A DNA stretch of 64,000 nt from NCBI GenBank assembly GCA_029210585.1, contig JARGFP010000003.1, positions 62,001 through 126,000 on the forward strand, written 5' to 3'. Positions within the stretch are counted from its first letter, which is position 1. Every line of letters starts with the position of its first letter. The position numbers were made by a program, and so were the translations under genes. Source of the DNA: Bacteroidales bacterium. GTDB taxonomy: Bacteria > Bacteroidota > Bacteroidia > Bacteroidales > GCA-2748055. Shown piece by piece: positions 1 through 64,000 of this stretch. The notes beneath the pieces are model-generated. The model had not been told where the DNA came from. It saw only the letters and a program-made list of their open reading frames with translations, and did no database searches.

Positions 1-1575
1 CACATTCACGGAATTGCTTGTCCAGGTGAGCCCGGTTGCATTTTGCGGGAGAAAGGAACTTTCGCTTGTCGAATTGAGCCTGAAAGCGATATCCGAATTA
101 AAGGTGAGTCCCCTGACGATCCTGTAGTTCAATCCGAGGCTGGTGTTCACATCGTTGTTCACCAGGTTGTACACGGCATTGTTTGCCATCGCCACACTGT
201 TGTACATATTCGGGTAGATCCCCTGGATATTCTGCAGCGGGGAGAAATAATTCGGGGTAACCTTGCCATCCACGTCGTATTCATATACCGACATATTGGG
301 CATCATGGAATATGCATCGCCGATGATATAACTCCTGTAGGATTTGTCATTGTCACCGCGGCTGTAGGCAAAATTTGCACGGAGCAGCAGTTTGTCTGAA
401 ATTTTATAGTCGAGGTTCAGCCTGGTCCTGAGTGTCCTGAGGTCTGTACCTATGGCTGTACCCACCTGGTTGCTTATATTCGTTGAGACCCTGTAGGATG
501 CTTTTGAACCGCCACCTGACATGGAGAGGTCATAGTTGTTGGTGTACCCTGTACGCGTAATCTCTTCCGGCCAGTTGGTGTTATTGCTGTAATTATAGTA
601 CCAGGTCGGGTCGGTGGGATCGTATGCAAATTCCCTGTACTTGTCTGTGTTCAGTGGCATGCCGTTGCTGTTCATCACTGCCTCGTAGATCAGTGTTGAG
701 TACTGGTCTCCTGTAAGCATCGGGATAGGTTTCGGTTTGAAGGCCACAGAGCCTTTGTAGGTGAAATTGATGGTTGGCTTTCTGCCCATGCCGCCACGCT
801 TTGTTTTGATCATGAGCACACCGCTGGATCCTGCGGGACCCCACAATGCCGTTGCAGCGGCATCTTTCAGCACAGCGATCTCCTCGATGTCTTCCACGGA
901 GATGTTCAGCATCTCTGCGTATCCCTCATCATTTGCCGTCGCGAAGTCGAAATCACTGGGAACAGCCTGGTCCTGGGGGATATTGTCTATTACGATCAAT
1001 GGCTTGTCGCCGGCATTCAGGGTGCTGACACCTCTTACGCGAATGGACATCCCTGAACCGGGGGCACCTGAATTTGCTACGATATCCAGTCCGGATACCC
1101 TGCCCTGGAGCACCTCGTCGACAGATGTAGCCTGTACTTCCGAAACTTCTTTCAGGTCGACTTTGGCAATGGGCATGGCCAGTTCCCTGTCGCTGATGTT
1201 CATGCCGATATCTGTTCTTGCTTCTGCAACAATACTGATCTCTTCCAATGCAGTGCTTTCCGGGGACAGCCGGACATCTATTTTCCTGCGGTCACCGATC
1301 TCCTCCACTACAGTTTTGTATCCAATGAATGAGAATTGAAGCTTGTGCGACGGATTCCTGACCTCGATGAAGTAATTTCCATCGTAGTCTGAAATGACCC
1401 CTTTGATGATCCTGTTGTTATTGTCCAGTTCCACGACTGTTGCTGCGGTAATGGACAATCCGTCAGACGCATCGGTGACCTTGCCGCTGATATTTGCGGA
1501 CTGGGCAAACAGTGGTGCCGAAAGGGAAATTCCGGTCAGGAGCACCTGGATAGTGAATAGCTTTTTCAGATTCAT
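1..1575 (-). CDS. SusC/RagA-family TonB-linked outer membrane protein (N-terminal part; gene runs off the left edge)
   Basis: Outer-membrane TonB-dependent porin that would import oligosaccharides in a polysaccharide utilisation locus. About 525 residues lie in the window. They start at the ATG at 1575 with a signal peptide ending in SAPLFAQ, followed by a carboxypeptidase-regulatory-like domain (ISGKVTDASDG) of about 80 residues. A plug domain follows with motifs typical of SusC proteins (IRVRGVSTLNAGDKPLIVID, VLKDAAATALWG), then the first barrel strands. The C-terminus lies outside the window. The gene begins only 10 bp after the stop of the fasciclin lipoprotein gene upstream, so the two are almost certainly co-transcribed. 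No SusD gene is visible; it may lie beyond the edge. The family call is secure; the substrate is inferred only from the neighbouring esterase and rhamnose gene remnants. Confidence 0.93.
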   Translation of the reverse strand, partial: MNLKKLFTIQVLLTGISLSAPLFAQSANISGKVTDASDGLSITAATVVELDNNNRIIKGVISDYDGNYFIEVRNPSHKLQFSFIGYKTVVEEIGDRRKIDVRLSPESTALEEISIVAEARTDIGMNISDRELAMPIAKVDLKEVSEVQATSVDEVLQGRVSGLDIVANSGAPGSGMSIRVRGVSTLNAGDKPLIVIDNIPQDQAVPSDFDFATANDEGYAEMLNISVEDIEEIAVLKDAAATALWGPAGSSGVLMIKTKRGGMGRKPTINFTYKGSVAFKPKPIPMLTGDQYSTLIYEAVMNSNGMPLNTDKYREFAYDPTDPTWYYNYSNNTNWPEEITRTGYTNNYDLSMSGGGSKASYRVSTNISNQVGTAIGTDLRTLRTRLNLDYKISDKLLLRANFAYSRGDNDKSYRSYIIGDAYSMMPNMSVYEYDVDGKVTPNYFSPLQNIQGIYPNMYNSVAMANNAVYNLVNNDVNTSLGLNYRIVRGLTFNSDIAFRLNSTSESSFLPQNATGLTWTSNSVNV

Positions 1576-1585
1576 GATAGTGGGC

Positions 1586-3817
1586 TTATTCTTTGGTATA
1601 TTTCAGATAATCTTCAAGCAAATGGATTACAGCATTGTTGGAGAGGATATTGCTTTTTTCATAGATAATGTGCACATCCCTGTTATAATCATCGATGATG
1701 ACCAGGTCATTCTCCCTGGCTTCCACTTCGACAGAAACGGTTCCGTCATCTGTTTGGTAGAGGGTCCGCGCAGGACCTGAGAACCCGCTTCCGGGGACAA
1801 TAATCTGACCGTTCAGACAGTGGTAATTGATAAACCTGCCCACTTTATCGAGCTGTGCCTGGTTAAAGTTGACGTCTGTGATCACCGGCAGGTAGCCGTC
1901 GAGCACAGCGCGTTGCATGGCCGAATCAGTGGGAATCAGCAATGTATTGGGTTCCTCAGCTTTTATGCTGGTAATTGACTCTGCAACAGGATCATAAATA
2001 AGCCCGGGAAGACTGCTGCCACATTTCTGAAGGTACCTGAAAAATTCTCCATAATTGGTCTGATTCAGTCTGATTACAGCACCAATTTCCTTTGTAGTAT
2101 AATAGAGTGGCTGGTTAACCAGCCAGGTAACACCATTTGTTCCCTGTGCATCGGGTTTGTAGGGAACGACGATTTCTCCATTTTCGAAATTACCTGCTCC
2201 GTATACTGAACCATTCTGGAAGCGTATGTATTCTCCTCCGTAGGTCTGGATGATCCCGTTGCCACCAAAGTTCTCCCATGCTTTTCCAAGAATGATGCTC
2301 ATTTTTATGATCCTGTTAAGCGCCAGTGTTGCATTGGATCCGAGTGCCGGGTTGGTGAGGTTCCAGGAATTTGTTGCACTTTCATATTCCAGCCCCAGGT
2401 CGGTGAACGACTCGTTGTCGAGCAGGAAAACGGACATGGTCAGGTCAGGGTTCTTCAATACATCATATATGTTTGTTGCTCTCAGGGCCGCGAGCATCAG
2501 TGCATATTCGGGATTCAGTATGATCTCACCGAGGACGGTATAGAAAGCATCTGTTCGTTGAATGGTATTTGTCCCGTAGAACATCCCGTTGCTTCCGATC
2601 TTTTTTTCCACCACATTGCTTTCGGGATCGAAGCGTGCGGGTTCCCCGTAATAATTAACGGTGGATGCAAATTTGCTCGGCCACACGGCAGCGCGGAAAA
2701 GGTGGGCATTTATAAATTCTGCTATCAGCTCATTCGACAGCACATCAATGGATGGATAATATTTAAGTAACCGCTGGTTGATAAAGGCATTTGCAGCAGC
2801 ATTATTCGGAGCGAACATGGTCCAGCTCTCCCGTTGGGCATCGTGTTGGTTCCCCGAGGCATAACGCATGTAGTTTTCGCAATTGGGAGCAAAATTCATC
2901 AGGTTATACTGCTTCACATAAACGTTTTCCGCAGCGCCGTTGTACTGTGCAAAACGGTTCAGGAATGCTTCCGGCGCCAGGTCGTATTCCAGCATGTACT
3001 TTTTTACCAGGCCATAGAAGACGCTGTAATCCGGATTGCCGGCAAGCATATCTTCTATGTTTGGCAGGGGGGGGATGACCTCGTCCACCACGTGGATAAC
3101 GCCATTTTCTGCCCTGAGGTCGGATTCAACGGTGTTCGCATTTGCGATATTGAATCCTGAAAAGTTTTTTTCCGGGTAGAAATAATTGTAGTCATAATCA
3201 GTTAACCCCTTGTTCAGAAAAAAATTCCGGGTAAAATATGGGATGTATTTGTTATTGTTGTCTGTGGAATTAAAATAGGGTCCCTGTTCTGGCAGCTCCA
3301 GGACGCCATTCTGATCAATCACCCTGATGTCCTGCCCGTCGACGTTCTCTTCAAAGACCCATTTGTAATACATGGTCCTGCGCCGGAACGCTTCATCATA
3401 TCTTTGCGTTGTATCGAGCGAAGCATTCTGGTAGTCGTCGATCTCATCCAGGAAATACGCATTGTAGGCAATGGAATATTGCACGATACCCTGCGCGGTT
3501 GTGGTATCTATATCATTTACGGATGCATATCCGTTTTGCTGCAGGTAGCGCTCCATCGCTTCATCGGTAGGGGCAAAAACGGTGAAATAGCCGGAACTGG
3601 AAAGTGTGCGTTTGAACCCGGCCTTATCGACCAGGGCAAGGTAATGACCGAAATTGCCTTTTTCTTCCAGCTGGTTATAGATGGCTGGTTCAAGCCATTC
3701 TGGTCTTTGGTAGTATTCTCTTTTCTTGCTGCATGATGCGATGGTGACGGAGATGCCAACAAACAGAAAAATGATGCCAATTATATTCGAAACCGACAGG
3801 CCGGAAGTCCTTTTCAT
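1586..3817 (-). CDS. Fasciclin (FAS1)-domain lipoprotein of the PUL
   Basis: Large surface or periplasmic lipoprotein of about 743 residues. The N-terminus is a type II signal peptide with lipobox I-A-S-C (lipid Cys about residue 29). FAS1 hallmarks are seen near the N-terminus (FTVFAPTDEAM) and recur (TMFAPNNAAANAFI, LLIPTDSAMQRAV, plus conserved VIHVVDEVI and VIHLLEDYL ends), so it probably carries three to four FAS1 modules. FAS1 domains are adhesion folds. In Bacteroidota such proteins often sit beside SusC and may help glycan capture. I chose the ATG at 3817; a TTG at 3829 in frame would add four residues. It is the first gene of a minus-strand operon with the SusC gene and is divergent from the HTCS regulator. 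Confidence 0.88.
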   Translation of the reverse strand: MKRTSGLSVSNIIGIIFLFVGISVTIASCSKKREYYQRPEWLEPAIYNQLEEKGNFGHYLALVDKAGFKRTLSSSGYFTVFAPTDEAMERYLQQNGYASVNDIDTTTAQGIVQYSIAYNAYFLDEIDDYQNASLDTTQRYDEAFRRRTMYYKWVFEENVDGQDIRVIDQNGVLELPEQGPYFNSTDNNNKYIPYFTRNFFLNKGLTDYDYNYFYPEKNFSGFNIANANTVESDLRAENGVIHVVDEVIPPLPNIEDMLAGNPDYSVFYGLVKKYMLEYDLAPEAFLNRFAQYNGAAENVYVKQYNLMNFAPNCENYMRYASGNQHDAQRESWTMFAPNNAAANAFINQRLLKYYPSIDVLSNELIAEFINAHLFRAAVWPSKFASTVNYYGEPARFDPESNVVEKKIGSNGMFYGTNTIQRTDAFYTVLGEIILNPEYALMLAALRATNIYDVLKNPDLTMSVFLLDNESFTDLGLEYESATNSWNLTNPALGSNATLALNRIIKMSIILGKAWENFGGNGIIQTYGGEYIRFQNGSVYGAGNFENGEIVVPYKPDAQGTNGVTWLVNQPLYYTTKEIGAVIRLNQTNYGEFFRYLQKCGSSLPGLIYDPVAESITSIKAEEPNTLLIPTDSAMQRAVLDGYLPVITDVNFNQAQLDKVGRFINYHCLNGQIIVPGSGFSGPARTLYQTDDGTVSVEVEARENDLVIIDDYNRDVHIIYEKSNILSNNAVIHLLEDYLKYTKE

Positions 3818-4047
3818 TGGTAGTAGCAATTAGTTAGTTTAGCAATTGGATTGTTCCCCGGTAACCGGGATGCAATCATTCAGTTGAGCATATCAAAATT
3901 CCATATTTTTTGAAGACGGGTAGAGTAAATATGTACATCTTATATGCTACAAACTGACTTATTACAGTAAAATTATCCAGCCTATTGTATTAATTATTAC
4001 ATTTGAAAATCACTTCAACTGACAGGAATAAATCTTATATCCCTTTT

Positions 4048-7000
4048 ATGACAGGAAGTTGGAAAAATATCAGGAGACGGGCAACCGGGATCATATGGGT
4101 AATTTTGGTTTTGGCAGGACCGCTTTTTGCGCAGGAGTTGGTGTTTGAACATTTTTCCTCAAATCACGGATTATCGAACAACCTGATCCGCGACATCATC
4201 CAGGACGATGAAGGGTACCTGTGGTTTGCAACCTCCGGCGGACTGAACCGGTTTGACGGCTACTTATTTGATATTTATAAGCCGACCCAGGGAGATACGC
4301 TCAGCATTAGCGATTCCAGGATCAGTGAACTTATGCTAGATCGCAGGGGATTTTTATGGTCGCGAAGTTCGCTTGGTAATTTTCACAGGATCGATTCGAA
4401 GAAGAAACAGGTACTGAATCTGAAGGAACTCGGGGTGCTGCCTCCCGGCACCCGGGTGCTGGCCCAGCAATTATCAGCCGACGGTGATTTGTGGTTGCGT
4501 CTGAACAGCGGAATGTTGAGGATTTATTATACCGTGGGGAGTGGGGACCGGTTCAGCTATCAATATTATCATGCGGACAACCTGTTGCCGGATAACCAGG
4601 TTTATTTTATTTATCCCGATTCACGTCACCAGGTCTGGGTGGGTACAGCAGGGGGGATGGTGCGGATGCAGGTATCTCGTGACAATTCAGAAATCATATT
4701 TACCGAGAACTTCTTTGTCGATCAGCCGGAAGCGATATTGTCTGCGAGGGAGCAAAATGGAAAAATATTCTTTGGGACCGGAAACAATCGACTGGTAGTA
4801 TACGATCATGAGAAACAGCAATTTGAAGAGGTCACAACCGGTAACAACACACCTTCAGGCAATGTGCGGGTCATGATGAATAATTACCGGGATGAAATGG
4901 TGTTTGGAACAGATGTAGGTGATGTGATTTTATATGATCCTGCGCTGGGTTCATACGAATACTTTGAGCAGGAGAACACGCCCGGTTTGGATAGTATGGT
5001 CATTGGGGAAGTGTTTGCCGACAGTTATGGTATGTTCTGGCTGATCAGTGACAGGCGGGGGATTTACAGCTTTAATCCCGAAAGAAAGGTGTTCAAATAC
5101 CATGGCTTGAATTTTGCAGACCGGATGTTTTTGGGTGAACCTGACAAACAGTTGATCCTTGAGGACAGTAACAGGGACTTGTGGGTTGGGATCAATGGTG
5201 GAGGATTGTTCCTGTATGACCGCGGGATGGATGAATTTATTCAACTACAGCATGATCCCAATAAGACAACCAGTATATCTTCTGACATTGTCCTGTCGCT
5301 ATATGAGGACCGGTCCAAAAACCTCTGGATAGGTACTTCCTATGGTGGTATTAATAAACTGTCCCTGAAGCAATCACAGTTCACCCATATCACACTTGTG
5401 GCAGAACCGAAAACCGATTTTGACAATTATGTCAGATCAGTGACCGCTGATCCGCTCGGAAATATTTATCTCGGAACCAAGGCCGGTAAAATATTTGTAT
5501 ACAGGGGGACGACCAGGATCGGTACAATTCCGGATGATTTGTACGATCCATCCATATTTCCTGTGACCAACATTTACTGTCTTTATTTTGACAATGACCA
5601 CAATCTCTGGGTGGGAACAAAAGGGAAAGGCCTTTATGTATTTAAATCATTTCTTGGGTATTACAGCAATCTGAATCATCCCGGCATACAATTGCAACAC
5701 ATCACCTCCGATGCCGAAGCAGAAATTTCCATTCATTCGGAGAATGTGTACAGCATTGTAAGGGATTATTATGGACAATACTGGGTGGGAGGATTCACCG
5801 GTGGATTATACCTCCTTACAGATCCATTCGGAGACCAGAAGATTACCCGTTTTACTGCAGATGAGCATGCAGATAACAACATTGTTTCGGACGAAGTGCG
5901 GCACCTGCTCCTGGATAACGGCCACAACTTGTGGATCGCCACTTCGGAAGGCATTTCGATACTTGAGAACAGGTACCTGCAAAGTCCGGAGAAGAAATTT
6001 ATTAATCTTCAACCTTCCATCAGCGATACCACGAATCTATCAGGAAAGGTCGTGTACCAGGTCATGCAATCAAGAAACGAAGATATTTATGTAGCGATGC
6101 TGGACGGAGGTATCAACCAATTGCGGGCAGAAGATTTCGAGAATCGGTCGTTTCGATGGATCCATCATGAAAGCCCTATCCTGAGCTCAAATGTATACGG
6201 GATCCGGGAAGATGACAACGGGAATATCTGGATGGGGACCGACAATGGTTTGTTCCGGATGCACAGAGACGGGCAAATGATTGAACGATTCGATGTGGGA
6301 AGTAATATCCTGCCACTTACTTTTTCTGAAAGCTGTGCAGCCGGCACAAACCGGCACGAACTTGTTTTTGGCAGCAATAAGGGATTTATTTTATTTCAAC
6401 CTTCAGAAATACATAAGGATACTACCCAGTTCCCACTTGTATTCTCGCGACTGGAAATCAATGGCGAATGGATCAGCAGTACCCATTCCGGCATCCTGGA
6501 CCTGGACATAGATGCACAACGATCTGTGGTACTGGACCATACACAGCGAAACATTACCCTTCATTTTTCTGTGCTCGATTATGATCATCCTTCGGCGGTA
6601 CAGTATTCCTCTTTTTTGGAAGGATTAGATAATTACTGGAGTAAACCATCGACGGTCAACTATGTGAATTACCGGCAACTGGATCCGGGAGATTACGTGT
6701 TGCATGTACGGGGTACCAACAGCAGCGGGGCCTGGCTGAACGAGGAAGCCACGATGACCATCAGTATCAATCCGCCTTTTTGGAAATCCATTGAGGGAAA
6801 CCTGTTAATCTCGTTGATCCTCCTGGTTTTCCTGGTTGCTGCCGCGATCATTGTTTTCAGGCAAATCAGGATCCAGAATAAACTGAAGATAGAAAAGGCG
6901 ATTACAGAGAAGCGCATTGAATATTATACAAATATTTCGCACGAGTTCAAGACGCCCTTGTCACTGATTTTAAATCCTGTGGAAGAGATCATCAACAGTC

Positions 7001-8472
7001 ACAAGAGTTCAGATTTTTCGAGACAGAAAGGCGTTCAAATAAAGAACAATGCAACCTACCTCAAGCGGCTGATCGAACAAATGCTGGATTTCAGGAAATT
7101 GAGAGAGGGAAGGATGCAATTGAAGATTACGGAATTGAATCTGGTTGCGTTTTTTAATGAGATTTACCTGATTTTTCTCCCTTTGTCAAAGAAACTGAAT
7201 ATTAAATTCAGTTTTGAACATAACCTGGATGAATATTTTGGTTATGCAGATTTTGCTCAACTGGAGAAGATCACCTACAATCTTTTATCCAATGCATTTC
7301 GATTCACCCCTGCCGGGAAAGAGGTTACATTAAACATGCAAATAGATGAATCTGATAAAAAGCTGGTCTTCACAGTTGAAGACGAGGGCCCGGGAATTTC
7401 GGTAGATGAACTTCCCCGGATTTTCGACAGGTTCTATATGAGCAAGAGCAGTACCGGTATCGGACTTTTCTTCACCAGGGAACTGGTGTACCTGCACAAG
7501 GGGGAAATTGAAGCGGGAAATAAGGAGGAGGGTGGAGCTGTCTTTACCATCAGTATTCCTGTTGGACCAGCTTCCTACACCAGTGAAGAGATGCTTCTTG
7601 AGAGTGACAAAAAACTTTCGTTTGACTTTCATCCGATCGATGATATTGAGACCATCGTTTCCACTCCGTTGCATGTTGGAGAGGAGCATATTCATGTGAA
7701 TTCCTACATGGCCTCTATCCTGATTGTTGAGGACAACACAGAGATGCTGAATTACCTGGGTACCGAACTCTCTAAAAAATTCAAGGTTTATAAAGCGAGA
7801 GATGGTCAACAGGGGCTGTCGATGACCCGGAAACATTTGCCGGATCTTGTTCTGAGTGACGTAAAGATGTCGGTGATGAACGGATATGAGCTTACACGTG
7901 CAATAAAAGACAATTACTATACAAGCCATATCCCCGTGATCCTGCTTACTGCCGAATCTTCGGAAGAGATGAAGATCGAAGGTATTGCCAGCGGGGCAGA
8001 TGATTACATTGAAAAGCCCTTCAACCTGAATTACCTGTTTACGAAAATAGACAAAACCATCCTGCAGCGAAAAAAGCTGATCAAACGTTTTGACAATGAA
8101 ACCAGGGAGAACGTAATACAGGACAGGAGGCGTGGAGAGGATGACTCAGAATTTATCACCACGGTGCAGAATTTAATCAATGAGCATCTGTCCAACAGCA
8201 ACCTGGATGTTGAATTCCTGGTGGAGCAGATGGGGATCAGCCGCACGTTGTTTTTCAAAAAAGTAAAGGCCTCCATTGGATTTTCTCCGAATGAATACAT
8301 CAGGATCCTGAGGATGAAGGCGGCAGCCCGGATGCTGAGTTCTTCCAGGAACACCATCAATGAAATAGGGTTTTCCATCGGATACAATGATCCCAACTAT
8401 TTTGGTAAAACCTTCAAGAAACATTTCGGGATCACACCTTCCGAATACAGGGCTACTGCTGAAAAAAGATAA
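4048..8472 (+). CDS. Hybrid two-component system regulator (HTCS): sensor propeller, histidine kinase, receiver and AraC output in one protein
   Basis: One-protein signalling system, about 1474 residues, that senses a glycan fragment in the periplasm and activates PUL transcription. A signal peptide (ends GPLFAQ) is followed by two seven-bladed reg_prop propellers with repeated W-x-G/N-T blade motifs and a Y_Y_Y domain. A membrane helix near residues 915-937 leads to a HisKA domain with ISHEFKTP (His about 965). Then come a HATPase (N-box LLSNAFRFTP; G-box GIGLFFTRELV), a receiver with LVLSDVKM (Asp about 1271) and a C-terminal AraC helix-turn-helix (NEIGFSIGYNDPNYFGKTFK). The ATG at 4048 directly precedes the signal peptide; a TTG at 4003 would add 15 residues. 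It is divergent from the FAS1-SusC operon, its likely target. Confidence 0.95.
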   Translation: MTGSWKNIRRRATGIIWVILVLAGPLFAQELVFEHFSSNHGLSNNLIRDIIQDDEGYLWFATSGGLNRFDGYLFDIYKPTQGDTLSISDSRISELMLDRRGFLWSRSSLGNFHRIDSKKKQVLNLKELGVLPPGTRVLAQQLSADGDLWLRLNSGMLRIYYTVGSGDRFSYQYYHADNLLPDNQVYFIYPDSRHQVWVGTAGGMVRMQVSRDNSEIIFTENFFVDQPEAILSAREQNGKIFFGTGNNRLVVYDHEKQQFEEVTTGNNTPSGNVRVMMNNYRDEMVFGTDVGDVILYDPALGSYEYFEQENTPGLDSMVIGEVFADSYGMFWLISDRRGIYSFNPERKVFKYHGLNFADRMFLGEPDKQLILEDSNRDLWVGINGGGLFLYDRGMDEFIQLQHDPNKTTSISSDIVLSLYEDRSKNLWIGTSYGGINKLSLKQSQFTHITLVAEPKTDFDNYVRSVTADPLGNIYLGTKAGKIFVYRGTTRIGTIPDDLYDPSIFPVTNIYCLYFDNDHNLWVGTKGKGLYVFKSFLGYYSNLNHPGIQLQHITSDAEAEISIHSENVYSIVRDYYGQYWVGGFTGGLYLLTDPFGDQKITRFTADEHADNNIVSDEVRHLLLDNGHNLWIATSEGISILENRYLQSPEKKFINLQPSISDTTNLSGKVVYQVMQSRNEDIYVAMLDGGINQLRAEDFENRSFRWIHHESPILSSNVYGIREDDNGNIWMGTDNGLFRMHRDGQMIERFDVGSNILPLTFSESCAAGTNRHELVFGSNKGFILFQPSEIHKDTTQFPLVFSRLEINGEWISSTHSGILDLDIDAQRSVVLDHTQRNITLHFSVLDYDHPSAVQYSSFLEGLDNYWSKPSTVNYVNYRQLDPGDYVLHVRGTNSSGAWLNEEATMTISINPPFWKSIEGNLLISLILLVFLVAAAIIVFRQIRIQNKLKIEKAITEKRIEYYTNISHEFKTPLSLILNPVEEIINSHKSSDFSRQKGVQIKNNATYLKRLIEQMLDFRKLREGRMQLKITELNLVAFFNEIYLIFLPLSKKLNIKFSFEHNLDEYFGYADFAQLEKITYNLLSNAFRFTPAGKEVTLNMQIDESDKKLVFTVEDEGPGISVDELPRIFDRFYMSKSSTGIGLFFTRELVYLHKGEIEAGNKEEGGAVFTISIPVGPASYTSEEMLLESDKKLSFDFHPIDDIETIVSTPLHVGEEHIHVNSYMASILIVEDNTEMLNYLGTELSKKFKVYKARDGQQGLSMTRKHLPDLVLSDVKMSVMNGYELTRAIKDNYYTSHIPVILLTAESSEEMKIEGIASGADDYIEKPFNLNYLFTKIDKTILQRKKLIKRFDNETRENVIQDRRRGEDDSEFITTVQNLINEHLSNSNLDVEFLVEQMGISRTLFFKKVKASIGFSPNEYIRILRMKAAARMLSSSRNTINEIGFSIGYNDPNYFGKTFKKHFGITPSEYRATAEKR

Positions 8473-8527
8473 GGGAACCCGGACACTGGCAATGAATATA
8501 TAAAGTAACAAAGATGATCAACAGCTT

Positions 8528-10210
8528 ATGATTTTTAAAACATCAGTATTGAAATACCTTCCGCGTTCCGCCGCATTCCATATTTTCAGCATTGTTCTGC
8601 TGACCGTGCGCATCTCACTGCTGTTTTCAACTCCACAGCTGCCAGAAACACCACCAAAGCTGTCAGAAACACCACCACAACCACCGACCATTTTCATTGC
8701 CGGAAACTCCACTGCAAGCAATGGTGCAGAGAACGGATGGGGAAGCCACCTCCAGGTCTTTTTTGATCCGGAAAGAGTGGCCGTTGACAACCGGGCAAGG
8801 GGAGGTCGCAGCAGCCGTACTTTTATCACTGAGGGTTGGTGGGACAGCCTGAACAACGATCTGCGGCCGGGCGATTATGTGCTGATTGAATTCGGACATA
8901 ATGATGCAGGGAAGATCAATGATGACTCTCGGGCACGGGGTTCCATCCCCGGGATCGGGGAGGATACCCTGCAGATCATCAACCAGGTGACAGGCAAGCC
9001 CGAAACCGTGCACACCTTCGGGTGGTACCTGCGGAAAATGATCGGCGATGTACAGGAAAAAGGAGCCACCCCGGTTGTGCTCAGTATGACTGCCAGAAAC
9101 GTATGGCCGGGCGGTGAAATCGAACGGGATAACAAATTCTGCAACCTGTCAGCGGAAGTAGCGGCACATGCAGGTATAGACTTTATCGACCTGCGCAATA
9201 TGACCGCAGACCAATACGCCATGCTGGGCCCGGTGCGGGTCAGGGAATTGTTCCCCGTTGACCATACACATACGGGTGCGGAGGGGGCTTACATGAATGC
9301 TGCCCTGGTTGTAGCGGGATTGCGTGCCATTCATCACCCGCTGGAGGAAAAATTATCGGCAAGCGGGAGGAGTGTTACCCCCTATGGTCCCAGCGTGATG
9401 GTGAAACAGGTGGAAGAATGGATGACATCCACATGGATGCCCGGTGTGCAGCCGGAACGGGATCCCGGTCTTCCCACGCTGTATACCATAGGAAACTCCA
9501 CAGTGCGCAACGGTACAAAAGGTGATGGTTCCAATGGCGAATGGGGCTGGGGAGCTCCTGTGGCTGATTTCTTTGACCGCTCGCGGCTGAATGTTGAAAA
9601 TCGCGCCCTGGGAGGAACCAGCAGCCGCACCTTTCGTACCCTCGGGTTATGGCAGTCGGTATTGGATGACCTGCAGCCGGGGGATGTTGTGATCATGCAG
9701 TTTGGTCACAACGACAGCAGCCCGGTTAACGATGAAAAACGGGCACGGGGGACAATCGCCGGTAATGGAGAGGAATCTGTTGAAATTGAAAACCTGCTAA
9801 CAGGCAAAGCTGAAGTTGTACATACCTATGGCTGGTACATCCGTCAGTATATCAGGGAGACCAGGGAAAAGGGGGCAACTCCCATTGTCTGCTCCCCCAT
9901 CCCCAGGAACCACTGGACAGATGGAAAAGTGAATCGTTCCGTAGACAGTTACGGGCAATGGGCAGCAGCTGCAGCACAACAGGAAGGAGCGGCGTTCATT
10001 GATCTGAACCAACTGATCTGCGATCATTATGATGCAGCCGGACAGGAACGTGTAACAGCACTGTATTTTCCCCCGGGAGAAACCACACATACCAACGCCA
10101 TGGGGGCGCAACTGAATGCAGCCTGCGTAGTGGAAGGTGCCAGGGAGTTGCAGGGAGTTGTGCTTGCCGGATATCTTGCCGGATATCCTGCTTTTTATGA
10201 AATACCCTGA
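8528..10210 (+). CDS. Tandem-domain SGNH/GDSL esterase, rhamnogalacturonan acetylesterase-like (CE12)
   Basis: Secreted esterase expected to remove acetyl groups from rhamnogalacturonan. An N-terminal hydrophobic segment and a Pro-rich linker (about residues 38-56) precede two homologous SGNH domains in one chain. Domain 1 shows FIAGNSTAS, ARGGRSSRTF, IEFGHND and DHTHTGAEGA. Domain 2 (from about residue 315) shows TIGNSTVRNG, ALGGTSSRTF, MQFGHND and ETTHTNAMGA. Both keep the Ser and the His, but block I reads GNS rather than the classical GDS, and domain 2 has Glu where domain 1 has the Asp of the D-x-x-H motif. It starts 55 bp after the HTCS gene on the same strand. The ATG at 8528 is the only reasonable start. 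CE12-type assignment rests on motif layout, not on a search. Confidence 0.88.
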   Translation: MIFKTSVLKYLPRSAAFHIFSIVLLTVRISLLFSTPQLPETPPKLSETPPQPPTIFIAGNSTASNGAENGWGSHLQVFFDPERVAVDNRARGGRSSRTFITEGWWDSLNNDLRPGDYVLIEFGHNDAGKINDDSRARGSIPGIGEDTLQIINQVTGKPETVHTFGWYLRKMIGDVQEKGATPVVLSMTARNVWPGGEIERDNKFCNLSAEVAAHAGIDFIDLRNMTADQYAMLGPVRVRELFPVDHTHTGAEGAYMNAALVVAGLRAIHHPLEEKLSASGRSVTPYGPSVMVKQVEEWMTSTWMPGVQPERDPGLPTLYTIGNSTVRNGTKGDGSNGEWGWGAPVADFFDRSRLNVENRALGGTSSRTFRTLGLWQSVLDDLQPGDVVIMQFGHNDSSPVNDEKRARGTIAGNGEESVEIENLLTGKAEVVHTYGWYIRQYIRETREKGATPIVCSPIPRNHWTDGKVNRSVDSYGQWAAAAAQQEGAAFIDLNQLICDHYDAAGQERVTALYFPPGETTHTNAMGAQLNAACVVEGARELQGVVLAGYLAGYPAFYEIP

Positions 10211-10309
10211 CCGGGTTCGGCCCGTTCCTTTTCAAAAGCGTTTCTTTTTCTCCATAAAGCCAGGAAATCATCCTGGCAGTTGGGATTTTGATCCGGACCG
10301 CACCCGGTC

Positions 10310-10811
10310 TTACTTTCGTTCAGAAAGTACCTCGGATTCGTAGCGTTGAATTTCAGTGATCAGGTCCTCCCCCACGGCCACACCCTCCTGCAGGCAATAG
10401 TAATCCCAGACAGCACCAAACGGTTTTGTCCTGAGTTCTTCCCGCATGGCCAGGCGCTCGAAAAGCCTGCCTGATTCTTCGTAAGTCTTCAATTTTCCGG
10501 TGGGTTCCAGCAAAGCGATCATGAAGGCTTTTTTTGCGGCGCGTGTTCCCACTACATATGCACCAATGCGATTGATCGAGGCGTCGAAGAAATCCAGCCC
10601 GATGTTGACCCGGTCCAGGTAATTGCCCCGCACCGATCCTGAACAGTTTGCTTTCCACGGCATCTTTCATATGAGCTGCTGGATATTCGACAGCCATCGC
10701 CTCGTCCAGCGATGCTTTCAGAATGGCCCTGTGACCGTTGCGGTCAACCGGTGTGTCCTTGGAGCCATCGGGGATCCAGGTATTGTGTACACATGGTGTG
10801 CCCAGCTGCCT
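10310..10811 (-). pseudogene. rhaA: L-rhamnose isomerase gene remnant (rhaA), 5' truncated, internally deleted and frameshifted
   Basis: Two reading frames on the minus strand carry pieces of RhaA, the enzyme converting L-rhamnose to L-rhamnulose. The first piece (about 10805 down to 10641) begins abruptly at LGTPCVHNTWIPDGSKDT and runs to MKDAVESKLF. The second (about 10633 down to 10310), in another frame, gives VRGNYLDRVNIGLDFFDASI, then FGAVWDYYC and the normal C-terminus. In intact RhaA these pieces are separated by roughly 85-90 residues that contain most metal-binding residues, so the junction near 10637 is an internal deletion that also shifts frame. The N-terminal part, some 170 residues, is missing altogether. 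The product cannot be active. The remnant supports a rhamnose-containing substrate for the neighbouring PUL. Confidence 0.87.
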
Positions 10812-10814
10812 GCC

Positions 10815-10934
10815 GATTTCAGTATTAAGGAGATATGTTATCAACTGGGTTTCAGCTCCGTTCATTATTTCAGTCGTTATTTCAAGAAGAAGACGGGGCT
10901 CAGTCCGGGCGAACTGCGGCAAAAATTTGCATAA
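10815..10934 (+). pseudogene. AraC-family regulator remnant (C-terminal helix-turn-helix only)
   Basis: The last 38 codons of the plus-strand frame ending at 10934 read FSIKEICYQLGFSSVHYFSR, YFKKKTGLSPGELR and a stop. This is the second helix-turn-helix and C-terminus of an AraC-family regulator. Upstream of about 10812 the same frame is merely the antisense of the rhamnose isomerase remnant, so the regulator has lost everything but its end. The geometry (regulator rightward, rhaA leftward, both missing their 5' parts and abutting within about 10 bp) indicates one deletion across a shared divergent promoter region. Confidence 0.82.
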
Positions 10935-10977
10935 CTTTTCCAGGATGAGAGGCTGCTGCTGCACATATCATTTGTAC

Positions 10978-11011
10978 AAAAAAGTCCGGCCACATGTGAC
11001 TGTGACCGGAC
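10978..11011 (-). terminator. Intrinsic terminator after the DUF4382 gene
   Basis: Arms at 10984-10993 and 11002-11011 (GTCCGG...CCGGAC and CACA...TGTG, with one C/A mismatch) enclose a short loop. Read on the minus strand the hairpin is followed by six T residues (complement of 10978-10983). It lies 27 bp past the stop of the minus-strand DUF4382 gene. Confidence 0.75.
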
Positions 11012-11037
11012 CTGAATTTGCTGCAATTCGTACTTAA

Positions 11038-11814
11038 TCAATCATTTACAAGAAAAATGGTGTCCAGTTGGGTTACCTCACCGAGGCTAACCTCAACATC
11101 TTCAACAGCGACGGAATCCAATGCTGCAGGTTGAATATACAAATCGTACATACCTGCTGCAAGTCCTCCGATTAGGAATTTACCGGAGATCGTATCGGCA
11201 AAGGTTCCCACGGTGTCGTCGTCTGCCGAAATGCTCATGACGTAAGCATTGCTGTTCGCCGGATCCACCACGCCTTTGATGGCGCCACTAATGCTTTCTG
11301 TGTAGGTCCGGATCACCGGTTTCAGGATGAATTTCCCATTCCCTGTCTCAACGATGGAACGTGCTGCATCAAAATCAATCCACAGGTCATATACCAGTCC
11401 TGCCATCAGTTCGGCGTTGACCAGGAACTTCAAACCTGAGGTTTGTGCAGATGGGGTTTTCAGGTCGTAATACACGCCATCTTTTTTCACCTGGTTGTTT
11501 TCGCCGAGGACCAGCCGCATCTGCGAGATGGTTCCGGTGGGCAGGGTTTCCTCTGCCAGCAAGGTATCCAGTCCGTTGGTGAAATCGAGCAGGTTATATA
11601 CACCTGCATTTACAACTTCAAGCGATTTCCAGCTGCCTGAATCTGTTTCACTGGTAAGGTGGTACATGACATCTACGACGTCAATCAGCACTTCCTCATA
11701 TGCGGCAGGGGCATCTGTCAGGTGTACCTTTAACACGGCATCACCTTTGGTATCAGTTTCTGAGCATGCTGCGCCCAGGATTGCAATAAATATTCCTAAA
11801 ACTACTTTTTTCAT
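11038..11814 (-). CDS. DUF4382 domain-containing lipoprotein
   Basis: Predicted lipoprotein of 258 residues. The signal peptide has a lipobox ending at Cys17 (LGAACSE). The rest matches the DUF4382 pattern: VLKVHLTDAPAAYEEVLIDV at the start of the mature domain, VYNLLDFTNG, LPTGTISQMRLVL, then a FILKPVIRTY strand and a short C-terminal Ig- or transthyretin-like module (SGAIKGVVDP...YDLYIQP). The biochemical role of DUF4382 is unknown; members are typically surface lipoproteins. It is transcribed alone on the minus strand, with a clear terminator at 10978-11011 and a 200-bp spacer from the next upstream gene. Confidence 0.88.
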   Translation of the reverse strand: MKKVVLGIFIAILGAACSETDTKGDAVLKVHLTDAPAAYEEVLIDVVDVMYHLTSETDSGSWKSLEVVNAGVYNLLDFTNGLDTLLAEETLPTGTISQMRLVLGENNQVKKDGVYYDLKTPSAQTSGLKFLVNAELMAGLVYDLWIDFDAARSIVETGNGKFILKPVIRTYTESISGAIKGVVDPANSNAYVMSISADDDTVGTFADTISGKFLIGGLAAGMYDLYIQPAALDSVAVEDVEVSLGEVTQLDTIFLVND

Positions 11815-12017
11815 ACTTTTTCCTGTTTAAAATTCATATTGGTTTTTGTATTTCATCTCATTCATGAACTGATGACCGTAAGTATCCGGAAAGCCCGGGA
11901 TGATCCAAAAGGTTTTGAATACCTGAAGTTCTCTGAATCCCGGAAATCCCGGCAGGTCAGGTCATCAGGTCCCCTTTGCTTTTGTCGGGGTGTGACGTTT
12001 CGGTCCGCCAATACCCA

Positions 12018-12506
12018 TCAGGCATTTTCTTTAAAGAAATTCCTGATGCTTTCGCCGAGATCGTTGAAGTCGTGTTTCAGTTCCTCCCTGAATTCAACTG
12101 CCTTCTCTTCGGTGGTTTCACCAAGCACCTTAAGTTTGGACTCAATCCTGACCGCCTGCTGTTCCAGGCTGTCGATTGCGGTGCGGGTGGACTCGCTGAT
12201 CTCTTCACCTGCGGCTTCTGCCTGGTTTTCGAAAGCATTGAGCCTGCCCTTGAACCCGGTAATGACCTCTTCAGCTTCGGCTTTGAATGATGCAGTTTCC
12301 TCTGATGTCAGTTGTTCGATCTCGGTTCCGACATCTTTTAACTCTGCTTTCAATGCTTCCAGGTTTTCGGAGCGGTCCGATACATTATTTTCCATTTGAT
12401 TTTCATCGCCTTCAGATCCGTCCTGCTGGTTGCAGGCAGTGAATGATGTGAATGAAATTGCGATTACCGTGACTATACTAAATAAAGCTTTCTTTTTCAT
12501 GATCAT
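12018..12506 (-). CDS. Small coiled-coil lipoprotein of unknown function
   Basis: A 162-residue protein with a lipoprotein signal (TSFTACNQQ, Cys25). An acidic linker is followed by a long, charged, almost uninterrupted helical region of about 110 residues (NLEALKAELKDVGTEIEQLT onward), rich in Glu/Lys/Ala with heptad-like spacing. No catalytic motif is visible. It lies 16 bp downstream of the membrane-anchored coiled-coil gene, so the two probably form one transcript and may act together at the envelope. An ATG two codons in (12500) is an equally good start. Confidence 0.75.
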   Translation of the reverse strand: MIMKKKALFSIVTVIAISFTSFTACNQQDGSEGDENQMENNVSDRSENLEALKAELKDVGTEIEQLTSEETASFKAEAEEVITGFKGRLNAFENQAEAAGEEISESTRTAIDSLEQQAVRIESKLKVLGETTEEKAVEFREELKHDFNDLGESIRNFFKENA

Positions 12507-12522
12507 GTGTTTATTATTATTG

Positions 12523-13509
12523 TTACTGTTTCGTTTCTACTACTGCGTATCGCGTGATTTTCCAGAATTCTGCAGGGTCTTTAATCTCGATGTAGGATAC
12601 AATGGTATCGTTTTCCACCATCTCGTATGATGCGGTCGGGTGTTCTGTGATCAGCTCGGCTTTTTTGGAATTGAGCATGATCCGTTGGGTTTCGGTGATC
12701 ACTACCTTTTCGAAAGGTTCTTCACTCAGGTCCGGGGTCAGTGTTTTGCTCTTCCCCAGTCCAAGGAATCCGCCTTCGCGGGTGATCAGACCTTTTTCCT
12801 CCAGTTCCTTTGCACTTCCTGTTGCAACAAATGCCTTGTTGAGTTCAGCGAACTGTGCATCCACCATCTGTTCATAGGCCTGGATATCTTGATTTTTTAT
12901 TTCTATATCCTCATGTAAGCTATCGACAACCACGTTCAGTTCAGCAAGTTTAAATTCCTTGTCGGTAAGTTCCACCTTCAGAATATTTAATGAACTGTCG
13001 CGCATCGCCAGGGTTTCCTCCAGCGACTGCACCTTATCGTTCAGTGCAGCGATTGTCACACCCGACTTATTCAGTTTATTGGTTAAATCCCTGATCCGGG
13101 CCTTGTTTTCTTCAAGCAATGTATTGATGTCCTGTATTTCTGCAAGAATGGCTTCCCTGATGTCGGGGGTAAGTTCAGGATCGTTTGATTTTTCGATCAG
13201 TGATTGTTCTTTTCCCTGTAACGCCCGCAGGTCTTCTTCAATGAGCACCATTGATTGCATCCATGCATTCACCAGGGAGTCGTGTGTAAGGAGTTGTTGG
13301 GTCAGTTCGGTTTTCTCTTCTTCCAGCCGACCGATCCTTTGATAGCCATTGTTCAGGTAATAATACGCTGCCCCACCGCCTGACAGGAGCAGGATAGCTG
13401 CAACTGCAGTAATGAGGATCACTATGTTCCTCTTGTATCCTTTTTCTGACTGGCTGCCGGATTTTTTTGCGTTTCCGCCATTCCCGGTTTGATCCATTTG
13501 ATTCTTCAT
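12523..13509 (-). CDS. Membrane-anchored coiled-coil protein, function unknown
   Basis: A 328-residue protein. A basic, Gly/Ser/Asn-rich cytoplasmic N-terminus of about 27 residues precedes one membrane helix (NIVILITAVAAILLLSGGGA, about 28-50). A periplasmic coiled coil of roughly 170 residues follows (RIGRLEEEKTELTQQL to about residue 215), then a small C-terminal domain (GGFLGLGKSKTLTPDLSEEP...EFWKITRYAVVE). Similar architecture is found in Bacteroidota proteins annotated as collagen-binding or adhesin-like, but I cannot confirm that from sequence alone. It is first in a two-gene minus-strand unit with the coiled-coil lipoprotein and lies downstream of the sigma-54 activator gene. A sigma-54-like motif is present upstream at 13548-13562. 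Confidence 0.75.
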   Translation of the reverse strand: MKNQMDQTGNGGNAKKSGSQSEKGYKRNIVILITAVAAILLLSGGGAAYYYLNNGYQRIGRLEEEKTELTQQLLTHDSLVNAWMQSMVLIEEDLRALQGKEQSLIEKSNDPELTPDIREAILAEIQDINTLLEENKARIRDLTNKLNKSGVTIAALNDKVQSLEETLAMRDSSLNILKVELTDKEFKLAELNVVVDSLHEDIEIKNQDIQAYEQMVDAQFAELNKAFVATGSAKELEEKGLITREGGFLGLGKSKTLTPDLSEEPFEKVVITETQRIMLNSKKAELITEHPTASYEMVENDTIVSYIEIKDPAEFWKITRYAVVETKQ

Positions 13510-13547
13510 TGTATATCGTTTTGGTTAAACATTCAGACCATGTTCAA

Positions 13548-13562
13548 CCAAATGGTATACCA
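13548..13562 (-). promoter_or_regulatory. Possible sigma-54 (-24/-12) promoter
   Basis: Read on the minus strand the sequence is TGGTATACCATTTGG, 39 bp ahead of the coiled-coil gene start. It fits the TGGCAC-N5-TTGC pattern with the right GG-to-TTG spacing but lacks the final C and has T at two other consensus positions. The adjacent gene encodes a sigma-54 activator. Weak evidence. Confidence 0.3.
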
Positions 13563-13650
13563 GAACACGTAAAAAATCATAAAATATTGAAAATCAGTAA
13601 TAAAGGATTGTGACATATTCGGATAACTGCCTCAAAATGAAAAATATTTA

Positions 13651-15030
13651 TCATTTTGATACAGGTGTTGGTGCTGACTTGGCACTTTTGAGCATCCTGT
13701 AGATGGTGGCTGTTCCGATGTTGAGTTTTTTTGCCACCAGTTTTACGTCGTTATTGTATTTACTGAGGTAGGAGAAGACGATGCGTTGCTCGTATTCCTT
13801 CAGGGTCAGGTCCCCTGGTATTTCGTTTTCCAGGAATTCTTCGCTGCTGAACAGGATATCGGCTTCGGAAATCTCCTCGCTGTCGGAAAGGGTAACTGCC
13901 AGTTCGATCACCGATTTTAGCTCCCTGATATTGCCCGGGAACGGGTGTCCGAGGATTTTTTTTCTTGCGCCGGCTGAGATTTTTTTGGGAGGCAGGTTGT
14001 TTTCCTCGCAGAAGGTGGTCATGAAATATTTTGCAAGAATCAATGCGTCCTTATCTCTTTCACGCAGAGGGGGGAGTTCAATGGGCAGGCCCATCAGCCG
14101 GTAGTAAAGGTCTTGTCTGAAATTGCCCTTTTTCACTTCCTGCGAAAGGTTTTTATTGGTGGCGATGATGATGCGGCAATTCACTTGTATGTCCTTGTTA
14201 CTGCCGACCCGGGTGATTTCCTTTTCCTGGAGGGCCCGCAGTAATTTTGCCTGGAACGCGATATCCATCTCCGCGATCTCATCCAGGAACAGTGTTCCGC
14301 CGTCGGCTTCTTCAAATTTTCCCTTGCGCTGAAAGGATGCACCTGTAAATGCCCCTTTTTCATGCCCGAACAATTCACTCTCCACCAGTTCTGAAGGAAT
14401 GGCGGAAACATTCACAGCGACAAAAGGTTGTGACTTCCGGTTTGAATTGTAATGGATTGCCTTGGCAACGAGCTCTTTCCCGGTCCCGGTCTCGCCTGAT
14501 ATGGAAACGTTGATATTGGTGGTCAGGGCCTTGTTGATCAGGTCATGGATGTTTTTCATCACGTCGCTTTCGCCGATGATTGTATTGCTGAACACGTACT
14601 TTTTCTGGATCTCTTTCCGCAGGGCAGTGATTTCATGCTGCAGCCCGATATGTTTTTGTATATTCTGAATGGTGTTGTGCAGCCGTTCCCTGATATCATT
14701 TGTCTTTACAATATAGTCATACGCACCTTCCTTCAGCAGTTCAACAACCACTTCAATGTCGTTCTGCTCGGAGATGAGGATGACCTGGATGTCCTTGTTC
14801 TCCTGTTTGATCCTGCGCAGGACCTCGATGCCGCTCATGTCGGGCAACCTGTAGTCGAGGGTGATCACGTCGGGTTCCTGGTGCAGTTGATCGAGGCAAT
14901 CGCGGCCCGAAAAGAAACTTTCGATCTGGTAATCAGGATTCAGGGAAAGGTTGTGTACCAGCAGCCTGTTGTACCAGTCATTGTCTTCAACGATAAATAT
15001 TTTAAGCGGTTGGTTGCTCATAGGTTTCAT
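13651..15030 (-). CDS. Sigma-54-dependent response regulator (NtrC family)
   Basis: A 459-residue transcriptional activator. The receiver domain (residues about 8-125) has acidic pocket IVEDND and phosphoacceptor Asp59 (ITLDYRLPDMSG). The AAA+ domain has Walker A GETGTGKE (179-186), the sigma-54 contact loop GAFTGA (226-231), Walker B GGTLFLDEI and an arginine-finger region PPLRERDKD. A Fis-type helix-turn-helix lies at the C-terminus (VKLVAKKLNIGTATIYRML). It should open complexes of RNA polymerase with sigma-54 when phosphorylated. It is third in an operon with the lone receiver and the hybrid kinase, which presumably feed it phosphate. An ATG at 15021 is an alternative start. Confidence 0.94.
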   Translation of the reverse strand: MKPMSNQPLKIFIVEDNDWYNRLLVHNLSLNPDYQIESFFSGRDCLDQLHQEPDVITLDYRLPDMSGIEVLRRIKQENKDIQVILISEQNDIEVVVELLKEGAYDYIVKTNDIRERLHNTIQNIQKHIGLQHEITALRKEIQKKYVFSNTIIGESDVMKNIHDLINKALTTNINVSISGETGTGKELVAKAIHYNSNRKSQPFVAVNVSAIPSELVESELFGHEKGAFTGASFQRKGKFEEADGGTLFLDEIAEMDIAFQAKLLRALQEKEITRVGSNKDIQVNCRIIIATNKNLSQEVKKGNFRQDLYYRLMGLPIELPPLRERDKDALILAKYFMTTFCEENNLPPKKISAGARKKILGHPFPGNIRELKSVIELAVTLSDSEEISEADILFSSEEFLENEIPGDLTLKEYEQRIVFSYLSKYNNDVKLVAKKLNIGTATIYRMLKSAKSAPTPVSK

Positions 15031-15060
15031 GATGTTGTATTTGCGGGGGATTGCGGAGCA

Positions 15061-17487
15061 CTATGCATTCAGTTGCTCATACTGCGCATTGAGACATTGC
15101 ACTGCGCGGTTCGTTAATGCTTCCGCTTCATCCAGTAGTATAACAATTTCACTACCGTTCTTGTTATCGGCAAGTGTCTCTATCTCCTTGAGTTTGTCCA
15201 GCAGCCGGGTAATTCTCAGGTGCCTGCTGGCTGGTGCAAGTTTGTGGGCCAGGTCTGCCACTGCTGAATAATGCTTCTTTTCGAGCTCCGACCTGATTTC
15301 CCCTAGGCCTTCCAGGGTGGAATCTTTGAACTGGTCGATCATTTCCCTTACAAACCCGGTATCGTTCCCGGAATCGCGCAGCAGCCCCGAAAGATCGGCC
15401 ATGTGCTCCACATCCTGTGATGCTGGCCGCCCTGCCTTTGCTGCCCCGGTCTCCCCATCTCCCGGTCCCCCGGTCTTCCCCTCTCCCGGTCCACCGGACT
15501 TTTCCCGTCCTGTGATGGCGTCGTACAGCTCCTCTTCCAGGAAAGGTTTTACCAGGATATGGTTGAAGAGTTCGTCCAGGTTTTCATCTGCGTGCCGGGA
15601 AATGTCCGCGGTGATGCCAATGACCACCACTTCCTGTCTTGAGCGGCCGAGTGTTTCACGGATAAATCTTGTGGCCATGATCCCGTTGATCACCGGCATT
15701 CTCACATCCATCAGGACGACATCATACGGTGTTTTTTTGATCAGTTCGATTGCTTCCAGGCCGTTCTTTGCCACATCGAAGTGAACGTTCCATTTTTCGA
15801 GGATCATTGCAATCAGGTCCTGGTTGTAGGGTTCATCGTCTGCCACGAGTATGCGCAATCCTTCCGGGAGGATTAACTGTACCGGATCTTCGCGGGAGGC
15901 CACGATCAAATCCGGATCCCCTTTTGGGAAGACGAGGTTGCAGGTAACCTTTGTGCCCGCGCCTTTCCTGCTTTCAATGTGGATCTCCCCGTTGAACAGG
16001 TCCACCAGTTTTTTCACGATGGACAATCCCAGGCCGGTACCACCGTAACGGATCGAGATATCATTATCGGCCTGGGAATATTCCTCGAAGATCTTGTCCA
16101 GCTTGGAGGATTCGATCCCCATTCCATTGTCCTTTATGACGAGCCGCAATTCCAGTTCATGTTCAGTCAGCTCCCGTGCGAAAGCCTGGACATAGATGAT
16201 TCCATTTCGGGTAAATTTAACAGCATTGTTGAGCAGGTTGTAGAGTATTTGCCGGAGCCGGTGTGTATCTCCGAACAGCACCAGGTCTTTCAGCCGGGCG
16301 GTATCCTGTTTGATCACGTTACCGTTTTTGTCGGCCATTTCGCTGAAGATCATGCATACATCGGAGATGAGGACTTCCGGTCTGAAGTGAATGTTGTTCA
16401 GCGACAGGTTCCCGGATTGTAACTTGCTGAAGTCAAGAACGTCGTTGATCAGCCTGATGAGCTGGTCTCCGGCGGCATCCACAATTTTCAGCCTGTCTTT
16501 TACCTCCCTGTCGATGGGACTGGAGAGGATCTGCTTGATGAATCCGGTGATGGCATTGAGGGGTGTGCGGATCTCGTGGCTGACATTGGCCATGAAGTGT
16601 TCTTTCGACCTGGCCAGGTCTTCGGCATCCCGGCGTGACTTAATGAGTATCTTGTTGTAGGCCTGGTTTTTGCGGATGTACTGTACCAGGATAAAGAGTC
16701 CGAATACGCCAAGCAATATTCCGAAAAGAAAAAAAGCGCCCATCAGCCGGTAGGCTTCACTGGCCAGTTGATCCACCTCCTGCTGGTTGTGTCTTTCCAG
16801 TTCGAGTTCATATTCTTCCAGCTGGGTGAGGAGGGAGATAAACGCATCGAACAGGAGGTTGCTTGTAAGCGCCAGCCTGATCTCATGTTCTGTCAGGCTG
16901 TTTTCGAACTGCCGTTCGTCGCGTTCCAGCTCTTTAAGTATTTCAATGACCTTTGCATCAGTGATCGACTGGCGCTCCCTGTTGTTAAAGAACAGCCTGT
17001 CGATGATCCGTCTCGAACTGTCCGGTACAACTCCTTCCGCCTGGATTTCGTCGGTAAGGTTCGATATCGATTTCGAAGAGGTACTGCGTTCCCAGATATT
17101 GCTCATTTCCTGCCAGAGTTCCTTCTTCTGTTCAAAAAGCATATTGATGGTGTCGATCTTCGAAGTGAACCAGATGTCTTCGGGATAGTGGGTATACAGC
17201 ACGGTGATGTTGGAGTCGATTTTCTCAGTCAGCTGATTGTAATCCCGGAGGTAGGACCTGTTGCGGGTGATCCCGTAAAGCCTGATATAGTTTTCTGCCT
17301 GCTCCATGGAAGTGGTCAGGTACCTGATCGCCGGAAGCCCGGTCTCGGCGGCCTTTTCCTGGTGAATGGTATCTACCACCTTCACCAGGCTCCTGTAGGA
17401 CAGGTACCCGCCTCCAATGATGACCGTCAGGCCGATGAAAAGCAACATTCCGATCCTTACCGGTATTGGGATCCTGGGTTTTGGCAT
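15061..17487 (-). CDS. Hybrid sensor histidine kinase with receiver and Hpt domains
   Basis: An 808-residue phosphorelay kinase. Membrane helices at about 12-31 and 245-268 bracket a helical periplasmic sensor of about 210 residues resembling CHASE3-type four-helix sensors. HisKA follows (NVSHEIRTPLNAI, His304), then HATPase (ILYNLLNNAVKFT; GGTGLGLSIVKK) and a receiver (ILVADDE; VVLMDVRMP, Asp594). A Gly/Pro/Glu linker of low complexity (about 665-700) leads to a C-terminal Hpt domain (ADLAHKLAPAS, His748). The His-Asp-His layout implies a multistep relay ending on a separate receiver, either the lone receiver upstream or the sigma-54 activator downstream. Its start lies 7 bp after the lone receiver gene. 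Confidence 0.94.
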   Translation of the reverse strand: MPKPRIPIPVRIGMLLFIGLTVIIGGGYLSYRSLVKVVDTIHQEKAAETGLPAIRYLTTSMEQAENYIRLYGITRNRSYLRDYNQLTEKIDSNITVLYTHYPEDIWFTSKIDTINMLFEQKKELWQEMSNIWERSTSSKSISNLTDEIQAEGVVPDSSRRIIDRLFFNNRERQSITDAKVIEILKELERDERQFENSLTEHEIRLALTSNLLFDAFISLLTQLEEYELELERHNQQEVDQLASEAYRLMGAFFLFGILLGVFGLFILVQYIRKNQAYNKILIKSRRDAEDLARSKEHFMANVSHEIRTPLNAITGFIKQILSSPIDREVKDRLKIVDAAGDQLIRLINDVLDFSKLQSGNLSLNNIHFRPEVLISDVCMIFSEMADKNGNVIKQDTARLKDLVLFGDTHRLRQILYNLLNNAVKFTRNGIIYVQAFARELTEHELELRLVIKDNGMGIESSKLDKIFEEYSQADNDISIRYGGTGLGLSIVKKLVDLFNGEIHIESRKGAGTKVTCNLVFPKGDPDLIVASREDPVQLILPEGLRILVADDEPYNQDLIAMILEKWNVHFDVAKNGLEAIELIKKTPYDVVLMDVRMPVINGIMATRFIRETLGRSRQEVVVIGITADISRHADENLDELFNHILVKPFLEEELYDAITGREKSGGPGEGKTGGPGDGETGAAKAGRPASQDVEHMADLSGLLRDSGNDTGFVREMIDQFKDSTLEGLGEIRSELEKKHYSAVADLAHKLAPASRHLRITRLLDKLKEIETLADNKNGSEIVILLDEAEALTNRAVQCLNAQYEQLNA

Positions 17488-17494
17488 GAAATGG

Positions 17495-17932
17495 TTACAG
17501 GTTTTTCAAATAATTTTCCACGATGATGCTGCACATCTCGGGGGTATGTTCATATTTAACAAGACTGGTATACATGTTGTTCCGGGGTTTTGCATTTCGC
17601 AGCCGGTGAATAACCTCTTCCGACTGTGACAGGATGATAATTTTCACCGTTTCATTCATCTCCAGTAATTTTCCCGACAGTTCTGTCCCGGTAATGCCTC
17701 TTCCCAGGTAATAGTCGATAAATGCGATGGTCTGCCTGTCTTTTTCCAGCACAGGATCCGCCTCCTCCAGGAAATGACCGGGATCGAATACCTGCCTGAT
17801 CCTGAGCTGGTAATTCAGGTTGATCTTTGGGTTGTGATTCAGGTCATTGAGTCGTTTTGCAAGTAAATTATTATAATAATGGTCATCCTCAAAGATCAGC
17901 ACATCGACTTCTTTCATAATCTGTCGCTCCAT
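17495..17932 (-). CDS. Stand-alone response regulator receiver protein
   Basis: A 145-residue single-domain receiver without an output domain. It has the acidic pair in LIFEDDHYY, a phosphoacceptor Asp73 in FIDYYLGRG, a Ser/Thr-type residue in IIILSQSE and a conserved Lys in LVKYEHTPE. It is first in the minus-strand operon lone receiver - hybrid kinase - sigma-54 activator. It could be an intermediate or a phosphate sink in the relay. M6 (17917) is an alternative start that matches the usual receiver N-terminus better (KEVDVLIFEDD). Confidence 0.88.
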   Translation of the reverse strand: MERQIMKEVDVLIFEDDHYYNNLLAKRLNDLNHNPKINLNYQLRIRQVFDPGHFLEEADPVLEKDRQTIAFIDYYLGRGITGTELSGKLLEMNETVKIIILSQSEEVIHRLRNAKPRNNMYTSLVKYEHTPEMCSIIVENYLKNL

Positions 17933-18086
17933 ACACTGCAGTATTTAAATTTATTGATCTGCACATATGGTTCAACAATTGTACCCCGGACTGCGCCGGC
18001 AGAGTATACGCAATATAATCAGCTACTTATAGATAACAATCCCTGGCTGTGGTTTATTGTTTTGAGAATGGATTATCAAAATGAGA

Positions 18087-18116
18087 TTGATTTCCGTTTT
18101 TGAATTTCGTACCTTG
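18087..18116 (+). promoter_or_regulatory. Bacteroidota-type promoter of the zinc-ribbon gene
   Basis: A TTG at 18087-18089 and a TACCTTG at 18110-18116, separated by 20 bp, match the TTG-N19-21-TAnnTTTG arrangement of primary-sigma promoters in this phylum. The chosen ATG lies 26 bp further on. Confidence 0.45.
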
Positions 18117-18141
18117 TACAAAACCCCAAATCCCTGGCAAC

Positions 18142-18555
18142 ATGGAAAACTATTTCATTTGTCCCCATTGCCGCGGGCATCTCAAGGTCGGGGACCGGAT
18201 CATATTCAGGGTCCGCAATCAGAAAAAGAAATGCGGACTCCTGCTGCTCTCACCGCTGATTGGTAATTACGACAGTGTGAAACACCCTAAGTTTGAATAC
18301 AGGGAGGGAGAACCCCTTGATTTTTATTGTCCGCTATGTGGCCATATCCTGAGCACCTCCATTGACGAGAATCTGATTTTCGTGGTCATGATCGACGACC
18401 AGGACGTGGAACACAATATCTATTTTTCCCGGATTGCAGGAGAGAAAAGCACCTACCAGGTGACCGGGGACCAGGTGATGGCCACAGGTGAACATTCAGG
18501 AAAGTATACGTACTTCAGTATGTCGGACCGTTTCAGGCAGTATCTGAGGCGGTAA
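18142..18555 (+). CDS. Small zinc-ribbon protein, function unknown
   Basis: A 137-residue cytoplasmic protein. Two CxxC pairs, ICPHCRG (Cys7/Cys10) and YCPLCGH (Cys63/Cys66), should form one zinc ribbon. They are separated by a basic stretch with KKKCG and a small beta-rich insert. The C-terminal half (FVVMIDDQDVEHNIYFSRI) looks like a beta-sheet domain that could bind a partner. The ATG at 18142 is preferred over the upstream in-frame start because that extension overlaps the promoter-like motif and carries no conserved-looking sequence. It is monocistronic, and convergent with the Gfo/Idh/MocA gene three bases away. Confidence 0.75.
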   Translation: MENYFICPHCRGHLKVGDRIIFRVRNQKKKCGLLLLSPLIGNYDSVKHPKFEYREGEPLDFYCPLCGHILSTSIDENLIFVVMIDDQDVEHNIYFSRIAGEKSTYQVTGDQVMATGEHSGKYTYFSMSDRFRQYLRR

Positions 18556-18558
18556 TGG

Positions 18559-20403
18559 TCAGATCCTTTCAATTTTCCTCTCCACCGGGTTCCACCGTGT
18601 CCTGCAGTTCTCCCGGTAGGAGATATCTGCCATGGCGAGGGTCACCGCTTCAGGATAGGCCTTCTCGATACCCGATGAAGGAGTGCCCCCGTTGCGTATG
18701 CAATCGATCCACTCCCTCAGGTGCAGGTGGTTGGGATCCCATTCTTTGCCCCCGATGTTCGTGGAGACAAGTCCGCGGGCGGCATAATACTGCACAGAGG
18801 CAGATGTAACGGCATCCAGCGCAGAATCCAGGCTGGCTCCCTGCCGGATCTCGATCATGGGCCGTGACGGATCCACCAAACCTCTCTTTAGCAGGTCTGC
18901 ATATTTTTCCGAATCTCCGTCAGGGGTCAGGGTCAGTTCACCCCCGAAGGTCATGGAGGCGTCCCTCCCATATACTGTTCTCGGCCTGTTTTTGGATGAT
19001 GTAAGATTGGCGCTGTAGGTGAGGGTGTATCCCTTGTCGGGAAACTCAAAATTGGTATGCAGCACATCCGGCATCTGGCCGTAGTAATCGGTGTAATAGT
19101 ACTGTCCGCCCGTTGCCGCCACCGTTTTCGGGATACCCACATCAAGCAGTTGGTTGACCGCGTCGTATTCGTGTGAAAACAGCTGGCCATAGAGCCCGGT
19201 ATCGTAGTCAAAAAAGCGCGCCCAACCATAATAACGTTCTATGCTGAAGGGTACGTCGGGAGCCTTGCCCAGCCATTGTTTCCAGTCGATGGATTTTGTA
19301 TCTCCGGGCTTGGGGTTCCCTTTGCTGTCCAGGTGGCGGATCCATGCGCCGGTGACGGAATTGCGGTTGGTGGTGGTCTCCATGTGGGAGATATCTCCCA
19401 GCATGCCGCGGCGGACGATCTCCCTTGCCTGCTGGAACGCGGTGGTCTGCATGTACTGGTGCCCATGCTGGAAGACAACATTGCTGTTTTTCACTGCAGC
19501 ATAAAGCGGCTCAATTTCATCTTCCCTGTGAACCACTGCCTTCTCGCAGTATACATGCTTGCCTGCCTTCACTGCATCGATGGTCATCCTGGCATGGTGG
19601 TGGTCCGGTGTGGAAATGATCACTGCATCGATCTCCGGATCGGCCAGCATGTCATGGTACCTGAGGTACCGCTTAACCCCGTGTTTCCTGGCGATTTCAC
19701 CGCCTGTAAAAATGTCGTGTCTCGCAATATCCAGCCCCCTTTCGGCATGCAGGTCGAACACATCACAAATCCCGGTGATGGCCACATCCAGGTTTCCAAA
19801 TTCCAGTTGTGTTTCCAGCCTGGCTTTCGACAGCGATGCATTATTCTTCAGTGCTTTCTCCAATTTGTCCTTTGGCATGAACCCCAGTGATTCAGAGAGT
19901 TGGGTTCCCCGGACACCAAAGCCGATGACCCCGATCCTGATCAGGTGCCCCCCGCTTTTTGCAATGGGTTTCACAACATCCGGCAGGTCTTCCAGCCCCA
20001 GTTCCTTCACGATCTGTTTCCTTGCGTTGTGCTTGTCATCATAATCCAGCTTCCTGAGTACCTGGACCCCAAAAAGTCCTAATACAGGTACCCCTGCAAG
20101 GGCTTTGAGCATGTTCCTTCTTCCCAGGCCGGAACGGTTCTTCTCTCCGGAGGAAATAACGGGTTCGTCCGGTCCCCCGGAAGCTCCACCCGGAAGTTGT
20201 TCCCCTGCACGGGCACTGTTCGTCTGCCGTCCTTCTTCAGACGCACCATTTGGTTGCTGTTCATTCCCGGAAGTCTTTCCATCCTGCTTTTGTCCCCCGG
20301 CAGCAGTGCCCGGCTGTTTCGCAGATCCGTGTGCATCCGGTGATTGTTTGTTTTTCCCGGGGTTTTTTCCCGGTTGTTTTTTATTATCCTTACCTGAAGA
20401 CAT
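18559..20403 (-). CDS. Gfo/Idh/MocA-family oxidoreductase with a long disordered N-terminal extension
   Basis: NAD(P)-dependent sugar or cyclitol oxidoreductase, 614 residues. The Rossmann fold starts near residue 150 (IGVIGFGVRGTQL). The catalytic EKAVVH motif and the C-terminal alpha/beta domain (GQLFSHEYDAVNQLL; HLREWIDCIRNGGTP) are complete. Before the enzyme lies a Lys/Gln/Gly/Pro/Asn-rich region of about 90 residues and then an arginine pair plus hydrophobic stretch (GRRNMLKALAGVPVLGLFGV, RR95-96). This resembles a Tat signal or membrane anchor displaced far inward. The ATG at 20403 leaves a 4-bp gap to the DoxX stop; an upstream ATG at 20433 would overlap it by 26 bp. It is co-transcribed with doxX. 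Confidence 0.88.
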   Translation of the reverse strand: MSSGKDNKKQPGKNPGKNKQSPDAHGSAKQPGTAAGGQKQDGKTSGNEQQPNGASEEGRQTNSARAGEQLPGGASGGPDEPVISSGEKNRSGLGRRNMLKALAGVPVLGLFGVQVLRKLDYDDKHNARKQIVKELGLEDLPDVVKPIAKSGGHLIRIGVIGFGVRGTQLSESLGFMPKDKLEKALKNNASLSKARLETQLEFGNLDVAITGICDVFDLHAERGLDIARHDIFTGGEIARKHGVKRYLRYHDMLADPEIDAVIISTPDHHHARMTIDAVKAGKHVYCEKAVVHREDEIEPLYAAVKNSNVVFQHGHQYMQTTAFQQAREIVRRGMLGDISHMETTTNRNSVTGAWIRHLDSKGNPKPGDTKSIDWKQWLGKAPDVPFSIERYYGWARFFDYDTGLYGQLFSHEYDAVNQLLDVGIPKTVAATGGQYYYTDYYGQMPDVLHTNFEFPDKGYTLTYSANLTSSKNRPRTVYGRDASMTFGGELTLTPDGDSEKYADLLKRGLVDPSRPMIEIRQGASLDSALDAVTSASVQYYAARGLVSTNIGGKEWDPNHLHLREWIDCIRNGGTPSSGIEKAYPEAVTLAMADISYRENCRTRWNPVERKIERI

Positions 20404-20407
20404 AGGT

Positions 20408-20896
20408 TTATTTCTTTTTTCTGTTGTTTTCAATCAGCATATCCAGCCCGTACCTTTTGGCAGCGGGCGATACCGCAATCAGCACCAGGGTCACGGCTTC
20501 GATCAGGTTCTTGTTCACCAGCAGGTAATTTCCTTCCATTGGAACAGAGGCTCCTGCACCGATAAAGGGCGGGTTGAACAGGTAATACAGCATAAGTAAA
20601 GCTGTTCCGGCGATGGCAGCAGGCCTGGTGAATAGTCCGAGGACCAGTCCGAGTCCGATGGCGGTCAGTCCCCAGGTATTCAGCAGATCCACCATGTGCA
20701 GGATCCCTGCATCTGAGATGATCCATTCGGCGATCCCCGAAAAAATCCATTCCGACTGAGCGAGAAAGGCAATGGAGGACCATTCGGGATGGACGAGTTT
20801 ATAAATTCCTTCGTACAGCAGGTGCCAGCCGATAAGGAACCGAAGGGTGATCAGGATGGCAGACTGCCACTTATTATCAAGTTGCGGTTTGTTCAT
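20408..20896 (-). CDS. DoxX-family membrane protein
   Basis: A 162-residue integral membrane protein with four predicted helices: around 15-33, about 63-80, TAIGLGLVLGLFTRPAAIAG and LIEAVTLVLIAVSP. The pattern RFLIGWHLLYEGIYKLVHPE near the N-terminus and GLFTRPAA in the middle are typical of DoxX/DoxD proteins. These are linked to quinone or thiosulfate redox chemistry in some organisms and are of unknown function in most. It is first in the operon with the Gfo/Idh/MocA oxidoreductase, a pairing that suggests electrons from the dehydrogenase might be passed to the membrane; that is inference. Confidence 0.88.
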   Translation of the reverse strand: MNKPQLDNKWQSAILITLRFLIGWHLLYEGIYKLVHPEWSSIAFLAQSEWIFSGIAEWIISDAGILHMVDLLNTWGLTAIGLGLVLGLFTRPAAIAGTALLMLYYLFNPPFIGAGASVPMEGNYLLVNKNLIEAVTLVLIAVSPAAKRYGLDMLIENNRKKK

Positions 20897-21268
20897 AATG
20901 GTATTTTTGAGCGTGTGAAAATACTGATTTTGATTGGTAAATTAAAGGATAAAAGGGAGATATCGGCCTGAAGAGCTAACGAAAAACGAATGGTTTGCAG
21001 AAATGGGGTTGTGGATGTATGGTTCTTTCGGATCCTTCCTGTGAATCTTTCGATAAACCTTCCTGTGATCCTTCCTTCAATCTTTCCTTCGTCTCTACTG
21101 CAATCCTACCTTCAAACCTACCTTCGATCTTTCCTTAGGCACTACTTCAATCCTGTCTTCGATCCTTCCCTTTGGACATAGGATTTTGTAAAATCACCGA
21201 ATAATCAGATATTTGGAACAGATTTGTGGGGAGGGAACAGAGTAAAAAGTACAAAGAAAGGTGAACTT
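20897..21268. other. Intergenic region (372 bp) holding a 12-bp tandem repeat
   Basis: Gap between the divergent doxX and ECF sigma genes. Its main content is the C/T-rich tandem repeat at 21032-21173. Both flanks must hold promoters, but I could not fix a convincing one. A purine-rich stretch (AAAGAAAGGTGAA, 21252-21264) just ahead of the sigma gene may serve as its ribosome site. Confidence 0.6.
21032..21173. repeat. Degenerate 12-bp tandem repeat, about 12 copies
   Basis: Successive units of 11-13 bp share the consensus ATCCTTCCTTCR. Good copies start at 21032, 21068, 21080, 21103, 21115, 21127, 21150 and 21162, with poorer copies between. All are C/T-rich on the plus strand. The array lies about 95 bp upstream of the ECF sigma factor start. 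Confidence 0.75.
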
Positions 21269-21829
21269 ATGCCGAAAACAGACACATACAACCTGACCGA
21301 ATGGGTGGAGACCTATACCGATGATCTTTATTCATGGGCGCTGCATAAGGTGTCGGACGCAGAGCTGGCCAGTGACCTGGTGCAGGATACCTTCCTGGCA
21401 GCAGCGGAAAAGCTCGATAAATTCAAAGGGGACAGCACGCCGAAAACATGGCTGTATTCCATCCTTAATCACAAGATCATTGATCATTACCGAAGAAAGG
21501 TCAGGCAACCTGTGCGGGTGGAAAAACAGGTATTTTCCACTTTTTTCGATGAGGGAGGCGACTGGAAGAAAGAGCGACGTCCCCAGAAGTGGGGCGAGGA
21601 AGAGGATACGCACCTGCTGGATGATGTTGAATTCATCGAGGTGTTGCAGGAATGCCTGGGAGCACTGCCTGAAAAATGGAATACCTGTGTGCAACTGAAA
21701 TACCTGATGAATAAAAACGGTGAAGAGATTTGTCAGGAGTTGGATATTACTCCTACTAATTTCTGGCAGATTATTCACAGGGCGAAACTGCAGTTACGAA
21801 ATTGTGTGGAAGAAAACTGGTTCAATTAG
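21269..21829 (+). CDS. ECF-type RNA polymerase sigma-70 factor
   Basis: A 186-residue extracytoplasmic-function sigma factor. Region 2 is seen as DLYSWALHKVSDAELASDLV, QDTFLAAAEKLDKFKG and TWLYSILNHKIIDHYRR, which includes the -10-binding helix. A linker of about 35 residues leads to region 4 (QECLGALPEKWNTCVQLKYL, EEICQELDITPTNFWQIIHR) for -35 recognition. The ATG at 21269 follows a purine-rich stretch and gives the normal N-terminus; an earlier GTG in frame would add 15 unlikely residues. The next gene starts 8 bp after this stop behind a strong AGGAGG and encodes a zinc-binding anti-sigma-like protein, so they form a regulatory pair. Confidence 0.92.
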   Translation: MPKTDTYNLTEWVETYTDDLYSWALHKVSDAELASDLVQDTFLAAAEKLDKFKGDSTPKTWLYSILNHKIIDHYRRKVRQPVRVEKQVFSTFFDEGGDWKKERRPQKWGEEEDTHLLDDVEFIEVLQECLGALPEKWNTCVQLKYLMNKNGEEICQELDITPTNFWQIIHRAKLQLRNCVEENWFN

Positions 21830-21837
21830 GAGGAACG

Positions 21838-22101
21838 ATGAAAAAAATTATGCATACCATGTTCTTGTCATGTCTCAAGGCGACTGAGCTGATTGAGAAA
21901 AAAATACATTTCAGGTTGTCGGCAAAGGAAAGGCTGCAGCTGAAAATGCACAAGATGATGTGTGATGCCTGTTCGGGTTATGAAAAGCAGAGTGTTTTTC
22001 TTGAAAAGGGAATCTCCCTGGATCAGAAAAAGGAGTTCTCACCGGATGAATTGAAAAACCTGAAGCTGGCCATCAACGAGAAACTCTCTGAAATGAAATA
22101 G
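21838..22101 (+). CDS. Short ZAS-like anti-sigma factor
   Basis: An 87-residue cytoplasmic protein with the zinc anti-sigma signature H-x3-C-x2-C (HKMMCDACSGY, His38/Cys42/Cys45) and an earlier Cys12 (FLSCLKATELIEKK) that can complete the site. It lacks a membrane segment, so it would act as a soluble, probably redox-responsive anti-sigma factor on the ECF sigma encoded just upstream. Translation starts at the ATG 21838, 5 bp after AGGAGG. This is one of the few strong Shine-Dalgarno sequences in the window and implies high or coupled translation. Confidence 0.82.
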   Translation: MKKIMHTMFLSCLKATELIEKKIHFRLSAKERLQLKMHKMMCDACSGYEKQSVFLEKGISLDQKKEFSPDELKNLKLAINEKLSEMK

Positions 22102-22295
22102 TCGCATATCTGATTCACCCTGAGCGCAACATCCAAATTCTATTTTCAGCTTGCTATTAAAAAGCACATTCCGGTGCGTCACCAGTATATCAAATAATGC
22201 AAAAGCTTTTCAGAGCCTGATATTTCCGGACAATACTACCCTGCTGTAAGGTTTCCACTTTTCTGCGACTATCTGTTCAAACGTAAAAAATTACT

Positions 22296-23012
22296 ATGAA
22301 CAGATATCTTTATTCCATCGGAATGCTGCTTGTTGCGGCAATAGCCTCGGGGCAGCCAGAGAAAGTCAGTCAACTTCATTCTTCTGAGCTACAAAGCATT
22401 TTAGAAAACGAACGGGTTACCCTGATCGATGTCCGTACTCCTACAGAATTTGCCAATGGTCATATTGAGGATGCGGGTCAGCTGAATTATTATGCATTGG
22501 ATTTTAAGAAAAAGCTGTTGCTGCTTCCCAAAGACAAACCAGTATACCTTTATTGCAATACAGGTTACAGGAGTCAGCGTGCCGCTGAGATCCTGGTGAA
22601 AAACGGGTATGAAAACGTGTATAATCTTGAACGCGGCATCATGGAATGGGAACTGCTCGACCTTGCCGTAGTGGTGGAGCCGGATGCCCGTCCGGATACC
22701 AAACACAAGATGGAATCTGATGAATATTTTGCCCTGTTGGAATCTGAACGGCCGGTTTTTATTGACTTCTATGCGCCGTGGTGCGGACCATGCAGGCAGA
22801 TGATGCCCATGATCGACAGTCTGAAAACCGCCTATGCAGGAAAGATTGACGTGGTGAAGATCAATGCGGATGCCAGTAAACGACTTGTAAAGGAGCTGCA
22901 GATTGGCAGCGTGCCTTATTTCAGGATGTTTCACGGGGGCGAGGAGGTCTTTACCCATTCAGGTTTGCTTACCCGTGAGAAGGTGACGGGCGTATTTGAT
23001 AGTTTCCTCTAA
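22296..23012 (+). CDS. Rhodanese-thioredoxin fusion protein, exported
   Basis: A 238-residue protein. A signal peptide (about 1-19, ending ASG) is followed by a rhodanese domain with VRTPTEFANGHIEDA and the active loop YCNTGYRS (Cys87), which should carry a persulfide. A thioredoxin domain follows with FYAPWCGPCRQM (Cys163/Cys166) and the cis-Pro region GSVPYFRMF. Joining the two lets the thioredoxin reduce or accept sulfur from the rhodanese persulfide in the periplasm. An Omp85-like barrel gene starts 9 bp downstream, so they are likely co-transcribed. Confidence 0.9.
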   Translation: MNRYLYSIGMLLVAAIASGQPEKVSQLHSSELQSILENERVTLIDVRTPTEFANGHIEDAGQLNYYALDFKKKLLLLPKDKPVYLYCNTGYRSQRAAEILVKNGYENVYNLERGIMEWELLDLAVVVEPDARPDTKHKMESDEYFALLESERPVFIDFYAPWCGPCRQMMPMIDSLKTAYAGKIDVVKINADASKRLVKELQIGSVPYFRMFHGGEEVFTHSGLLTREKVTGVFDSFL

Positions 23013-23020
23013 ACAAATTC

Positions 23021-24367
23021 ATGCGTTATGTTCCGTCAGCTGCTTCCGTTCATTTTTGGGATCAAGTGCCGGCCCTCTTTTCCCAGGAGGCCACTACAGG
23101 TAATGATACCCTTATTGATAGCGATCCGGTTAGCACAGCAAAGTCATTTGCCTGGGGAGGAACACCGGTGTTATCCTATGATTCGGACCTTGGATTGCGT
23201 TACGGGGCAGTGATCAATCTTTTTGATTACAGTGAAAAAAGCCTTTTGCCCGATTATGTGCAGCATGTCAGGCTCAGGCTCTACAACAGCACCAAAGGAA
23301 CATCCAATTACTCTGTGCTGTACGACACGGAACGGCTGATGCCCCGGTCGGTGTTTACTTTCGAGGCATCGTATATCGAGGACATCGCCCTTGATTTTTA
23401 TGGGTTCAATGGGCTGAATACTGCCTATTACCCTGAATTTACTGATGCTGAACATACCGCGTATATCAACAAGTACTTTTATTCCCACCACCGTAAACTT
23501 ATGTGCGTACGGGCCCTGCTTCAAAAGCATCTCACCTCCAGTGAGTTTCGTTTTTTTACCGGGGTGGAATACAACCGGTACGCAATGAGTGACATTGACT
23601 ATCAGCGTTTTGATATTCCGGATGATTCGCATGGTAACAGCGCCGAATCTACCACTTTATATAAAAAGTATGTCGACTGGGGGGTGATTCCGGCAGAGGA
23701 GCAAGCCGGAGGTGATTTGCTGACCTTTTCTTCCGGAGTTATTTATGATACACGCCAGGGCAAGATCCATTGCAAGGACGGAACCTGGTTTGAGAGCTAT
23801 TTCATCATTTCTCCACCTTGGGTAAGCAGCTCGTTTTTTATCAGGCATGTGACTACGCTGCGTCAGTATATTCCGGTTCCTGCCGTCGGGGCAATTGTTG
23901 CCTACCGCCTGAGCAGTCAGCAAAAGATCGCCGGTACCATTCCCTTTTATGCCCTTCCGGTATTTCATTCAAGTCTTGAAAATCATGACGGTCCGGGTGG
24001 CGCATTTACATTGCGGGGCATCAACAGGAACCGCATTGCAGCAGACGGCTTTCTGCTTGGGAACGTTGAGTTCAGGAAAAGTCTGTTTTCATTCAGGTTG
24101 CCGGGTCTCGGCTGGCACACGGAAGCGATCTTGTTTAGCGATGTGGCGATGATCACCGATACCTGTGATTTTGCCGATGGAGGGATTCCGTTAACATACC
24201 GCGGCGACCTGTTCCGGGACATGAAGCAAAGGCCGCATGCCACTGTGGGTGCAGGATTGTATTTCATTTACAACGCCAATAATGTGATCTCGGTCAATTA
24301 CGGCTATTCTGCAGACAGCCAGATGGGAACCCGGGGACTGTATATTGGCTCCGCCTTCCTGTTCTGA
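23021..24367 (+). CDS. BamA/TamA-family (Omp85) outer membrane barrel protein, probable 5' frameshift
   Basis: A 448-residue frame whose body matches the surface-antigen (Omp85) barrel: GGTPVLSYDSDLGLRYGAVI near the start, many alternating beta strands, GGAFTLRGINRNRI (the typical FxxRG loop region) and a C-terminal aromatic strand ending in SAFLF. No POTRA domains are present, so it resembles short barrel-only members. The frame as read lacks a signal peptide. However, a start at 23028 in the +1 frame gives MFRQLLPFIFGI, a plausible export signal, and a shift near 23063-23075 would join it to VPALFSQEA. I suspect a true frameshift or sequence error. It probably forms an operon with the rhodanese-thioredoxin gene. 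Confidence 0.8.
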   Translation: MRYVPSAASVHFWDQVPALFSQEATTGNDTLIDSDPVSTAKSFAWGGTPVLSYDSDLGLRYGAVINLFDYSEKSLLPDYVQHVRLRLYNSTKGTSNYSVLYDTERLMPRSVFTFEASYIEDIALDFYGFNGLNTAYYPEFTDAEHTAYINKYFYSHHRKLMCVRALLQKHLTSSEFRFFTGVEYNRYAMSDIDYQRFDIPDDSHGNSAESTTLYKKYVDWGVIPAEEQAGGDLLTFSSGVIYDTRQGKIHCKDGTWFESYFIISPPWVSSSFFIRHVTTLRQYIPVPAVGAIVAYRLSSQQKIAGTIPFYALPVFHSSLENHDGPGGAFTLRGINRNRIAADGFLLGNVEFRKSLFSFRLPGLGWHTEAILFSDVAMITDTCDFADGGIPLTYRGDLFRDMKQRPHATVGAGLYFIYNANNVISVNYGYSADSQMGTRGLYIGSAFLF

Positions 24368-24679
24368 AATGTGAAACAGTTGTTAAAAACAGCAAGCGCG
24401 TGTCAGTATCGGAAAAACCAACTACTCATTGTCTGAAAGAAATTTTTAAACATTAAATCAAATATGCTGAAAATTACCTGGTTTATTCTGTAAGGTTTCG
24501 GGGATTTTCCGACTCTTTCATCAGTTAGTACAACATCCGCTTTTAGAGATTTATAAGCACCGGGGCATGACCACAATATTGATGTACATACTGAGGATTA
24601 TTTCACATCTGAGGCCAGGTATCTTTAACAGATTGACATTAAGAGCATCAGATGAACTATAAAATTTAAAATTATTAAA
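24368..24679. other. Intergenic region (312 bp) upstream of gnd
   Basis: AT-rich leader region with no open frame worth calling. A TATCTTT near 24619 could be a -7 element for gnd, but its -33 partner is unclear. No repeat or strong hairpin was seen. Confidence 0.5.
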
Positions 24680-25579
24680 ATGAAAATTGGATTTATCGGC
24701 CTGGGGAAAATGGGTCACAACATGGTACAGCGTTTATTGAATGACAACCACGAGGTGGTGGTATGGAACATCGATCCTGCCCCTGTCAAAAGTCTGGAGG
24801 AGCTCGGGGCGACCGGGGCCTCATCTGTCGAAGAGCTTGCAGGAAAACTCCCTGAAAGAAAGATTGTATGGCTCATGGTACCTGCCGGAAAGCCGGTGGA
24901 TGAGAATCTTGATCAACTGATTCAACTTCTGAATCCCGGAGATATTGTGATTGACGGGGGAAATTCGAACTGGAAAGAAACACAGGAACGTGCTGCCAGG
25001 GCATGGGAGAAGGAGGTCTTTTTCCTCGATTGCGGAACCAGTGGAGGTGTATGGGGACTTCAGAACGGGTATTGCCTGATGTACGGTGGAGATAAAGAAG
25101 CAGCGGATTACGCTGAGCCCATTTTTAAAACGCTGGCCCCGACCGACGGATATGTCTATTGCGGTGACTCCGGAGCCGGCCATTTTGTTAAAATGATCCA
25201 TAACGGCATCGAGTACGGTATGATGCAATCCTATGCCGAAGGGTTTGAAATACTCGAAAAATCGCCTTTTGGCATTGACCTTCCGGCTGTTGCAGATGCG
25301 TGGCAATACGGCAGCGTGGTGCGTTCATGGTTGCTGGAACTGGCAGTGAATGCACTTAAAGAGGATCCGCGGCTTGAGAAACTGGAAGATTATGTTCCCG
25401 ACAGCGGGGAAGGCCGCTGGACCATTCAGGCTGCCATTGACCTGGATGTGCCAGCACCGGTGATTACCAATGCATTGTTTGCACGCTTCCAGTCACGGCA
25501 GCAGGAATCGTTTGCCATGAAAATGCTGGCTGCCCTCAGGAACCAGTTTGGAGGTCATGCAGTGAAATCGAAAAAGTAA
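24680..25579 (+). CDS. gnd: 6-phosphogluconate dehydrogenase (decarboxylating), short form
   Basis: Oxidative pentose phosphate enzyme: 6-phosphogluconate + NAD(P)+ to ribulose 5-phosphate + CO2. The 299-residue length matches the short (YqeC/GntZ-like) class rather than the 470-residue form. The Rossmann motif GLGKMG is at 7-12, the substrate signature IDGGNSNW at 91-98, SGG at 121-123 and catalytic Lys171 with HNGIEYG (174-180). The usual acidic residue after the first GxGxxG strand is replaced by VVWNID. It begins a run of sugar-phosphate genes and lies 85 bp upstream of zwf. Confidence 0.94.
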   Translation: MKIGFIGLGKMGHNMVQRLLNDNHEVVVWNIDPAPVKSLEELGATGASSVEELAGKLPERKIVWLMVPAGKPVDENLDQLIQLLNPGDIVIDGGNSNWKETQERAARAWEKEVFFLDCGTSGGVWGLQNGYCLMYGGDKEAADYAEPIFKTLAPTDGYVYCGDSGAGHFVKMIHNGIEYGMMQSYAEGFEILEKSPFGIDLPAVADAWQYGSVVRSWLLELAVNALKEDPRLEKLEDYVPDSGEGRWTIQAAIDLDVPAPVITNALFARFQSRQQESFAMKMLAALRNQFGGHAVKSKK

Positions 25580-25664
25580 ACAGTGACTGCCTGTCATGTA
25601 GGAGATTATTGATCCCGAACATGATGACCGGCCACTTGAATCAAATGATAACAACTATACATCG

Positions 25665-27179
25665 ATGGAAGAAAGTTTTATTTATGTCATATTCGGTGCT
25701 TCGGGTGATCTTGCAAAGAGAAAACTCATTCCCGCCATCTACGCACTTTACGTGCAGAACCTGCTGCCTGATAATTTTGCGATCCTGGGAGTTTCCCGGA
25801 CCAAATATTCAGATGATGCATTCAGATCGAATATGGTGAAGGCCCTGGAACAATTCAATGAAACAAATAACAGTGATAAAATCAGTGAGTTTGCGGAGCG
25901 ACTTCATTATTCTGCACTTCAGTATGATGATGCAAAGGCTTATGAAATGCTCAGCAAACGGCTGTCAGTGTTAGAAAAGCAACATGACATCCAGGGGAAT
26001 ACCATGTTTTACCTTTCTACACCTCCTGAACTATATGGTGTTATTCCGCAGAAACTTGCTGCGGCGGGCCTCAATAAGCAGGACAAAGGCTGGAAACGGG
26101 TAATTATTGAAAAACCATTCGGATACGACCTGGACTCGGCCCTGGAACTAAAAGACATGTTGCTTGAGGACTGGGAAGAAGAGCAGTTATACAGGATCGA
26201 CCATTACCTGGGGAAGGAGACCGTACAGAATTTGCTGGTAACCAGGTTCTCCAACGGTATTTTCGAACCGCTCTGGAACAGCAGGCATATCCATCATGTA
26301 GAGGTGACCTCTTCAGAAAGTCTCGGGGTGGAAGGACGTGGTGGTTACTATGAACGATCGGGGGCGCTGCGCGACATGGTGCAGAACCACCTGCTTCAGG
26401 TGGTTGCCCTGACAGCAATGGAGCCGCCGGCCACATTACGGCCCGATGCCATCAGGAATGAAATATTGAAGGTGTTTCAATCGCTGCGACCCATCGGAAA
26501 AGAGGATGTCAAAGATGCAGCCCTCCGCGGTCAGTATGTGGCTTCAACCATAAAGGGATTGGAAGTGCCGGGTTACCGCGAGGAAGAAGGGGTGCAGAAG
26601 GATTCCACGACAGAAACCTTTGCAGCACTGAAATTCTATATTGATAACTGGCGCTGGGGCGGGGTGCCCTTCTACATTCGCACCGGGAAGCGGCTGCCTA
26701 CACGGGTCACGGAAGTGGTCATTCATTTTAAACCCACACCCCATTCGTTGTTCTCCGGACAGGTCGATTGCAGCACGTGTAACCAGCTGGTATTAAGGAT
26801 CCAGCCCGATGAGGGCATCCTGATGAAATTTGGCATGAAAATTCCCGGTGCCGGTTTTGAAGTGCAAAATGTGAACATGGATTTTCATTACTCCGATCTT
26901 GCCAACCAACGTATGCCGTCTGCGTATGAACGTCTCATCTTCGATTCCATCAAGGGAGATTCAACGCTATTTGCGCGTACAGAGGAGGTAATTGAAGCAT
27001 GGAAATTTGTGATGCCCGTGCTAGACGCCTGGAAAAATGATCCGGAAATCCCATTGCACGGATACCCTGCCGGTACCTGGGGACCTGAAAAAGCCGATGA
27101 CCTCATCGATGATCCGGGCATGACCTGGCGCTATCCCTGTAAAAACCTGGCCAGTGACGGCACCTACTGCGAGTTGTAG
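25665..27179 (+). CDS. zwf: Glucose-6-phosphate 1-dehydrogenase
   Basis: First enzyme of the oxidative pentose phosphate path: glucose 6-phosphate + NADP+ to 6-phosphogluconolactone. It has 504 residues, the usual length. The dinucleotide motif FGASGDLAKRKL lies at 9-20, the conserved IIEKPFGYDL stretch near 147, and the active-site RIDHYLGKE near 178 holds the substrate Lys and catalytic His. Later motifs (FYIRTGKRL, YERLIFDSIKGD) are intact. No 6-phosphogluconolactonase gene is visible alongside, so hydrolysis must be done by an enzyme encoded elsewhere. Confidence 0.97.
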   Translation: MEESFIYVIFGASGDLAKRKLIPAIYALYVQNLLPDNFAILGVSRTKYSDDAFRSNMVKALEQFNETNNSDKISEFAERLHYSALQYDDAKAYEMLSKRLSVLEKQHDIQGNTMFYLSTPPELYGVIPQKLAAAGLNKQDKGWKRVIIEKPFGYDLDSALELKDMLLEDWEEEQLYRIDHYLGKETVQNLLVTRFSNGIFEPLWNSRHIHHVEVTSSESLGVEGRGGYYERSGALRDMVQNHLLQVVALTAMEPPATLRPDAIRNEILKVFQSLRPIGKEDVKDAALRGQYVASTIKGLEVPGYREEEGVQKDSTTETFAALKFYIDNWRWGGVPFYIRTGKRLPTRVTEVVIHFKPTPHSLFSGQVDCSTCNQLVLRIQPDEGILMKFGMKIPGAGFEVQNVNMDFHYSDLANQRMPSAYERLIFDSIKGDSTLFARTEEVIEAWKFVMPVLDAWKNDPEIPLHGYPAGTWGPEKADDLIDDPGMTWRYPCKNLASDGTYCEL

Positions 27180-27315
27180 GTGTGATAGCAGTAAAGGTTC
27201 TGAATCAAAGAAGAGAGGTTCCTTAAAAATTCGGGTACATCTGGAAAATCAACCGGCTTAGTTAGAAATACATATGGCCCCTGCAACCGGTCATATTAAT
27301 AAAAACTTAAGAACA

Positions 27316-27774
27316 ATGAAGACAAAAATTGGTATCGCATCAGATCATGGAGGACACGAGATTAAACAGCTTTTAAAGCAGCGGCTGGAAGCACAGAATT
27401 ACACAGTTGTGGATTTTGGCAATTCCCGGTTCGATGCCGGAGATGATTATCCCGACTATGTCCTGCCGCTTGCAAAAGCAGTTGCCAGCAAAGAAGTTGT
27501 AAAGGGGATAGCAGTTTGTGGAAGCGGCGTTGGTGCATCCATCGCTGCCAATAAAGTAACTGGTGTTCGTGCGGCCCTCGTCCACGATCATTTTTCGGCC
27601 CACCAGGGCGTGGAGGATGATGATATGAATGTGCTGTGCATGGGCGGGAGGATCATCGGTAGTGAAAAGGCGTACGAACTGACAATTGCATTTTTGAATG
27701 CAGAATTTTCAAATGCAGCGCGGCATCTAAGGAGGCTTAATAAGATCGAACCTCCTAACTCAGTCTATTATTAG
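27316..27774 (+). CDS. rpiB: Ribose-5-phosphate isomerase B
   Basis: Interconverts ribose and ribulose 5-phosphates. It is a 152-residue RpiB/LacAB-type protein with IGIASDHGGHEIK at the N-terminus, the catalytic Cys68 in AVCGSGVGASIAANK, and the phosphate- and ring-opening segment DHFSAHQGVEDDDMNVLCMG. The ATG at 27316 gives the canonical start; an in-frame start at 27274 would add 14 residues not found in the family. It sits between zwf and tal, completing the non-oxidative branch encoded here. Confidence 0.95.
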   Translation: MKTKIGIASDHGGHEIKQLLKQRLEAQNYTVVDFGNSRFDAGDDYPDYVLPLAKAVASKEVVKGIAVCGSGVGASIAANKVTGVRAALVHDHFSAHQGVEDDDMNVLCMGGRIIGSEKAYELTIAFLNAEFSNAARHLRRLNKIEPPNSVYY

Positions 27775-27982
27775 TGCTGAATTGTGCTCGCAAAAACCGG
27801 GTTTACAAGTCCGGCGAAACAATAATGCCAATAAATTCAGGCTTTACGCTCAGCGCTTTATTTTCAGGCAAGGCTAAATCAAAGAGGGTTACTTTACTGA
27901 CTAAATACGCCAAAAATTTCAGGCAGGATTCTAACAATTCATGGAAAATTTTCAAAGTCACAAACAGATAAAAAATATAATT

Positions 27983-29074
27983 ATGAACACAAAAACAAAG
28001 GCCCTGAACGAACAGGGCGTCAGCCTTTGGCTGGACAATATCACCAGGAAGATCCTGGATGACAGAACACTGGAGAAGTACATCACAGAACTGTCGGTAA
28101 CTGGTTTAACATCAAATCCCACCATCTTCGACAATGCAATATCGAAGTCGGAGGATTATGATACGGCGATCAGTGAATCCGGCCAGGACACTGACAGTGA
28201 AAAGCTCTTTTTTACCCTGGCTATTGAGGATATCCAGCGTGCAGCCGACCTTTTTCTGCCGGTTTTTGAGCGGACAAATGGTGTGGACGGCTTTGTATCC
28301 ATTGAGGTCTCGCCGCTGCTGGCCTATGATACAGAAAGTACCATCAAGGCGGCAAAAACCATTTTCTCTCAGGTGAACAGGCCCAATGTGTTCATTAAAA
28401 TTCCCGGAACTCCGGAGGGATTGCCGGCCATTGAGCGTGTGATTGCTGAAGGGATCCCTGTGAATGTTACCTTGCTTTTCTCGGCAGATCAATATGAAGC
28501 TGCAGCCAATGCCTGGCTGAACGGAGTGGAAATACGTGCGGGTAAGGGGCTGAACCCTGATGTACGGTCAGTGGCTTCGGTCTTTGTGAGTCGCTGGGAC
28601 AAGGCAGTAGCAGGCAAGGTACCGATCGGTTTGGAAAACAAACTGGGACTTGCGGTTGCACAAAAGACATACGAAGCCTACCGGCAGTTTCTTCAGTCGG
28701 AACGGGTGCAAAGGCTTTTGAATATAGGTGTTTCACCTCAGCGTTTGCTTTGGGCCAGTACCGGCACAAAAGATCCTGCAGTGAGCGATGTGCTTTACAT
28801 CGAAAATCTTGTTACCCCTTTCTCGGTCAATACCATGCCGGAAAACACCCTGCTTGCATATGCCGATCATGGTGAAAAAGGCGATGTGCTTCCCCCTGCT
28901 TGCCAGGTCACTGAGGAGGTTTTGAAGCAATTCAGGGAAGAGGGCATTGATATACAAGATCTTGCAGCTACTTTACAGGAAGAGGGCGCAGCTTCATTTA
29001 CCGATAGCTGGAACCACCTGATCAGCAGTATTGACCAGAAAAGGATTCAGGTAAAGCACACGAATAACTTGTAA
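27983..29074 (+). CDS. tal: Transaldolase
   Basis: Transfers a three-carbon unit between sedoheptulose 7-phosphate and glyceraldehyde 3-phosphate. It has 363 residues, the longer class common in actinobacteria and Bacteroidota. Motifs are TSNPTIFDNAI (43-53), the Schiff-base lysine Lys139 in VFIKIPGTPEG, VNVTLLFSADQY and WASTGTKDP. The ATG at 27983 is preferred; upstream in-frame codons from 27941 are AT-rich leader. It is preceded by about 200 bp of non-coding sequence after rpiB, so it may have its own promoter. Confidence 0.95.
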   Translation: MNTKTKALNEQGVSLWLDNITRKILDDRTLEKYITELSVTGLTSNPTIFDNAISKSEDYDTAISESGQDTDSEKLFFTLAIEDIQRAADLFLPVFERTNGVDGFVSIEVSPLLAYDTESTIKAAKTIFSQVNRPNVFIKIPGTPEGLPAIERVIAEGIPVNVTLLFSADQYEAAANAWLNGVEIRAGKGLNPDVRSVASVFVSRWDKAVAGKVPIGLENKLGLAVAQKTYEAYRQFLQSERVQRLLNIGVSPQRLLWASTGTKDPAVSDVLYIENLVTPFSVNTMPENTLLAYADHGEKGDVLPPACQVTEEVLKQFREEGIDIQDLAATLQEEGAASFTDSWNHLISSIDQKRIQVKHTNNL

Positions 29075-29221
29075 GAATGCAGTGGTTATAACGTGAGGCA
29101 AATAATCCCCTTACGCAAAAAATAAATTAGTAACAGATTAAAAAATTAAACTTTAACCAAATTATGTGCTTTTAAGAAATGCAGTATTTCTTCAGGCTCA
29201 GATGATCATAAATTTAAACGA

Positions 29222-30835
29222 ATGATGAAGAATTTAACAGCAACAGATGGATGGGCCAGGCTGATTGCCCACGTGGACGAGATAAAACACACATCGATCA
29301 AAGAGCTGTTTGCGCAAAACAGCGACCGGAGAAACGATTTCTGCATTGAGGATGAGGGGATCTATTTTGATTATTCAAAACACAGGATCAACCAAACGAC
29401 CCTTTCCCTGCTTATCGGTCTGGCAAGGGAACGCGGTCTGGAGGACCGGATCAGGGCCATGTTCACGGGGGAGAAGATTAATGCAACGGAAAAACGGGCT
29501 GTTTTGCATACTGCCCTGCGTGCCCCGGCAGATGCCGATATCAGGGTTGACGGAGAAAATGTTGTGCCGGAAGTGCACAGGGTGCTTGGTAAAATGAAGG
29601 GATTTGCGGAACAGATCAGGGATGAATCATGGAAGGGTTTCACGGGGAAGCCCATCAAAAATATTGTCAATATCGGCATTGGTGGATCAGATCTTGGTCC
29701 GGTGATGGCCTACGAAGCCCTGAAATTCTATTCCGACCGATCGCTTACCTTCCGGTTTGTATCCAATGTCGACGGGAACGATTTTGCCGAAGCGATACAG
29801 GGATTATCTCCTGAAGAGACCTTGTTCATTGTATCTTCAAAGACGTTCACTACGCTTGAAACAATGACCAATGCGCGGACGGCCAGGGAATGGATTTTAA
29901 CTTCACTTGGCGATGAGCAGGCGACAGCAAGACATTTTGTGGCTGTTTCCACCAATGAAACAGCAGTTGCAGATTTCGGAATTGATACTGCGAATATGTT
30001 CGGGTTCTGGGACTGGGTCGGGGGAAGATATTCCATGGATGCTTCCATCGGACTTTCCACAATGATTGCAGTTGGACCCGAAAACTTTCATGCCATGCTG
30101 AAAGGCTTTCACCAGATGGATGAGCACTTTCAGAATACACCGTTTGAACAAAATATTCCGGTGATCATGGGGTTGCTTACTGTATGGTATACCAATTTCT
30201 TCGGAGCGCAAACCCAGGCTGTCTTCCCTTATGAAAACAACCTGAAGCGTTTTCCGGCCTATCTGCAGCAGCTCGCCATGGAGAGCAACGGAAAATATGT
30301 TACCCTGGAGGGAGAAAAGGTAGCGTACCGGACCAGCCCGGTATTCTGGGGTGAACCGGGCACCAATGGACAGCACTCCTTTTACCAGCTCATCCACCAG
30401 GGAACGCACCTGGTTCCTGCCGATTTCATAGGGTTTAAGCATGCATTGCATACCCTTCCACCTCACCAGGACTACCTGGTTGCCAACATGATCGCACAGG
30501 GAGAGGCCCTTGCCTTTGGCAAAACTGCAGATGAGGTCAGAAGCGAGGGGACAGATGAAGCGCTTGTTCCGCATAAAGTATTTGAGGGGAACCGGCCCTC
30601 GTCCACATTTTTCCTGGAGGAACTTACGCCAGGGGCCCTGGGAAAACTGATCGCCATGTATGAGCACAGTGTCTTTGTGCAGGGAGTGATCTGGGGGATC
30701 AATTCCTTTGACCAGATGGGGGTAGAGCTGGGTAAAGTGCTGGCGCAAAACATTATACCCGAATTGCAGGAGAAAGAGGTGACCCTGGGCCACGACAGCT
30801 CAACCAATGCATTGATTGAATATTATCGTAAATAG
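29222..30835 (+). CDS. pgi: Glucose-6-phosphate isomerase
   Basis: Glycolysis/gluconeogenesis enzyme interconverting glucose 6- and fructose 6-phosphate, 537 residues. Signature motifs are complete: [47 protein letters not shown], the active-site run [15 protein letters not shown] and a C-terminal [13 protein letters not shown]. Two ATG codons open the frame (29222 and 29225). The HAD-phosphatase gene follows after 8 bp and is very likely on the same transcript. Confidence 0.97.
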
Positions 30836-30843
30836 AAAGGATC

Positions 30844-31572
30844 ATGATCAAAGCAGTAATATTCGATCTGGACGGGACCCTGATTCAGACCGAGGTGTTA
30901 AAGGCGAGATCCTATGCAAGGGCGATACACCAGTTAACAGCCGGAGCGGTGTTGGAAGAAAAAGTGCTGACCGGCTTTAACAGGTATGTGGGTCTTTCGA
31001 GGATGGAGGTCGTTGAAGGATTGTTCCATGAGTTCTTACCTGAATTGGCAAAGGTGTACCCTGAGAATAGGAAGGTTGAAGATATTCAGCAAAGCATGCT
31101 GACCCGGCGACTGGAGATTTACCAGGAGATGATCGCCGATGCAGACCTGTTGTCGGGATTTTTCTGTCCCTTTAATATCGGACTGTTGCACGGGGTTCAT
31201 GCGGACCGGTATACCACTGCCCTGGCCACCATGTCCCATCGGGCTGAAGCGGAAAGGATGCTGGATGCAATGCAAATTAAGGATAAACTGTCTGTGGTCG
31301 TGACAAAAGACAATGTCTCCAGGGGAAAGCCTGATCCGGAAATATATCTGAAAATCAGCGAGATGCTTGAGCTGTCTCCGGAAGAGTGCCTGGTGATCGA
31401 AGACTCGGTGAACGGAATAAAAGCCGGGATCAATGCAGGGATGACGGTATTTGCCGTTACCAATGACATTACGCGGGATTCGGTCCACAAGTCGGCGCTT
31501 CTTGACGCAAGGTTTATCATCGATGAACTTTCAGAGCTGAAGCCGCGGATCTATAGTTTTCTGGCACATTGA
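30844..31572 (+). CDS. HAD-superfamily hydrolase, beta-phosphoglucomutase-like
   Basis: A 242-residue phosphatase or phosphomutase of the HAD class with a helical cap. It shows motif I FDLDGTLIQTE (Asp8, Asp10), motif II Ser in LATMSHRAEAE, motif III Lys in RGKPDPEIYL and motif IV VIEDSVNGIKAG. The general fold is certain, the substrate is not. Its position 8 bp behind pgi points to a sugar phosphate, for example a phosphoglucomutase or sugar-phosphate phosphatase role. Confidence 0.87.
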   Translation: MIKAVIFDLDGTLIQTEVLKARSYARAIHQLTAGAVLEEKVLTGFNRYVGLSRMEVVEGLFHEFLPELAKVYPENRKVEDIQQSMLTRRLEIYQEMIADADLLSGFFCPFNIGLLHGVHADRYTTALATMSHRAEAERMLDAMQIKDKLSVVVTKDNVSRGKPDPEIYLKISEMLELSPEECLVIEDSVNGIKAGINAGMTVFAVTNDITRDSVHKSALLDARFIIDELSELKPRIYSFLAH

Positions 31573-31667
31573 ATCCCGCACCATTGAGGGCCGAAACTTC
31601 AGGAATATAAAGTAATACATACATGTGCCTGCAGTGAACGGTTTATCTCATTTGGTTCGTACGCAGT

Positions 31668-31691
31668 CGATGAAGCTTTCGATGAAGCTTT
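31668..31691. repeat. Two tandem copies of a 12-bp unit
   Basis: CGATGAAGCTTT occurs at 31668-31679 and again, perfectly, at 31680-31691. The second copy runs straight into the dispersed 40-bp repeat. Confidence 0.8.
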
Positions 31692-31723
31692 CGCCGACGG
31701 CCGAAGCCTTTGGCGAAGGACTT
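31684..31723 (+). repeat. Dispersed 40-bp intergenic repeat, copy 1
   Basis: This 40-bp element matches, in inverted orientation, 63161-63200 with 37 of 40 positions equal. It contains inverted segments (CTTTCGCC ... GGCGAAGG) able to form an imperfect hairpin around GACGGCCG. It lies downstream of the pgi-HAD unit, as expected for a REP-like or terminator-associated element. Confidence 0.75.
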
Positions 31724-31794
31724 CGCGTAAACGACCGGGCACCAACACATACAATGGAAATTTAAATGATTAAATGACAATTACTTAATAAATA

Positions 31795-33105
31795 TTGAAA
31801 GTGGAAGAAATAGCAATTACCAATAATAATTTACCGAGGGTGGTTATCATCGGTGCGGGGTTTGCAGGGCTGCACCTTGTTAAGATGCTGGAGAAGAAAC
31901 CGGTTCAACTCGTATTGCTCGATCAGAACAACCACCACCAGTTCCAGCCGCTGCTGTACCAGGTGGCGATTGGCGGACTGGAGCCTGATTCAGTGGTTTC
32001 GCCGGTGCGTAAATTGTTTAAATCATGCAGCAACATGATTTTCAGAATGGTAAAGGTGGAGTCCGTGGATGCAGAAAACAAACGGGTGATTACCAACCTG
32101 GGATTTGTAAAGTACGATTACCTGGTCATTGCCACCGGGAGCAGTACCAATTTTTACGGACTGAAAAACATAGAAGACAACAGCATCGGGCTGAAAAGCA
32201 TCAATGATGCCATCAATCTCAGGAGCTGGATTTTGCAGAACCTGGAAAAAAGCATTGATGGGATCGGTGAGGAAGAGAAGCAGAAGCTGATTAAATTTGT
32301 TGTGGTTGGAGGTGGTCCGGCAGGCGTGGAGATGGCAGGGGCACTGGCTGAATTCAAAAAATACCTGTTGGCGAATGATTATCCGGAGATCAACAGCGAT
32401 TACATGAAGATTTACCTGGTTCAGGCAGGTGACCGTGTGCTCCCGACCATGTCGGAACGGTCCTCTTTCCATGCCATGAAAACACTCCGGAAATTAGGTG
32501 TTGAGGTTGTACTGAATGCGCGCGTGAACGATTACGACGGACAGCATTTACACTACAGCGGCCCTGGCGGGAAAGATCAGATCTTATCCGGGGTGATCAT
32601 CTGGACCGCCGGGGTGAAGGGGAATGCAGTAGAAGGCTTTAAACAGTCATCCATCGTGGCCGGAAACCGGTTCGCAGTGAATGAATACAACCAGGTCGGT
32701 GATTACAAAGATATTTTTGCCATCGGGGATATTGCGTTCATGCAGACGCCTGCTTTCCCGGCCGGGCATCCCATGGTGGCACAGGTAGCTATTCAGCAGG
32801 GCAGGAACCTGGGCAGAAATATACTTTCACTGGTAAAAACCGGTGAAGTGAAAAATAAATTCAGGTACCGTGACAAGGGTTCAATGGCCATTATCGGGAA
32901 AAAAGATGCGGTGGCTGACATAAAAAGTATTTTCTTTAATGGTAAATTCGGTTGGTTGATCTGGTCGGTGATCCATTTGATTTCACTTACCGGGTTCAAA
33001 AACAAGGTGGCGGTAGCGGTCAACTGGGCCGTAAAGTATTTTACCTATGAAAAAGCCAACCAATTGATTATAAGGAGATATGCACCGGGTAAAGTACAGC
33101 AGTAA
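31795..33105 (+). CDS. ndh: Type-2 NADH dehydrogenase (NAD(P)/FAD-dependent oxidoreductase)
   Basis: A 436-residue flavoprotein passing electrons from NADH to quinone without pumping protons. It has an FAD-binding VVIIGAGFAGLHLVKML (about 15-31), the quinone/FAD region FQPLLYQVAIGGLEPDSV, an NAD-binding VVVGGGPAGVEMAGALAEF and the second FAD motif FAIGDIAFMQTP. The C-terminal segment (GWLIWSVIHLISLTGFKNKV) is the hydrophobic membrane-binding part. No ATG fits: a TAA lies 6 bp before the TTG at 31795, so translation starts at that TTG or the GTG at 31801. GH15 follows after 16 bp. Confidence 0.92.
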   Translation: MKVEEIAITNNNLPRVVIIGAGFAGLHLVKMLEKKPVQLVLLDQNNHHQFQPLLYQVAIGGLEPDSVVSPVRKLFKSCSNMIFRMVKVESVDAENKRVITNLGFVKYDYLVIATGSSTNFYGLKNIEDNSIGLKSINDAINLRSWILQNLEKSIDGIGEEEKQKLIKFVVVGGGPAGVEMAGALAEFKKYLLANDYPEINSDYMKIYLVQAGDRVLPTMSERSSFHAMKTLRKLGVEVVLNARVNDYDGQHLHYSGPGGKDQILSGVIIWTAGVKGNAVEGFKQSSIVAGNRFAVNEYNQVGDYKDIFAIGDIAFMQTPAFPAGHPMVAQVAIQQGRNLGRNILSLVKTGEVKNKFRYRDKGSMAIIGKKDAVADIKSIFFNGKFGWLIWSVIHLISLTGFKNKVAVAVNWAVKYFTYEKANQLIIRRYAPGKVQQ

Positions 33106-33121
33106 AGTTTAATAATAGACT

Positions 33122-34948
33122 ATGGCATATCAGAACATTGAAAACTACGGGATGATCGGGAACATGCGGACCGCTGCCCTGGTGGGGATGGATGGATCCA
33201 TTGACTGGATGTGTTTTCCGCATTTCGATTCGCCCAGCATATTTGCGAAGATGCTGGATGCGCACAAGGGAGGGCATTTCAAAATTGCCCCGTGCGATAC
33301 GGATCTTACGCAGAAGCAGTTCTACTGGCCGGACACCAACGTGTTGGTCACCCGTTTCATGGGTCATCATGGTGTCTGTGAAGTGGTGGATTATATGCCG
33401 GTAGGGACCACCAGGATCGGGGATCATCAGAACCGGCTGGTCAGGCTGGTCCGGATTATCCGTGGGAAAATGAAGATACGGGTGGAATGCACTCCGGCGT
33501 TTAATTATGCACTTGCTTCACATGAAGTGAGCGTGAGTGCGCATGGTGCTGCTTTTCATTCTGAAGCGCTTTCCATGGGGCTGGCTACTTTCGTTCCGTT
33601 GAAAGTCGAAGGGAAAGGGGTCACAGCTGAATTTGAATTGTCATGTGAAGAAAATGTCAATTTCGTGTTGCATGCACTGGAGAAAGAGAAAGCCTGCGAA
33701 ACCTGTTTTTCTGACGAGGAGGCCCGGGAGGGACTGGTGGATACGATTGAGTTCTGGGATCGCTGGGTCGAAAAATGCACCTACAAGGGCCGCTGGCGGG
33801 AGACGGTAATTCGTTCCGCATTGACATTAAAGCTTCTGACCTTTGAACCCACCGGTGCCATTGTTGCTGCTCCAACGTGCAGCCTGCCCGAATACCTTGG
33901 CGGGGAGAGGAACTGGGATTACCGGTATACCTGGATCAGGGATGCGGCTTTTACGGTATATGGACTGATGCGGATCGGTTTTACCGAAGAAGCGGAGCGG
34001 TTCATGCACTGGATCGATGAACGGTGCCATGAACTGCGTCCCGACGGGTCCATGCAGATCATGTACGGGATCGACGGCAGGCATGTCCTGGAGGAAAAAC
34101 AACTGGATCACCTGGAGGGGTATGCCGGGTCTTCTCCCGTTCGTATTGGCAATGGGGCCTACAACCAGATGCAGCTGGACATTTACGGGGAACTGCTTGA
34201 TTCGGTCTACCTGTACAATAAATACGGGAGTCCCATTTCCTATGATCTCTGGACACAATTGCGCAGGCTGATCAACTGGGTAGCTGATAACTGGCAGAAG
34301 AAGGATGAAGGCATCTGGGAAGTCAGGGGAGGCAAACAGCACTTTGTTTACTCGAAACTGATGTGCTGGGTGGCGCTGGACCGGGGGATCCGCCTGGCAG
34401 AGAAGCGGTCATTTCCATCGGAAAAAGGTCGCTGGCTGGAAGAGCGTGACAAGATCTACGAGGAGATTATGGAAAGGGGATGGGACACGGAACTGCAGAC
34501 GTTTGTTCAGCATTATGAGAGCAAGACACTGGATGCGGCCAACCTGATGATGCCGCTCACTTTTTTTGTTTCCCCCACCGACAAGCGTATCCTGAAGACC
34601 ATCGAGGCCACCATGAAAAGTCCCGAGGAGGGCGGACTGGTATCCGACAGCCTCGTGTACCGTTATAATGTGCAAGAGACGGCAGACGGGTTGCGCGGGG
34701 AAGAAGGCACCTTCAATATCTGCACCTTCTGGATGGTTGAGGCACTTACCCGGGCAGGCCATAACGATGAGAAAAAGCTGGACCAGGCCCGGCTCATGTT
34801 CGAGCAGATGCTCACCTATGGCAATCACCTGGGACTGTATGCCGAAGAGACCGGTCCGCGCGGCGAGGCACTTGGTAATTTCCCTCAGGCCTTTACCCAC
34901 CTCTCATTGATCAGTGCGGCATTTAACCTCGACCGGGCGTTGAAGTGA
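33122..34948 (+). CDS. Glycoside hydrolase family 15 protein (glucoamylase/trehalase-like)
   Basis: A 608-residue cytoplasmic enzyme of the GH15 type lacking a signal peptide. The N-terminal beta domain begins [20 protein letters not shown] with [16 protein letters not shown]. The (alpha/alpha)6 barrel contains [17 protein letters not shown], the conserved motif near the first catalytic acid, and a second conserved block [20 protein letters not shown]. Bacterial homologues hydrolyse alpha-glucans or trehalose; which one cannot be told here. It ends LDRALK-stop exactly at the left direct repeat that flanks the AbiE-like insertion. It is probably co-transcribed with ndh. Confidence 0.92.
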
Positions 34949-34951
34949 TGC
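34931..34951. repeat. Left direct repeat flanking the AbiE-like module (attachment-site-like)
   Basis: 21 bp, GACCGGGCGTTGAAGT at its core, covering the last codons of the GH15 gene. The right copy at 36920-36940 differs at one position (G/A) only. Confidence 0.8.
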
Positions 34952-34956
34952 TGAAC

Positions 34957-36003
34957 TCAGCCTTTTTTTAGACTCATATACCAATAAAAAAAAGCTTCGG
35001 CATTGGTCTTTTTTAATTTATTTATTTTGGTAAATATCGGGTCCTCAATTAACCATTCTTTAATCTCTGACGGATTTTTAAATCTTTCTATTTTCGGGTT
35101 TTTCCCGCTATTTATTAAGGTAGTCAGGTAGGCCACTTTAGATGCGGCAGTTATGGCCTCTTCTATTGCAAAACGCTCAACCGTAAAATTCGTAAAGTTC
35201 TTAATTCCTAATTGCAGGTGATTGTATTCCTCTGATTTTAAGTTTCTTTCAGAGAGCGTGTAACAGGCTTGCCAGGTATCTTTTAATACTTCACCCGCAT
35301 TTACGTTCAATTTTCGGTATCCAATTTCTTGTTGTACAACTTTTGAATAACTGTTCCTGATAATGTTGAGATCAATTATCCTGTCAAACAGATACGCGAT
35401 GTCGTATAACTGTTTGATGATTTCAACCGGCCGGTTTTTGGAATACAGGATACCGGTAGTTTTTGGTGCAAATGCGGTAAGTTTATCACCCAGGATTGCT
35501 TCAAAAGTTGGCAAAACAACCAATGTGTCTTCGCCCGATGTTGCCAGCCAATTGTGTTTTACCGGATATTTCCTGGTCTGGGGATATGGATTCGGAGCAT
35601 ACAACAAATCGAGTAATATTGGTTCTTCATTTCCATCTACAACACTTTTGTAAAACATTTTGAAATGCCCTACCGGAGTGCCGTGAGAAAGTTTCCTGTT
35701 GTTGTCGTCTTCCCAGCGGATAAACATATCCAGTTTGCTTAACTTATCAAGAATCATCCTGATATTATTTTCCGTTTCATGGGTAATAATGTCTATATCT
35801 ATTGAAACCCGTTTAGGGGTTTCAGTTGTCAGCAACAATGCAGTCCCGCCTTTAAAAACAAACTCCAAACCGTTCAACTGCAATTGTTCAAGAAGGGTTA
35901 TTGCATAAATTACCTTTTCAATCAGCTTTGGGTCAATGCGTTTTCCTATCTTACCCCTCAGACTGGTAATCCATTCTATTGTATATGATTTCTTATCTAT
36001 CAT
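34957..36003 (-). CDS. AbiEii/AbiGii-type nucleotidyltransferase toxin
   Basis: A 348-residue toxin-like nucleotidyltransferase of the AbiEii (MNT) fold. The signature FVFKGGTALLL near residue 50 and VSIDIDIIT near residue 70 give the GG-x-A ... D-x-D catalytic core. A helical C-terminal half follows (LKDTWQACYTLSERNLKSEE ...). Family members act in type IV toxin-antitoxin or abortive-infection systems, by transferring nucleotides to tRNA in some studied cases. The ATG at 36003 is preferred; a GTG at 36024 is possible. It is the second gene after its DUF6577 partner (29-bp gap), AT-rich relative to its neighbours, and enclosed by direct repeats, which points to recent acquisition. Confidence 0.88.
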   Translation of the reverse strand: MIDKKSYTIEWITSLRGKIGKRIDPKLIEKVIYAITLLEQLQLNGLEFVFKGGTALLLTTETPKRVSIDIDIITHETENNIRMILDKLSKLDMFIRWEDDNNRKLSHGTPVGHFKMFYKSVVDGNEEPILLDLLYAPNPYPQTRKYPVKHNWLATSGEDTLVVLPTFEAILGDKLTAFAPKTTGILYSKNRPVEIIKQLYDIAYLFDRIIDLNIIRNSYSKVVQQEIGYRKLNVNAGEVLKDTWQACYTLSERNLKSEEYNHLQLGIKNFTNFTVERFAIEEAITAASKVAYLTTLINSGKNPKIERFKNPSEIKEWLIEDPIFTKINKLKKTNAEAFFYWYMSLKKG

Positions 36004-36032
36004 CAGGGAATATAATATAGGCACACTGGCTG

Positions 36033-36635
36033 TTATTTTGCCAAACTTATATTTATTAACTCTTTCACTTCATTTTCCCTGTTTCTGCGAAGCGCGTAAC
36101 GTTTCATTTTTTTTTCATTTATTGCATACTTCTCTATTGCAGTTTTTACAATATATTCTGTTTCGTTTTGCTGGGCCGAAAAGAGATTTCTGTCTGTCAA
36201 CATGTCAACCAAAAGTTTTTCCAATGCCGGAATAACGATCTTTTGAGATTCCGCTAAAGGAGCTTCTGAAATAAGGCTTTTGACAATAATAACTCCATCC
36301 AGGTTTTCAATATACCTGGTAAATATTTCTTCAGATGGGTTCAGGAAAACATTATTGGTTGTTTCATTGAGAAATCCAAAAACAGGTTCAGAAGCGTCTT
36401 TTTCCACTTCAACAACAGTGTAATATTTAAATGGTTGGTGCCGCATAAAATCGTTAAGCCATCTGCTTTCCCAAACACAAAAATTTATATACAGAAACTC
36501 CCGTTTGATTTTGTTGTATATTTTTATTAGAGAGTTTGAAACGTTGGGACTGAACAGGGCTCTGCTGCCCAATTCATACAGCCCTTTGGAAGGTGTACTG
36601 ATTGTTCCCTTTCTTTTCAATTTTGACAAATACAT
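36033..36635 (-). CDS. DUF6577-type partner (antitoxin-like) of the AbiEii protein; true N-terminus lies further upstream
   Basis: 200 residues from the first ATG (36635). It matches the DUF6577-type partner that precedes AbiEii genes in Bacteroidota (KGLYELGSRALFSPNVSNSL ... NETEYIVKTAIEKYAI). The same frame stays open without a stop to 36767 and encodes a convincing winged-helix N-terminus (LSKKKIVASIKEDFPHW then SDNTINMYLSKLKRKGT). The ATG at 36635 falls inside that helix-turn-helix, so the real start is upstream. Only ATT (36761), ATA or CTG codons are available there, so either a rare start is used or the start codon is mutated. In AbiE systems the partner is an autoregulating antitoxin. 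Confidence 0.8.
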   Translation of the reverse strand: MYLSKLKRKGTISTPSKGLYELGSRALFSPNVSNSLIKIYNKIKREFLYINFCVWESRWLNDFMRHQPFKYYTVVEVEKDASEPVFGFLNETTNNVFLNPSEEIFTRYIENLDGVIIVKSLISEAPLAESQKIVIPALEKLLVDMLTDRNLFSAQQNETEYIVKTAIEKYAINEKKMKRYALRRNRENEVKELINISLAK

Positions 36636-36814
36636 ATTAATTGTATTGTCAGACCAATGAGGAAAGTCTTCCTTTATTGATGCAACTATTTTCTTTTTAG
36701 AAAGCCTGTTGCTTTCCCGGAAGTAATATTCAATATGTTGTTCCAGTGTTTCTATCAGAATTGTCTTTTATTGTAAATGTAATATTAATTATTATAAAAA
36801 AGGCAATAAATACA

Positions 36815-36841
36815 TTAATTTGCCGAACTTATATTTACATT
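36815..36841 (-). repeat. Second copy of the 3' end of the DUF6577 gene
   Basis: A sequence resembling the last codons of the DUF6577 gene (36032-36058) recurs here in the same orientation. About 21 of 23 bases match. Read on the minus strand it gives NVNISSAN-stop against LINISLAK-stop in the gene. It suggests the remains of a second partner gene or of a duplicated module edge. Confidence 0.6.
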
Positions 36842-36919
36842 ATTCGTTAAAAGCATAGTAAAAATTACTTACAATTAAATCCATTTTGTTCATGGGTAAT
36901 CTTTGTAGCGCTCAAGTTT

Positions 36920-36940
36920 GACCGGGCGTTGAAGTAATGC
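36920..36940. repeat. Right direct repeat flanking the AbiE-like module (attachment-site-like)
   Basis: Copy of the GH15 3' end (F-D-R-A-L-K-stop in the same reading as L-D-R-A-L-K-stop at the left). 20 of 21 bases are identical to 34931-34951. Confidence 0.8.
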
Positions 36941-37058
36941 CGTCCTTTCAGTAAGGATTCCCATCTGAAGCCGACTCTTTCTTCATGGAGCGCGTTTCAC
37001 AATTTCGGAACACGACTCCTGCATTGTATACATTGGACGTACTTAACAGGAATGAATC

Positions 37059-39710
37059 ATGGGAGCTTCAGGAAAGGAAGAGGAACGCCTCGGCGCGCAT
37101 TACACGTATGGAAAAAACTGGCTGAAGTGGGGGCCGTACCTTAGTGAAAGACAGTGGGGTACCGTGAGGGAAGACTATAGTCACGACGGGAAGGTATGGG
37201 AGTATTTTCCTCATGATCATGCGCGAAGTCGTGCTTACAGATGGGGAGAAGATGGTATCGCCGGGATCAGCGATGCATTTTGTAACTTCTGTTTTGCCCC
37301 TGCTTTCTGGAATGGGAAAGATCCTATCATCAAGGAGAGGTTGTTTGGATTATCCGGTAATCAAGGCAATCATGGTGAGGATGTGAAGGAACTTTACTAT
37401 TACCTGGACAGCACCCCTACGCATTCCTATATGAAGCATCTCTACAAGTATCCTCAGAATGAATATCCCTACGATGAACTGATAGCTATCAACAATAAAC
37501 GGTCAAGGTCTGAAGGAGAATACGAGCTGCTGGATACTGGAATTTTCGACGAACACAAGTATTTTGATATCTTCACGGAATATGCCAAGGCGGATGAGGA
37601 GGACATTCTGATCCGGATCACTGCACATAACCGGGGAAAAGATACTGCGAAGCTCACCGTCATTCCAACGCTTTGGTTCAGAAATCTATGGAGTTTTGGC
37701 CAGGTGAAGCAAAAACCGGTCATCGCACCCGCAAAGACGGCTTCAGCCTTTGGACAGGTAACAGCTAAGCATCCGCAGTTGGGCACCTACTTCCTGAGCT
37801 TTGAAAATCCGGATTATCAGCTTTTTACTGAAAACGAGACCAACCAGGAGCGGTTGTTCGGAGTTCCGAACGCGTCGCCGTATGTTAAAGATGCCATCAA
37901 TGATGCCATCGTCACCGGTAAGTATGAACTGTTTAATGACCATGCAGAGGGAACAAAGTTCGCCCCGGTGTATGAATTACAGATCGGTGGCGGAGAACAT
38001 GCGGAGGTCAGGTTACGTTTATCAGAAAAGCAACCTGAGACAAACCCTTTACTGAAAAATTTTGAAAGGATTTTTCAGGATCGTATTGCAGAAGCTGATA
38101 CATACTATAATGCTTTATGCGTGGCTGATCAGGAGCTGAAAAATATTCAGAGGCAGGCATTTGCAGGCATGCTTTGGAGTAAGCAATACTACAATATCGA
38201 TGTTCCGCGATGGATCAATGGAGATCCCGGGCGGCCCGCTCCACCTGCCAGCCGGAAAAATGGACGGAACAGTGACTGGTTCACACTGAACAACGAGGAC
38301 ATTATCTCGATGCCTGATAAATGGGAATATCCCTGGTATGCTGCCTGGGACCTGGCATTTCATTGTGTTCCACTGGCGATGGTGGATGCTGAATTTGCCA
38401 AGGGGCAGTTGATTTTGTTTTTGAGGGAATGGTATATGCGGCCCAATGGGCAATTACCGGCATACGAATGGAATTTTAGTGATGTGAATCCGCCGGTGCA
38501 TGCATGGTCCTGTATGAAAGTTTACCGGATTGAGAAAGACAGGACAGGGAAGGGTGATATCCATTTCCTGAAAAAGGCATTCCAGAAGTTGCTGATCAAT
38601 TTTACCTGGTGGGTGAACCGGAAAGACCACAACGACAACAATGTTTTTGAAGGCGGTTTTCTGGGGCTTGACAATATCGGTGTATTTGACAGGAGTGCAT
38701 TTATTCCCGGAGGAGGACATCTTGAACAGGCCGACGGGACAAGCTGGATGGCCATGTACTGCCTGAACATGCTGGATATGGCCCTCGAAATTGCCCAGGT
38801 GGATGCTTCCTTTGAGGATGTTGCAACAAAATTTTTCGAACATTTTGTATACATCGCAGAATCTTTGAACAGGATAGGAGAGGACTGGACAGGAGCATGG
38901 GATGAAGAAGAAGGATTTTTCTACGATCTGCTGGCCAAACCAGGTGGAACATACATTCCCCTGAAGGTACGTTCACTTGTGGGGTTAACTTCTTTTTTTG
39001 CTACGTTGGTTCTTGACAAGGAACGCCTGAGTAATGTTCCTGATTTTGTGAAACGGCTGAACTGGTTCCGTAATTACCGCAGGAAAAATCAGTTCTATAC
39101 GGTTGTTGAGGAAATGAAAGCGGGAGAGGATATCCTGTTGTCATTGACACCCCGGAACCGGATTGAAAAATTACTGACCGCATTGCTTGATGAAAATGAA
39201 TTCCTGTCAAAGCATGGAATCCGGAGCTTGTCAAAAATTCATACAACGCCCTACGCAGTTCATATTGAGGGTGTCGATTATGGTCTTCAGTATGAGCCGG
39301 GAGAAAGCAACAGCAACCTATTCGGCGGAAATTCCAACTGGCGGGGTCCTGTATGGTTGCCTGTGAACTATCTGCTTATAGATTCACTCAAGACCCTGTA
39401 CCGGTACTATGGCAGTTCGCTGCTTCCGGCGTGCCCGGCCGGTTCCGGCAGGATGGTCAGTCTCGACCAGGTGGCAGGAGACATATCCCGGGGACTGATT
39501 TCTCTTTTTGAAAAAGACAGCAAGGGCAACAGACCTGTACACAGTGATCATCCATTGTACCGGAGGGATCCACATTTTAAGGACCTGGTATTGTTCTATG
39601 AATATTTTCACGGTGACAGTGGCAGTGGTCTCGGCGCCTCTCATCAGACCGGGTGGACAGGTCTTGTTGCAGAATTAATTGCCGGCCTGGAAACGGATGG
39701 ACATCCATGA
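37059..39710 (+). CDS. GH63-like glucosidase (MGH1-type glycosidase)
   Basis: A large cytoplasmic enzyme of 883 residues with an N-terminal beta-sandwich and a C-terminal (alpha/alpha)6 barrel, as in bacterial GH63 alpha-glucosidases. Typical blocks are LGAHYTYGKNWLKWGPYLSE and WGEDGIAGISDAFCNFCFA at the start, EDIISMPDKWEYPWYAAWDL with the catalytic-acid region, and LFGGNSNWRGPVWLPVNYLL near the C-terminus. Substrate is presumably an alpha-glucoside. Together with GH15 it suggests storage-glucan or trehalose turnover feeding the pgi/zwf genes. The ATG at 37059 lies 118 bp beyond the right direct repeat, so GH15 and this gene were probably adjacent before the insertion. Confidence 0.88.
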   Translation: MGASGKEEERLGAHYTYGKNWLKWGPYLSERQWGTVREDYSHDGKVWEYFPHDHARSRAYRWGEDGIAGISDAFCNFCFAPAFWNGKDPIIKERLFGLSGNQGNHGEDVKELYYYLDSTPTHSYMKHLYKYPQNEYPYDELIAINNKRSRSEGEYELLDTGIFDEHKYFDIFTEYAKADEEDILIRITAHNRGKDTAKLTVIPTLWFRNLWSFGQVKQKPVIAPAKTASAFGQVTAKHPQLGTYFLSFENPDYQLFTENETNQERLFGVPNASPYVKDAINDAIVTGKYELFNDHAEGTKFAPVYELQIGGGEHAEVRLRLSEKQPETNPLLKNFERIFQDRIAEADTYYNALCVADQELKNIQRQAFAGMLWSKQYYNIDVPRWINGDPGRPAPPASRKNGRNSDWFTLNNEDIISMPDKWEYPWYAAWDLAFHCVPLAMVDAEFAKGQLILFLREWYMRPNGQLPAYEWNFSDVNPPVHAWSCMKVYRIEKDRTGKGDIHFLKKAFQKLLINFTWWVNRKDHNDNNVFEGGFLGLDNIGVFDRSAFIPGGGHLEQADGTSWMAMYCLNMLDMALEIAQVDASFEDVATKFFEHFVYIAESLNRIGEDWTGAWDEEEGFFYDLLAKPGGTYIPLKVRSLVGLTSFFATLVLDKERLSNVPDFVKRLNWFRNYRRKNQFYTVVEEMKAGEDILLSLTPRNRIEKLLTALLDENEFLSKHGIRSLSKIHTTPYAVHIEGVDYGLQYEPGESNSNLFGGNSNWRGPVWLPVNYLLIDSLKTLYRYYGSSLLPACPAGSGRMVSLDQVAGDISRGLISLFEKDSKGNRPVHSDHPLYRRDPHFKDLVLFYEYFHGDSGSGLGASHQTGWTGLVAELIAGLETDGHP

Positions 39711-39786
39711 GCAGGCAGAGCCGCCGTATGTACAAGCGGAGGAGGAAGAATTGTTCGTAAGCCTTAACAGACAAGTACCCTTCCGA

Positions 39787-41430
39787 CTAACTTGCACAAC
39801 AGCTTAGTGTCGAAACATCTTTACCGAAAGTTATTGCTGCCAGTTTAATACCTTCCCCCAATGTCAGGTACGGATAAAAACTATTTGCTAAATCTTCAAC
39901 GGTAATCCCGTATTTGATGGCCATGCTCAATTGCTGGATAAGTTCTCCGCCTTCTGGAGCAACTATCCTGGCTCCAATGAGTTGATCGGTTTCAGTATTG
40001 CGGATGAGTTTGATAAAACCCCGGGTATCATTGGCCGCCAATGCTCTTGGCACATCTTTAAGTTCCAGTTTGGAAACTTCAAACGGGATATTCATTGCTT
40101 TGGCCTGTACCTCATCCATTCCGGCGCCAGCCACTTGCGGATCGGTGAACACCACCCAGGGCAGGGAACTGTAGTCTGCATTTTTTCCCGTCCCTGAAAA
40201 GGCATTTTCGACAGCAATTTTCCCTTCAAACGCTGCCGTATATACAAAGGCAGGCGTGTCGGCCACATCACCGGCGGCGTAGATATTGGGCAAGTTGGTC
40301 TCCATTTTTTCATTTACCTTTATATGCCCGTTTTTGGTCAGTTCCACCCCCAGGTTTTTTAATCCCATGTTTCCTGTATTCGGACTTGTCCCTGTTGCAA
40401 TAAGGATCCTGCCACTTTCAACAAGCCGGATAAGAGAACCATCCGGTCGTTTACAATGAATGATGACATCATTCCCGCTTTTTTCGAATTTCATGGCCCG
40501 GTAGTTAGGTAATATTTCTATTCCCTCTTTCTGCATCTGGGTTTCCAGTGTGTCACTGATGTCAGGTGTCTGGGTCCTCAGAACACGGTCGGTAAATTCA
40601 ATGATACGCACATTTACTCCCAGCCGGTTGTATGCCATGGCGATTTCCAGGCCGATATAGCCTGCACCCATGATTGTCATACTTCCCGGTTTTTCTTCCA
40701 GGTCGAAGAGGGACGCATTGGTGAGATAATCAATTTCATTGATGCCTTCAATAACGGGAATATTGGTGGTCGCTCCCGTGGCGATGAGAAACTTCAGGGC
40801 TTTGTATTCTTTACCGTCTGCAACGATGGTTTTTCTATCTTTAAATGTTGCCCAGCCCTTCAACAAAGTTAAAGACTCAAAGTCACTTACTACATCCATG
40901 TATTTTTTTTCCTGTAAGCTCGCAACCAGCTTCTTCTTGTCCTTTATAATTTGTGCAAAATCTATATCTGCTCCTTTTGGCCGGATGCCGGTAAAGTTGG
41001 AATGACTTGCGTGGAAGGCTGCTTCTCCTGCCCTAACCAGGTTCTTTGAGGGAACACACCCTATGTTTACACATGTTCCGCCAAAGTCGAGGCCTCCATT
41101 TACCATGAGGGTTGACAGTCCCAGGCTTTCAGCTTTGATGGCTGCGGAAAAAGCCGCCGAACCACCTCCGATGATAATCAGATCGAACGAGGAGGATTCA
41201 TTGTTCTGAGATATTTTTTCACCAACCACCTGGTAATGCCCGGTGCTGTTAACTATTTCAGATATTTCTTCCTTGCTGATTTTTCCGGGATCGTATTCAA
41301 ACCTTCCGCTGGCATCCGGGTAACTGATGTTTTTTGATAAAATACCGGTTTTGTCTCCAAATTTTTTGGCAATGGTTTGCGCACAATGGTCACAGGTCAT
41401 GCCCTTGATTTCGAATTCTACTATTTGCAT
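39787..41430 (-). CDS. merA: Mercuric reductase with N-terminal heavy-metal-binding domain
   Basis: Reduces Hg(II) to volatile Hg(0) with NADPH; 547 residues. The HMA domain has GMTCDHC (Cys13/Cys16). The flavoprotein core has IIIGGGSAAFSAAIKA, the redox disulfide GGTCVNIGCVPSK (Cys120/Cys125), an NADPH-binding IMGAGYIGLEIAMAY and the FAD motif NIYAAGDVADTP. The C-terminus carries the MerA-specific vicinal pair SCCAS (Cys544/545) that hands Hg(II) to the active site. That set separates it from lipoamide dehydrogenases and from the paralogue at 55275. It is last in the minus-strand arsR-merTP-merA operon. Confidence 0.97.
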   Translation of the reverse strand: MQIVEFEIKGMTCDHCAQTIAKKFGDKTGILSKNISYPDASGRFEYDPGKISKEEISEIVNSTGHYQVVGEKISQNNESSSFDLIIIGGGSAAFSAAIKAESLGLSTLMVNGGLDFGGTCVNIGCVPSKNLVRAGEAAFHASHSNFTGIRPKGADIDFAQIIKDKKKLVASLQEKKYMDVVSDFESLTLLKGWATFKDRKTIVADGKEYKALKFLIATGATTNIPVIEGINEIDYLTNASLFDLEEKPGSMTIMGAGYIGLEIAMAYNRLGVNVRIIEFTDRVLRTQTPDISDTLETQMQKEGIEILPNYRAMKFEKSGNDVIIHCKRPDGSLIRLVESGRILIATGTSPNTGNMGLKNLGVELTKNGHIKVNEKMETNLPNIYAAGDVADTPAFVYTAAFEGKIAVENAFSGTGKNADYSSLPWVVFTDPQVAGAGMDEVQAKAMNIPFEVSKLELKDVPRALAANDTRGFIKLIRNTETDQLIGARIVAPEGGELIQQLSMAIKYGITVEDLANSFYPYLTLGEGIKLAAITFGKDVSTLSCCAS

Positions 41431-41481
41431 TATAAAATATTAATAATTTAATTAAAAGCTTAAATAATTGAATAATTTTTT

Positions 41482-42108
41482 TTATTGGCTTCCCAGGACC
41501 TTGTAGCCAGTATTGTTGATTGCTTGTTGAATCTGAGCCACATCTACTTTCGACTGGTCAAATTGTACTTCAGTGGTGGCTTCTTCATAATTGGCTTTCA
41601 CTTTGAGAATTCCGGGCAGTTTGTTGACATCATTTTCCACGTGTGCAGTACAACTGTTGCAAGTCATCCCTTTAACCTCAAAAGCAACCTTTTGGATCTC
41701 GGAAGCATTAACGATAACTACTTCTTTTTGATCATCAGTAGTGTAGAAGATATGTTCATAATGAGGAAATGCAAGCATTATCACAGAAAATATAGTTACA
41801 ATGCCGAGAAATTTCCCGGATTGCCAGAAATTGGGTTTACCTGCATTGACGGCAGACTGGGTTTCGTCTTCGCAGGCGCACTGGATTTCTTCATCAGTTC
41901 GTGGTTTAAGTTTTTGATACCAGGCAAAACCCAGTACCAATATCGTGATGCCGATCAGATACGGTCTTGCAGGTTCCATCCACGAAAAGGAAGAAGCTAC
42001 ACCAGAGGCTCCTGAAATAATGGCCAACACAGGGGTAATACAACAAAGCGAAGCAGCAATTGCGGATAGCACTCCCGCTCCAACAAGCCTATTTGTGTTT
42101 TTTGTCAT
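41482..42108 (-). CDS. merTP: Mercuric transport fusion protein MerTP
   Basis: A 208-residue inner-membrane Hg(II) importer that joins MerT and MerP. The MerT part has three helices, with the Cys pair SLCCITPVLAI (Cys22/Cys23) in the first and a cytoplasmic CAC motif (EIQCACEDE) in the loop. After the third helix a MerP/HMA domain follows with VKGMTCNSCTAHVEND. In classical operons MerT and MerP are separate proteins; fusion is common in Bacteroidota. The start overlaps the arsR stop by 4 bp (ATGA), so translation is coupled. Confidence 0.94.
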   Translation of the reverse strand: MTKNTNRLVGAGVLSAIAASLCCITPVLAIISGASGVASSFSWMEPARPYLIGITILVLGFAWYQKLKPRTDEEIQCACEDETQSAVNAGKPNFWQSGKFLGIVTIFSVIMLAFPHYEHIFYTTDDQKEVVIVNASEIQKVAFEVKGMTCNSCTAHVENDVNKLPGILKVKANYEEATTEVQFDQSKVDVAQIQQAINNTGYKVLGSQ

Positions 42109-42482
42109 GCTTTTTCCTTTTTAGCATTATCAATTAAATTCTTGAATGTCTGTCGCAATAATGTCTCCTTTCCTGACATGAGAGAGTAATAAATGGTCTG
42201 CCCCTCTCTTCTGCTTTCTATTAGGTTCCCGTCTTTAAGTTTTCTCAGGTGCTGTGAAACGGCCGGGACGCTCATTCCAAGAATATCAGATAAGTCGCAT
42301 GGGCAGAGCTCATTTTCTTCATCCAAAAGGAACAATATCTTTAGTCTTACCTCATTGCCGGCAAGTGCTAATATTCTACTTTGCCGGCTTAAAGCATTCT
42401 GATTCATTTGAAGTATTACCCTGCAATTGTCAATTTGCACTTCATCGGCAAACAGCCGGACACAAGATTGTTTATTTTCCAT
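42105..42482 (-). CDS. ArsR/SmtB-family regulator of the mercury operon
   Basis: A 125-residue winged-helix repressor with ALAGNEVRLKILFLLDEE, the metal-site motif ELCPCDLSDILGMSVPAVSQ (Cys60/Cys62) and the recognition helix continuing HLRKLKDGNLI, then a beta wing (ESRREGQTIYYSL). Two more cysteines (Cys7, Cys20) could complete a thiolate site as in CadC-like sensors. It replaces MerR here and should release DNA on Hg(II) binding. First gene of the operon; a perfect 16-bp palindrome lies 44 bp upstream of its start. Confidence 0.93.
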   Translation of the reverse strand: MENKQSCVRLFADEVQIDNCRVILQMNQNALSRQSRILALAGNEVRLKILFLLDEENELCPCDLSDILGMSVPAVSQHLRKLKDGNLIESRREGQTIYYSLMSGKETLLRQTFKNLIDNAKKEKA

Positions 42483-42525
42483 TTTTATCCATTATAGTGT
42501 ATTAACACAATAGACTTATAAATGT

Positions 42526-42541
42526 TTGCTTATATAAGCAA
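42526..42541. promoter_or_regulatory. Palindromic operator candidate for the mercury operon
   Basis: TTGCTTATATAAGCAA is a perfect 16-bp inverted repeat in the 237-bp spacer between the divergent arsR and DsrE genes. Its size and AT-rich centre fit ArsR/SmtB operators. It could regulate both directions. Confidence 0.6.
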
Positions 42542-42719
42542 TAAATTAAATAAATATTTGTTTAGTGATGGACTATATATAAGTGGAGAATAAGGCATTC
42601 AAAAATTAAATTATATTAACTTTCCTGATCTATTCAAGTAAGCCACTACTATGTTTAATACGCTTTAATCCTTAATGGTTGATATTTCTAAATAGTACCA
42701 TTTTTAAATTTAAAAAACC

Positions 42720-43076
42720 ATGCAAAAAATTCTGATTTTGATTAACGATGCGCCCTACGGAACAGAAAAGGCGTATAATGGATTACGTCTGGCCAACCAA
42801 TTGAACAAGGCCCACGAAGATGTGGAAGTTCGCGTTTTCCTGATGGCCGATGCAGCTTCCTGTGCTGTGGCCGGACAAACAACACCCAATGGATATTATA
42901 ACATTGAGCGGATGATGAAATACTCTATTAATAAAGGCGCCAGAGTAAAAATCTGTGGCTCATGTGCCGATGCACGGGGGTTGAAAAACGTTCAGCTCAT
43001 AGAAGGCGCAGAAATCAGCACCATGGCAGAATTCACACAGTGGGTGGTTGAAAGTGATAAATTGATCTCATTTTAA
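42720..43076 (+). CDS. DsrE/DsrF-family sulfur-relay-like protein (cytoplasmic)
   Basis: A 118-residue DsrE-fold protein (MQKILILINDAPYGTEKAYN) with candidate sulfur-carrying cysteines in DAASCAVAGQ (Cys48) and KICGSCADARG (Cys79/Cys82). Members bind or transfer persulfide sulfur or serve as unknown small redox proteins. It is divergent from the mercury operon and shares its control region, so a link to thiol or metal stress is possible. Its stop overlaps an ATG (TAATG) that opens an 18-codon frame in the following spacer. Confidence 0.88.
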   Translation: MQKILILINDAPYGTEKAYNGLRLANQLNKAHEDVEVRVFLMADAASCAVAGQTTPNGYYNIERMMKYSINKGARVKICGSCADARGLKNVQLIEGAEISTMAEFTQWVVESDKLISF

Positions 43077-43252
43077 TGCAAAACAATATCTTTGACTCCC
43101 TGGCTGCTGATAAATGGAACCAGGTTTATTGAATACAAGGTCTCGATTTACAGGAACAACATACCCTGAAGCAGGAGGTTCCTAATGATAAAATATGGGA
43201 TCTAAATCATGACAGGCAGTGGTATTTATTATTCATAAAAACGAATAAAACT

Positions 43253-43693
43253 ATGATGAAGACAAAGAAAATTTCTACAATTGTCTTGCTGATCCTTGTT
43301 TTTTCAGCAACAGGATTGAAGGCGCAGGAACCCGATCCTGCCAGGACAAATCAGAGCTCCGATTCACTGGTTATCCTCTGGACCAGTGACGATCCCATGC
43401 TCGCTGAACGAATGGTACTGATGTATACCCATGCTGCAAAAACTGCCGGTTGGTTTGAACATGTAACCCTGATCATCTGGGGACCATCTGCAAAGCTGAC
43501 AGCAGAAAACATGAAGATTAGGGAGAAGCTTACGGCCATGCAAAATGACGGTGTGGTGATCGAAGCCTGCGTAGCCTGTGCAAATGCCTATGGTGTAACC
43601 GAGGAGCTGAAAGCACTCGGGTTCGATGTGAAGGGCATGGGGAAACCCCTCACCGATTATCTGAAAAGCGGTAAGAAGGTGATGACTTTTTAG
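43253..43693 (+). CDS. Exported DsrE-family protein
   Basis: A 146-residue protein with a clear signal peptide (VLLILVFSATGLKAQ) and then a DsrE-like fold (LVILWTSDDPMLAERMVLMY ... VTLIIWGPSAKL). Candidate sulfur cysteines lie in VIEACVACANAYGV. It is a periplasmic relative of the cytoplasmic DsrE protein upstream; the two may form a sulfur or thiol relay across the membrane, which is inference. The first two codons are both ATG. It lies 176 bp after the first DsrE gene. Confidence 0.85.
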   Translation: MMKTKKISTIVLLILVFSATGLKAQEPDPARTNQSSDSLVILWTSDDPMLAERMVLMYTHAAKTAGWFEHVTLIIWGPSAKLTAENMKIREKLTAMQNDGVVIEACVACANAYGVTEELKALGFDVKGMGKPLTDYLKSGKKVMTF

Positions 43694-43864
43694 AAAATTG
43701 CATTTATTTTGACCAGTTTGCGTTTTGTTTTGGTATATGGATGACTTATAATAATTCCCGGTATGAACATCAATTGATAATTACTATTCTTCACTTTTAT
43801 TATAAAAGTCAGCAAATAATTTGCATCCTATAATCAATTTCCTTTTTTTTGATGCAAAAATTGT

Positions 43865-46800
43865 ATGGCATCGGTTTATGGAAAAACATGGTGGGGTCAG
43901 CAATGGCTCAATTCTCTGAATAATATCGACTATAGCAACCGTTTGCCACGTGGAGCCTCCTATGCACGCAAAGGGGCGGTAAAAAAAATAGGCATAAATG
44001 GTAACCGGATAAAAGCAAAGGTGGCCGGTAGCCGGTCCACGCCGTATAATGTAGATATCATTATTCCCCCTTTTTTCGATCCCGAACTGGGCAATTTCCT
44101 TAAAGACATACAGCAGCGCCCTGTTATTATTTCAAAATTGCTGAATCGCGAACTCGACCCTGCTGTACTTGAACTGGCAGAAAAATCAGGACTAAAGGTT
44201 TTTCCACATCAGTGGAGCGACCTGAAAATGCAATGTTCGTGCCCCGACTGGGCGGTCCCCTGCAAACACCTGGCCTCGGTTATTTACAAAGTAAGTGCGG
44301 AAATTGATAACAATCCGTTCCTGGTATTTGAGTTGCATAGAGTTGATTTACAGGGAGAAATGGCTAAAGCGGGGGTAGTAATCAACAGCATGTCTATCGA
44401 AGTCCCGCGTATAAATAACCTGTTGTTCGGAAAAGCGACAAAGAATACAGCTTATGACACCGAAACAGCTTATCAGAAGATGGATTTTTCGGGTCTGGAG
44501 CCCCTGCATGAATCATTAACTGCGCTGCTTTCTTCGATGCCCGCTTTTTACACGGCTTCGTCAACCGATTTCCGCGACAGATACCTGGCTACACTTAAAC
44601 GAGTGGTAAAAAACACCCAGCGTGCTGCTTCAGGAAAAGTGGCCTTGCCCGAATATTTCAAAAGCGCTTACTCCGATAACATCAGCATAGGCCACCGTTC
44701 CACTCATTCAGTAACGCTTGATGAAGCTTTGCATGCCAGGGTAATTAGCGATGAAAATGAATTTACGGTAAGTGAGTTTCTGCAACAAATCTCGCATATA
44801 CCGGGGACACGCACCCTCGATTTTCAGCCTTCCACGGCCGCCCTGCACACTGCCCTCCATCTGGCGTTGCAACTTACTGCCAATGGTGCCATCATACCCC
44901 AAATAGTGCAATTACCCAATAAGGAGTATTCGGTACGCTGGCTTCCTGCTTTATTGAGTAAGAAGGTGATGAAACTGTGTAACGAACTGGATGAGATACT
45001 TCCTCCCGATGTATTTACCGGAATAAGCCGCAATGCAACAAAACCTGTGAATAAAGACCGGGCTGTAAATTTGCTGTCTTTGCTGATTACTGAAATGGTA
45101 GATCTTGCAAGTTTTGAAGTTAACAATGACCCATTTCTGGAGCTGTTCTTTAAAAATGTAAGCTATGCCTTTTCCAGACCCGGAGAGGAATCCCTTGCCG
45201 GGGGAATCATGGCGTGGCTTAAGAAGTTCTATCTGTCGCAGGGTGATGCCAAGCCTTTACTTGTTGTGGAAGAATCCGGCAACGAGCGGTTCAGGGTGAA
45301 CATTGATGTTCGCCTTCCGGATGGAACATTAAAAAACAGTGTCTCGCTAGAAAGTGTGCTTACACAAAAGGAATTCGAGCACCGCAGGTATGAAATTTTA
45401 CAGACGCTGGCACTACTGAGTAGTTTTATTGAAGGGCTCGATGATTACATTAATTCCTTTGGGAAGAAAGAGATTATCATGGACGGTACCGTTTTTGCCA
45501 CTTTTCTGATGAAAATAGTACCGGCCATTCAACTGCTTGATATACCTGTATTGCTGCCGAAATCGTTGCAAAGTATTCTCAAACCAAAACCAAGTGTCAA
45601 ATTAAAAACCAAAGGCAAAGTCTCAGGGTTTTTACGACTCGATAAGCTGCTTGATTTTGAATGGCAGGTGGCCGTGGGCGATACACTAATGGATGAAGCT
45701 GAATTCAGGCAATTGTTACAACAGTCCGAGGGCCTGATACGGTTTAAGACGAATTATATTTACGTTGAAAAAGAGGAACTGGAAAAACTATACAAGCATT
45801 TTACATCATCAAAACAGCTTACCTCCTTTCAGCTGATGAGGGCAGCGCTTTCGGGCGAATACCAGGGGGCTGCCATTGCCTATGACAGTGAAGTGGAACA
45901 ATTGATACAGGAACTTAGCGGGGTGAATGAAACGCCTTTGCCCGGGGGGCTTGTAGCAAAATTACGGCCCTACCAGCACCGCGGTTTTTCCTGGATCTAC
46001 CGGAATGCACGTGTTGGATTTGGTTCGGTACTCGCCGATGATATGGGGCTGGGTAAAACCCTACAGGTCATTGCCACAATACTTAAATTTAAAGAAGAGG
46101 GACACCTCATTCAAGAAAAAGCACTGGTTGTGGCGCCAACCGGACTGTTAACCAACTGGCTGGCTGAGATTCAAAAATTTGCCCCCACACTCCAGGCTGA
46201 AATCTATCATGGACCAAACCGCTGTTTTGACAATACAGATAGTTATGATGTGCTGATTACCTCATACGGTATTATGCGAAGCGATGCCGATATCCTGAAA
46301 AAAAAGAAATGGTACATGATGATTATCGATGAGGCCCAAAATATAAAAAATACCAGTACAGCACAGACCAAGGCTGCAAAATCCATAAAAGCCGAAAATT
46401 TCGTGGCTATGAGCGGCACCCCGGTCGAAAACAGGCTGAGTGAACTGTGGAGCATCATGGATTACAGCAACCGTGGGTTTCTGGGGAGCGCTAAAGAATT
46501 TGCCGGCACTTATGGTAATCCGATCGAACAACTGAATGATGCCGATGTAGCCGATAAACTTAAAAAGGTAACAGCACCATTTCTGATGCGCCGTCTGAAA
46601 TCGGACAAAAGCATTATCAGTGACCTCCCTGATAAATTGGAGATAGATAGTTTTGCTGCGCTTACAAAGGAGCAGGCAAGCCTTTACGAAAAAACACTTG
46701 AGAAAGCCATGATGGAAATCGAGGGGATACGAACCTCGGACCAGCAATCGCTTTTTGTGCGGCAGGGGCTTGTACTCCAGATGATTCTTGCGTTGAAACA

Positions 46801-47377
46801 GGTGTGCAACCACCCAGCGCAGTTCCTGAAAAATGGAGAAAATGATCCTTCCCTCAGCGGAAAAACAGCATTGCTGTTTGATAAACTTGACAGCATTGTT
46901 GACAGCAATGAAAAGGTATTGCTTTTTACCCAGTTTACTGAAATGGGCAGGCTACTGGAACAGTTTATTGCAGAAAGGTATGGCGACAAACCCCTGTATT
47001 ATCATGGTGGATGCAGCCTGAACCAGCGAAAAGAAATGGTAGAACGATTCCAGACCAACCATGCCGATAAAATTTTTCTGCTATCGCTTAAAGCTGCCGG
47101 AACAGGACTTAACCTTACTGCAGCAAGTCATGTAATCCATTACGACCTGTGGTGGAACCCCGCCGTGGAAGCCCAGGCCACCGACCGGGCCTATCGTATT
47201 GGACAAAAAAACAATGTGATGGTACACCGATTTATTACCAGGAATACTTTCGAGGAGCGCATCAACGAGATGATTCAACAGAAAAAAGCACTGGCCGAGA
47301 TGACTGTTTCCACAGGCGAAAACTGGATTGGCAACCTGTCGAATAAAGAGTTGCGGGATATTTTTGATTTGGAATAG
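43865..47377 (+). CDS. SNF2-family helicase with N-terminal SWIM zinc finger
   Basis: A 1170-residue DNA-dependent ATPase. The SWIM finger CSCPDWAVPCKHLASV lies near residues 122-137, followed by a long middle region (SNF2_assoc-like). The two RecA lobes follow: Walker A ADDMGLGKTLQVI near 724, IIDEAQNIKN (DEAQ) near 822, MSGTPVENRLSELWSIMDYS, and in lobe 2 LFTQFTEMGRLLE, LLSLKAAGTGLNL and ATDRAYRIGQ. Such RapA/HepA-like proteins remodel nucleic-acid-protein complexes; many bacterial copies are orphan. No methylase or nuclease gene is adjacent, so there is no basis to call it a defence system. It appears monocistronic. Confidence 0.93.
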   Translation: MASVYGKTWWGQQWLNSLNNIDYSNRLPRGASYARKGAVKKIGINGNRIKAKVAGSRSTPYNVDIIIPPFFDPELGNFLKDIQQRPVIISKLLNRELDPAVLELAEKSGLKVFPHQWSDLKMQCSCPDWAVPCKHLASVIYKVSAEIDNNPFLVFELHRVDLQGEMAKAGVVINSMSIEVPRINNLLFGKATKNTAYDTETAYQKMDFSGLEPLHESLTALLSSMPAFYTASSTDFRDRYLATLKRVVKNTQRAASGKVALPEYFKSAYSDNISIGHRSTHSVTLDEALHARVISDENEFTVSEFLQQISHIPGTRTLDFQPSTAALHTALHLALQLTANGAIIPQIVQLPNKEYSVRWLPALLSKKVMKLCNELDEILPPDVFTGISRNATKPVNKDRAVNLLSLLITEMVDLASFEVNNDPFLELFFKNVSYAFSRPGEESLAGGIMAWLKKFYLSQGDAKPLLVVEESGNERFRVNIDVRLPDGTLKNSVSLESVLTQKEFEHRRYEILQTLALLSSFIEGLDDYINSFGKKEIIMDGTVFATFLMKIVPAIQLLDIPVLLPKSLQSILKPKPSVKLKTKGKVSGFLRLDKLLDFEWQVAVGDTLMDEAEFRQLLQQSEGLIRFKTNYIYVEKEELEKLYKHFTSSKQLTSFQLMRAALSGEYQGAAIAYDSEVEQLIQELSGVNETPLPGGLVAKLRPYQHRGFSWIYRNARVGFGSVLADDMGLGKTLQVIATILKFKEEGHLIQEKALVVAPTGLLTNWLAEIQKFAPTLQAEIYHGPNRCFDNTDSYDVLITSYGIMRSDADILKKKKWYMMIIDEAQNIKNTSTAQTKAAKSIKAENFVAMSGTPVENRLSELWSIMDYSNRGFLGSAKEFAGTYGNPIEQLNDADVADKLKKVTAPFLMRRLKSDKSIISDLPDKLEIDSFAALTKEQASLYEKTLEKAMMEIEGIRTSDQQSLFVRQGLVLQMILALKQVCNHPAQFLKNGENDPSLSGKTALLFDKLDSIVDSNEKVLLFTQFTEMGRLLEQFIAERYGDKPLYYHGGCSLNQRKEMVERFQTNHADKIFLLSLKAAGTGLNLTAASHVIHYDLWWNPAVEAQATDRAYRIGQKNNVMVHRFITRNTFEERINEMIQQKKALAEMTVSTGENWIGNLSNKELRDIFDLE

Positions 47378-47549
47378 CCGGAGGAGTTGTGAACAGGTGA
47401 AGCGCTTATTCACTGCGTTCAAACCGTTCTGCATTGCGATCATAGATCATTTAGGGCATGGTCTCTCAGGGGTATTCCGGAACGCAAGATGAGCAAATGG
47501 AATATTACCATGGATGCTTCAGTGCGGTTTTGAATATGAAATAAATATT

Positions 47550-48110
47550 ATGAGCAGAATAAAAGTAATTCAACACGAAGAAGCCACCGGAAGGTTAAAA
47601 GAGATTTATGACGACCTGATTACAAAGCGGGGTAAACTGGCCGACGTACACAAAATACAAAGTCTGCGCCCCGAAAGCATTGTGGCTCATATGGATTTGT
47701 ATATGGAAATCATGTTTTCGAAATCGGAACTTTCACGTGCCGAGCGCGAAATGATGGCAGTGGTAGTCTCGGTTGGCAATGGTTGCGAGTACTGCCAACT
47801 ACACCATGCGCAGGCATTAAACAACTATTGGAAAAACGATGAAAAAACCAACCGGCTTCGCAATGATTTTGAAAATGCAGACCTCACCTCCCGTGAATTG
47901 GTGTTGTGCAGCTTTGCCAATCTTTTAACAATACATCCGGAAGTCTACCAGGATGAAAAATACTTAGCTCCTTTAAAAAGGATAGGAATTACCGATGACG
48001 GTATTTTAGATGCCACTTTGGTTGTAGCCTACTTTAATTTTGTAAACCGCATTGTGTTGGCGCTTGGGCTGGAAGCAACTGAAGCCGAAGTGAAAGGATA
48101 CAAGTATTGA
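47550..48110 (+). CDS. AhpD-like carboxymuconolactone decarboxylase-family protein
   Basis: A 186-residue peroxidase-related protein of the AhpD fold. Catalytic motif GNGCEYCQLHHAQAL (Cys79/Cys82 and the following His) matches the C-x2-C-x3-H pattern used for peroxide or disulfide chemistry. The ATG at 47550 opens the natural N-terminus (MSRIKVIQHEEATGRLKEIY); an upstream in-frame start adds unrelated residues. It follows the helicase gene after 172 bp and is convergent with the small barrel gene. Confidence 0.88.
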   Translation: MSRIKVIQHEEATGRLKEIYDDLITKRGKLADVHKIQSLRPESIVAHMDLYMEIMFSKSELSRAEREMMAVVVSVGNGCEYCQLHHAQALNNYWKNDEKTNRLRNDFENADLTSRELVLCSFANLLTIHPEVYQDEKYLAPLKRIGITDDGILDATLVVAYFNFVNRIVLALGLEATEAEVKGYKY

Positions 48111-48121
48111 TTCCAGCCCTG

Positions 48122-48676
48122 CTAAAAAGCAAAACCAGCCGTTACTCCGAATCGTAAATCGCGGCTGTATCCTTTATTTAATTCAGTTTCTCCGCTGCCT
48201 GGTTCACCTTCTTCTGTTATAAATACTGGAATACCATAACCAGCAAACACCGACAATACCAACCGGTTGATGTGATATTGATACCCCGCATTCAGTCCGG
48301 CAAATACCGCATGGTAACGATGCGATAATCCACTTACTTCAATCGAATTTTCCTGGCCTGCACGATATTTTGAATACAATCCGGCAAACAATCCATTGGC
48401 CATCTGCTGGGTTTTTGAAAAGTAACGCCGGTATTCCAATGCGATGGAATTGAGCGCTTTATCTTCATCCTTAAATATGCCGTTGAAGTGGTGTTCGTAG
48501 CCAAGCCAAACCGATTGTCTGTTAAAATAATGTTCAAAAGAGACTACTGAACTTCCTACTGGGATTGCCAACAGGTTAATCGCTGCATTGTTTTTATATT
48601 CATTTTTTGAAGGTTGTGCGTTTATTTGAAAACTAAAAGTAAAGGCCAGAAAAATAAACCAGGTTTCCCTTTTCAT
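48122..48676 (-). CDS. Small outer-membrane beta-barrel protein, function unknown
   Basis: A 184-residue protein with a signal peptide (FLAFTFSFQINAQ) and alternating beta strands rich in aromatic residues (SVVSFEHYFNRQSVWLGYEH; HAVFAGLNAGYQYHI; LRFGVTAGFAF), ending in Phe as outer-membrane barrels do. It resembles the eight-stranded porin-like or DUF3575-type families. No enzymatic motif seen. It stands alone on the minus strand, convergent with the AhpD-like gene. Confidence 0.72.
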   Translation of the reverse strand: MKRETWFIFLAFTFSFQINAQPSKNEYKNNAAINLLAIPVGSSVVSFEHYFNRQSVWLGYEHHFNGIFKDEDKALNSIALEYRRYFSKTQQMANGLFAGLYSKYRAGQENSIEVSGLSHRYHAVFAGLNAGYQYHINRLVLSVFAGYGIPVFITEEGEPGSGETELNKGYSRDLRFGVTAGFAF

Positions 48677-48999
48677 GTTTACGGATTTTTCATGTATACA
48701 TTCAGTTGATTGTATAGATCAACAACCCAAAAGCTATTTGGTTCCGGCTTTTTTCTAACATATGCGATGTAGCATGCATGTAGCTGAGAATTTCATGCAA
48801 CTCTGTAAGGAATCAATATCTCTTCCGACCATATACATGAAACTCAGAACGAAAAGAGATGAAAACAACAATGTTTATATCAACTCTGACGGGTAACTGG
48901 AGGGCACGCAACTTACCACTTCTGCGAAATTCGCCGCAGCCATTTTGTTCAATATTCCTTTTAAAAAGAACAAATTAATTTTTTACTAAAATATTAGCC
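48677..48999. other. Intergenic region (323 bp) between divergent barrel and DUF3179 genes
   Basis: AT-rich spacer that must carry promoters in both directions. I see no RNA gene, no strong hairpin and no repeat. An AT-rich leader (CAAATTAATTTTTTACT, from about 48971) precedes the DUF3179 gene. Confidence 0.5.
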
Positions 49000-50094
49000 A
49001 TGAGAAGAATTTCAATTCTACTGACAGCAGTAGTGATTGCACTTTCATCGTGCAGCGAGGATAACATGACCGACCCGGTCGTACAGCCCAATAATACGGC
49101 TGGTCCGAATGAAAATATGAATGATGATAATGGCTGGCTGATTCCATTTGACGAAGTACGCGACGGCGGCCCAGGCAAAGACGGGATTCCGGCCATTGAC
49201 GATCCCAAATTTATCAAGGCAAACGAAGCAGATTATTTAAATGACGATGATTTGGTACTGGGATTTGCTGATGGAGGCGAAGTACGGGCATATCCGCATA
49301 AAATTCTCGACTGGCACGAAATTATTAACGACGACACGCCGAACCACTCGCTGGCCGTAATTTACTGTCCGCTTACCGGTACCGGAATTGGCTGGGACCG
49401 CAATGTAGGTGGTAAAAAAACCACTTTTGGCGTATCGGGGCTCTTGTACAATTCCAACATTATTCCCTACGACCGGGCAACCGACAGCAACTGGTCGCAG
49501 CTTTTACTGAAATCAGTAAATGGAAAACTGGTGGGTACACGTCCGGTTATTCACAACCTGGTAGAAACTTCATGGAAGACCTGGAAAACCATGTTCCCCG
49601 ATTCAAAAGTGTTGTCACTAAGTACCGGGTACAATCGCAATTACCAGCATTATCCATATGGCACCTATAAAACGAATGAAAGCCTTTTATTCCCGGTTAG
49701 CAATACCAATTCGCGCATTCATCTGAAAGAAAGGGTATTGGCTGTGATTGAAAATGACAAGGCCATTGCGTTTCGCTTTGACCAACTTGAGACAAATGAG
49801 CATATGATTACTGCCCGGTTGAATGATAAAAACCTGGTCGTTACCGGTAATAAAAATGCAAACCTTATGGTAGCTTTCGACAGAACATTGCCCGATGAAA
49901 CCGTTCTTGATCTCCAGCCTTTAAACAATCAAATCCCAAATATATTAACGGATAACGAGGGGAATATATGGGATGTTTTCGGACGGGCAATTGATGGCCC
50001 GAGAGAGGGAGAAAAACTTCTTCCAGTTCCTCAAATGATGGGCTACTGGTTTGCTTTTGCAGCCTTTTATCCCGAAATAGTGTCTGTTCATTAA
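49000..50094 (+). CDS. DUF3179 domain-containing lipoprotein
   Basis: A 364-residue lipoprotein (lipobox LSSCSED, Cys18) with an acidic, Asn-rich linker and then a DUF3179 domain: GIPAIDDPKFIKANEADYLN, GEVRAYPHKILDWHEIIND, VIYCPLTGTGIGWDR, FGVSGLLYNSNIIPYDR and SNWSQLLLKSVNGKLVG. Function of DUF3179 is unknown. This copy has Thr where the second copy in the window (63289) has the second Cys of CPLCN, so if the domain uses a C-x2-C pair this one lacks it. It is monocistronic. Confidence 0.88.
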   Translation: MRRISILLTAVVIALSSCSEDNMTDPVVQPNNTAGPNENMNDDNGWLIPFDEVRDGGPGKDGIPAIDDPKFIKANEADYLNDDDLVLGFADGGEVRAYPHKILDWHEIINDDTPNHSLAVIYCPLTGTGIGWDRNVGGKKTTFGVSGLLYNSNIIPYDRATDSNWSQLLLKSVNGKLVGTRPVIHNLVETSWKTWKTMFPDSKVLSLSTGYNRNYQHYPYGTYKTNESLLFPVSNTNSRIHLKERVLAVIENDKAIAFRFDQLETNEHMITARLNDKNLVVTGNKNANLMVAFDRTLPDETVLDLQPLNNQIPNILTDNEGNIWDVFGRAIDGPREGEKLLPVPQMMGYWFAFAAFYPEIVSVH

Positions 50095-50324
50095 GTCCGA
50101 TAACTGCGTTACTGCAAAAATTCTAAATCCTCGAATACATTAGTATACTGCGGTTTATAATTTTTGCGTGCCTTGTTCTCGAACTTTATGATCCAGCCAC
50201 GTTGACTCTATTGACATACCCGAAATAGAATTGTAACATGCATCAAACACGGTAGCGCATCATTTTAACTGAATAATTTACGCTGCATGTGTAAATTTCC
50301 TGTTTTTGCTATAAATACGTTTTA

Positions 50325-50699
50325 ATGGGCAGGGTTTTTGATATAGATGCGGCAAAGGAATTTCAGCGAAATAAACTGAAAAAACAATAAGATGCTTTGG
50401 ATGTCCGGTATGAAAAAGCAACCCGTGATTTTCATACTATTTGTCAAATGATCATTCTTGATTTTCAACCCACCGCAATCTACCAGTGGGGTTCATTGCT
50501 TGATCGGACAAAATTTTCCCATATTTCAGATATCGATATTGCCGTGGAAGGAATCACCGATGCCCAGGAATATTTCACACTTTTAAGAAGAGCAGATGAG
50601 ATGACCGAATTCCCGGTTGATATAGTTCAACTGGAAAAGATACATCCCCTGCACAGTGAAATGATTATTAACAGGGGCGTTAAAATTTACAGAAAATGA
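50325..50699 (+). pseudogene. MNT-domain nucleotidyltransferase gene interrupted by one in-frame stop
   Basis: From the ATG at 50325 the frame reads MGRVFDIDAAKEFQRNKLKK, Q, then TAA at 50388-50390, then continues in the same frame DALDVRYEKATRDFH ... to 50699. The rest is a good minimal nucleotidyltransferase: YQWGSLLDRTKFSHISDIDI gives the GS-x9-D-x-D signature. The two halves together match the length and N-terminal style of this family, so a single nonsense change seems to have split the gene. Restart at the TTG (50397) could still give a 100-residue protein with the whole catalytic core. No HEPN partner is visible. Confidence 0.7.
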
Positions 50700-50823
50700 A
50701 GCCTTTGCTCTTCCCTCTTTGCACTTTCCCTCAATCTAATATTCACCAGCAAAAAAATTTCAGGATTTTAGTAAGGAGTGGCAATTTCTCCGACTGTTCT
50801 TCCAAACAAATAAGAATAGTAAA

Positions 50824-51294
50824 ATGAAAAGGAAAAAAGTGTTCAGGATCATTGCAATTCTTGGAGTTGCAGGATTGCTAACAGGCGGTGGCGTCGGACT
50901 CTACATGTTCAATATGCCACAGCGGGATGTCCAGTCGGCAGACACCGATTACTCAGTCACCACCACCCAAATCGTACAGGAGTATCTTGAAAACAAAGAT
51001 GCTGCCAACCAGAAATACCTGGCCTCCGACGGGGATTCAAAAATACTGGAGGTCACCGGTGTTGTAAGTGATATCTCTGAAGATTTTAACGGTCAGAAGG
51101 TGGTATTGCTCAAGAATACAGAAGATCCGGCCGGTGTCAGTGCAACCTTTACCGAGGAAACGGAAAGCAGCCTCAACGGGATCGGTCCGGGACAAACCAT
51201 CACCATCAAAGGGGTGATCCGCTCGGGTGCATCCTATGATGAGGACCTGGGTTTCTATCTTCATGTAGTACTTGAAAAGAGCGCCGTCATATAG
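50824..51294 (+). CDS. OB-fold (tRNA_anti-like) membrane-anchored protein
   Basis: A 156-residue protein with an N-terminal hydrophobic anchor (IIAILGVAGLLTGGGVGLYM). A helical stretch follows (TTTQIVQEYLENKDAANQKY) with an OB-fold beta domain (ILEVTGVVSDISEDFNGQKV ... GQTITIKGVIRSGASY ... GFYLHVVLEKS). The layout matches the tRNA_anti-like OB family found near YceI genes in Bacteroidota; the ligand is unknown. The YceI gene follows after 189 bp on the same strand. Confidence 0.82.
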   Translation: MKRKKVFRIIAILGVAGLLTGGGVGLYMFNMPQRDVQSADTDYSVTTTQIVQEYLENKDAANQKYLASDGDSKILEVTGVVSDISEDFNGQKVVLLKNTEDPAGVSATFTEETESSLNGIGPGQTITIKGVIRSGASYDEDLGFYLHVVLEKSAVI

Positions 51295-51483
51295 CGCTTC
51301 AGCAAAAAAACAACCAATTCATTGTAAGGTTTGAAGAAAGCTTCGACAGTTACATTGATCAAACATAAAAGCAAGCTTTAATCAATAAGAAAACAAGAAA
51401 GCATGCATGACCGGAACGATTGCAACAGCGGTCGATGATCATGCGGATTTCAAAAAAATTTAGTAACATAAAAACAATCAAAA

Positions 51484-52044
51484 ATGAAAAAGTCAATTTT
51501 ATTATCTATTGCAGCAGCCCTCTTTATTTCGGTTGCAGGTTTTGGGCAGAGCGGCTCAAAACTGGTGAGTACAAAAACACAGATTACCTTCTTCTCCAGC
51601 ACACCGGCTGAAGATATCCAGGCCCAAAACACCGCCGCGGTCAGCACCATTGACAAGAGCTCCGGTGAGGTAGTATTCTCAGTCCCCATGCAGGGCTTTG
51701 AATTTGAAAAGTCATTGATGCAAAAGCATTTTAACAGCGACAATTTCCTGGATACACAAACATTCCCGGATGCCAAGCTGAAAGCGAAGATCACCAACCC
51801 GGAAAGCATCGATTTCGGAAAAGATGGCAGTTATCCGGCCACAGTAAAAGGAGAGCTGACAATCAAGGGTAAAACAAACCCCATCAACGAATCCGGTACT
51901 GTTACTGTAAAAGGAAATACCGTGAAGGTGGACAGCAAATTTGATGTCACCTTGTCGGATTACGGGATTACATTTGCGAAGGGAAAACCTTCCACAAACA
52001 TTGCCAAAACAGTTGAAGTTACTGTTCAGGCTGAATATAAGTAA
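51484..52044 (+). CDS. YceI-family periplasmic lipocalin-like protein
   Basis: A 186-residue protein with a signal peptide (AAALFISVAGFGQ) and the YceI fold, an extended beta-barrel that binds isoprenoid or amphiphilic ligands in studied members. Typical blocks are KLVSTKTQITFFSSTPAEDI, GFEFEKSLMQKHFNSDNFLD, FPDAKLKAKI and a C-terminal FDVTLSDYGITF. A strong intrinsic terminator follows 16 bp after the stop. Confidence 0.92.
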   Translation: MKKSILLSIAAALFISVAGFGQSGSKLVSTKTQITFFSSTPAEDIQAQNTAAVSTIDKSSGEVVFSVPMQGFEFEKSLMQKHFNSDNFLDTQTFPDAKLKAKITNPESIDFGKDGSYPATVKGELTIKGKTNPINESGTVTVKGNTVKVDSKFDVTLSDYGITFAKGKPSTNIAKTVEVTVQAEYK

Positions 52045-52060
52045 GATAAGGTGTTGGGTT

Positions 52061-52109
52061 TCCGCAATACCCTGTGCTGCCAATTCAGCACAGGGTCCTG
52101 CGGATTTTT
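52061..52109 (+). terminator. Strong intrinsic terminator after the YceI gene
   Basis: An 11-bp perfect stem (ACCCTGTGCTG, 52069-52079, with its complement 52086-52096) is extended by an outer 6-bp stem (TCCGCA 52061-52066 with TGCGGA 52099-52104) across a 2x2 internal loop. Five T residues follow. Confidence 0.9.
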
Positions 52110-52192
52110 CCGACGGACGTTTATTTTGCGTTCATTCTATTCTGTGTTCATTTTTTACAGATACAAAACTTAAGCAACAAAAAATCACAACC

Positions 52193-52633
52193 ATGAAAAT
52201 TATCACGTCTATCATCGCTGTATTTCTTATGATCTCAGCAACTGCAAATGAGCCTGTTCCTTCCCCCGGGAAAGCTGCAAACTCCGGAATTGAATTCCAC
52301 CAGGGATCCTGGGATGAGGCACTGAAACTCGCCCGGGAAACGGGTAAACCTGTTTTCCTGGATATTTCCGCCAGCTGGTGCGGACCCTGCAATGCACTGA
52401 AGAAAACCACCTTTCCCAACGAGGAAGTGGGTGTATTCTATAACGAAAACTTTATCAATGTGCTGGTTGATGGTGATAAAGGAGAGGGGATTGATCTTGC
52501 AAAAGAGTTCAGGGTAAGTGCGTATCCATCGATGCTCTTCCTGAACAGCAAAGGTGAACTGATCGCCAGGACCTCCGGTTACCGGGATCCGCAGAATTTT
52601 ATTGCACTCGGACAACAGGTGTTGGAACAATAA
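52193..52633 (+). CDS. Exported thioredoxin-fold protein
   Basis: A 146-residue periplasmic protein. The signal peptide (1-19, ends SATAN) precedes a thioredoxin fold of the DUF255/Thioredoxin_7 style, with WDEALKLARETGKPVFLDIS, the redox motif SWCGPCNAL (Cys63/Cys66) and the cis-Pro segment VSAYPSMLFLNSKGEL. It probably reduces disulfides of envelope proteins. The ATG at 52193 lies 84 bp after the terminator, so it starts a new transcript. A longer in-frame reading from 51941 overlaps the YceI gene and is not real. Confidence 0.88.
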   Translation: MKIITSIIAVFLMISATANEPVPSPGKAANSGIEFHQGSWDEALKLARETGKPVFLDISASWCGPCNALKKTTFPNEEVGVFYNENFINVLVDGDKGEGIDLAKEFRVSAYPSMLFLNSKGELIARTSGYRDPQNFIALGQQVLEQ

Positions 52634-52668
52634 TTTTTTGAATCAAGCGGATGCCCTGTAATGAGGTA

Positions 52669-52760
52669 GATCGCTACAATGATATAAGAAAGATCGCTGC
52701 ATTGAAATGAACAAAATTGCTACATTGATATAAGAAAGATCGCTACATTGAAATGAGAAA
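52669..52760. repeat. 23-bp tandem repeat (period 46 bp) running into a start codon
   Basis: Four units begin at 52669, 52692, 52716 and 52738 (consensus GATCGCTACATTGAWATRAG, then AAA). Units 2 and 4 share GAAATGA and units 1 and 3 share GATATAA, so the higher-order period is about 46 bp. The ATG of the DUF4833 gene (52753) lies in unit 4; the equivalent ATG in unit 2 opens a short frame, MNKIATLI-stop. Confidence 0.8.
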
Positions 52761-53310
52761 GTTTGCCACATATCCATTTATCCTTGTCCTGGCCGTTGTT
52801 GGGTTATTGAACACATCGTTCATGGAACCGGAGCCGGCGGGAGCTTCAGAAGAAGCCCTGCTTTTCAGAATAGAAAGAAGCAGGGATGCGGATGAGATCT
52901 GGTATTCAGTCAATCTGTATCCTGATGGATCAGTGGACCCTGAGATGCCTGTGCGGGTTTTCTGGGTGAAAAAGAGCGAGGATAACAAGGTAGAACCGCT
53001 GACCCGCATACAGGAAAGGTTTTCCTATGGGATCCAGTCCATTGATCCGGACCCTGCGGCAGGTGACCAATGGATATTTAAGCTGGCAGCCTACAAAAAC
53101 AGGGACTTTTTGTTGAAAAAAGCAGCAGGAAACCGTTACAGCGTATGCACCATGTCGCATGGCAGCGAGGTTGAAGTTAAAAAGTTGTTCGTACAATTCG
53201 ATGGAGGAACCTTTTTGGCACCCTCCGTTGCGTTTGTGCAGCTTTCAGGAACTGACCGGCGCACAGGTGCAGAAATACAGGAGATCATCACAGGGAGTTA
53301 CAAGCAATAA
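52753..53310 (+). CDS. DUF4833 domain-containing exported protein
   Basis: A 185-residue protein. An N-terminal hydrophobic segment (YPFILVLAVVGLLNTSF) is a signal or anchor. The mature part, LLFRIERSRDADEIWYSVNL, then VRVFWVKKSEDNKVEPLTRI, then QERFSYGIQSI, matches DUF4833, a family of unknown function restricted mainly to Bacteroidota and Proteobacteria. The start codon is embedded in the last unit of a tandem repeat that duplicates the leader and start region. Confidence 0.82.
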   Translation: MRKFATYPFILVLAVVGLLNTSFMEPEPAGASEEALLFRIERSRDADEIWYSVNLYPDGSVDPEMPVRVFWVKKSEDNKVEPLTRIQERFSYGIQSIDPDPAAGDQWIFKLAAYKNRDFLLKKAAGNRYSVCTMSHGSEVEVKKLFVQFDGGTFLAPSVAFVQLSGTDRRTGAEIQEIITGSYKQ

Positions 53311-53426
53311 CGCGCATTTGTAGAACAGTAACTGGAAATAATAAGTAATATACCCAGCCACGCAGGAGCAATCATTACCAAAAATTACGGATAGTAACAC
53401 GCATCAATAGCAGCAAACCAGATAAA

Positions 53427-54035
53427 ATGGAATTTCTGATCATCACTTTCATAGCCGTTTTGATTACCATTATCGGCGCCTTGCCATTTGGACTGGTAAA
53501 CCTTTCGGTGCTGGATGTCTCTTACCGGAGTGGTACCGACAGTGCCATGCGTCTTTCACATGGTGCCGCGATCGTCGAAGTGGCTTTCGGACTGCTGGCA
53601 CTGACCGCCGGGGGATTGATCGCCCATGTCATCAGGAGCAGCCCGGTAATTTATTACCTGGTGCTGGCTGTACCCGCGATTGCAGGAGTTTATTTTCTTC
53701 TGAAAGGCAGGTACAAGCAGCCTGAAGATGCAGGCAGGCGACAGGGTTTTTTCAGGGGGATGCTGCTGAACCTGGTCAGTATACAGGTGTTGCTCTACTG
53801 GTTGTTTGCCATGACTTACCTGCTGGCCGTGCGGGAGATTGATTTCAATGTGTTTACCATTGTTTTTTTTGCAGCCGGTATCTGGCTTGGAAAGATGGGT
53901 GTGCTCTGGCTCTATGCTGTTTTCAGCAAAAAGATTTTCTGCAGCATGGGCTTCCTTGCAAGGAACATTAACCGGGTTATTGGTGTTGTACTATTGTTTA
54001 CCGTAGTAATCCAGCTTGTTAAGCAGGGGCTGTAG
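53427..54035 (+). CDS. LysE-family translocator
   Basis: A 202-residue inner-membrane protein with about six helices. LysE-type layout: FLIITFIAVLITIIGALPFG, LVNLSVLDVSYRSGTDSAMR (the conserved cytoplasmic loop after helix 1), GAAIVEVAFGLLALTAGGLI and a C-terminal helix IGVVLLFTVVIQLVKQG. Family members export amino acids or small solutes; the substrate here is unknown. It is monocistronic between DUF4833 and the peroxiredoxin-like gene. Confidence 0.85.
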   Translation: MEFLIITFIAVLITIIGALPFGLVNLSVLDVSYRSGTDSAMRLSHGAAIVEVAFGLLALTAGGLIAHVIRSSPVIYYLVLAVPAIAGVYFLLKGRYKQPEDAGRRQGFFRGMLLNLVSIQVLLYWLFAMTYLLAVREIDFNVFTIVFFAAGIWLGKMGVLWLYAVFSKKIFCSMGFLARNINRVIGVVLLFTVVIQLVKQGL

Positions 54036-54061
54036 TGGAACATGAGGGCGCATTCCCGGGA

Positions 54062-54099
54062 ATATGTATACCAAAGTACCATATGTACACCAAAGTTCC
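54062..54099. repeat. Tandem 19-bp direct repeat upstream of the peroxiredoxin gene
   Basis: ATATGTATACCAAAGTACC (54062-54080) is followed at once by a copy with 17 of 19 bases equal (54081-54099). A 12-bp palindrome ATTCCCGGGAAT (54052-54063) abuts it. The spacing suits a binding site for a dimeric regulator of the gene at 54153. Confidence 0.55.
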
Positions 54100-54152
54100 G
54101 GGCATGGGAAATATGATTTTTATTCAGGCACATAACCTTTAAAATACGAATA

Positions 54153-54761
54153 ATGAGAACACTATTTTTAACTATTATCATATCTTTTATTATGACAAAC
54201 ATTCATGCACAGGAGACCAGGAGCGTTGACGAGGCCAGTGGACTTGAAGCAGGAACAGTAGCTCCGGATTTCCGCGCCATTGATGCTTCCGAAAAAGAAT
54301 TCCATCTTGCCTCGGCGCTGGAAGGTGGTCCGGTGGTAATGATCTTTTACCGCGGCCACTGGTGCCCGGTTTGTAATAAGCATCTCGGGGCAATCCAGGA
54401 CAGTCTGCAACTGATCATGGACAAAGGCGCCACGGTGGTTGCTGTCTCTCCGCAGAATCCTGAGTATCTCGATAAGATGGCTGAAAAGTCAGGCGCAACA
54501 TTCAGGTTACTTTATGATGAAGGGTATGCCATCGCAAATGCATATGATGTCACCTTCACTCCTGAGAAAAAAGAGTTGTTTGTTTACAACACCGCGCTGA
54601 ATGCCAAATTGAAAAAATCGCAGTCGGATGATTCCCAGCGATTGCCCATTCCGGCTACCTTTATCATCGGGCGCGATGGAGTGATCGTATGGAGACAGTT
54701 TGATCCCAATTATAAAAACAGGTCGTCAGTAGAGGTGATCCTGGCAAATCTTCCTGAATAG
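54153..54761 (+). CDS. Exported peroxiredoxin-like (AhpC/TSA, redoxin) protein
   Basis: A 202-residue thioredoxin-fold protein with a signal peptide (ISFIMTNIHAQ). The domain has GTVAPDFRAIDASEKEF and the active motif FYRGHWCPVCNKHLGAI (Cys71/Cys74), then VVAVSPQNPEYLDKMAEKSG and FIIGRDGVIVWRQFDPNY. This RGxWCPxC type is found in peroxiredoxin-like enzymes of the AhpC/TSA superfamily. It probably detoxifies peroxide in the periplasm. A tandem direct repeat at 54062-54099 may control it. Confidence 0.88.
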   Translation: MRTLFLTIIISFIMTNIHAQETRSVDEASGLEAGTVAPDFRAIDASEKEFHLASALEGGPVVMIFYRGHWCPVCNKHLGAIQDSLQLIMDKGATVVAVSPQNPEYLDKMAEKSGATFRLLYDEGYAIANAYDVTFTPEKKELFVYNTALNAKLKKSQSDDSQRLPIPATFIIGRDGVIVWRQFDPNYKNRSSVEVILANLPE

Positions 54762-54830
54762 TGCATCTTCACAATTTCCGGTTCACGTTTACCCAGATAC
54801 CGGGCAGTGTGATCTGGTCATGTAGATTTT

Positions 54831-54860
54831 TTTGAACACGTGATATTATTTACTAATTTG
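54831..54860 (+). promoter_or_regulatory. Bacteroidota-type promoter of the DUF427 gene
   Basis: TTTG at 54831-54834 and TAATTTG at 54854-54860 with a 19-bp spacer fit the phylum consensus closely. The start codon lies 14 bp downstream, giving a very short leader. Confidence 0.55.
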
Positions 54861-54874
54861 ACAAACTATATATT

Positions 54875-55159
54875 ATGAAAGCGATTTGGAACAACAAGGT
54901 CATTGCCGAGAGCGATGATATCATCAAGGTGGAAGGAAACAGCTACTTTCCAAAAGACGCCGTCAGCAAAGAATACCTTCGGTCAAGTCAGCATCATTCT
55001 GTCTGTCCGTGGAAAGGCACCGCATCCTATTACGATGTCGTTGTTGAGGGAAAGACCAATAAAGATGCGGCCTGGTATTACCCGGAGCCAAAGGATGCAG
55101 CGAAAGAAATCAGGGGCAGGGTAGCCTTTTGGAAAGGCGTTGAGGTTACCGACGCATAA
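54875..55159 (+). CDS. DUF427 domain-containing protein
   Basis: A 94-residue single-domain protein of the DUF427 family: KAIWNNKVIAESDDIIKVEG, NSYFPKDAVSKEYL, HSVCPWKGTASYYDV, AAWYYPEPKDAAKEIRGRVA, FWKGVEV. The whole domain is present. Function is unknown; the fold is a small beta-tent-like protein with a conserved CPWKG segment that could be a binding or catalytic site. A good promoter lies just upstream. Confidence 0.92.
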   Translation: MKAIWNNKVIAESDDIIKVEGNSYFPKDAVSKEYLRSSQHHSVCPWKGTASYYDVVVEGKTNKDAAWYYPEPKDAAKEIRGRVAFWKGVEVTDA

Positions 55160-55274
55160 CTGCAAAGCTGTTGAGAATTTTGCAGGCGTATTGAGATCGT
55201 GGTTATACCAAGCGGATGCGTTGAGATTACCGAAGTATAAATAACATAGACAACCAACAATTATACGACTGATT

Positions 55275-56651
55275 ATGAAGAATTATGATGCAATTATCAT
55301 TGGATCCGGGCAGGCAGGTACACCACTTGCTTTTAAATATGCCTCGCAAAAAAAGCATATTGCCTTTATCGAAAAGGAGCATTTTGGCGGAACCTGCCTG
55401 AATGTGGGGTGTACTCCAACAAAAGCATATGTGGCCAGTGCAAGGCGCATGTTTGATGCCACGCACGGAGAGGCGCTTGGGATTCATATTCCTGAAGGAG
55501 CAACCGTCGACCTTGTAAAGGTTAAAGCACGGAAAGATGCATTGATCAAAAAATCGGTAGACGGGATGACCAGTGCCTTCGAAAATAACAAGTACATTCA
55601 TGTTTTCAGGGGGACCGCAAGTTTCAACGGTCCGAAGGAGGTGGTCGTCAACGGTCAGCAGCTTACCGCCGAAAAAATCTATATCAACGTGGGTGCCAGG
55701 GCCAGGATCCCTTCTGGATTTGAACATGCAGACGTACTGACCAACAAGGAGATCCTGCAGCTGGAGGAGGTCCCGGAACACCTCATCATTGTGGGCGGCA
55801 GTTACATCGGGCTTGAATTCGGGCAGATGTTCAGACGGTTTGGAAGCAAGGTGACCATTATAGAAAAGAGCGACCGCCTTATCGGAAGGGAGGATCCGGA
55901 AATTTCCGGTGCCATCAAAGAAATCCTCGAAAAGGAAGGGGTCGAATTCAGGATGAATGCCACCTGTCTGAGTGGTGCCACCAATGAGGACGGGCATGTT
56001 ACCGTAAAAGTGGATTGCACACAGGGGGCTCCGGAAATTTCAGGGACCCACCTCTTGCTTGCCGTGGGAAGGGTTCCCAATACGGACACGCTGAATACCG
56101 AAGTTGCCGGGATTGACCTAAATGACCGGGGCTTTATTGCGGTAAATGATCAGCTCGAAACCAATGTTCCCGGCATTTATGCCCTGGGTGACTGCAACGG
56201 GAAGGGCGCCTTTACCCATACTGCATATAATGATTTTGAGATCGTTGCTGAAAACCTGTTTGAAGGAAAAGAGAGGAAGGTTTCCGACAGGATCGTGACC
56301 TATGCACTTTTTATTGATCCGCCACTGGGTCGTGCCGGGATGACTCTTGCGCAGGCGAAAAAGAGTGGCAGGAACATTAAAACGGGAACCAGGAAAATGC
56401 AGGATGTGGCCAGGGCCCGTGAGAAGGGTGAAACCGATGGGTTCATGCAGGTTATTGTCGATAGTGATACTGACAGAATCCTGGGAGCAGCCGTGCTGGG
56501 AGTGGGAGGCGATGAGGTGATCAGCAGTATACTGAATGTGATGTATGCCGACCGGCCCTATACAGTGATACGTGATTCGGTGCAGGTACATCCAACCGTT
56601 TCGGAACTAATACCCACCATGCTGGAATCTTTGCAGCCGGCAACAAACTGA
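55275..56651 (+). CDS. Flavin-dependent pyridine nucleotide-disulfide oxidoreductase (MerA/RclA-like)
   Basis: A 458-residue class-I disulfide oxidoreductase. FAD-binding IIIGSGQAGTPLAFKYA, redox pair GGTCLNVGCTPTK (Cys41/Cys46), NAD(P)-binding IIVGGSYIGLEFGQMFRRFG, second FAD motif GIYALGDCNGKGAFTHTAYN and a dimerisation domain with VHPTVSEL. It lacks both the HMA domain and the C-terminal Cys-Cys of the true MerA at 39787, so it is unlikely to be a mercuric reductase; it is closer to RclA-like or uncharacterised enzymes. The TauE/SafE exporter gene follows after 4 bp, so they form an operon. Confidence 0.9.
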   Translation: MKNYDAIIIGSGQAGTPLAFKYASQKKHIAFIEKEHFGGTCLNVGCTPTKAYVASARRMFDATHGEALGIHIPEGATVDLVKVKARKDALIKKSVDGMTSAFENNKYIHVFRGTASFNGPKEVVVNGQQLTAEKIYINVGARARIPSGFEHADVLTNKEILQLEEVPEHLIIVGGSYIGLEFGQMFRRFGSKVTIIEKSDRLIGREDPEISGAIKEILEKEGVEFRMNATCLSGATNEDGHVTVKVDCTQGAPEISGTHLLLAVGRVPNTDTLNTEVAGIDLNDRGFIAVNDQLETNVPGIYALGDCNGKGAFTHTAYNDFEIVAENLFEGKERKVSDRIVTYALFIDPPLGRAGMTLAQAKKSGRNIKTGTRKMQDVARAREKGETDGFMQVIVDSDTDRILGAAVLGVGGDEVISSILNVMYADRPYTVIRDSVQVHPTVSELIPTMLESLQPATN

Positions 56652-56655
56652 CGAT

Positions 56656-57513
56656 ATGGAAATTTCATTTGAACTCTGGTACCTGTTTCCCGCATCCATT
56701 CTGATTGCCACCATCGCCATGTCATCAGGAATTGGTGGTGCGGTTTTTTTCTCACCACTTTTTATGCTGGCACTCAGGCTGGAGCCGCAGATTGCAATCG
56801 GATCGGCACTGATAACAGAACTTTTTGGCTTTTCAAGCGGACTAATTGCCTATTATAAGGCAAAGTTGATCGATTATAAATTAGCGGTGAGCATTCTTCT
56901 TTTTTCAGTACCTGCGGCCATCATTGGAAGCATCTTTGCAGATGTTTTTCCGGATATCGTACTGAAGGCCATATTTGCAACGGGTCTGATCTTTATCGGC
57001 ACGCAGCTGTTTACCTCATGGAGGAAGGAGGAACGGGAAAAGCATGAAAAACTGCATATTAAGGAATTTGAGACAGAATACGAATCTGAGTTGACTGACA
57101 GTACCGGGAGGGTATTCCGCTATACTGTGTGCAATAAGAACATGGGGCGGTTTTTTTCCGCTATAGGCGGAGCATTTGTGGGAATGATATCAGTAGGCCT
57201 GGCAGAACTGCAGGAATACCAGTTGGTAGCAAGGTGTAAGGTGCCGACCCCCGTTGCTGTGGCCACCTCAGTTTTTGTGGTTGTAATTACGGTGTTGGTT
57301 GCTTCTGTTGGCCATGTATATGAATTTGCCACAGAGGGTGGTGATGTGCTGGGCCAGGTTATCAATATCGTGATCTTTACCATTCCCGGTGTGGTCATAG
57401 GGGGACAGATTGGTCCTGCATTACAGAAGTTTTTGCCCGAAGATAAGATGAAAGTGAGTATATCAGCGCTGTTTCTTGTCATCGGGATTTTCATGTTTAT
57501 AACATTAATATAA
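56656..57513 (+). CDS. TauE/SafE-family sulfite/organosulfonate exporter-like membrane protein
   Basis: A 285-residue integral membrane protein with about eight helices in the inverted-repeat TauE/SafE pattern: IATIAMSSGIGGAVFFSPLF, AIGSALITELFGFSSGLIAY and, in the second half, AIGGAFVGMISVGLAELQEY and VVIGGQIGPALQKFLPEDKM. A cytoplasmic loop of about 50 charged residues (REKHEKLHIKEFETEYESEL) joins the halves. Members move sulfite, sulfonates or related anions. It is coupled to the disulfide oxidoreductase upstream and lies 137 bp ahead of egtD. Confidence 0.88.
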   Translation: MEISFELWYLFPASILIATIAMSSGIGGAVFFSPLFMLALRLEPQIAIGSALITELFGFSSGLIAYYKAKLIDYKLAVSILLFSVPAAIIGSIFADVFPDIVLKAIFATGLIFIGTQLFTSWRKEEREKHEKLHIKEFETEYESELTDSTGRVFRYTVCNKNMGRFFSAIGGAFVGMISVGLAELQEYQLVARCKVPTPVAVATSVFVVVITVLVASVGHVYEFATEGGDVLGQVINIVIFTIPGVVIGGQIGPALQKFLPEDKMKVSISALFLVIGIFMFITLI

Positions 57514-57650
57514 AAGGATTGTGCATGCAAAGCATGATCGGTACCGGGGCAAATGCATATTGATCCCTGGTAATACAATCGGGCTACTGTTTTAAAGAAC
57601 ACATAAAAGAAAGTTTTCTACAGAATATAAATTGCAAATTATACTTATTT

Positions 57651-58679
57651 ATGAGAGGTCCCGCACACCAGAAAGAGACATTGGATCCTGCCCCAGGAGT
57701 GGTAACTGATCAGATTTCCATCACAAATTTTCTACAGGCAGAGAATGAATATGAAGTGATTGCTGAAATATTCAATGGGCTGACGGCTGAAAAGAAGACG
57801 ATTTCCAGCAAGTATTTTTATGATGACACAGGTTCGCAGCTGTTCGAGCAAATTACCTTGTTGCCCGAATACTATCCCACGCGTACAGAAAAATCCATCT
57901 TACAACGTGTGGCCCGTGACATTGTTGCTTTCCATGGGGCACCGGAAATCATTGAACTGGGAAGTGGTGATTGTTCAAAGATTTCCATCCTTCTTGATGC
58001 ATTTCAGGAAGGCGGGTTTGAAAGCTTGAGTTATTTACCGGTGGATGTGAGTGAAGCTGCTGTTATTCAATCCTCAGAGGAGCTGATCGATAAATACCCG
58101 GGACTGCAGGTCCAGGGTATCGTGGCTGATTTCATGAAGCATCTCGATGGATTGCCGGATGGCAATAACCGGCTGATCTGTTTTTTTGGCAGCACACTTG
58201 GCAATCTTGGGGAGAAGGAAGCAACTGAATTCATTTGCAGTGTAAAGCGTATCATGAAAAAGGGTGATTCCTTCCTGCTTGGTTTGGATATAGTAAAGGA
58301 TACCAGGACATTGGAATTGGCGTATAACGATAAGCAGTGTATTACAGATGCATTTAATAAGAACATTCTCTCAGCTGTCAACAACCTTGCTGCCACCAAT
58401 TTTCATCCGGAGGATTTCAAACACCGGGCATTTTTCAATGCTGAGCGTTCACGGATCGAAATGCACCTGGTCGCATTAAAGGATCTTGTGATTGAAAGTC
58501 CTCATTTTTCGCAAAAGATAACCCTGAAGAAGGGGGAAACCATACATACGGAGAATTCACGAAAATTCACCCACGAAGATATTCGTCAGATGGCCAATGA
58601 TTCAGGGTTGTCGATTCAGGGAATACACACCGATCATCATGAATGGTTTTCATTGGTTCATTTTATTTGTAACGGATAA
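57651..58679 (+). CDS. egtD: L-histidine N-alpha-methyltransferase (EgtD-type)
   Basis: SAM-dependent enzyme that trimethylates the alpha-amino group of histidine to hercynine. It has 342 residues, slightly longer than the usual 320. Family blocks are present: KYFYDDTGSQLFEQITLLPE then YYPTRTEKSIL, the SAM loop IIELGSGDCSKISILLDAF, LPVDVSEAAV, FFGSTLGNLG, GDSFLLGLDIVKD, FNAERSRIEMHLVA and IHTENSRKFTHEDI, the last carrying the Glu that binds the substrate amine. EgtB, EgtC and EgtE are absent from the window. The next gene starts 6 bp later, so EgtD is first in a four-gene unit with two Rieske fusion enzymes. Confidence 0.9.
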   Translation: MRGPAHQKETLDPAPGVVTDQISITNFLQAENEYEVIAEIFNGLTAEKKTISSKYFYDDTGSQLFEQITLLPEYYPTRTEKSILQRVARDIVAFHGAPEIIELGSGDCSKISILLDAFQEGGFESLSYLPVDVSEAAVIQSSEELIDKYPGLQVQGIVADFMKHLDGLPDGNNRLICFFGSTLGNLGEKEATEFICSVKRIMKKGDSFLLGLDIVKDTRTLELAYNDKQCITDAFNKNILSAVNNLAATNFHPEDFKHRAFFNAERSRIEMHLVALKDLVIESPHFSQKITLKKGETIHTENSRKFTHEDIRQMANDSGLSIQGIHTDHHEWFSLVHFICNG

Positions 58680-58685
58680 TCCAGG

Positions 58686-60311
58686 ATGAACATGAAAAGA
58701 AAAATTAAACTATGTGACCTTTCAGAGCTTGGGGAAAAAGTACCCGCTCACTATATCATCAATGATTTGGATCTTGTGGCAATCAGGTACGGAAATGAAG
58801 TTTCAGTACTCTATGGCCGCTGCCTGCACCGTGGTGCGTTAATGGCGGACGGTCATGTCGAGGGTGACAACATCATCTGTGGCGTGCATGGCTGGGATTA
58901 CCGTTATGATACCGGGGTAAGTGAATACAACGATGAGGAGGTATTGTACAAATTTTCTGCTGTTGTTGAAGAGGATACTGTGTTTGTGGACCAGCAGGAG
59001 ATTGATGACTTTTTAGCCGAACACCCGCAGCCGTTTCAACGGGATACCTACCTGGGAGCCTATGCCGATACCCATCCTGAGGAGACTGAGCCCTATACTT
59101 CCTATATCAATGAGCTTTCGAGAAACGGGTTAAAGAATTTCGGACACCATGGTCCGTCTGCCGCGATGGGAGTGGACCGGAACACCTTGCCCAAATGGGA
59201 GGATATTCAGTTCCTGCCTGCCCAGCTGGCATCAAAACCTTTGCCCGATTCGGATAAGGTAGATACAAAGGTGATCATTGGTCCGGCTGCCCGGCAACCC
59301 CTCGAACTTGATATGCCGGTGTTCGTTTCCGATATGAGCTTTGGCGCACTCTCACGGGAGGCCAAGATCGCCCTTTCAAAGGGCGCCGAGATGGCTGGCA
59401 CCGGAATCTGCAGTGGTGAAGGGGGAATGCTCCCCGAAGAGCAGGAAAACAACTCCAGGTACTTCTATGAACTGGCTTCCGGTAAATTCGGGTTTTCCTG
59501 GGACAAGGTAAAAAAAGCGCAGGCGTTTCATTTCAAGGGAGGACAAGGAGCAAAGACCGGGACAGGAGGACATTTACCAGGCGACAAAGTTACAGGTGAA
59601 ATTGCAAGTGTGCGCGGGCTGAAAGCCGGGGAAGCAGCCATTTCGCCGGCAACTTTCGCCGACCTGGTCACCCCGGCAGATTTTAAGAAGCTAGCCGATG
59701 AGGTAAGGGCGGTGACCGGGGGAATTCCTGTCGGATTCAAAATTGCCGCCAGTCATATCGAGGCCGATATTGATTTCGCCGTTGAGGCCAGTGCTGATTA
59801 TATCATCCTCGACGGCCGGGGCGGAGGTACCGGGGCGGCACCAACCATTTTGCGTGACAATATCAATGTGCCTACCATCCCGGCCCTGGCAAGGGCCAGG
59901 AGGCATCTCGATAAAATCGGGGCAGGTCATGTTACCCTGATTATCACCGGAGGACTAAGGATTGCGGATGATTTTGCAAAGGCACTCATGCTGGGTGCCG
60001 ACGCAGTTGCAGTCTCTAATTCCGCACTGCAGGCCATTGGCTGCCTGGGAATGCGGGCCTGTCACACCAATAATTGTCCGGTAGGCGTGGCCACACAGAA
60101 GGAAAGTTTGCGGAGCAGGATCCAGGTCGAACTTTCAGCAAAGCAACTGTATAATTTTTTCACTGCCAGTAATGATCTGATCAGGGTGATCGCACGGGCA
60201 TGCGGTCACCGTTCAGTCAGGGATTTCAACTTTAACGACCTCTCCACCTTTAACCATGAGGTTCATCAATTAACAGGTATCAATTATGCAGGAATACAAT
60301 CAAACAGATAA
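58686..60311 (+). CDS. Rieske [2Fe-2S] domain fused to a glutamate-synthase-type FMN/[3Fe-4S] domain
   Basis: A 541-residue two-module redox enzyme. The N-terminal Rieske domain (about 5-105) has all ligands: CLHRG (Cys46/His48) and CGVHGWDY (Cys65/His68). From about residue 150 comes the FMN-binding synthase domain of GltB-type enzymes: PVFVSDMSFGALSREAKIAL, GICSGEGGM, FKGGQGAKTGTGGHLPGDKV, YIILDGRGGGTGAAP, LIITGGLRIADDFAKALMLG. The [3Fe-4S] cysteines follow, C-x5-C-x4-C at 453/459/464. The glutaminase domain of true glutamate synthase is absent, so the substrate is open. Stand-alone FMN synthase proteins of this kind are uncharacterised. The stop overlaps the next start by 26 bp. Confidence 0.88.
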   Translation: MNMKRKIKLCDLSELGEKVPAHYIINDLDLVAIRYGNEVSVLYGRCLHRGALMADGHVEGDNIICGVHGWDYRYDTGVSEYNDEEVLYKFSAVVEEDTVFVDQQEIDDFLAEHPQPFQRDTYLGAYADTHPEETEPYTSYINELSRNGLKNFGHHGPSAAMGVDRNTLPKWEDIQFLPAQLASKPLPDSDKVDTKVIIGPAARQPLELDMPVFVSDMSFGALSREAKIALSKGAEMAGTGICSGEGGMLPEEQENNSRYFYELASGKFGFSWDKVKKAQAFHFKGGQGAKTGTGGHLPGDKVTGEIASVRGLKAGEAAISPATFADLVTPADFKKLADEVRAVTGGIPVGFKIAASHIEADIDFAVEASADYIILDGRGGGTGAAPTILRDNINVPTIPALARARRHLDKIGAGHVTLIITGGLRIADDFAKALMLGADAVAVSNSALQAIGCLGMRACHTNNCPVGVATQKESLRSRIQVELSAKQLYNFFTASNDLIRVIARACGHRSVRDFNFNDLSTFNHEVHQLTGINYAGIQSNR

Positions 60312-61086
60312 ACAAGTCCACTGGCTCAGCCAGGTAATCGCAAAAGTCAACCGCACATTTGTTCCGGGCAAGGACGACGACAGCCATACCAATCTTTATT
60401 TTGATGCCATGGGAGGCAGGCTCTTCGGCCGCTGGATCGATGGTCCGGACGGCAGGATCATTTTAGCGCTAAATCTGCAAACCTTCGCTTTTGAATGGAT
60501 GGATGAACGACAGCACGTGCTGCATGAAGTGCAGGTATTTGAGAAAGATCTGGTTCAGCTGGAACAGGAGGTGGCAGCATATCCCGCGACCATTCATTTG
60601 GATACGGACCGCTTTTCAGTACCCCTTCATTTTGGTATTCCCGAATATGGATTTGAGGTGTTACACCAGGGTGATGTATCGTCTGGGGGCATGCAGCAGT
60701 GGTTTGTTTTCCGGGAACTGGCCAACCGTTCCTGTCAAGCGATGCTGGGATATCTCCAGGCAGAAAGTGAGATCCGGATCTGGCCGCATCATTTTGATAC
60801 CGGCATTTATGCGATGGTAACCCCGGATCTCGGACTGGGATTCGGCCTGGCAATGGAGGACGCGATGGTCGGCAGTCCCTATTTCTACCTTTCCGGGTAT
60901 AACCAGCGCAAGCCTGTCAGCTACGAAAATCCCAGCCGGTTGACCAAAGGAAGTTGGATCACCGGGGAACACTGGAACGGCGCGGTACTTACGCTGGAAA
61001 TGCTGGGCAATACTTCAGAGGAGGAGTCGGGACTCATACTGCAGGAATTTATCTCCGAAGCAACCGGGTGGTTTTTGAAACAGTAG
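60286..61086 (+). CDS. Conserved-looking protein of unknown function in the EgtD/Rieske operon
   Basis: I do not recognise this 266-residue protein with confidence. It lacks a signal peptide and membrane helices. Visible blocks are NLYFDAMGGRLFGRWIDGPD, VHWLSQVIAKVNRTFVPGKD, YPATIHLDTDRFSVPLHFGI and a His/Trp-rich segment SEIRIWPHHFDTGIYAM followed by GLGFGLAMEDAMVGSPYFYL. The HHFD segment and distant similarity in layout to DUF5996-like proteins suggest a metal- or ligand-binding beta/alpha fold; that is a guess. Its ATG lies inside the end of the Rieske-synthase gene (26-bp overlap), so translation is coupled and the two proteins likely act together. Confidence 0.8.
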   Translation: MQEYNQTDKQVHWLSQVIAKVNRTFVPGKDDDSHTNLYFDAMGGRLFGRWIDGPDGRIILALNLQTFAFEWMDERQHVLHEVQVFEKDLVQLEQEVAAYPATIHLDTDRFSVPLHFGIPEYGFEVLHQGDVSSGGMQQWFVFRELANRSCQAMLGYLQAESEIRIWPHHFDTGIYAMVTPDLGLGFGLAMEDAMVGSPYFYLSGYNQRKPVSYENPSRLTKGSWITGEHWNGAVLTLEMLGNTSEEESGLILQEFISEATGWFLKQ

Positions 61087-61117
61087 CAACAGTCATGTCT
61101 TAGATGAATATGTAATT

Positions 61118-63061
61118 ATGTCTCAGGAAACAAAATGGTACAAAATGCTCGACCGGAAACAGGACCTGGCTCCCGGCCGGGTCATGACCGTGACGGTAAA
61201 TAACAAGCAATTTGCCATCTCTCATTTTGAGGGAAAGATATGTGCACTGGACAACCATTGTCCGCACCAGGGAGGTCCCCTTGGGGAAGGAAGTATTGAA
61301 AACGGGATCCTGCGCTGTCCCTGGCATGGATGGGATTATCATCCCTGTACCGGCAAAGCTCCGGGATTTGATGATGGAGTCGAACCTTTTCCTGTTGAGG
61401 AGCGAGATGATGGTATCTACATTGGCATTCCGGAAGAAAAACCGCACGAACCCACCCTGTCTGATATCATGACTGAGACCATGGTCAACTGGGGTGTGGA
61501 TACGGTTTTCGGAATGGTCGGTCACTCCAACCTGGGTCTTGCCGATGCATTCCGCAGGCAGGAGGAAAAAGAAAAACTCAAATTTATTGCCATCCGTCAC
61601 GAGGGAGCCGGGGCCTTTGCAGCCAGTGCATACGGTAAACTGACGGGTAAGCCGGCGGCTTGTTTTTCCATTGCCGGTCCCGGGGCGACAAACATGTTTA
61701 CCGGTCTCTGGGATGCGAAAGTGGACCGGGCACCCGTTCTTGCGCTTACGGGACAAGTGGCCACCCAGGTGGTGGGGACAGGTAATTTCCAGGAGGTGGA
61801 CCTTGTGCGGGCTTTTCAGACGGTAGCGGAATTCAATCACCGCGTGCAGGCCGACAGCCGGCATACTGAACTGATGGCCCTTGCCATCAAGCACGCGATA
61901 CTGAAAAGAAATGTTTCGCACCTCACGTTTCCGGATGAAATCCAGGAAATTCCGGCAGGGGATGCAGGAGCGCAGACTCCGGACGGAAGGATGGGAGATC
62001 TTCAGATTACCCCTTCCCGTGAGAGTATTCAAAGCGCCATCGAACTTATCGGCAACTCAAAGAGACCGGTCATTGTTGTCGGGCATGGGGCCCGGTTCCA
62101 TATGGAGGCCATTACCGCTTTTGCAGAACGTCTGAATGCACCGGTACTGACTACATTCAAAGGGAAGGGACTTATCCCAGACCATCATCCGCTGGCGGCA
62201 GGAGTGTTGGGCAGAAGCGGTACTCCGGTTGCTTCGTGGTTCATGAACGAAAGTGACCTGCTGATTGTGCTGGGAGCTTCATTCAGCAACCATACCGGCA
62301 TTACTCCCAAAAAGCCCACGATACAGGTGGATTTCGATCCGCTGGCACTGAGTAAGTTTCACAAGATTGATGCGCCGGTATGGGGGGAGTTGTCTGTAAC
62401 AGTGGATCTGTTCCTGAAGGCGCTTCATGATCCCGTACACACAATCGATCAGCGACCCGAGGTGGAAAAACGAAAGAAGATATGGAATCAGGAAAAAGAG
62501 AAACGGTTGCGGGAGGACCGGGGAAAAGGGGTGAGCAGTGTGGCTGTATTTGACCAGCTCTCTGCGCTGGTGCCCGACAACGCGGTGATGTGCGTGGATG
62601 TAGGGAACAATGCCTATTCACTGGGAAGGTATTTTGAATGCAAACAGCAAAGCTTCCTGATGTCGGGCTACCTGGGTTCCATCGGATTTGCATTTCCTGC
62701 AGCACTTGGTGCATGGGCGGCCACCCGGGGCAAAAGACCCGTGATCGCCGTGGCAGGTGATGGTGGTTTTGCACAATACATGGCTGAGCTGGTCACTTCA
62801 GTGAAATATGGCATGGATATAAAAGTGATCCTGCTGAACAATGCAGAGCTGGGAAAAATCACCAAAGAACAGCATTCAGGAGGCTTTGCTAAATTTGCCA
62901 CCGACCTGCATAATCCTGATTTCACGGAATTTGCGATTGGTTGCGGGGCGCTGGGGGTCCGGGTTGAGCATAAAAGCGATCTTGGCAGTGCCATGAAGAA
63001 GGTTTTGGATCACCAGGGAACAGCCTTGCTGGAGATCATGACAGATGTAAAATTAGTGTAA
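61118..63061 (+). CDS. Rieske [2Fe-2S] domain fused to a thiamine-diphosphate enzyme (pyruvate oxidase/acetolactate synthase-like)
   Basis: A 647-residue fusion. The Rieske domain (about 5-105) has CPHQGG (Cys48/His50) and CPWHGWDY (Cys67/His70). A complete three-domain ThDP enzyme follows: the PYR domain with the activating glutamate Glu162 in AIRHEGAGAFAASAYG, a central domain (RPVIVVGHGARFHMEAI) of the type that binds FAD in POX-like enzymes, and the PP domain with AVAGDGGFAQYMAEL (near 545) ... ILLNNAELG for Mg-ThDP. The ThDP part most resembles pyruvate oxidase. Electrons from the decarboxylated 2-oxo acid adduct could pass to the Rieske cluster rather than to a quinone. It starts 31 bp after the unknown gene and ends the operon. 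Confidence 0.9.
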   Translation: MSQETKWYKMLDRKQDLAPGRVMTVTVNNKQFAISHFEGKICALDNHCPHQGGPLGEGSIENGILRCPWHGWDYHPCTGKAPGFDDGVEPFPVEERDDGIYIGIPEEKPHEPTLSDIMTETMVNWGVDTVFGMVGHSNLGLADAFRRQEEKEKLKFIAIRHEGAGAFAASAYGKLTGKPAACFSIAGPGATNMFTGLWDAKVDRAPVLALTGQVATQVVGTGNFQEVDLVRAFQTVAEFNHRVQADSRHTELMALAIKHAILKRNVSHLTFPDEIQEIPAGDAGAQTPDGRMGDLQITPSRESIQSAIELIGNSKRPVIVVGHGARFHMEAITAFAERLNAPVLTTFKGKGLIPDHHPLAAGVLGRSGTPVASWFMNESDLLIVLGASFSNHTGITPKKPTIQVDFDPLALSKFHKIDAPVWGELSVTVDLFLKALHDPVHTIDQRPEVEKRKKIWNQEKEKRLREDRGKGVSSVAVFDQLSALVPDNAVMCVDVGNNAYSLGRYFECKQQSFLMSGYLGSIGFAFPAALGAWAATRGKRPVIAVAGDGGFAQYMAELVTSVKYGMDIKVILLNNAELGKITKEQHSGGFAKFATDLHNPDFTEFAIGCGALGVRVEHKSDLGSAMKKVLDHQGTALLEIMTDVKLV

Positions 63062-63160
63062 TTTCGTGCTGTCCAAACTATCTGTTAGCAGCATTTCGTT
63101 CAACTGGTAATTGCGCAGTAGCAAAAGTAAACGCTGAATTTCCCAACCTTCGCCACCGTT

Positions 63161-63200
63161 AAGTCCTTCGCCAAAGCCTTCGGCCGTCAGCGAAAGCTAC
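63161..63200 (-). repeat. Dispersed 40-bp intergenic repeat, copy 2
   Basis: Reverse complement of this stretch equals 31684-31723 at 37 of 40 positions. Again it lies about 100 bp after the end of a transcription unit (the Rieske-ThDP gene). Confidence 0.75.
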
Positions 63201-63288
63201 TGGCGGCACGCGGTCGCATGACTGGCAATCGAATATTACTGACGAATTACTATATTCTAAGATTAACGATTTAAAATACTATATCCCG

Positions 63289-64000
63289 ATGAGCAAAAAT
63301 ATTTCTTTTACTTTGGCGATCCTGTCACTATTATCAATTACAACCATGGCACAGAAAAATCCGAAAAACCTTGATGTCGACTGGAAAACAGACTTGTCCA
63401 ACCATGCTGTTCCCCTGAAAGAATTCACGGTTTTACTGGAACCTGACGGGATTCCACCCATCGATGATCCGAAGTTCTGGGACTGGGAAAAGGCCGCAGA
63501 GAATTTTTTTACACACGAGCCGGTCATCGCAGTAGAGGTGAACGGACAGGCCAGGGCTTATCCCCTGAGTATTCTCACTTACCACGAGATTGTCAACGAC
63601 CGAGTGGGTGGTCAACCCATATCGGTTACCTACTGTCCGCTGTGCAACGCTGCACTTGTCTTTGACCGGCAGTTGTCCTTTAATGGAAAAGACTACCTGC
63701 TTGATTTTGGTGTATCCGGAATGTTGCGGAACAGTGACCTGGTGATGTGGGACAGGCAGACCGAAAGCTGGTGGCAGCAGTTTACAGGTACGGCACTGGT
63801 GGGTGATCTGACAGGAGCCACGCTGGACATTATTTCTTCCATGCTCATATCACTGGAGGAATTTTTTGATACCTATCCTGGCGGTAAGGTGCTTTCTACA
63901 GAAACAGGACATTTCAGGAATTATGGTACCAATCCGTATACAGGTTATGATGACCTGGAAAATACGCAGCCAAGGCTTTTCGATGGGGAGGTGGACGCCC
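63289..64000 (+). CDS. DUF3179 domain-containing exported protein (3' end beyond the window)
   Basis: 237 residues are visible. A signal peptide (AILSLLSITTMAQ) is followed by the DUF3179 pattern: GIPPIDDPKFWDWEKAAENF, VEVNGQARAYPLSILTYHEI, VTYCPLCNAALVFDR, FGVSGMLRNSDLVMWDRQTE and SWWQQFTGTALVGDL. Unlike the copy at 49000 it is not a lipoprotein and keeps both cysteines of CPLC. The gene is cut by the window edge. Confidence 0.9.
   Translation, partial: MSKNISFTLAILSLLSITTMAQKNPKNLDVDWKTDLSNHAVPLKEFTVLLEPDGIPPIDDPKFWDWEKAAENFFTHEPVIAVEVNGQARAYPLSILTYHEIVNDRVGGQPISVTYCPLCNAALVFDRQLSFNGKDYLLDFGVSGMLRNSDLVMWDRQTESWWQQFTGTALVGDLTGATLDIISSMLISLEEFFDTYPGGKVLSTETGHFRNYGTNPYTGYDDLENTQPRLFDGEVDA

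Follow-up and report, generated by a model that had tools for sequence, protein, structure and literature searches.

AbiE systems are type IV toxin-antitoxin modules (AbiEi, COG5340; AbiEii, DUF1814) that are organized as two-gene operons, with the antitoxin gene first and the gene for the nucleotidyltransferase toxin AbiEii after it. In the AbiE system of Streptococcus agalactiae, the promoter contains 23-bp repeats that form the AbiEi operator, according to the available text of the reports on it (PMC3985639, PMC7319586). Two other described classes of elements resemble parts of the locus analyzed here. Cis-mobilizable elements (CIMEs), as outlined in the accessible sections of PMC5704250, sit at a gene 3' end, have their cargo enclosed by direct repeats and lack integration genes. 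Integron cassettes are small and have a repeat after the gene, and cassette arrays without an integrase (CALIN arrays) are known, as stated in the accessible part of PMC11389934. How small defence and toxin-antitoxin pairs that lack recombinases move between genomes is the question addressed here, using a DUF6577-AbiEii gene pair located in a stretch of 64 kb from a Bacteroidales genome, which we refer to as the window.

The gene pair in the window shares with AbiE operons the antitoxin-first gene order and the nucleotidyltransferase toxin, and it shares 23-bp promoter repeats with the S. agalactiae system. In contrast to AbiE, its antitoxin belongs to the Pfam family DUF6577 and an extra putative half site occurs at the antitoxin/toxin junction; unlike AbiE in the sections of the above reports available to us, the pair also has direct repeats at its boundaries. 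The CIME-like traits of the locus are cargo between direct repeats, a position at a gene 3' end and the lack of integration genes. However, no related integrase element was found for it, the att core is only putative, and the cargo amounts to 2 kb with one toxin-antitoxin pair. The small cassette size and the repeat after a gene are reminiscent of integron cassettes, whereas the repeat in the window is coding sequence of a GH15 glycosidase gene. The coordinates of all features are given in Table 1.

Table 1. Features of the DUF6577-AbiEii module and its neighbours (positions within the 64-kb window)
Feature	Position	Strand	Description
GH15 glycosidase, 608 aa, uninterrupted	33122..34948	+	TREH_N + Glyco_hydro_15; 3' end forms the left repeat
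Direct repeat, left copy	34931..34951	+	GH15 end (final five codons and stop codon) and 3 further nt
Toxin, AbiEii-type nucleotidyltransferase (355-aa ORF with GTG start)	34957..36024	-	PF08843, 8.8e-19; PADLOC PDLC02299, 3.3e-132
Operator-like 23-bp half site, second copy, antitoxin/toxin junction	36033..36055	-	Internal repeat
DUF6577 / AbiEi-type antitoxin	36033..36758	-	PF20217, 2e-80; PADLOC AbiEi, 3.9e-87 (match begins at profile position 7)
Operator-like 23-bp half site, upstream of antitoxin gene	36815..36837	-	Internal repeat
Direct repeat, right copy	36920..36940	+	20/21 identical to left copy; outside listed ORFs of at least 100 aa
GH63-like glycosidase, right of module	37059..39710	+	PF22422, 7.1e-19; PF03200, 2.9e-5

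The initial annotation of this locus had described an AT-rich module of about 2 kb without an integrase, located on the other strand right at the 3' end of GH15, between 21-bp direct repeats that differ by one mismatch, with the right repeat ahead of a GH63 gene. Our analysis bears this description out. In 500-base windows, the GC content falls from 0.50-0.54 over most of GH15 to 0.34-0.41 in the module and is 0.46 beyond it, both module genes are on the minus strand, and the AbiEii and DUF6577 pair lies between the repeats, with no integrase. The stop codon of AbiEii and the left repeat are five bases apart. The antitoxin gene is directly upstream of AbiEii on the same strand, with a gap of 8 nt if the toxin begins at its GTG or 29 nt if it begins at an ATG. 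The homology of AbiEii begins at this ATG, residue 8 (36003), and its match to PDLC02299 includes residues 8-352 and covers profile positions 1-341 of 344. The open frame of the antitoxin extends upstream from its first ATG (36635) to 36767, and the PADLOC match reaches back almost to the profile start (Table 1); therefore the protein probably starts well upstream of this ATG. By eye, the start would be the CTG at 36758, where the homologue L164 has TTG. As far as its sequence goes, this is a typical type IV toxin-antitoxin module of the AbiE kind. Matches to it in phages and plasmids were limited to one phage and three plasmid records, with 30.6-39.6% identity.

Each copy of the 23-bp repeat inside the module probably represents half of an operator. 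At both corresponding places, repeats score at least 14 in eight of 64 modules including that of the window, compared with 0.8% of cross pairings; the other seven modules are L137, L138, L139, L153, L134, L164, and L174. The half sites of these eight modules appear alike when judged by eye, the motif in the window being inverted in orientation relative to the L137 group. A scan of homologues found TTNGGCAAA in three modules besides the window. The operator pattern emerged from a separate, repeat-based scan of the modules.

The 21-bp direct repeat that brackets the module exceeds chance. Its left copy, GACCGGGCGTTGAAGTGATGC, and its right copy, GACCGGGCGTTGAAGTAATGC, are identical at 20 of 21 positions. 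We scanned all 64 kb of the window for direct repeats at 1-4 kb spacing, using a 10-base seed and ungapped +1/-2 scoring. The 21-bp repeat was the sole pair with a score of at least 18, and one further pair scored 16. A score of 18 was reached in none of 20 Markov shuffles of the window, while in a separate set of 20 shuffles two had a pair scoring at least 16 (one each). With up to three mismatches allowed, these two places are the only occurrences of the 21-mer in the whole genome to which the window belongs (4.6 Mb, 116 contigs). When the two copies are compared beyond the core, the matches drop to 11/21 and 13/42 upstream and to 5/21 and 9/42 downstream, and the duplication is therefore essentially confined to the core. 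A decayed long copy of GH15 was considered as a separate candidate and rejected: the motif LI[SN][AS]A precedes the core in all 26 homologues with at least 50% identity and the C-terminus present, and the right copy reads VIFVALKF.

The search for sister DUF6577-AbiEii modules gave matches in 59 of 393 genomes, and 40 of the listed places were taken, mostly from the top. The two 700-nt flanks of each module were compared for direct repeats, with a cut-off score of at least 16 that was chosen after the first distribution had been seen. Among the 45 modules of the first set 40 could be scanned, as could 21 of the 23 in a second set; the remaining five and two, respectively, were left out for a missing flank or antitoxin. 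The cut-off was reached by 7 of the 40 (the window included) and by 5 of the 21. Altogether, apart from the window, 11 of 60 modules have a bracketing direct repeat (9 independent) and 49 have none at this threshold, with L124 (score 14) left uncounted. Collapsing three tRNA-Arg loci, which were taken as orthologous, gives 9 of 58. For comparison, cross-locus pairings gave 0 of 1,560 at the threshold and random intervals 6 of 218. Gene-bounded intervals gave 6 of 117 beside modules (L147 and L158, three each) and 3 of 405 elsewhere (GH15 loci, relatives, and the three module regions L188-L190, in which the region's own module was unmasked). The Fisher test of 9/58 against the pooled gene-bounded intervals (9/522) gives p 1.3e-5, and p 0.0015 for 6/55 after dropping L128, L139, and L144, where the repeat occurs again nearby; the excess over the module-side control alone (6/117) is weaker than that over the pooled control.

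The repeats that bracket the sister modules have little in common. In L139 the repeat is the 3' end of a tyrosine-integrase gene (Phage_integrase, ~247 bp), in L149 the 5' end of a HAD-hydrolase gene with upstream DNA (~182 bp), and in L171, L175, and L176 a tRNA-Arg(CCG) gene with a downstream terminator-like stretch (112 bp). The repeat of L167 looks by eye like a hairpin (64-mer), and L128, L130, L144, L151, and L178 are bracketed by repeats without assigned identity. Since these repeats are unrelated in kind, they argue against one sequence-specific recombinase. The unusual feature is the excess of bracketing repeats of unrelated sequence, together with the bracket in the window that encloses no recombinase. 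We found no report of repeat-bracketed AbiE/DUF6577 pairs in the literature outside subscription journals.

One sister locus allowed us to compare genomes that have the module with others that lack it. Module-adjacent DNA was used to search six genomes of the genus to which G680 belongs. Three of them, G680, G657, and G442, contain both the module and a second copy of tRNA-Arg (decayed in G442). In G517 and G760, the matching place has one tRNA-Arg(CCG) next to tRNA-Met and no module; in G760, a stretch of 62 bp still matches the end of AbiEii. G701, where the tRNA was the sole match, was left out of the comparison. On the far side, the flank of G680 is shared by G657 and has no match in G442, G517, or G760. 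Because only the tRNA-Met flank is common to the genomes, the comparison is one-sided and provides no exact empty site. The initial annotation had expected a single repeat copy wherever the module is absent; at this locus the three genomes with both and the two with neither agree with it, to the extent that one shared flank allows.

For the 21-bp repeat of the window, an integrase core stays a real alternative to host recombination, as 21 bp at a gene end fits one, and its length is inside the range of 8-60 bp that the available text of PMC5704250 states for direct repeats of tyrosine recombinases. The locus would then be a CIME-like remnant with the repeats as attL and attR, in which the tyrosine integrase for the GH15 3' end has been lost or acts in trans and only the AbiE cargo is left. 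We consider this possible but on the doubtful side. It is in line with the intact GH15 3' end beside the repeat, with the Phage_integrase genes that adjoin the repeat-bounded modules L130 and L139, and with five Phage_integrase matches over cut-off in the host genome, none of which is on contig C50. However, homologues of two query integrases were found neither in the 64-kb window nor at 35 GH15 loci, a search in which some contigs were short and distant or serine recombinases could escape. The genome has no third copy of the core within three mismatches, and sister repeats made of a whole tRNA with downstream DNA, or of a gene 5' end, are unlike the usual core. The search for integrases beside modules covered the first set only, and it also showed a Phage_integrase gene near L145, a module without a bracketing repeat. 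The site-specific integration at a gene end that the initial annotation had proposed is only partly supported: the AT-rich opposite-strand pair, the non-chance repeat and the intact GH15 stand, while these searches found no integrase homologue, third core copy or empty site.

A rearrangement scar is a rather unlikely alternative, in which the stretch from GH15 to the downstream block is a breakpoint mosaic, the repeat a one-off end-joining duplication and the cassette immobile. It is favoured by the junction of G009, by L043 and by the dispersed NorB and DsrE matches, described here with the other relatives at the locus. Bacteroidales MAGs are among the named relatives of the GH15 gene. Only one relative, G009, was seen with GH15 (90% identity) and GH63 in the order of the window; its GH63 is broken, the second repeat copy is absent, and the junction holds a different 5 kb with genes for ScdA/hemerythrin, NorB, ArsR-rhodanese, and two DsrE-like proteins (the second DsrE-like gene unscanned). 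The NorB relative in the window's genome (82%) sits on contig C57, and one DsrE gene of G009 matches positions 42719-43075 of the window. In L043 (GH15 identity 88%, no GH63 seen within its 17.8 kb), the next gene, 65 nt past GH15, is one matching window position 54153. GH15 and GH63 are in reverse order, 38 bp apart, in L044, and the loci of other GH63 genes (L073-L077 and L094) have no GH15 within ~1.5 kb. Inspection by eye suggests that homology of the GH63 leader to G009 starts near the right repeat. The GH15-GH63 junction, as these comparisons read, is a variable place. The comparison of this junction suggested in the initial annotation yielded other cargo at the same site (G009) and no empty site with a single copy among GH15 genes in 61 genomes and in a genome-contig collection, and GH63 genes in 61 and in 393 genomes. 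On the other hand, the recurrent bracketing of sister modules by unrelated repeats speaks against an isolated scar, as does the joint occurrence of the module and the second tRNA-Arg copy. It is very improbable that the repeat arose by chance or that its right copy is what remains of a longer second copy of GH15: the 11/21 matches just upstream of the core are in its favour, but identity then falls to 13/42, and none of the 20 shuffles reached the score.

The explanation that we tentatively prefer, with a confidence somewhat short of even, is that a horizontally acquired AbiE type IV cassette was inserted at the GH15 3' end, together with one repeat copy, via recombination at the repeat. The repeat and its confinement to about 21 bp, the gene content, the excess of repeats around sister modules and the joint presence of module and second copy at one sister locus are observed; acquisition is inferred from base composition and the relatives, as are the direction of the event, any circular form and the machinery in this model. 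The cassette would comprise the genes for the DUF6577 antitoxin and the AbiEii toxin with their promoter region, and would have entered as a unit with a single copy of the flanking repeat, leaving GH15 intact and an extra copy of its end on the antitoxin side. Without a recombinase of its own, it would most likely be inserted by host recombination or repair at short flanking identity, which we favour over one site-specific enzyme because the bracketing repeats vary in sequence. For example, a circle with the module and the repeat could join through a single crossover, or break repair could copy the GH15 end. The same repeat could also allow the cassette to be lost again. Several points stand against the preferred explanation. 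At 21 bp, the repeat is near or below the length that RecA usually requires. Furthermore, 49 of the 60 other modules are unbracketed, the threshold is post hoc, the repeats of L128, L139, and L144 are multicopy, the tRNA-Arg case is one-sided, and G009 has other DNA with no second copy.

In its broadest form, the proposal would be that DUF6577-AbiE modules are recombinase-free mobile cassettes, which carry one copy of the flanking host sequence (tRNA gene, gene end, promoter) and re-enter genomes holding that sequence by homologous joining, leaving unrelated direct repeats of unequal age. We regard this generalization as speculative and distinctly unlikely. The excess of unrelated repeats, together with relatives that lack both the module and the second copy, provides a concrete and testable candidate route for toxin-antitoxin pairs without recombinases, by way of circles or deletions across the repeats. 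Genomes may gain and lose DUF6577-AbiE pairs as whole units even though the pairs bring no recombinase with them.

The DNA downstream of the GH15 gene is variable between the window and its relatives. In L043, a GH15 locus from a relative with 88% GH15 identity, only 65 nt follow the GH15 gene before the counterpart of window gene 54153, and relative to this arrangement the window carries about 19 kb of variable DNA (34950-54150). In the nearest relative, G009, the corresponding stretch spans about 9.5 kb. As a separate observation, G009 has a broken GH63 gene (L020 13265-15267), which at a junction lacks the part corresponding to residues 427-638, approximately, of its window counterpart.

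Repeats also surround sister modules at other loci. The AbiE module of L167 is bracketed by a 64-bp repeat that appears hairpin-like by eye. In L128, a 42-bp repeat occurs three times within 3892-7180, enclosing first a Fic-family gene (PF02661) and next the AbiE module, an arrangement of repeats and genes that resembles successive cassettes.

Within the window module, two operator-like half sites were identified, and seven other DUF6577-AbiE modules have repeats scoring at least 14 at the same two places.

Operator-like half sites of the window module
Feature	Length	Window position	Location
Operator-like half site	23 bp	36815-36837	Upstream of the DUF6577 antitoxin gene
Operator-like half site	23 bp	36033-36055	Antitoxin/toxin junction

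The DUF6577 antitoxin of the window may have an unusual or weakened start, because no ATG is present where the homology of its gene begins (36756-36767), and CTG (or ATT) occupies the position of the TTG found in the homologue from L164.
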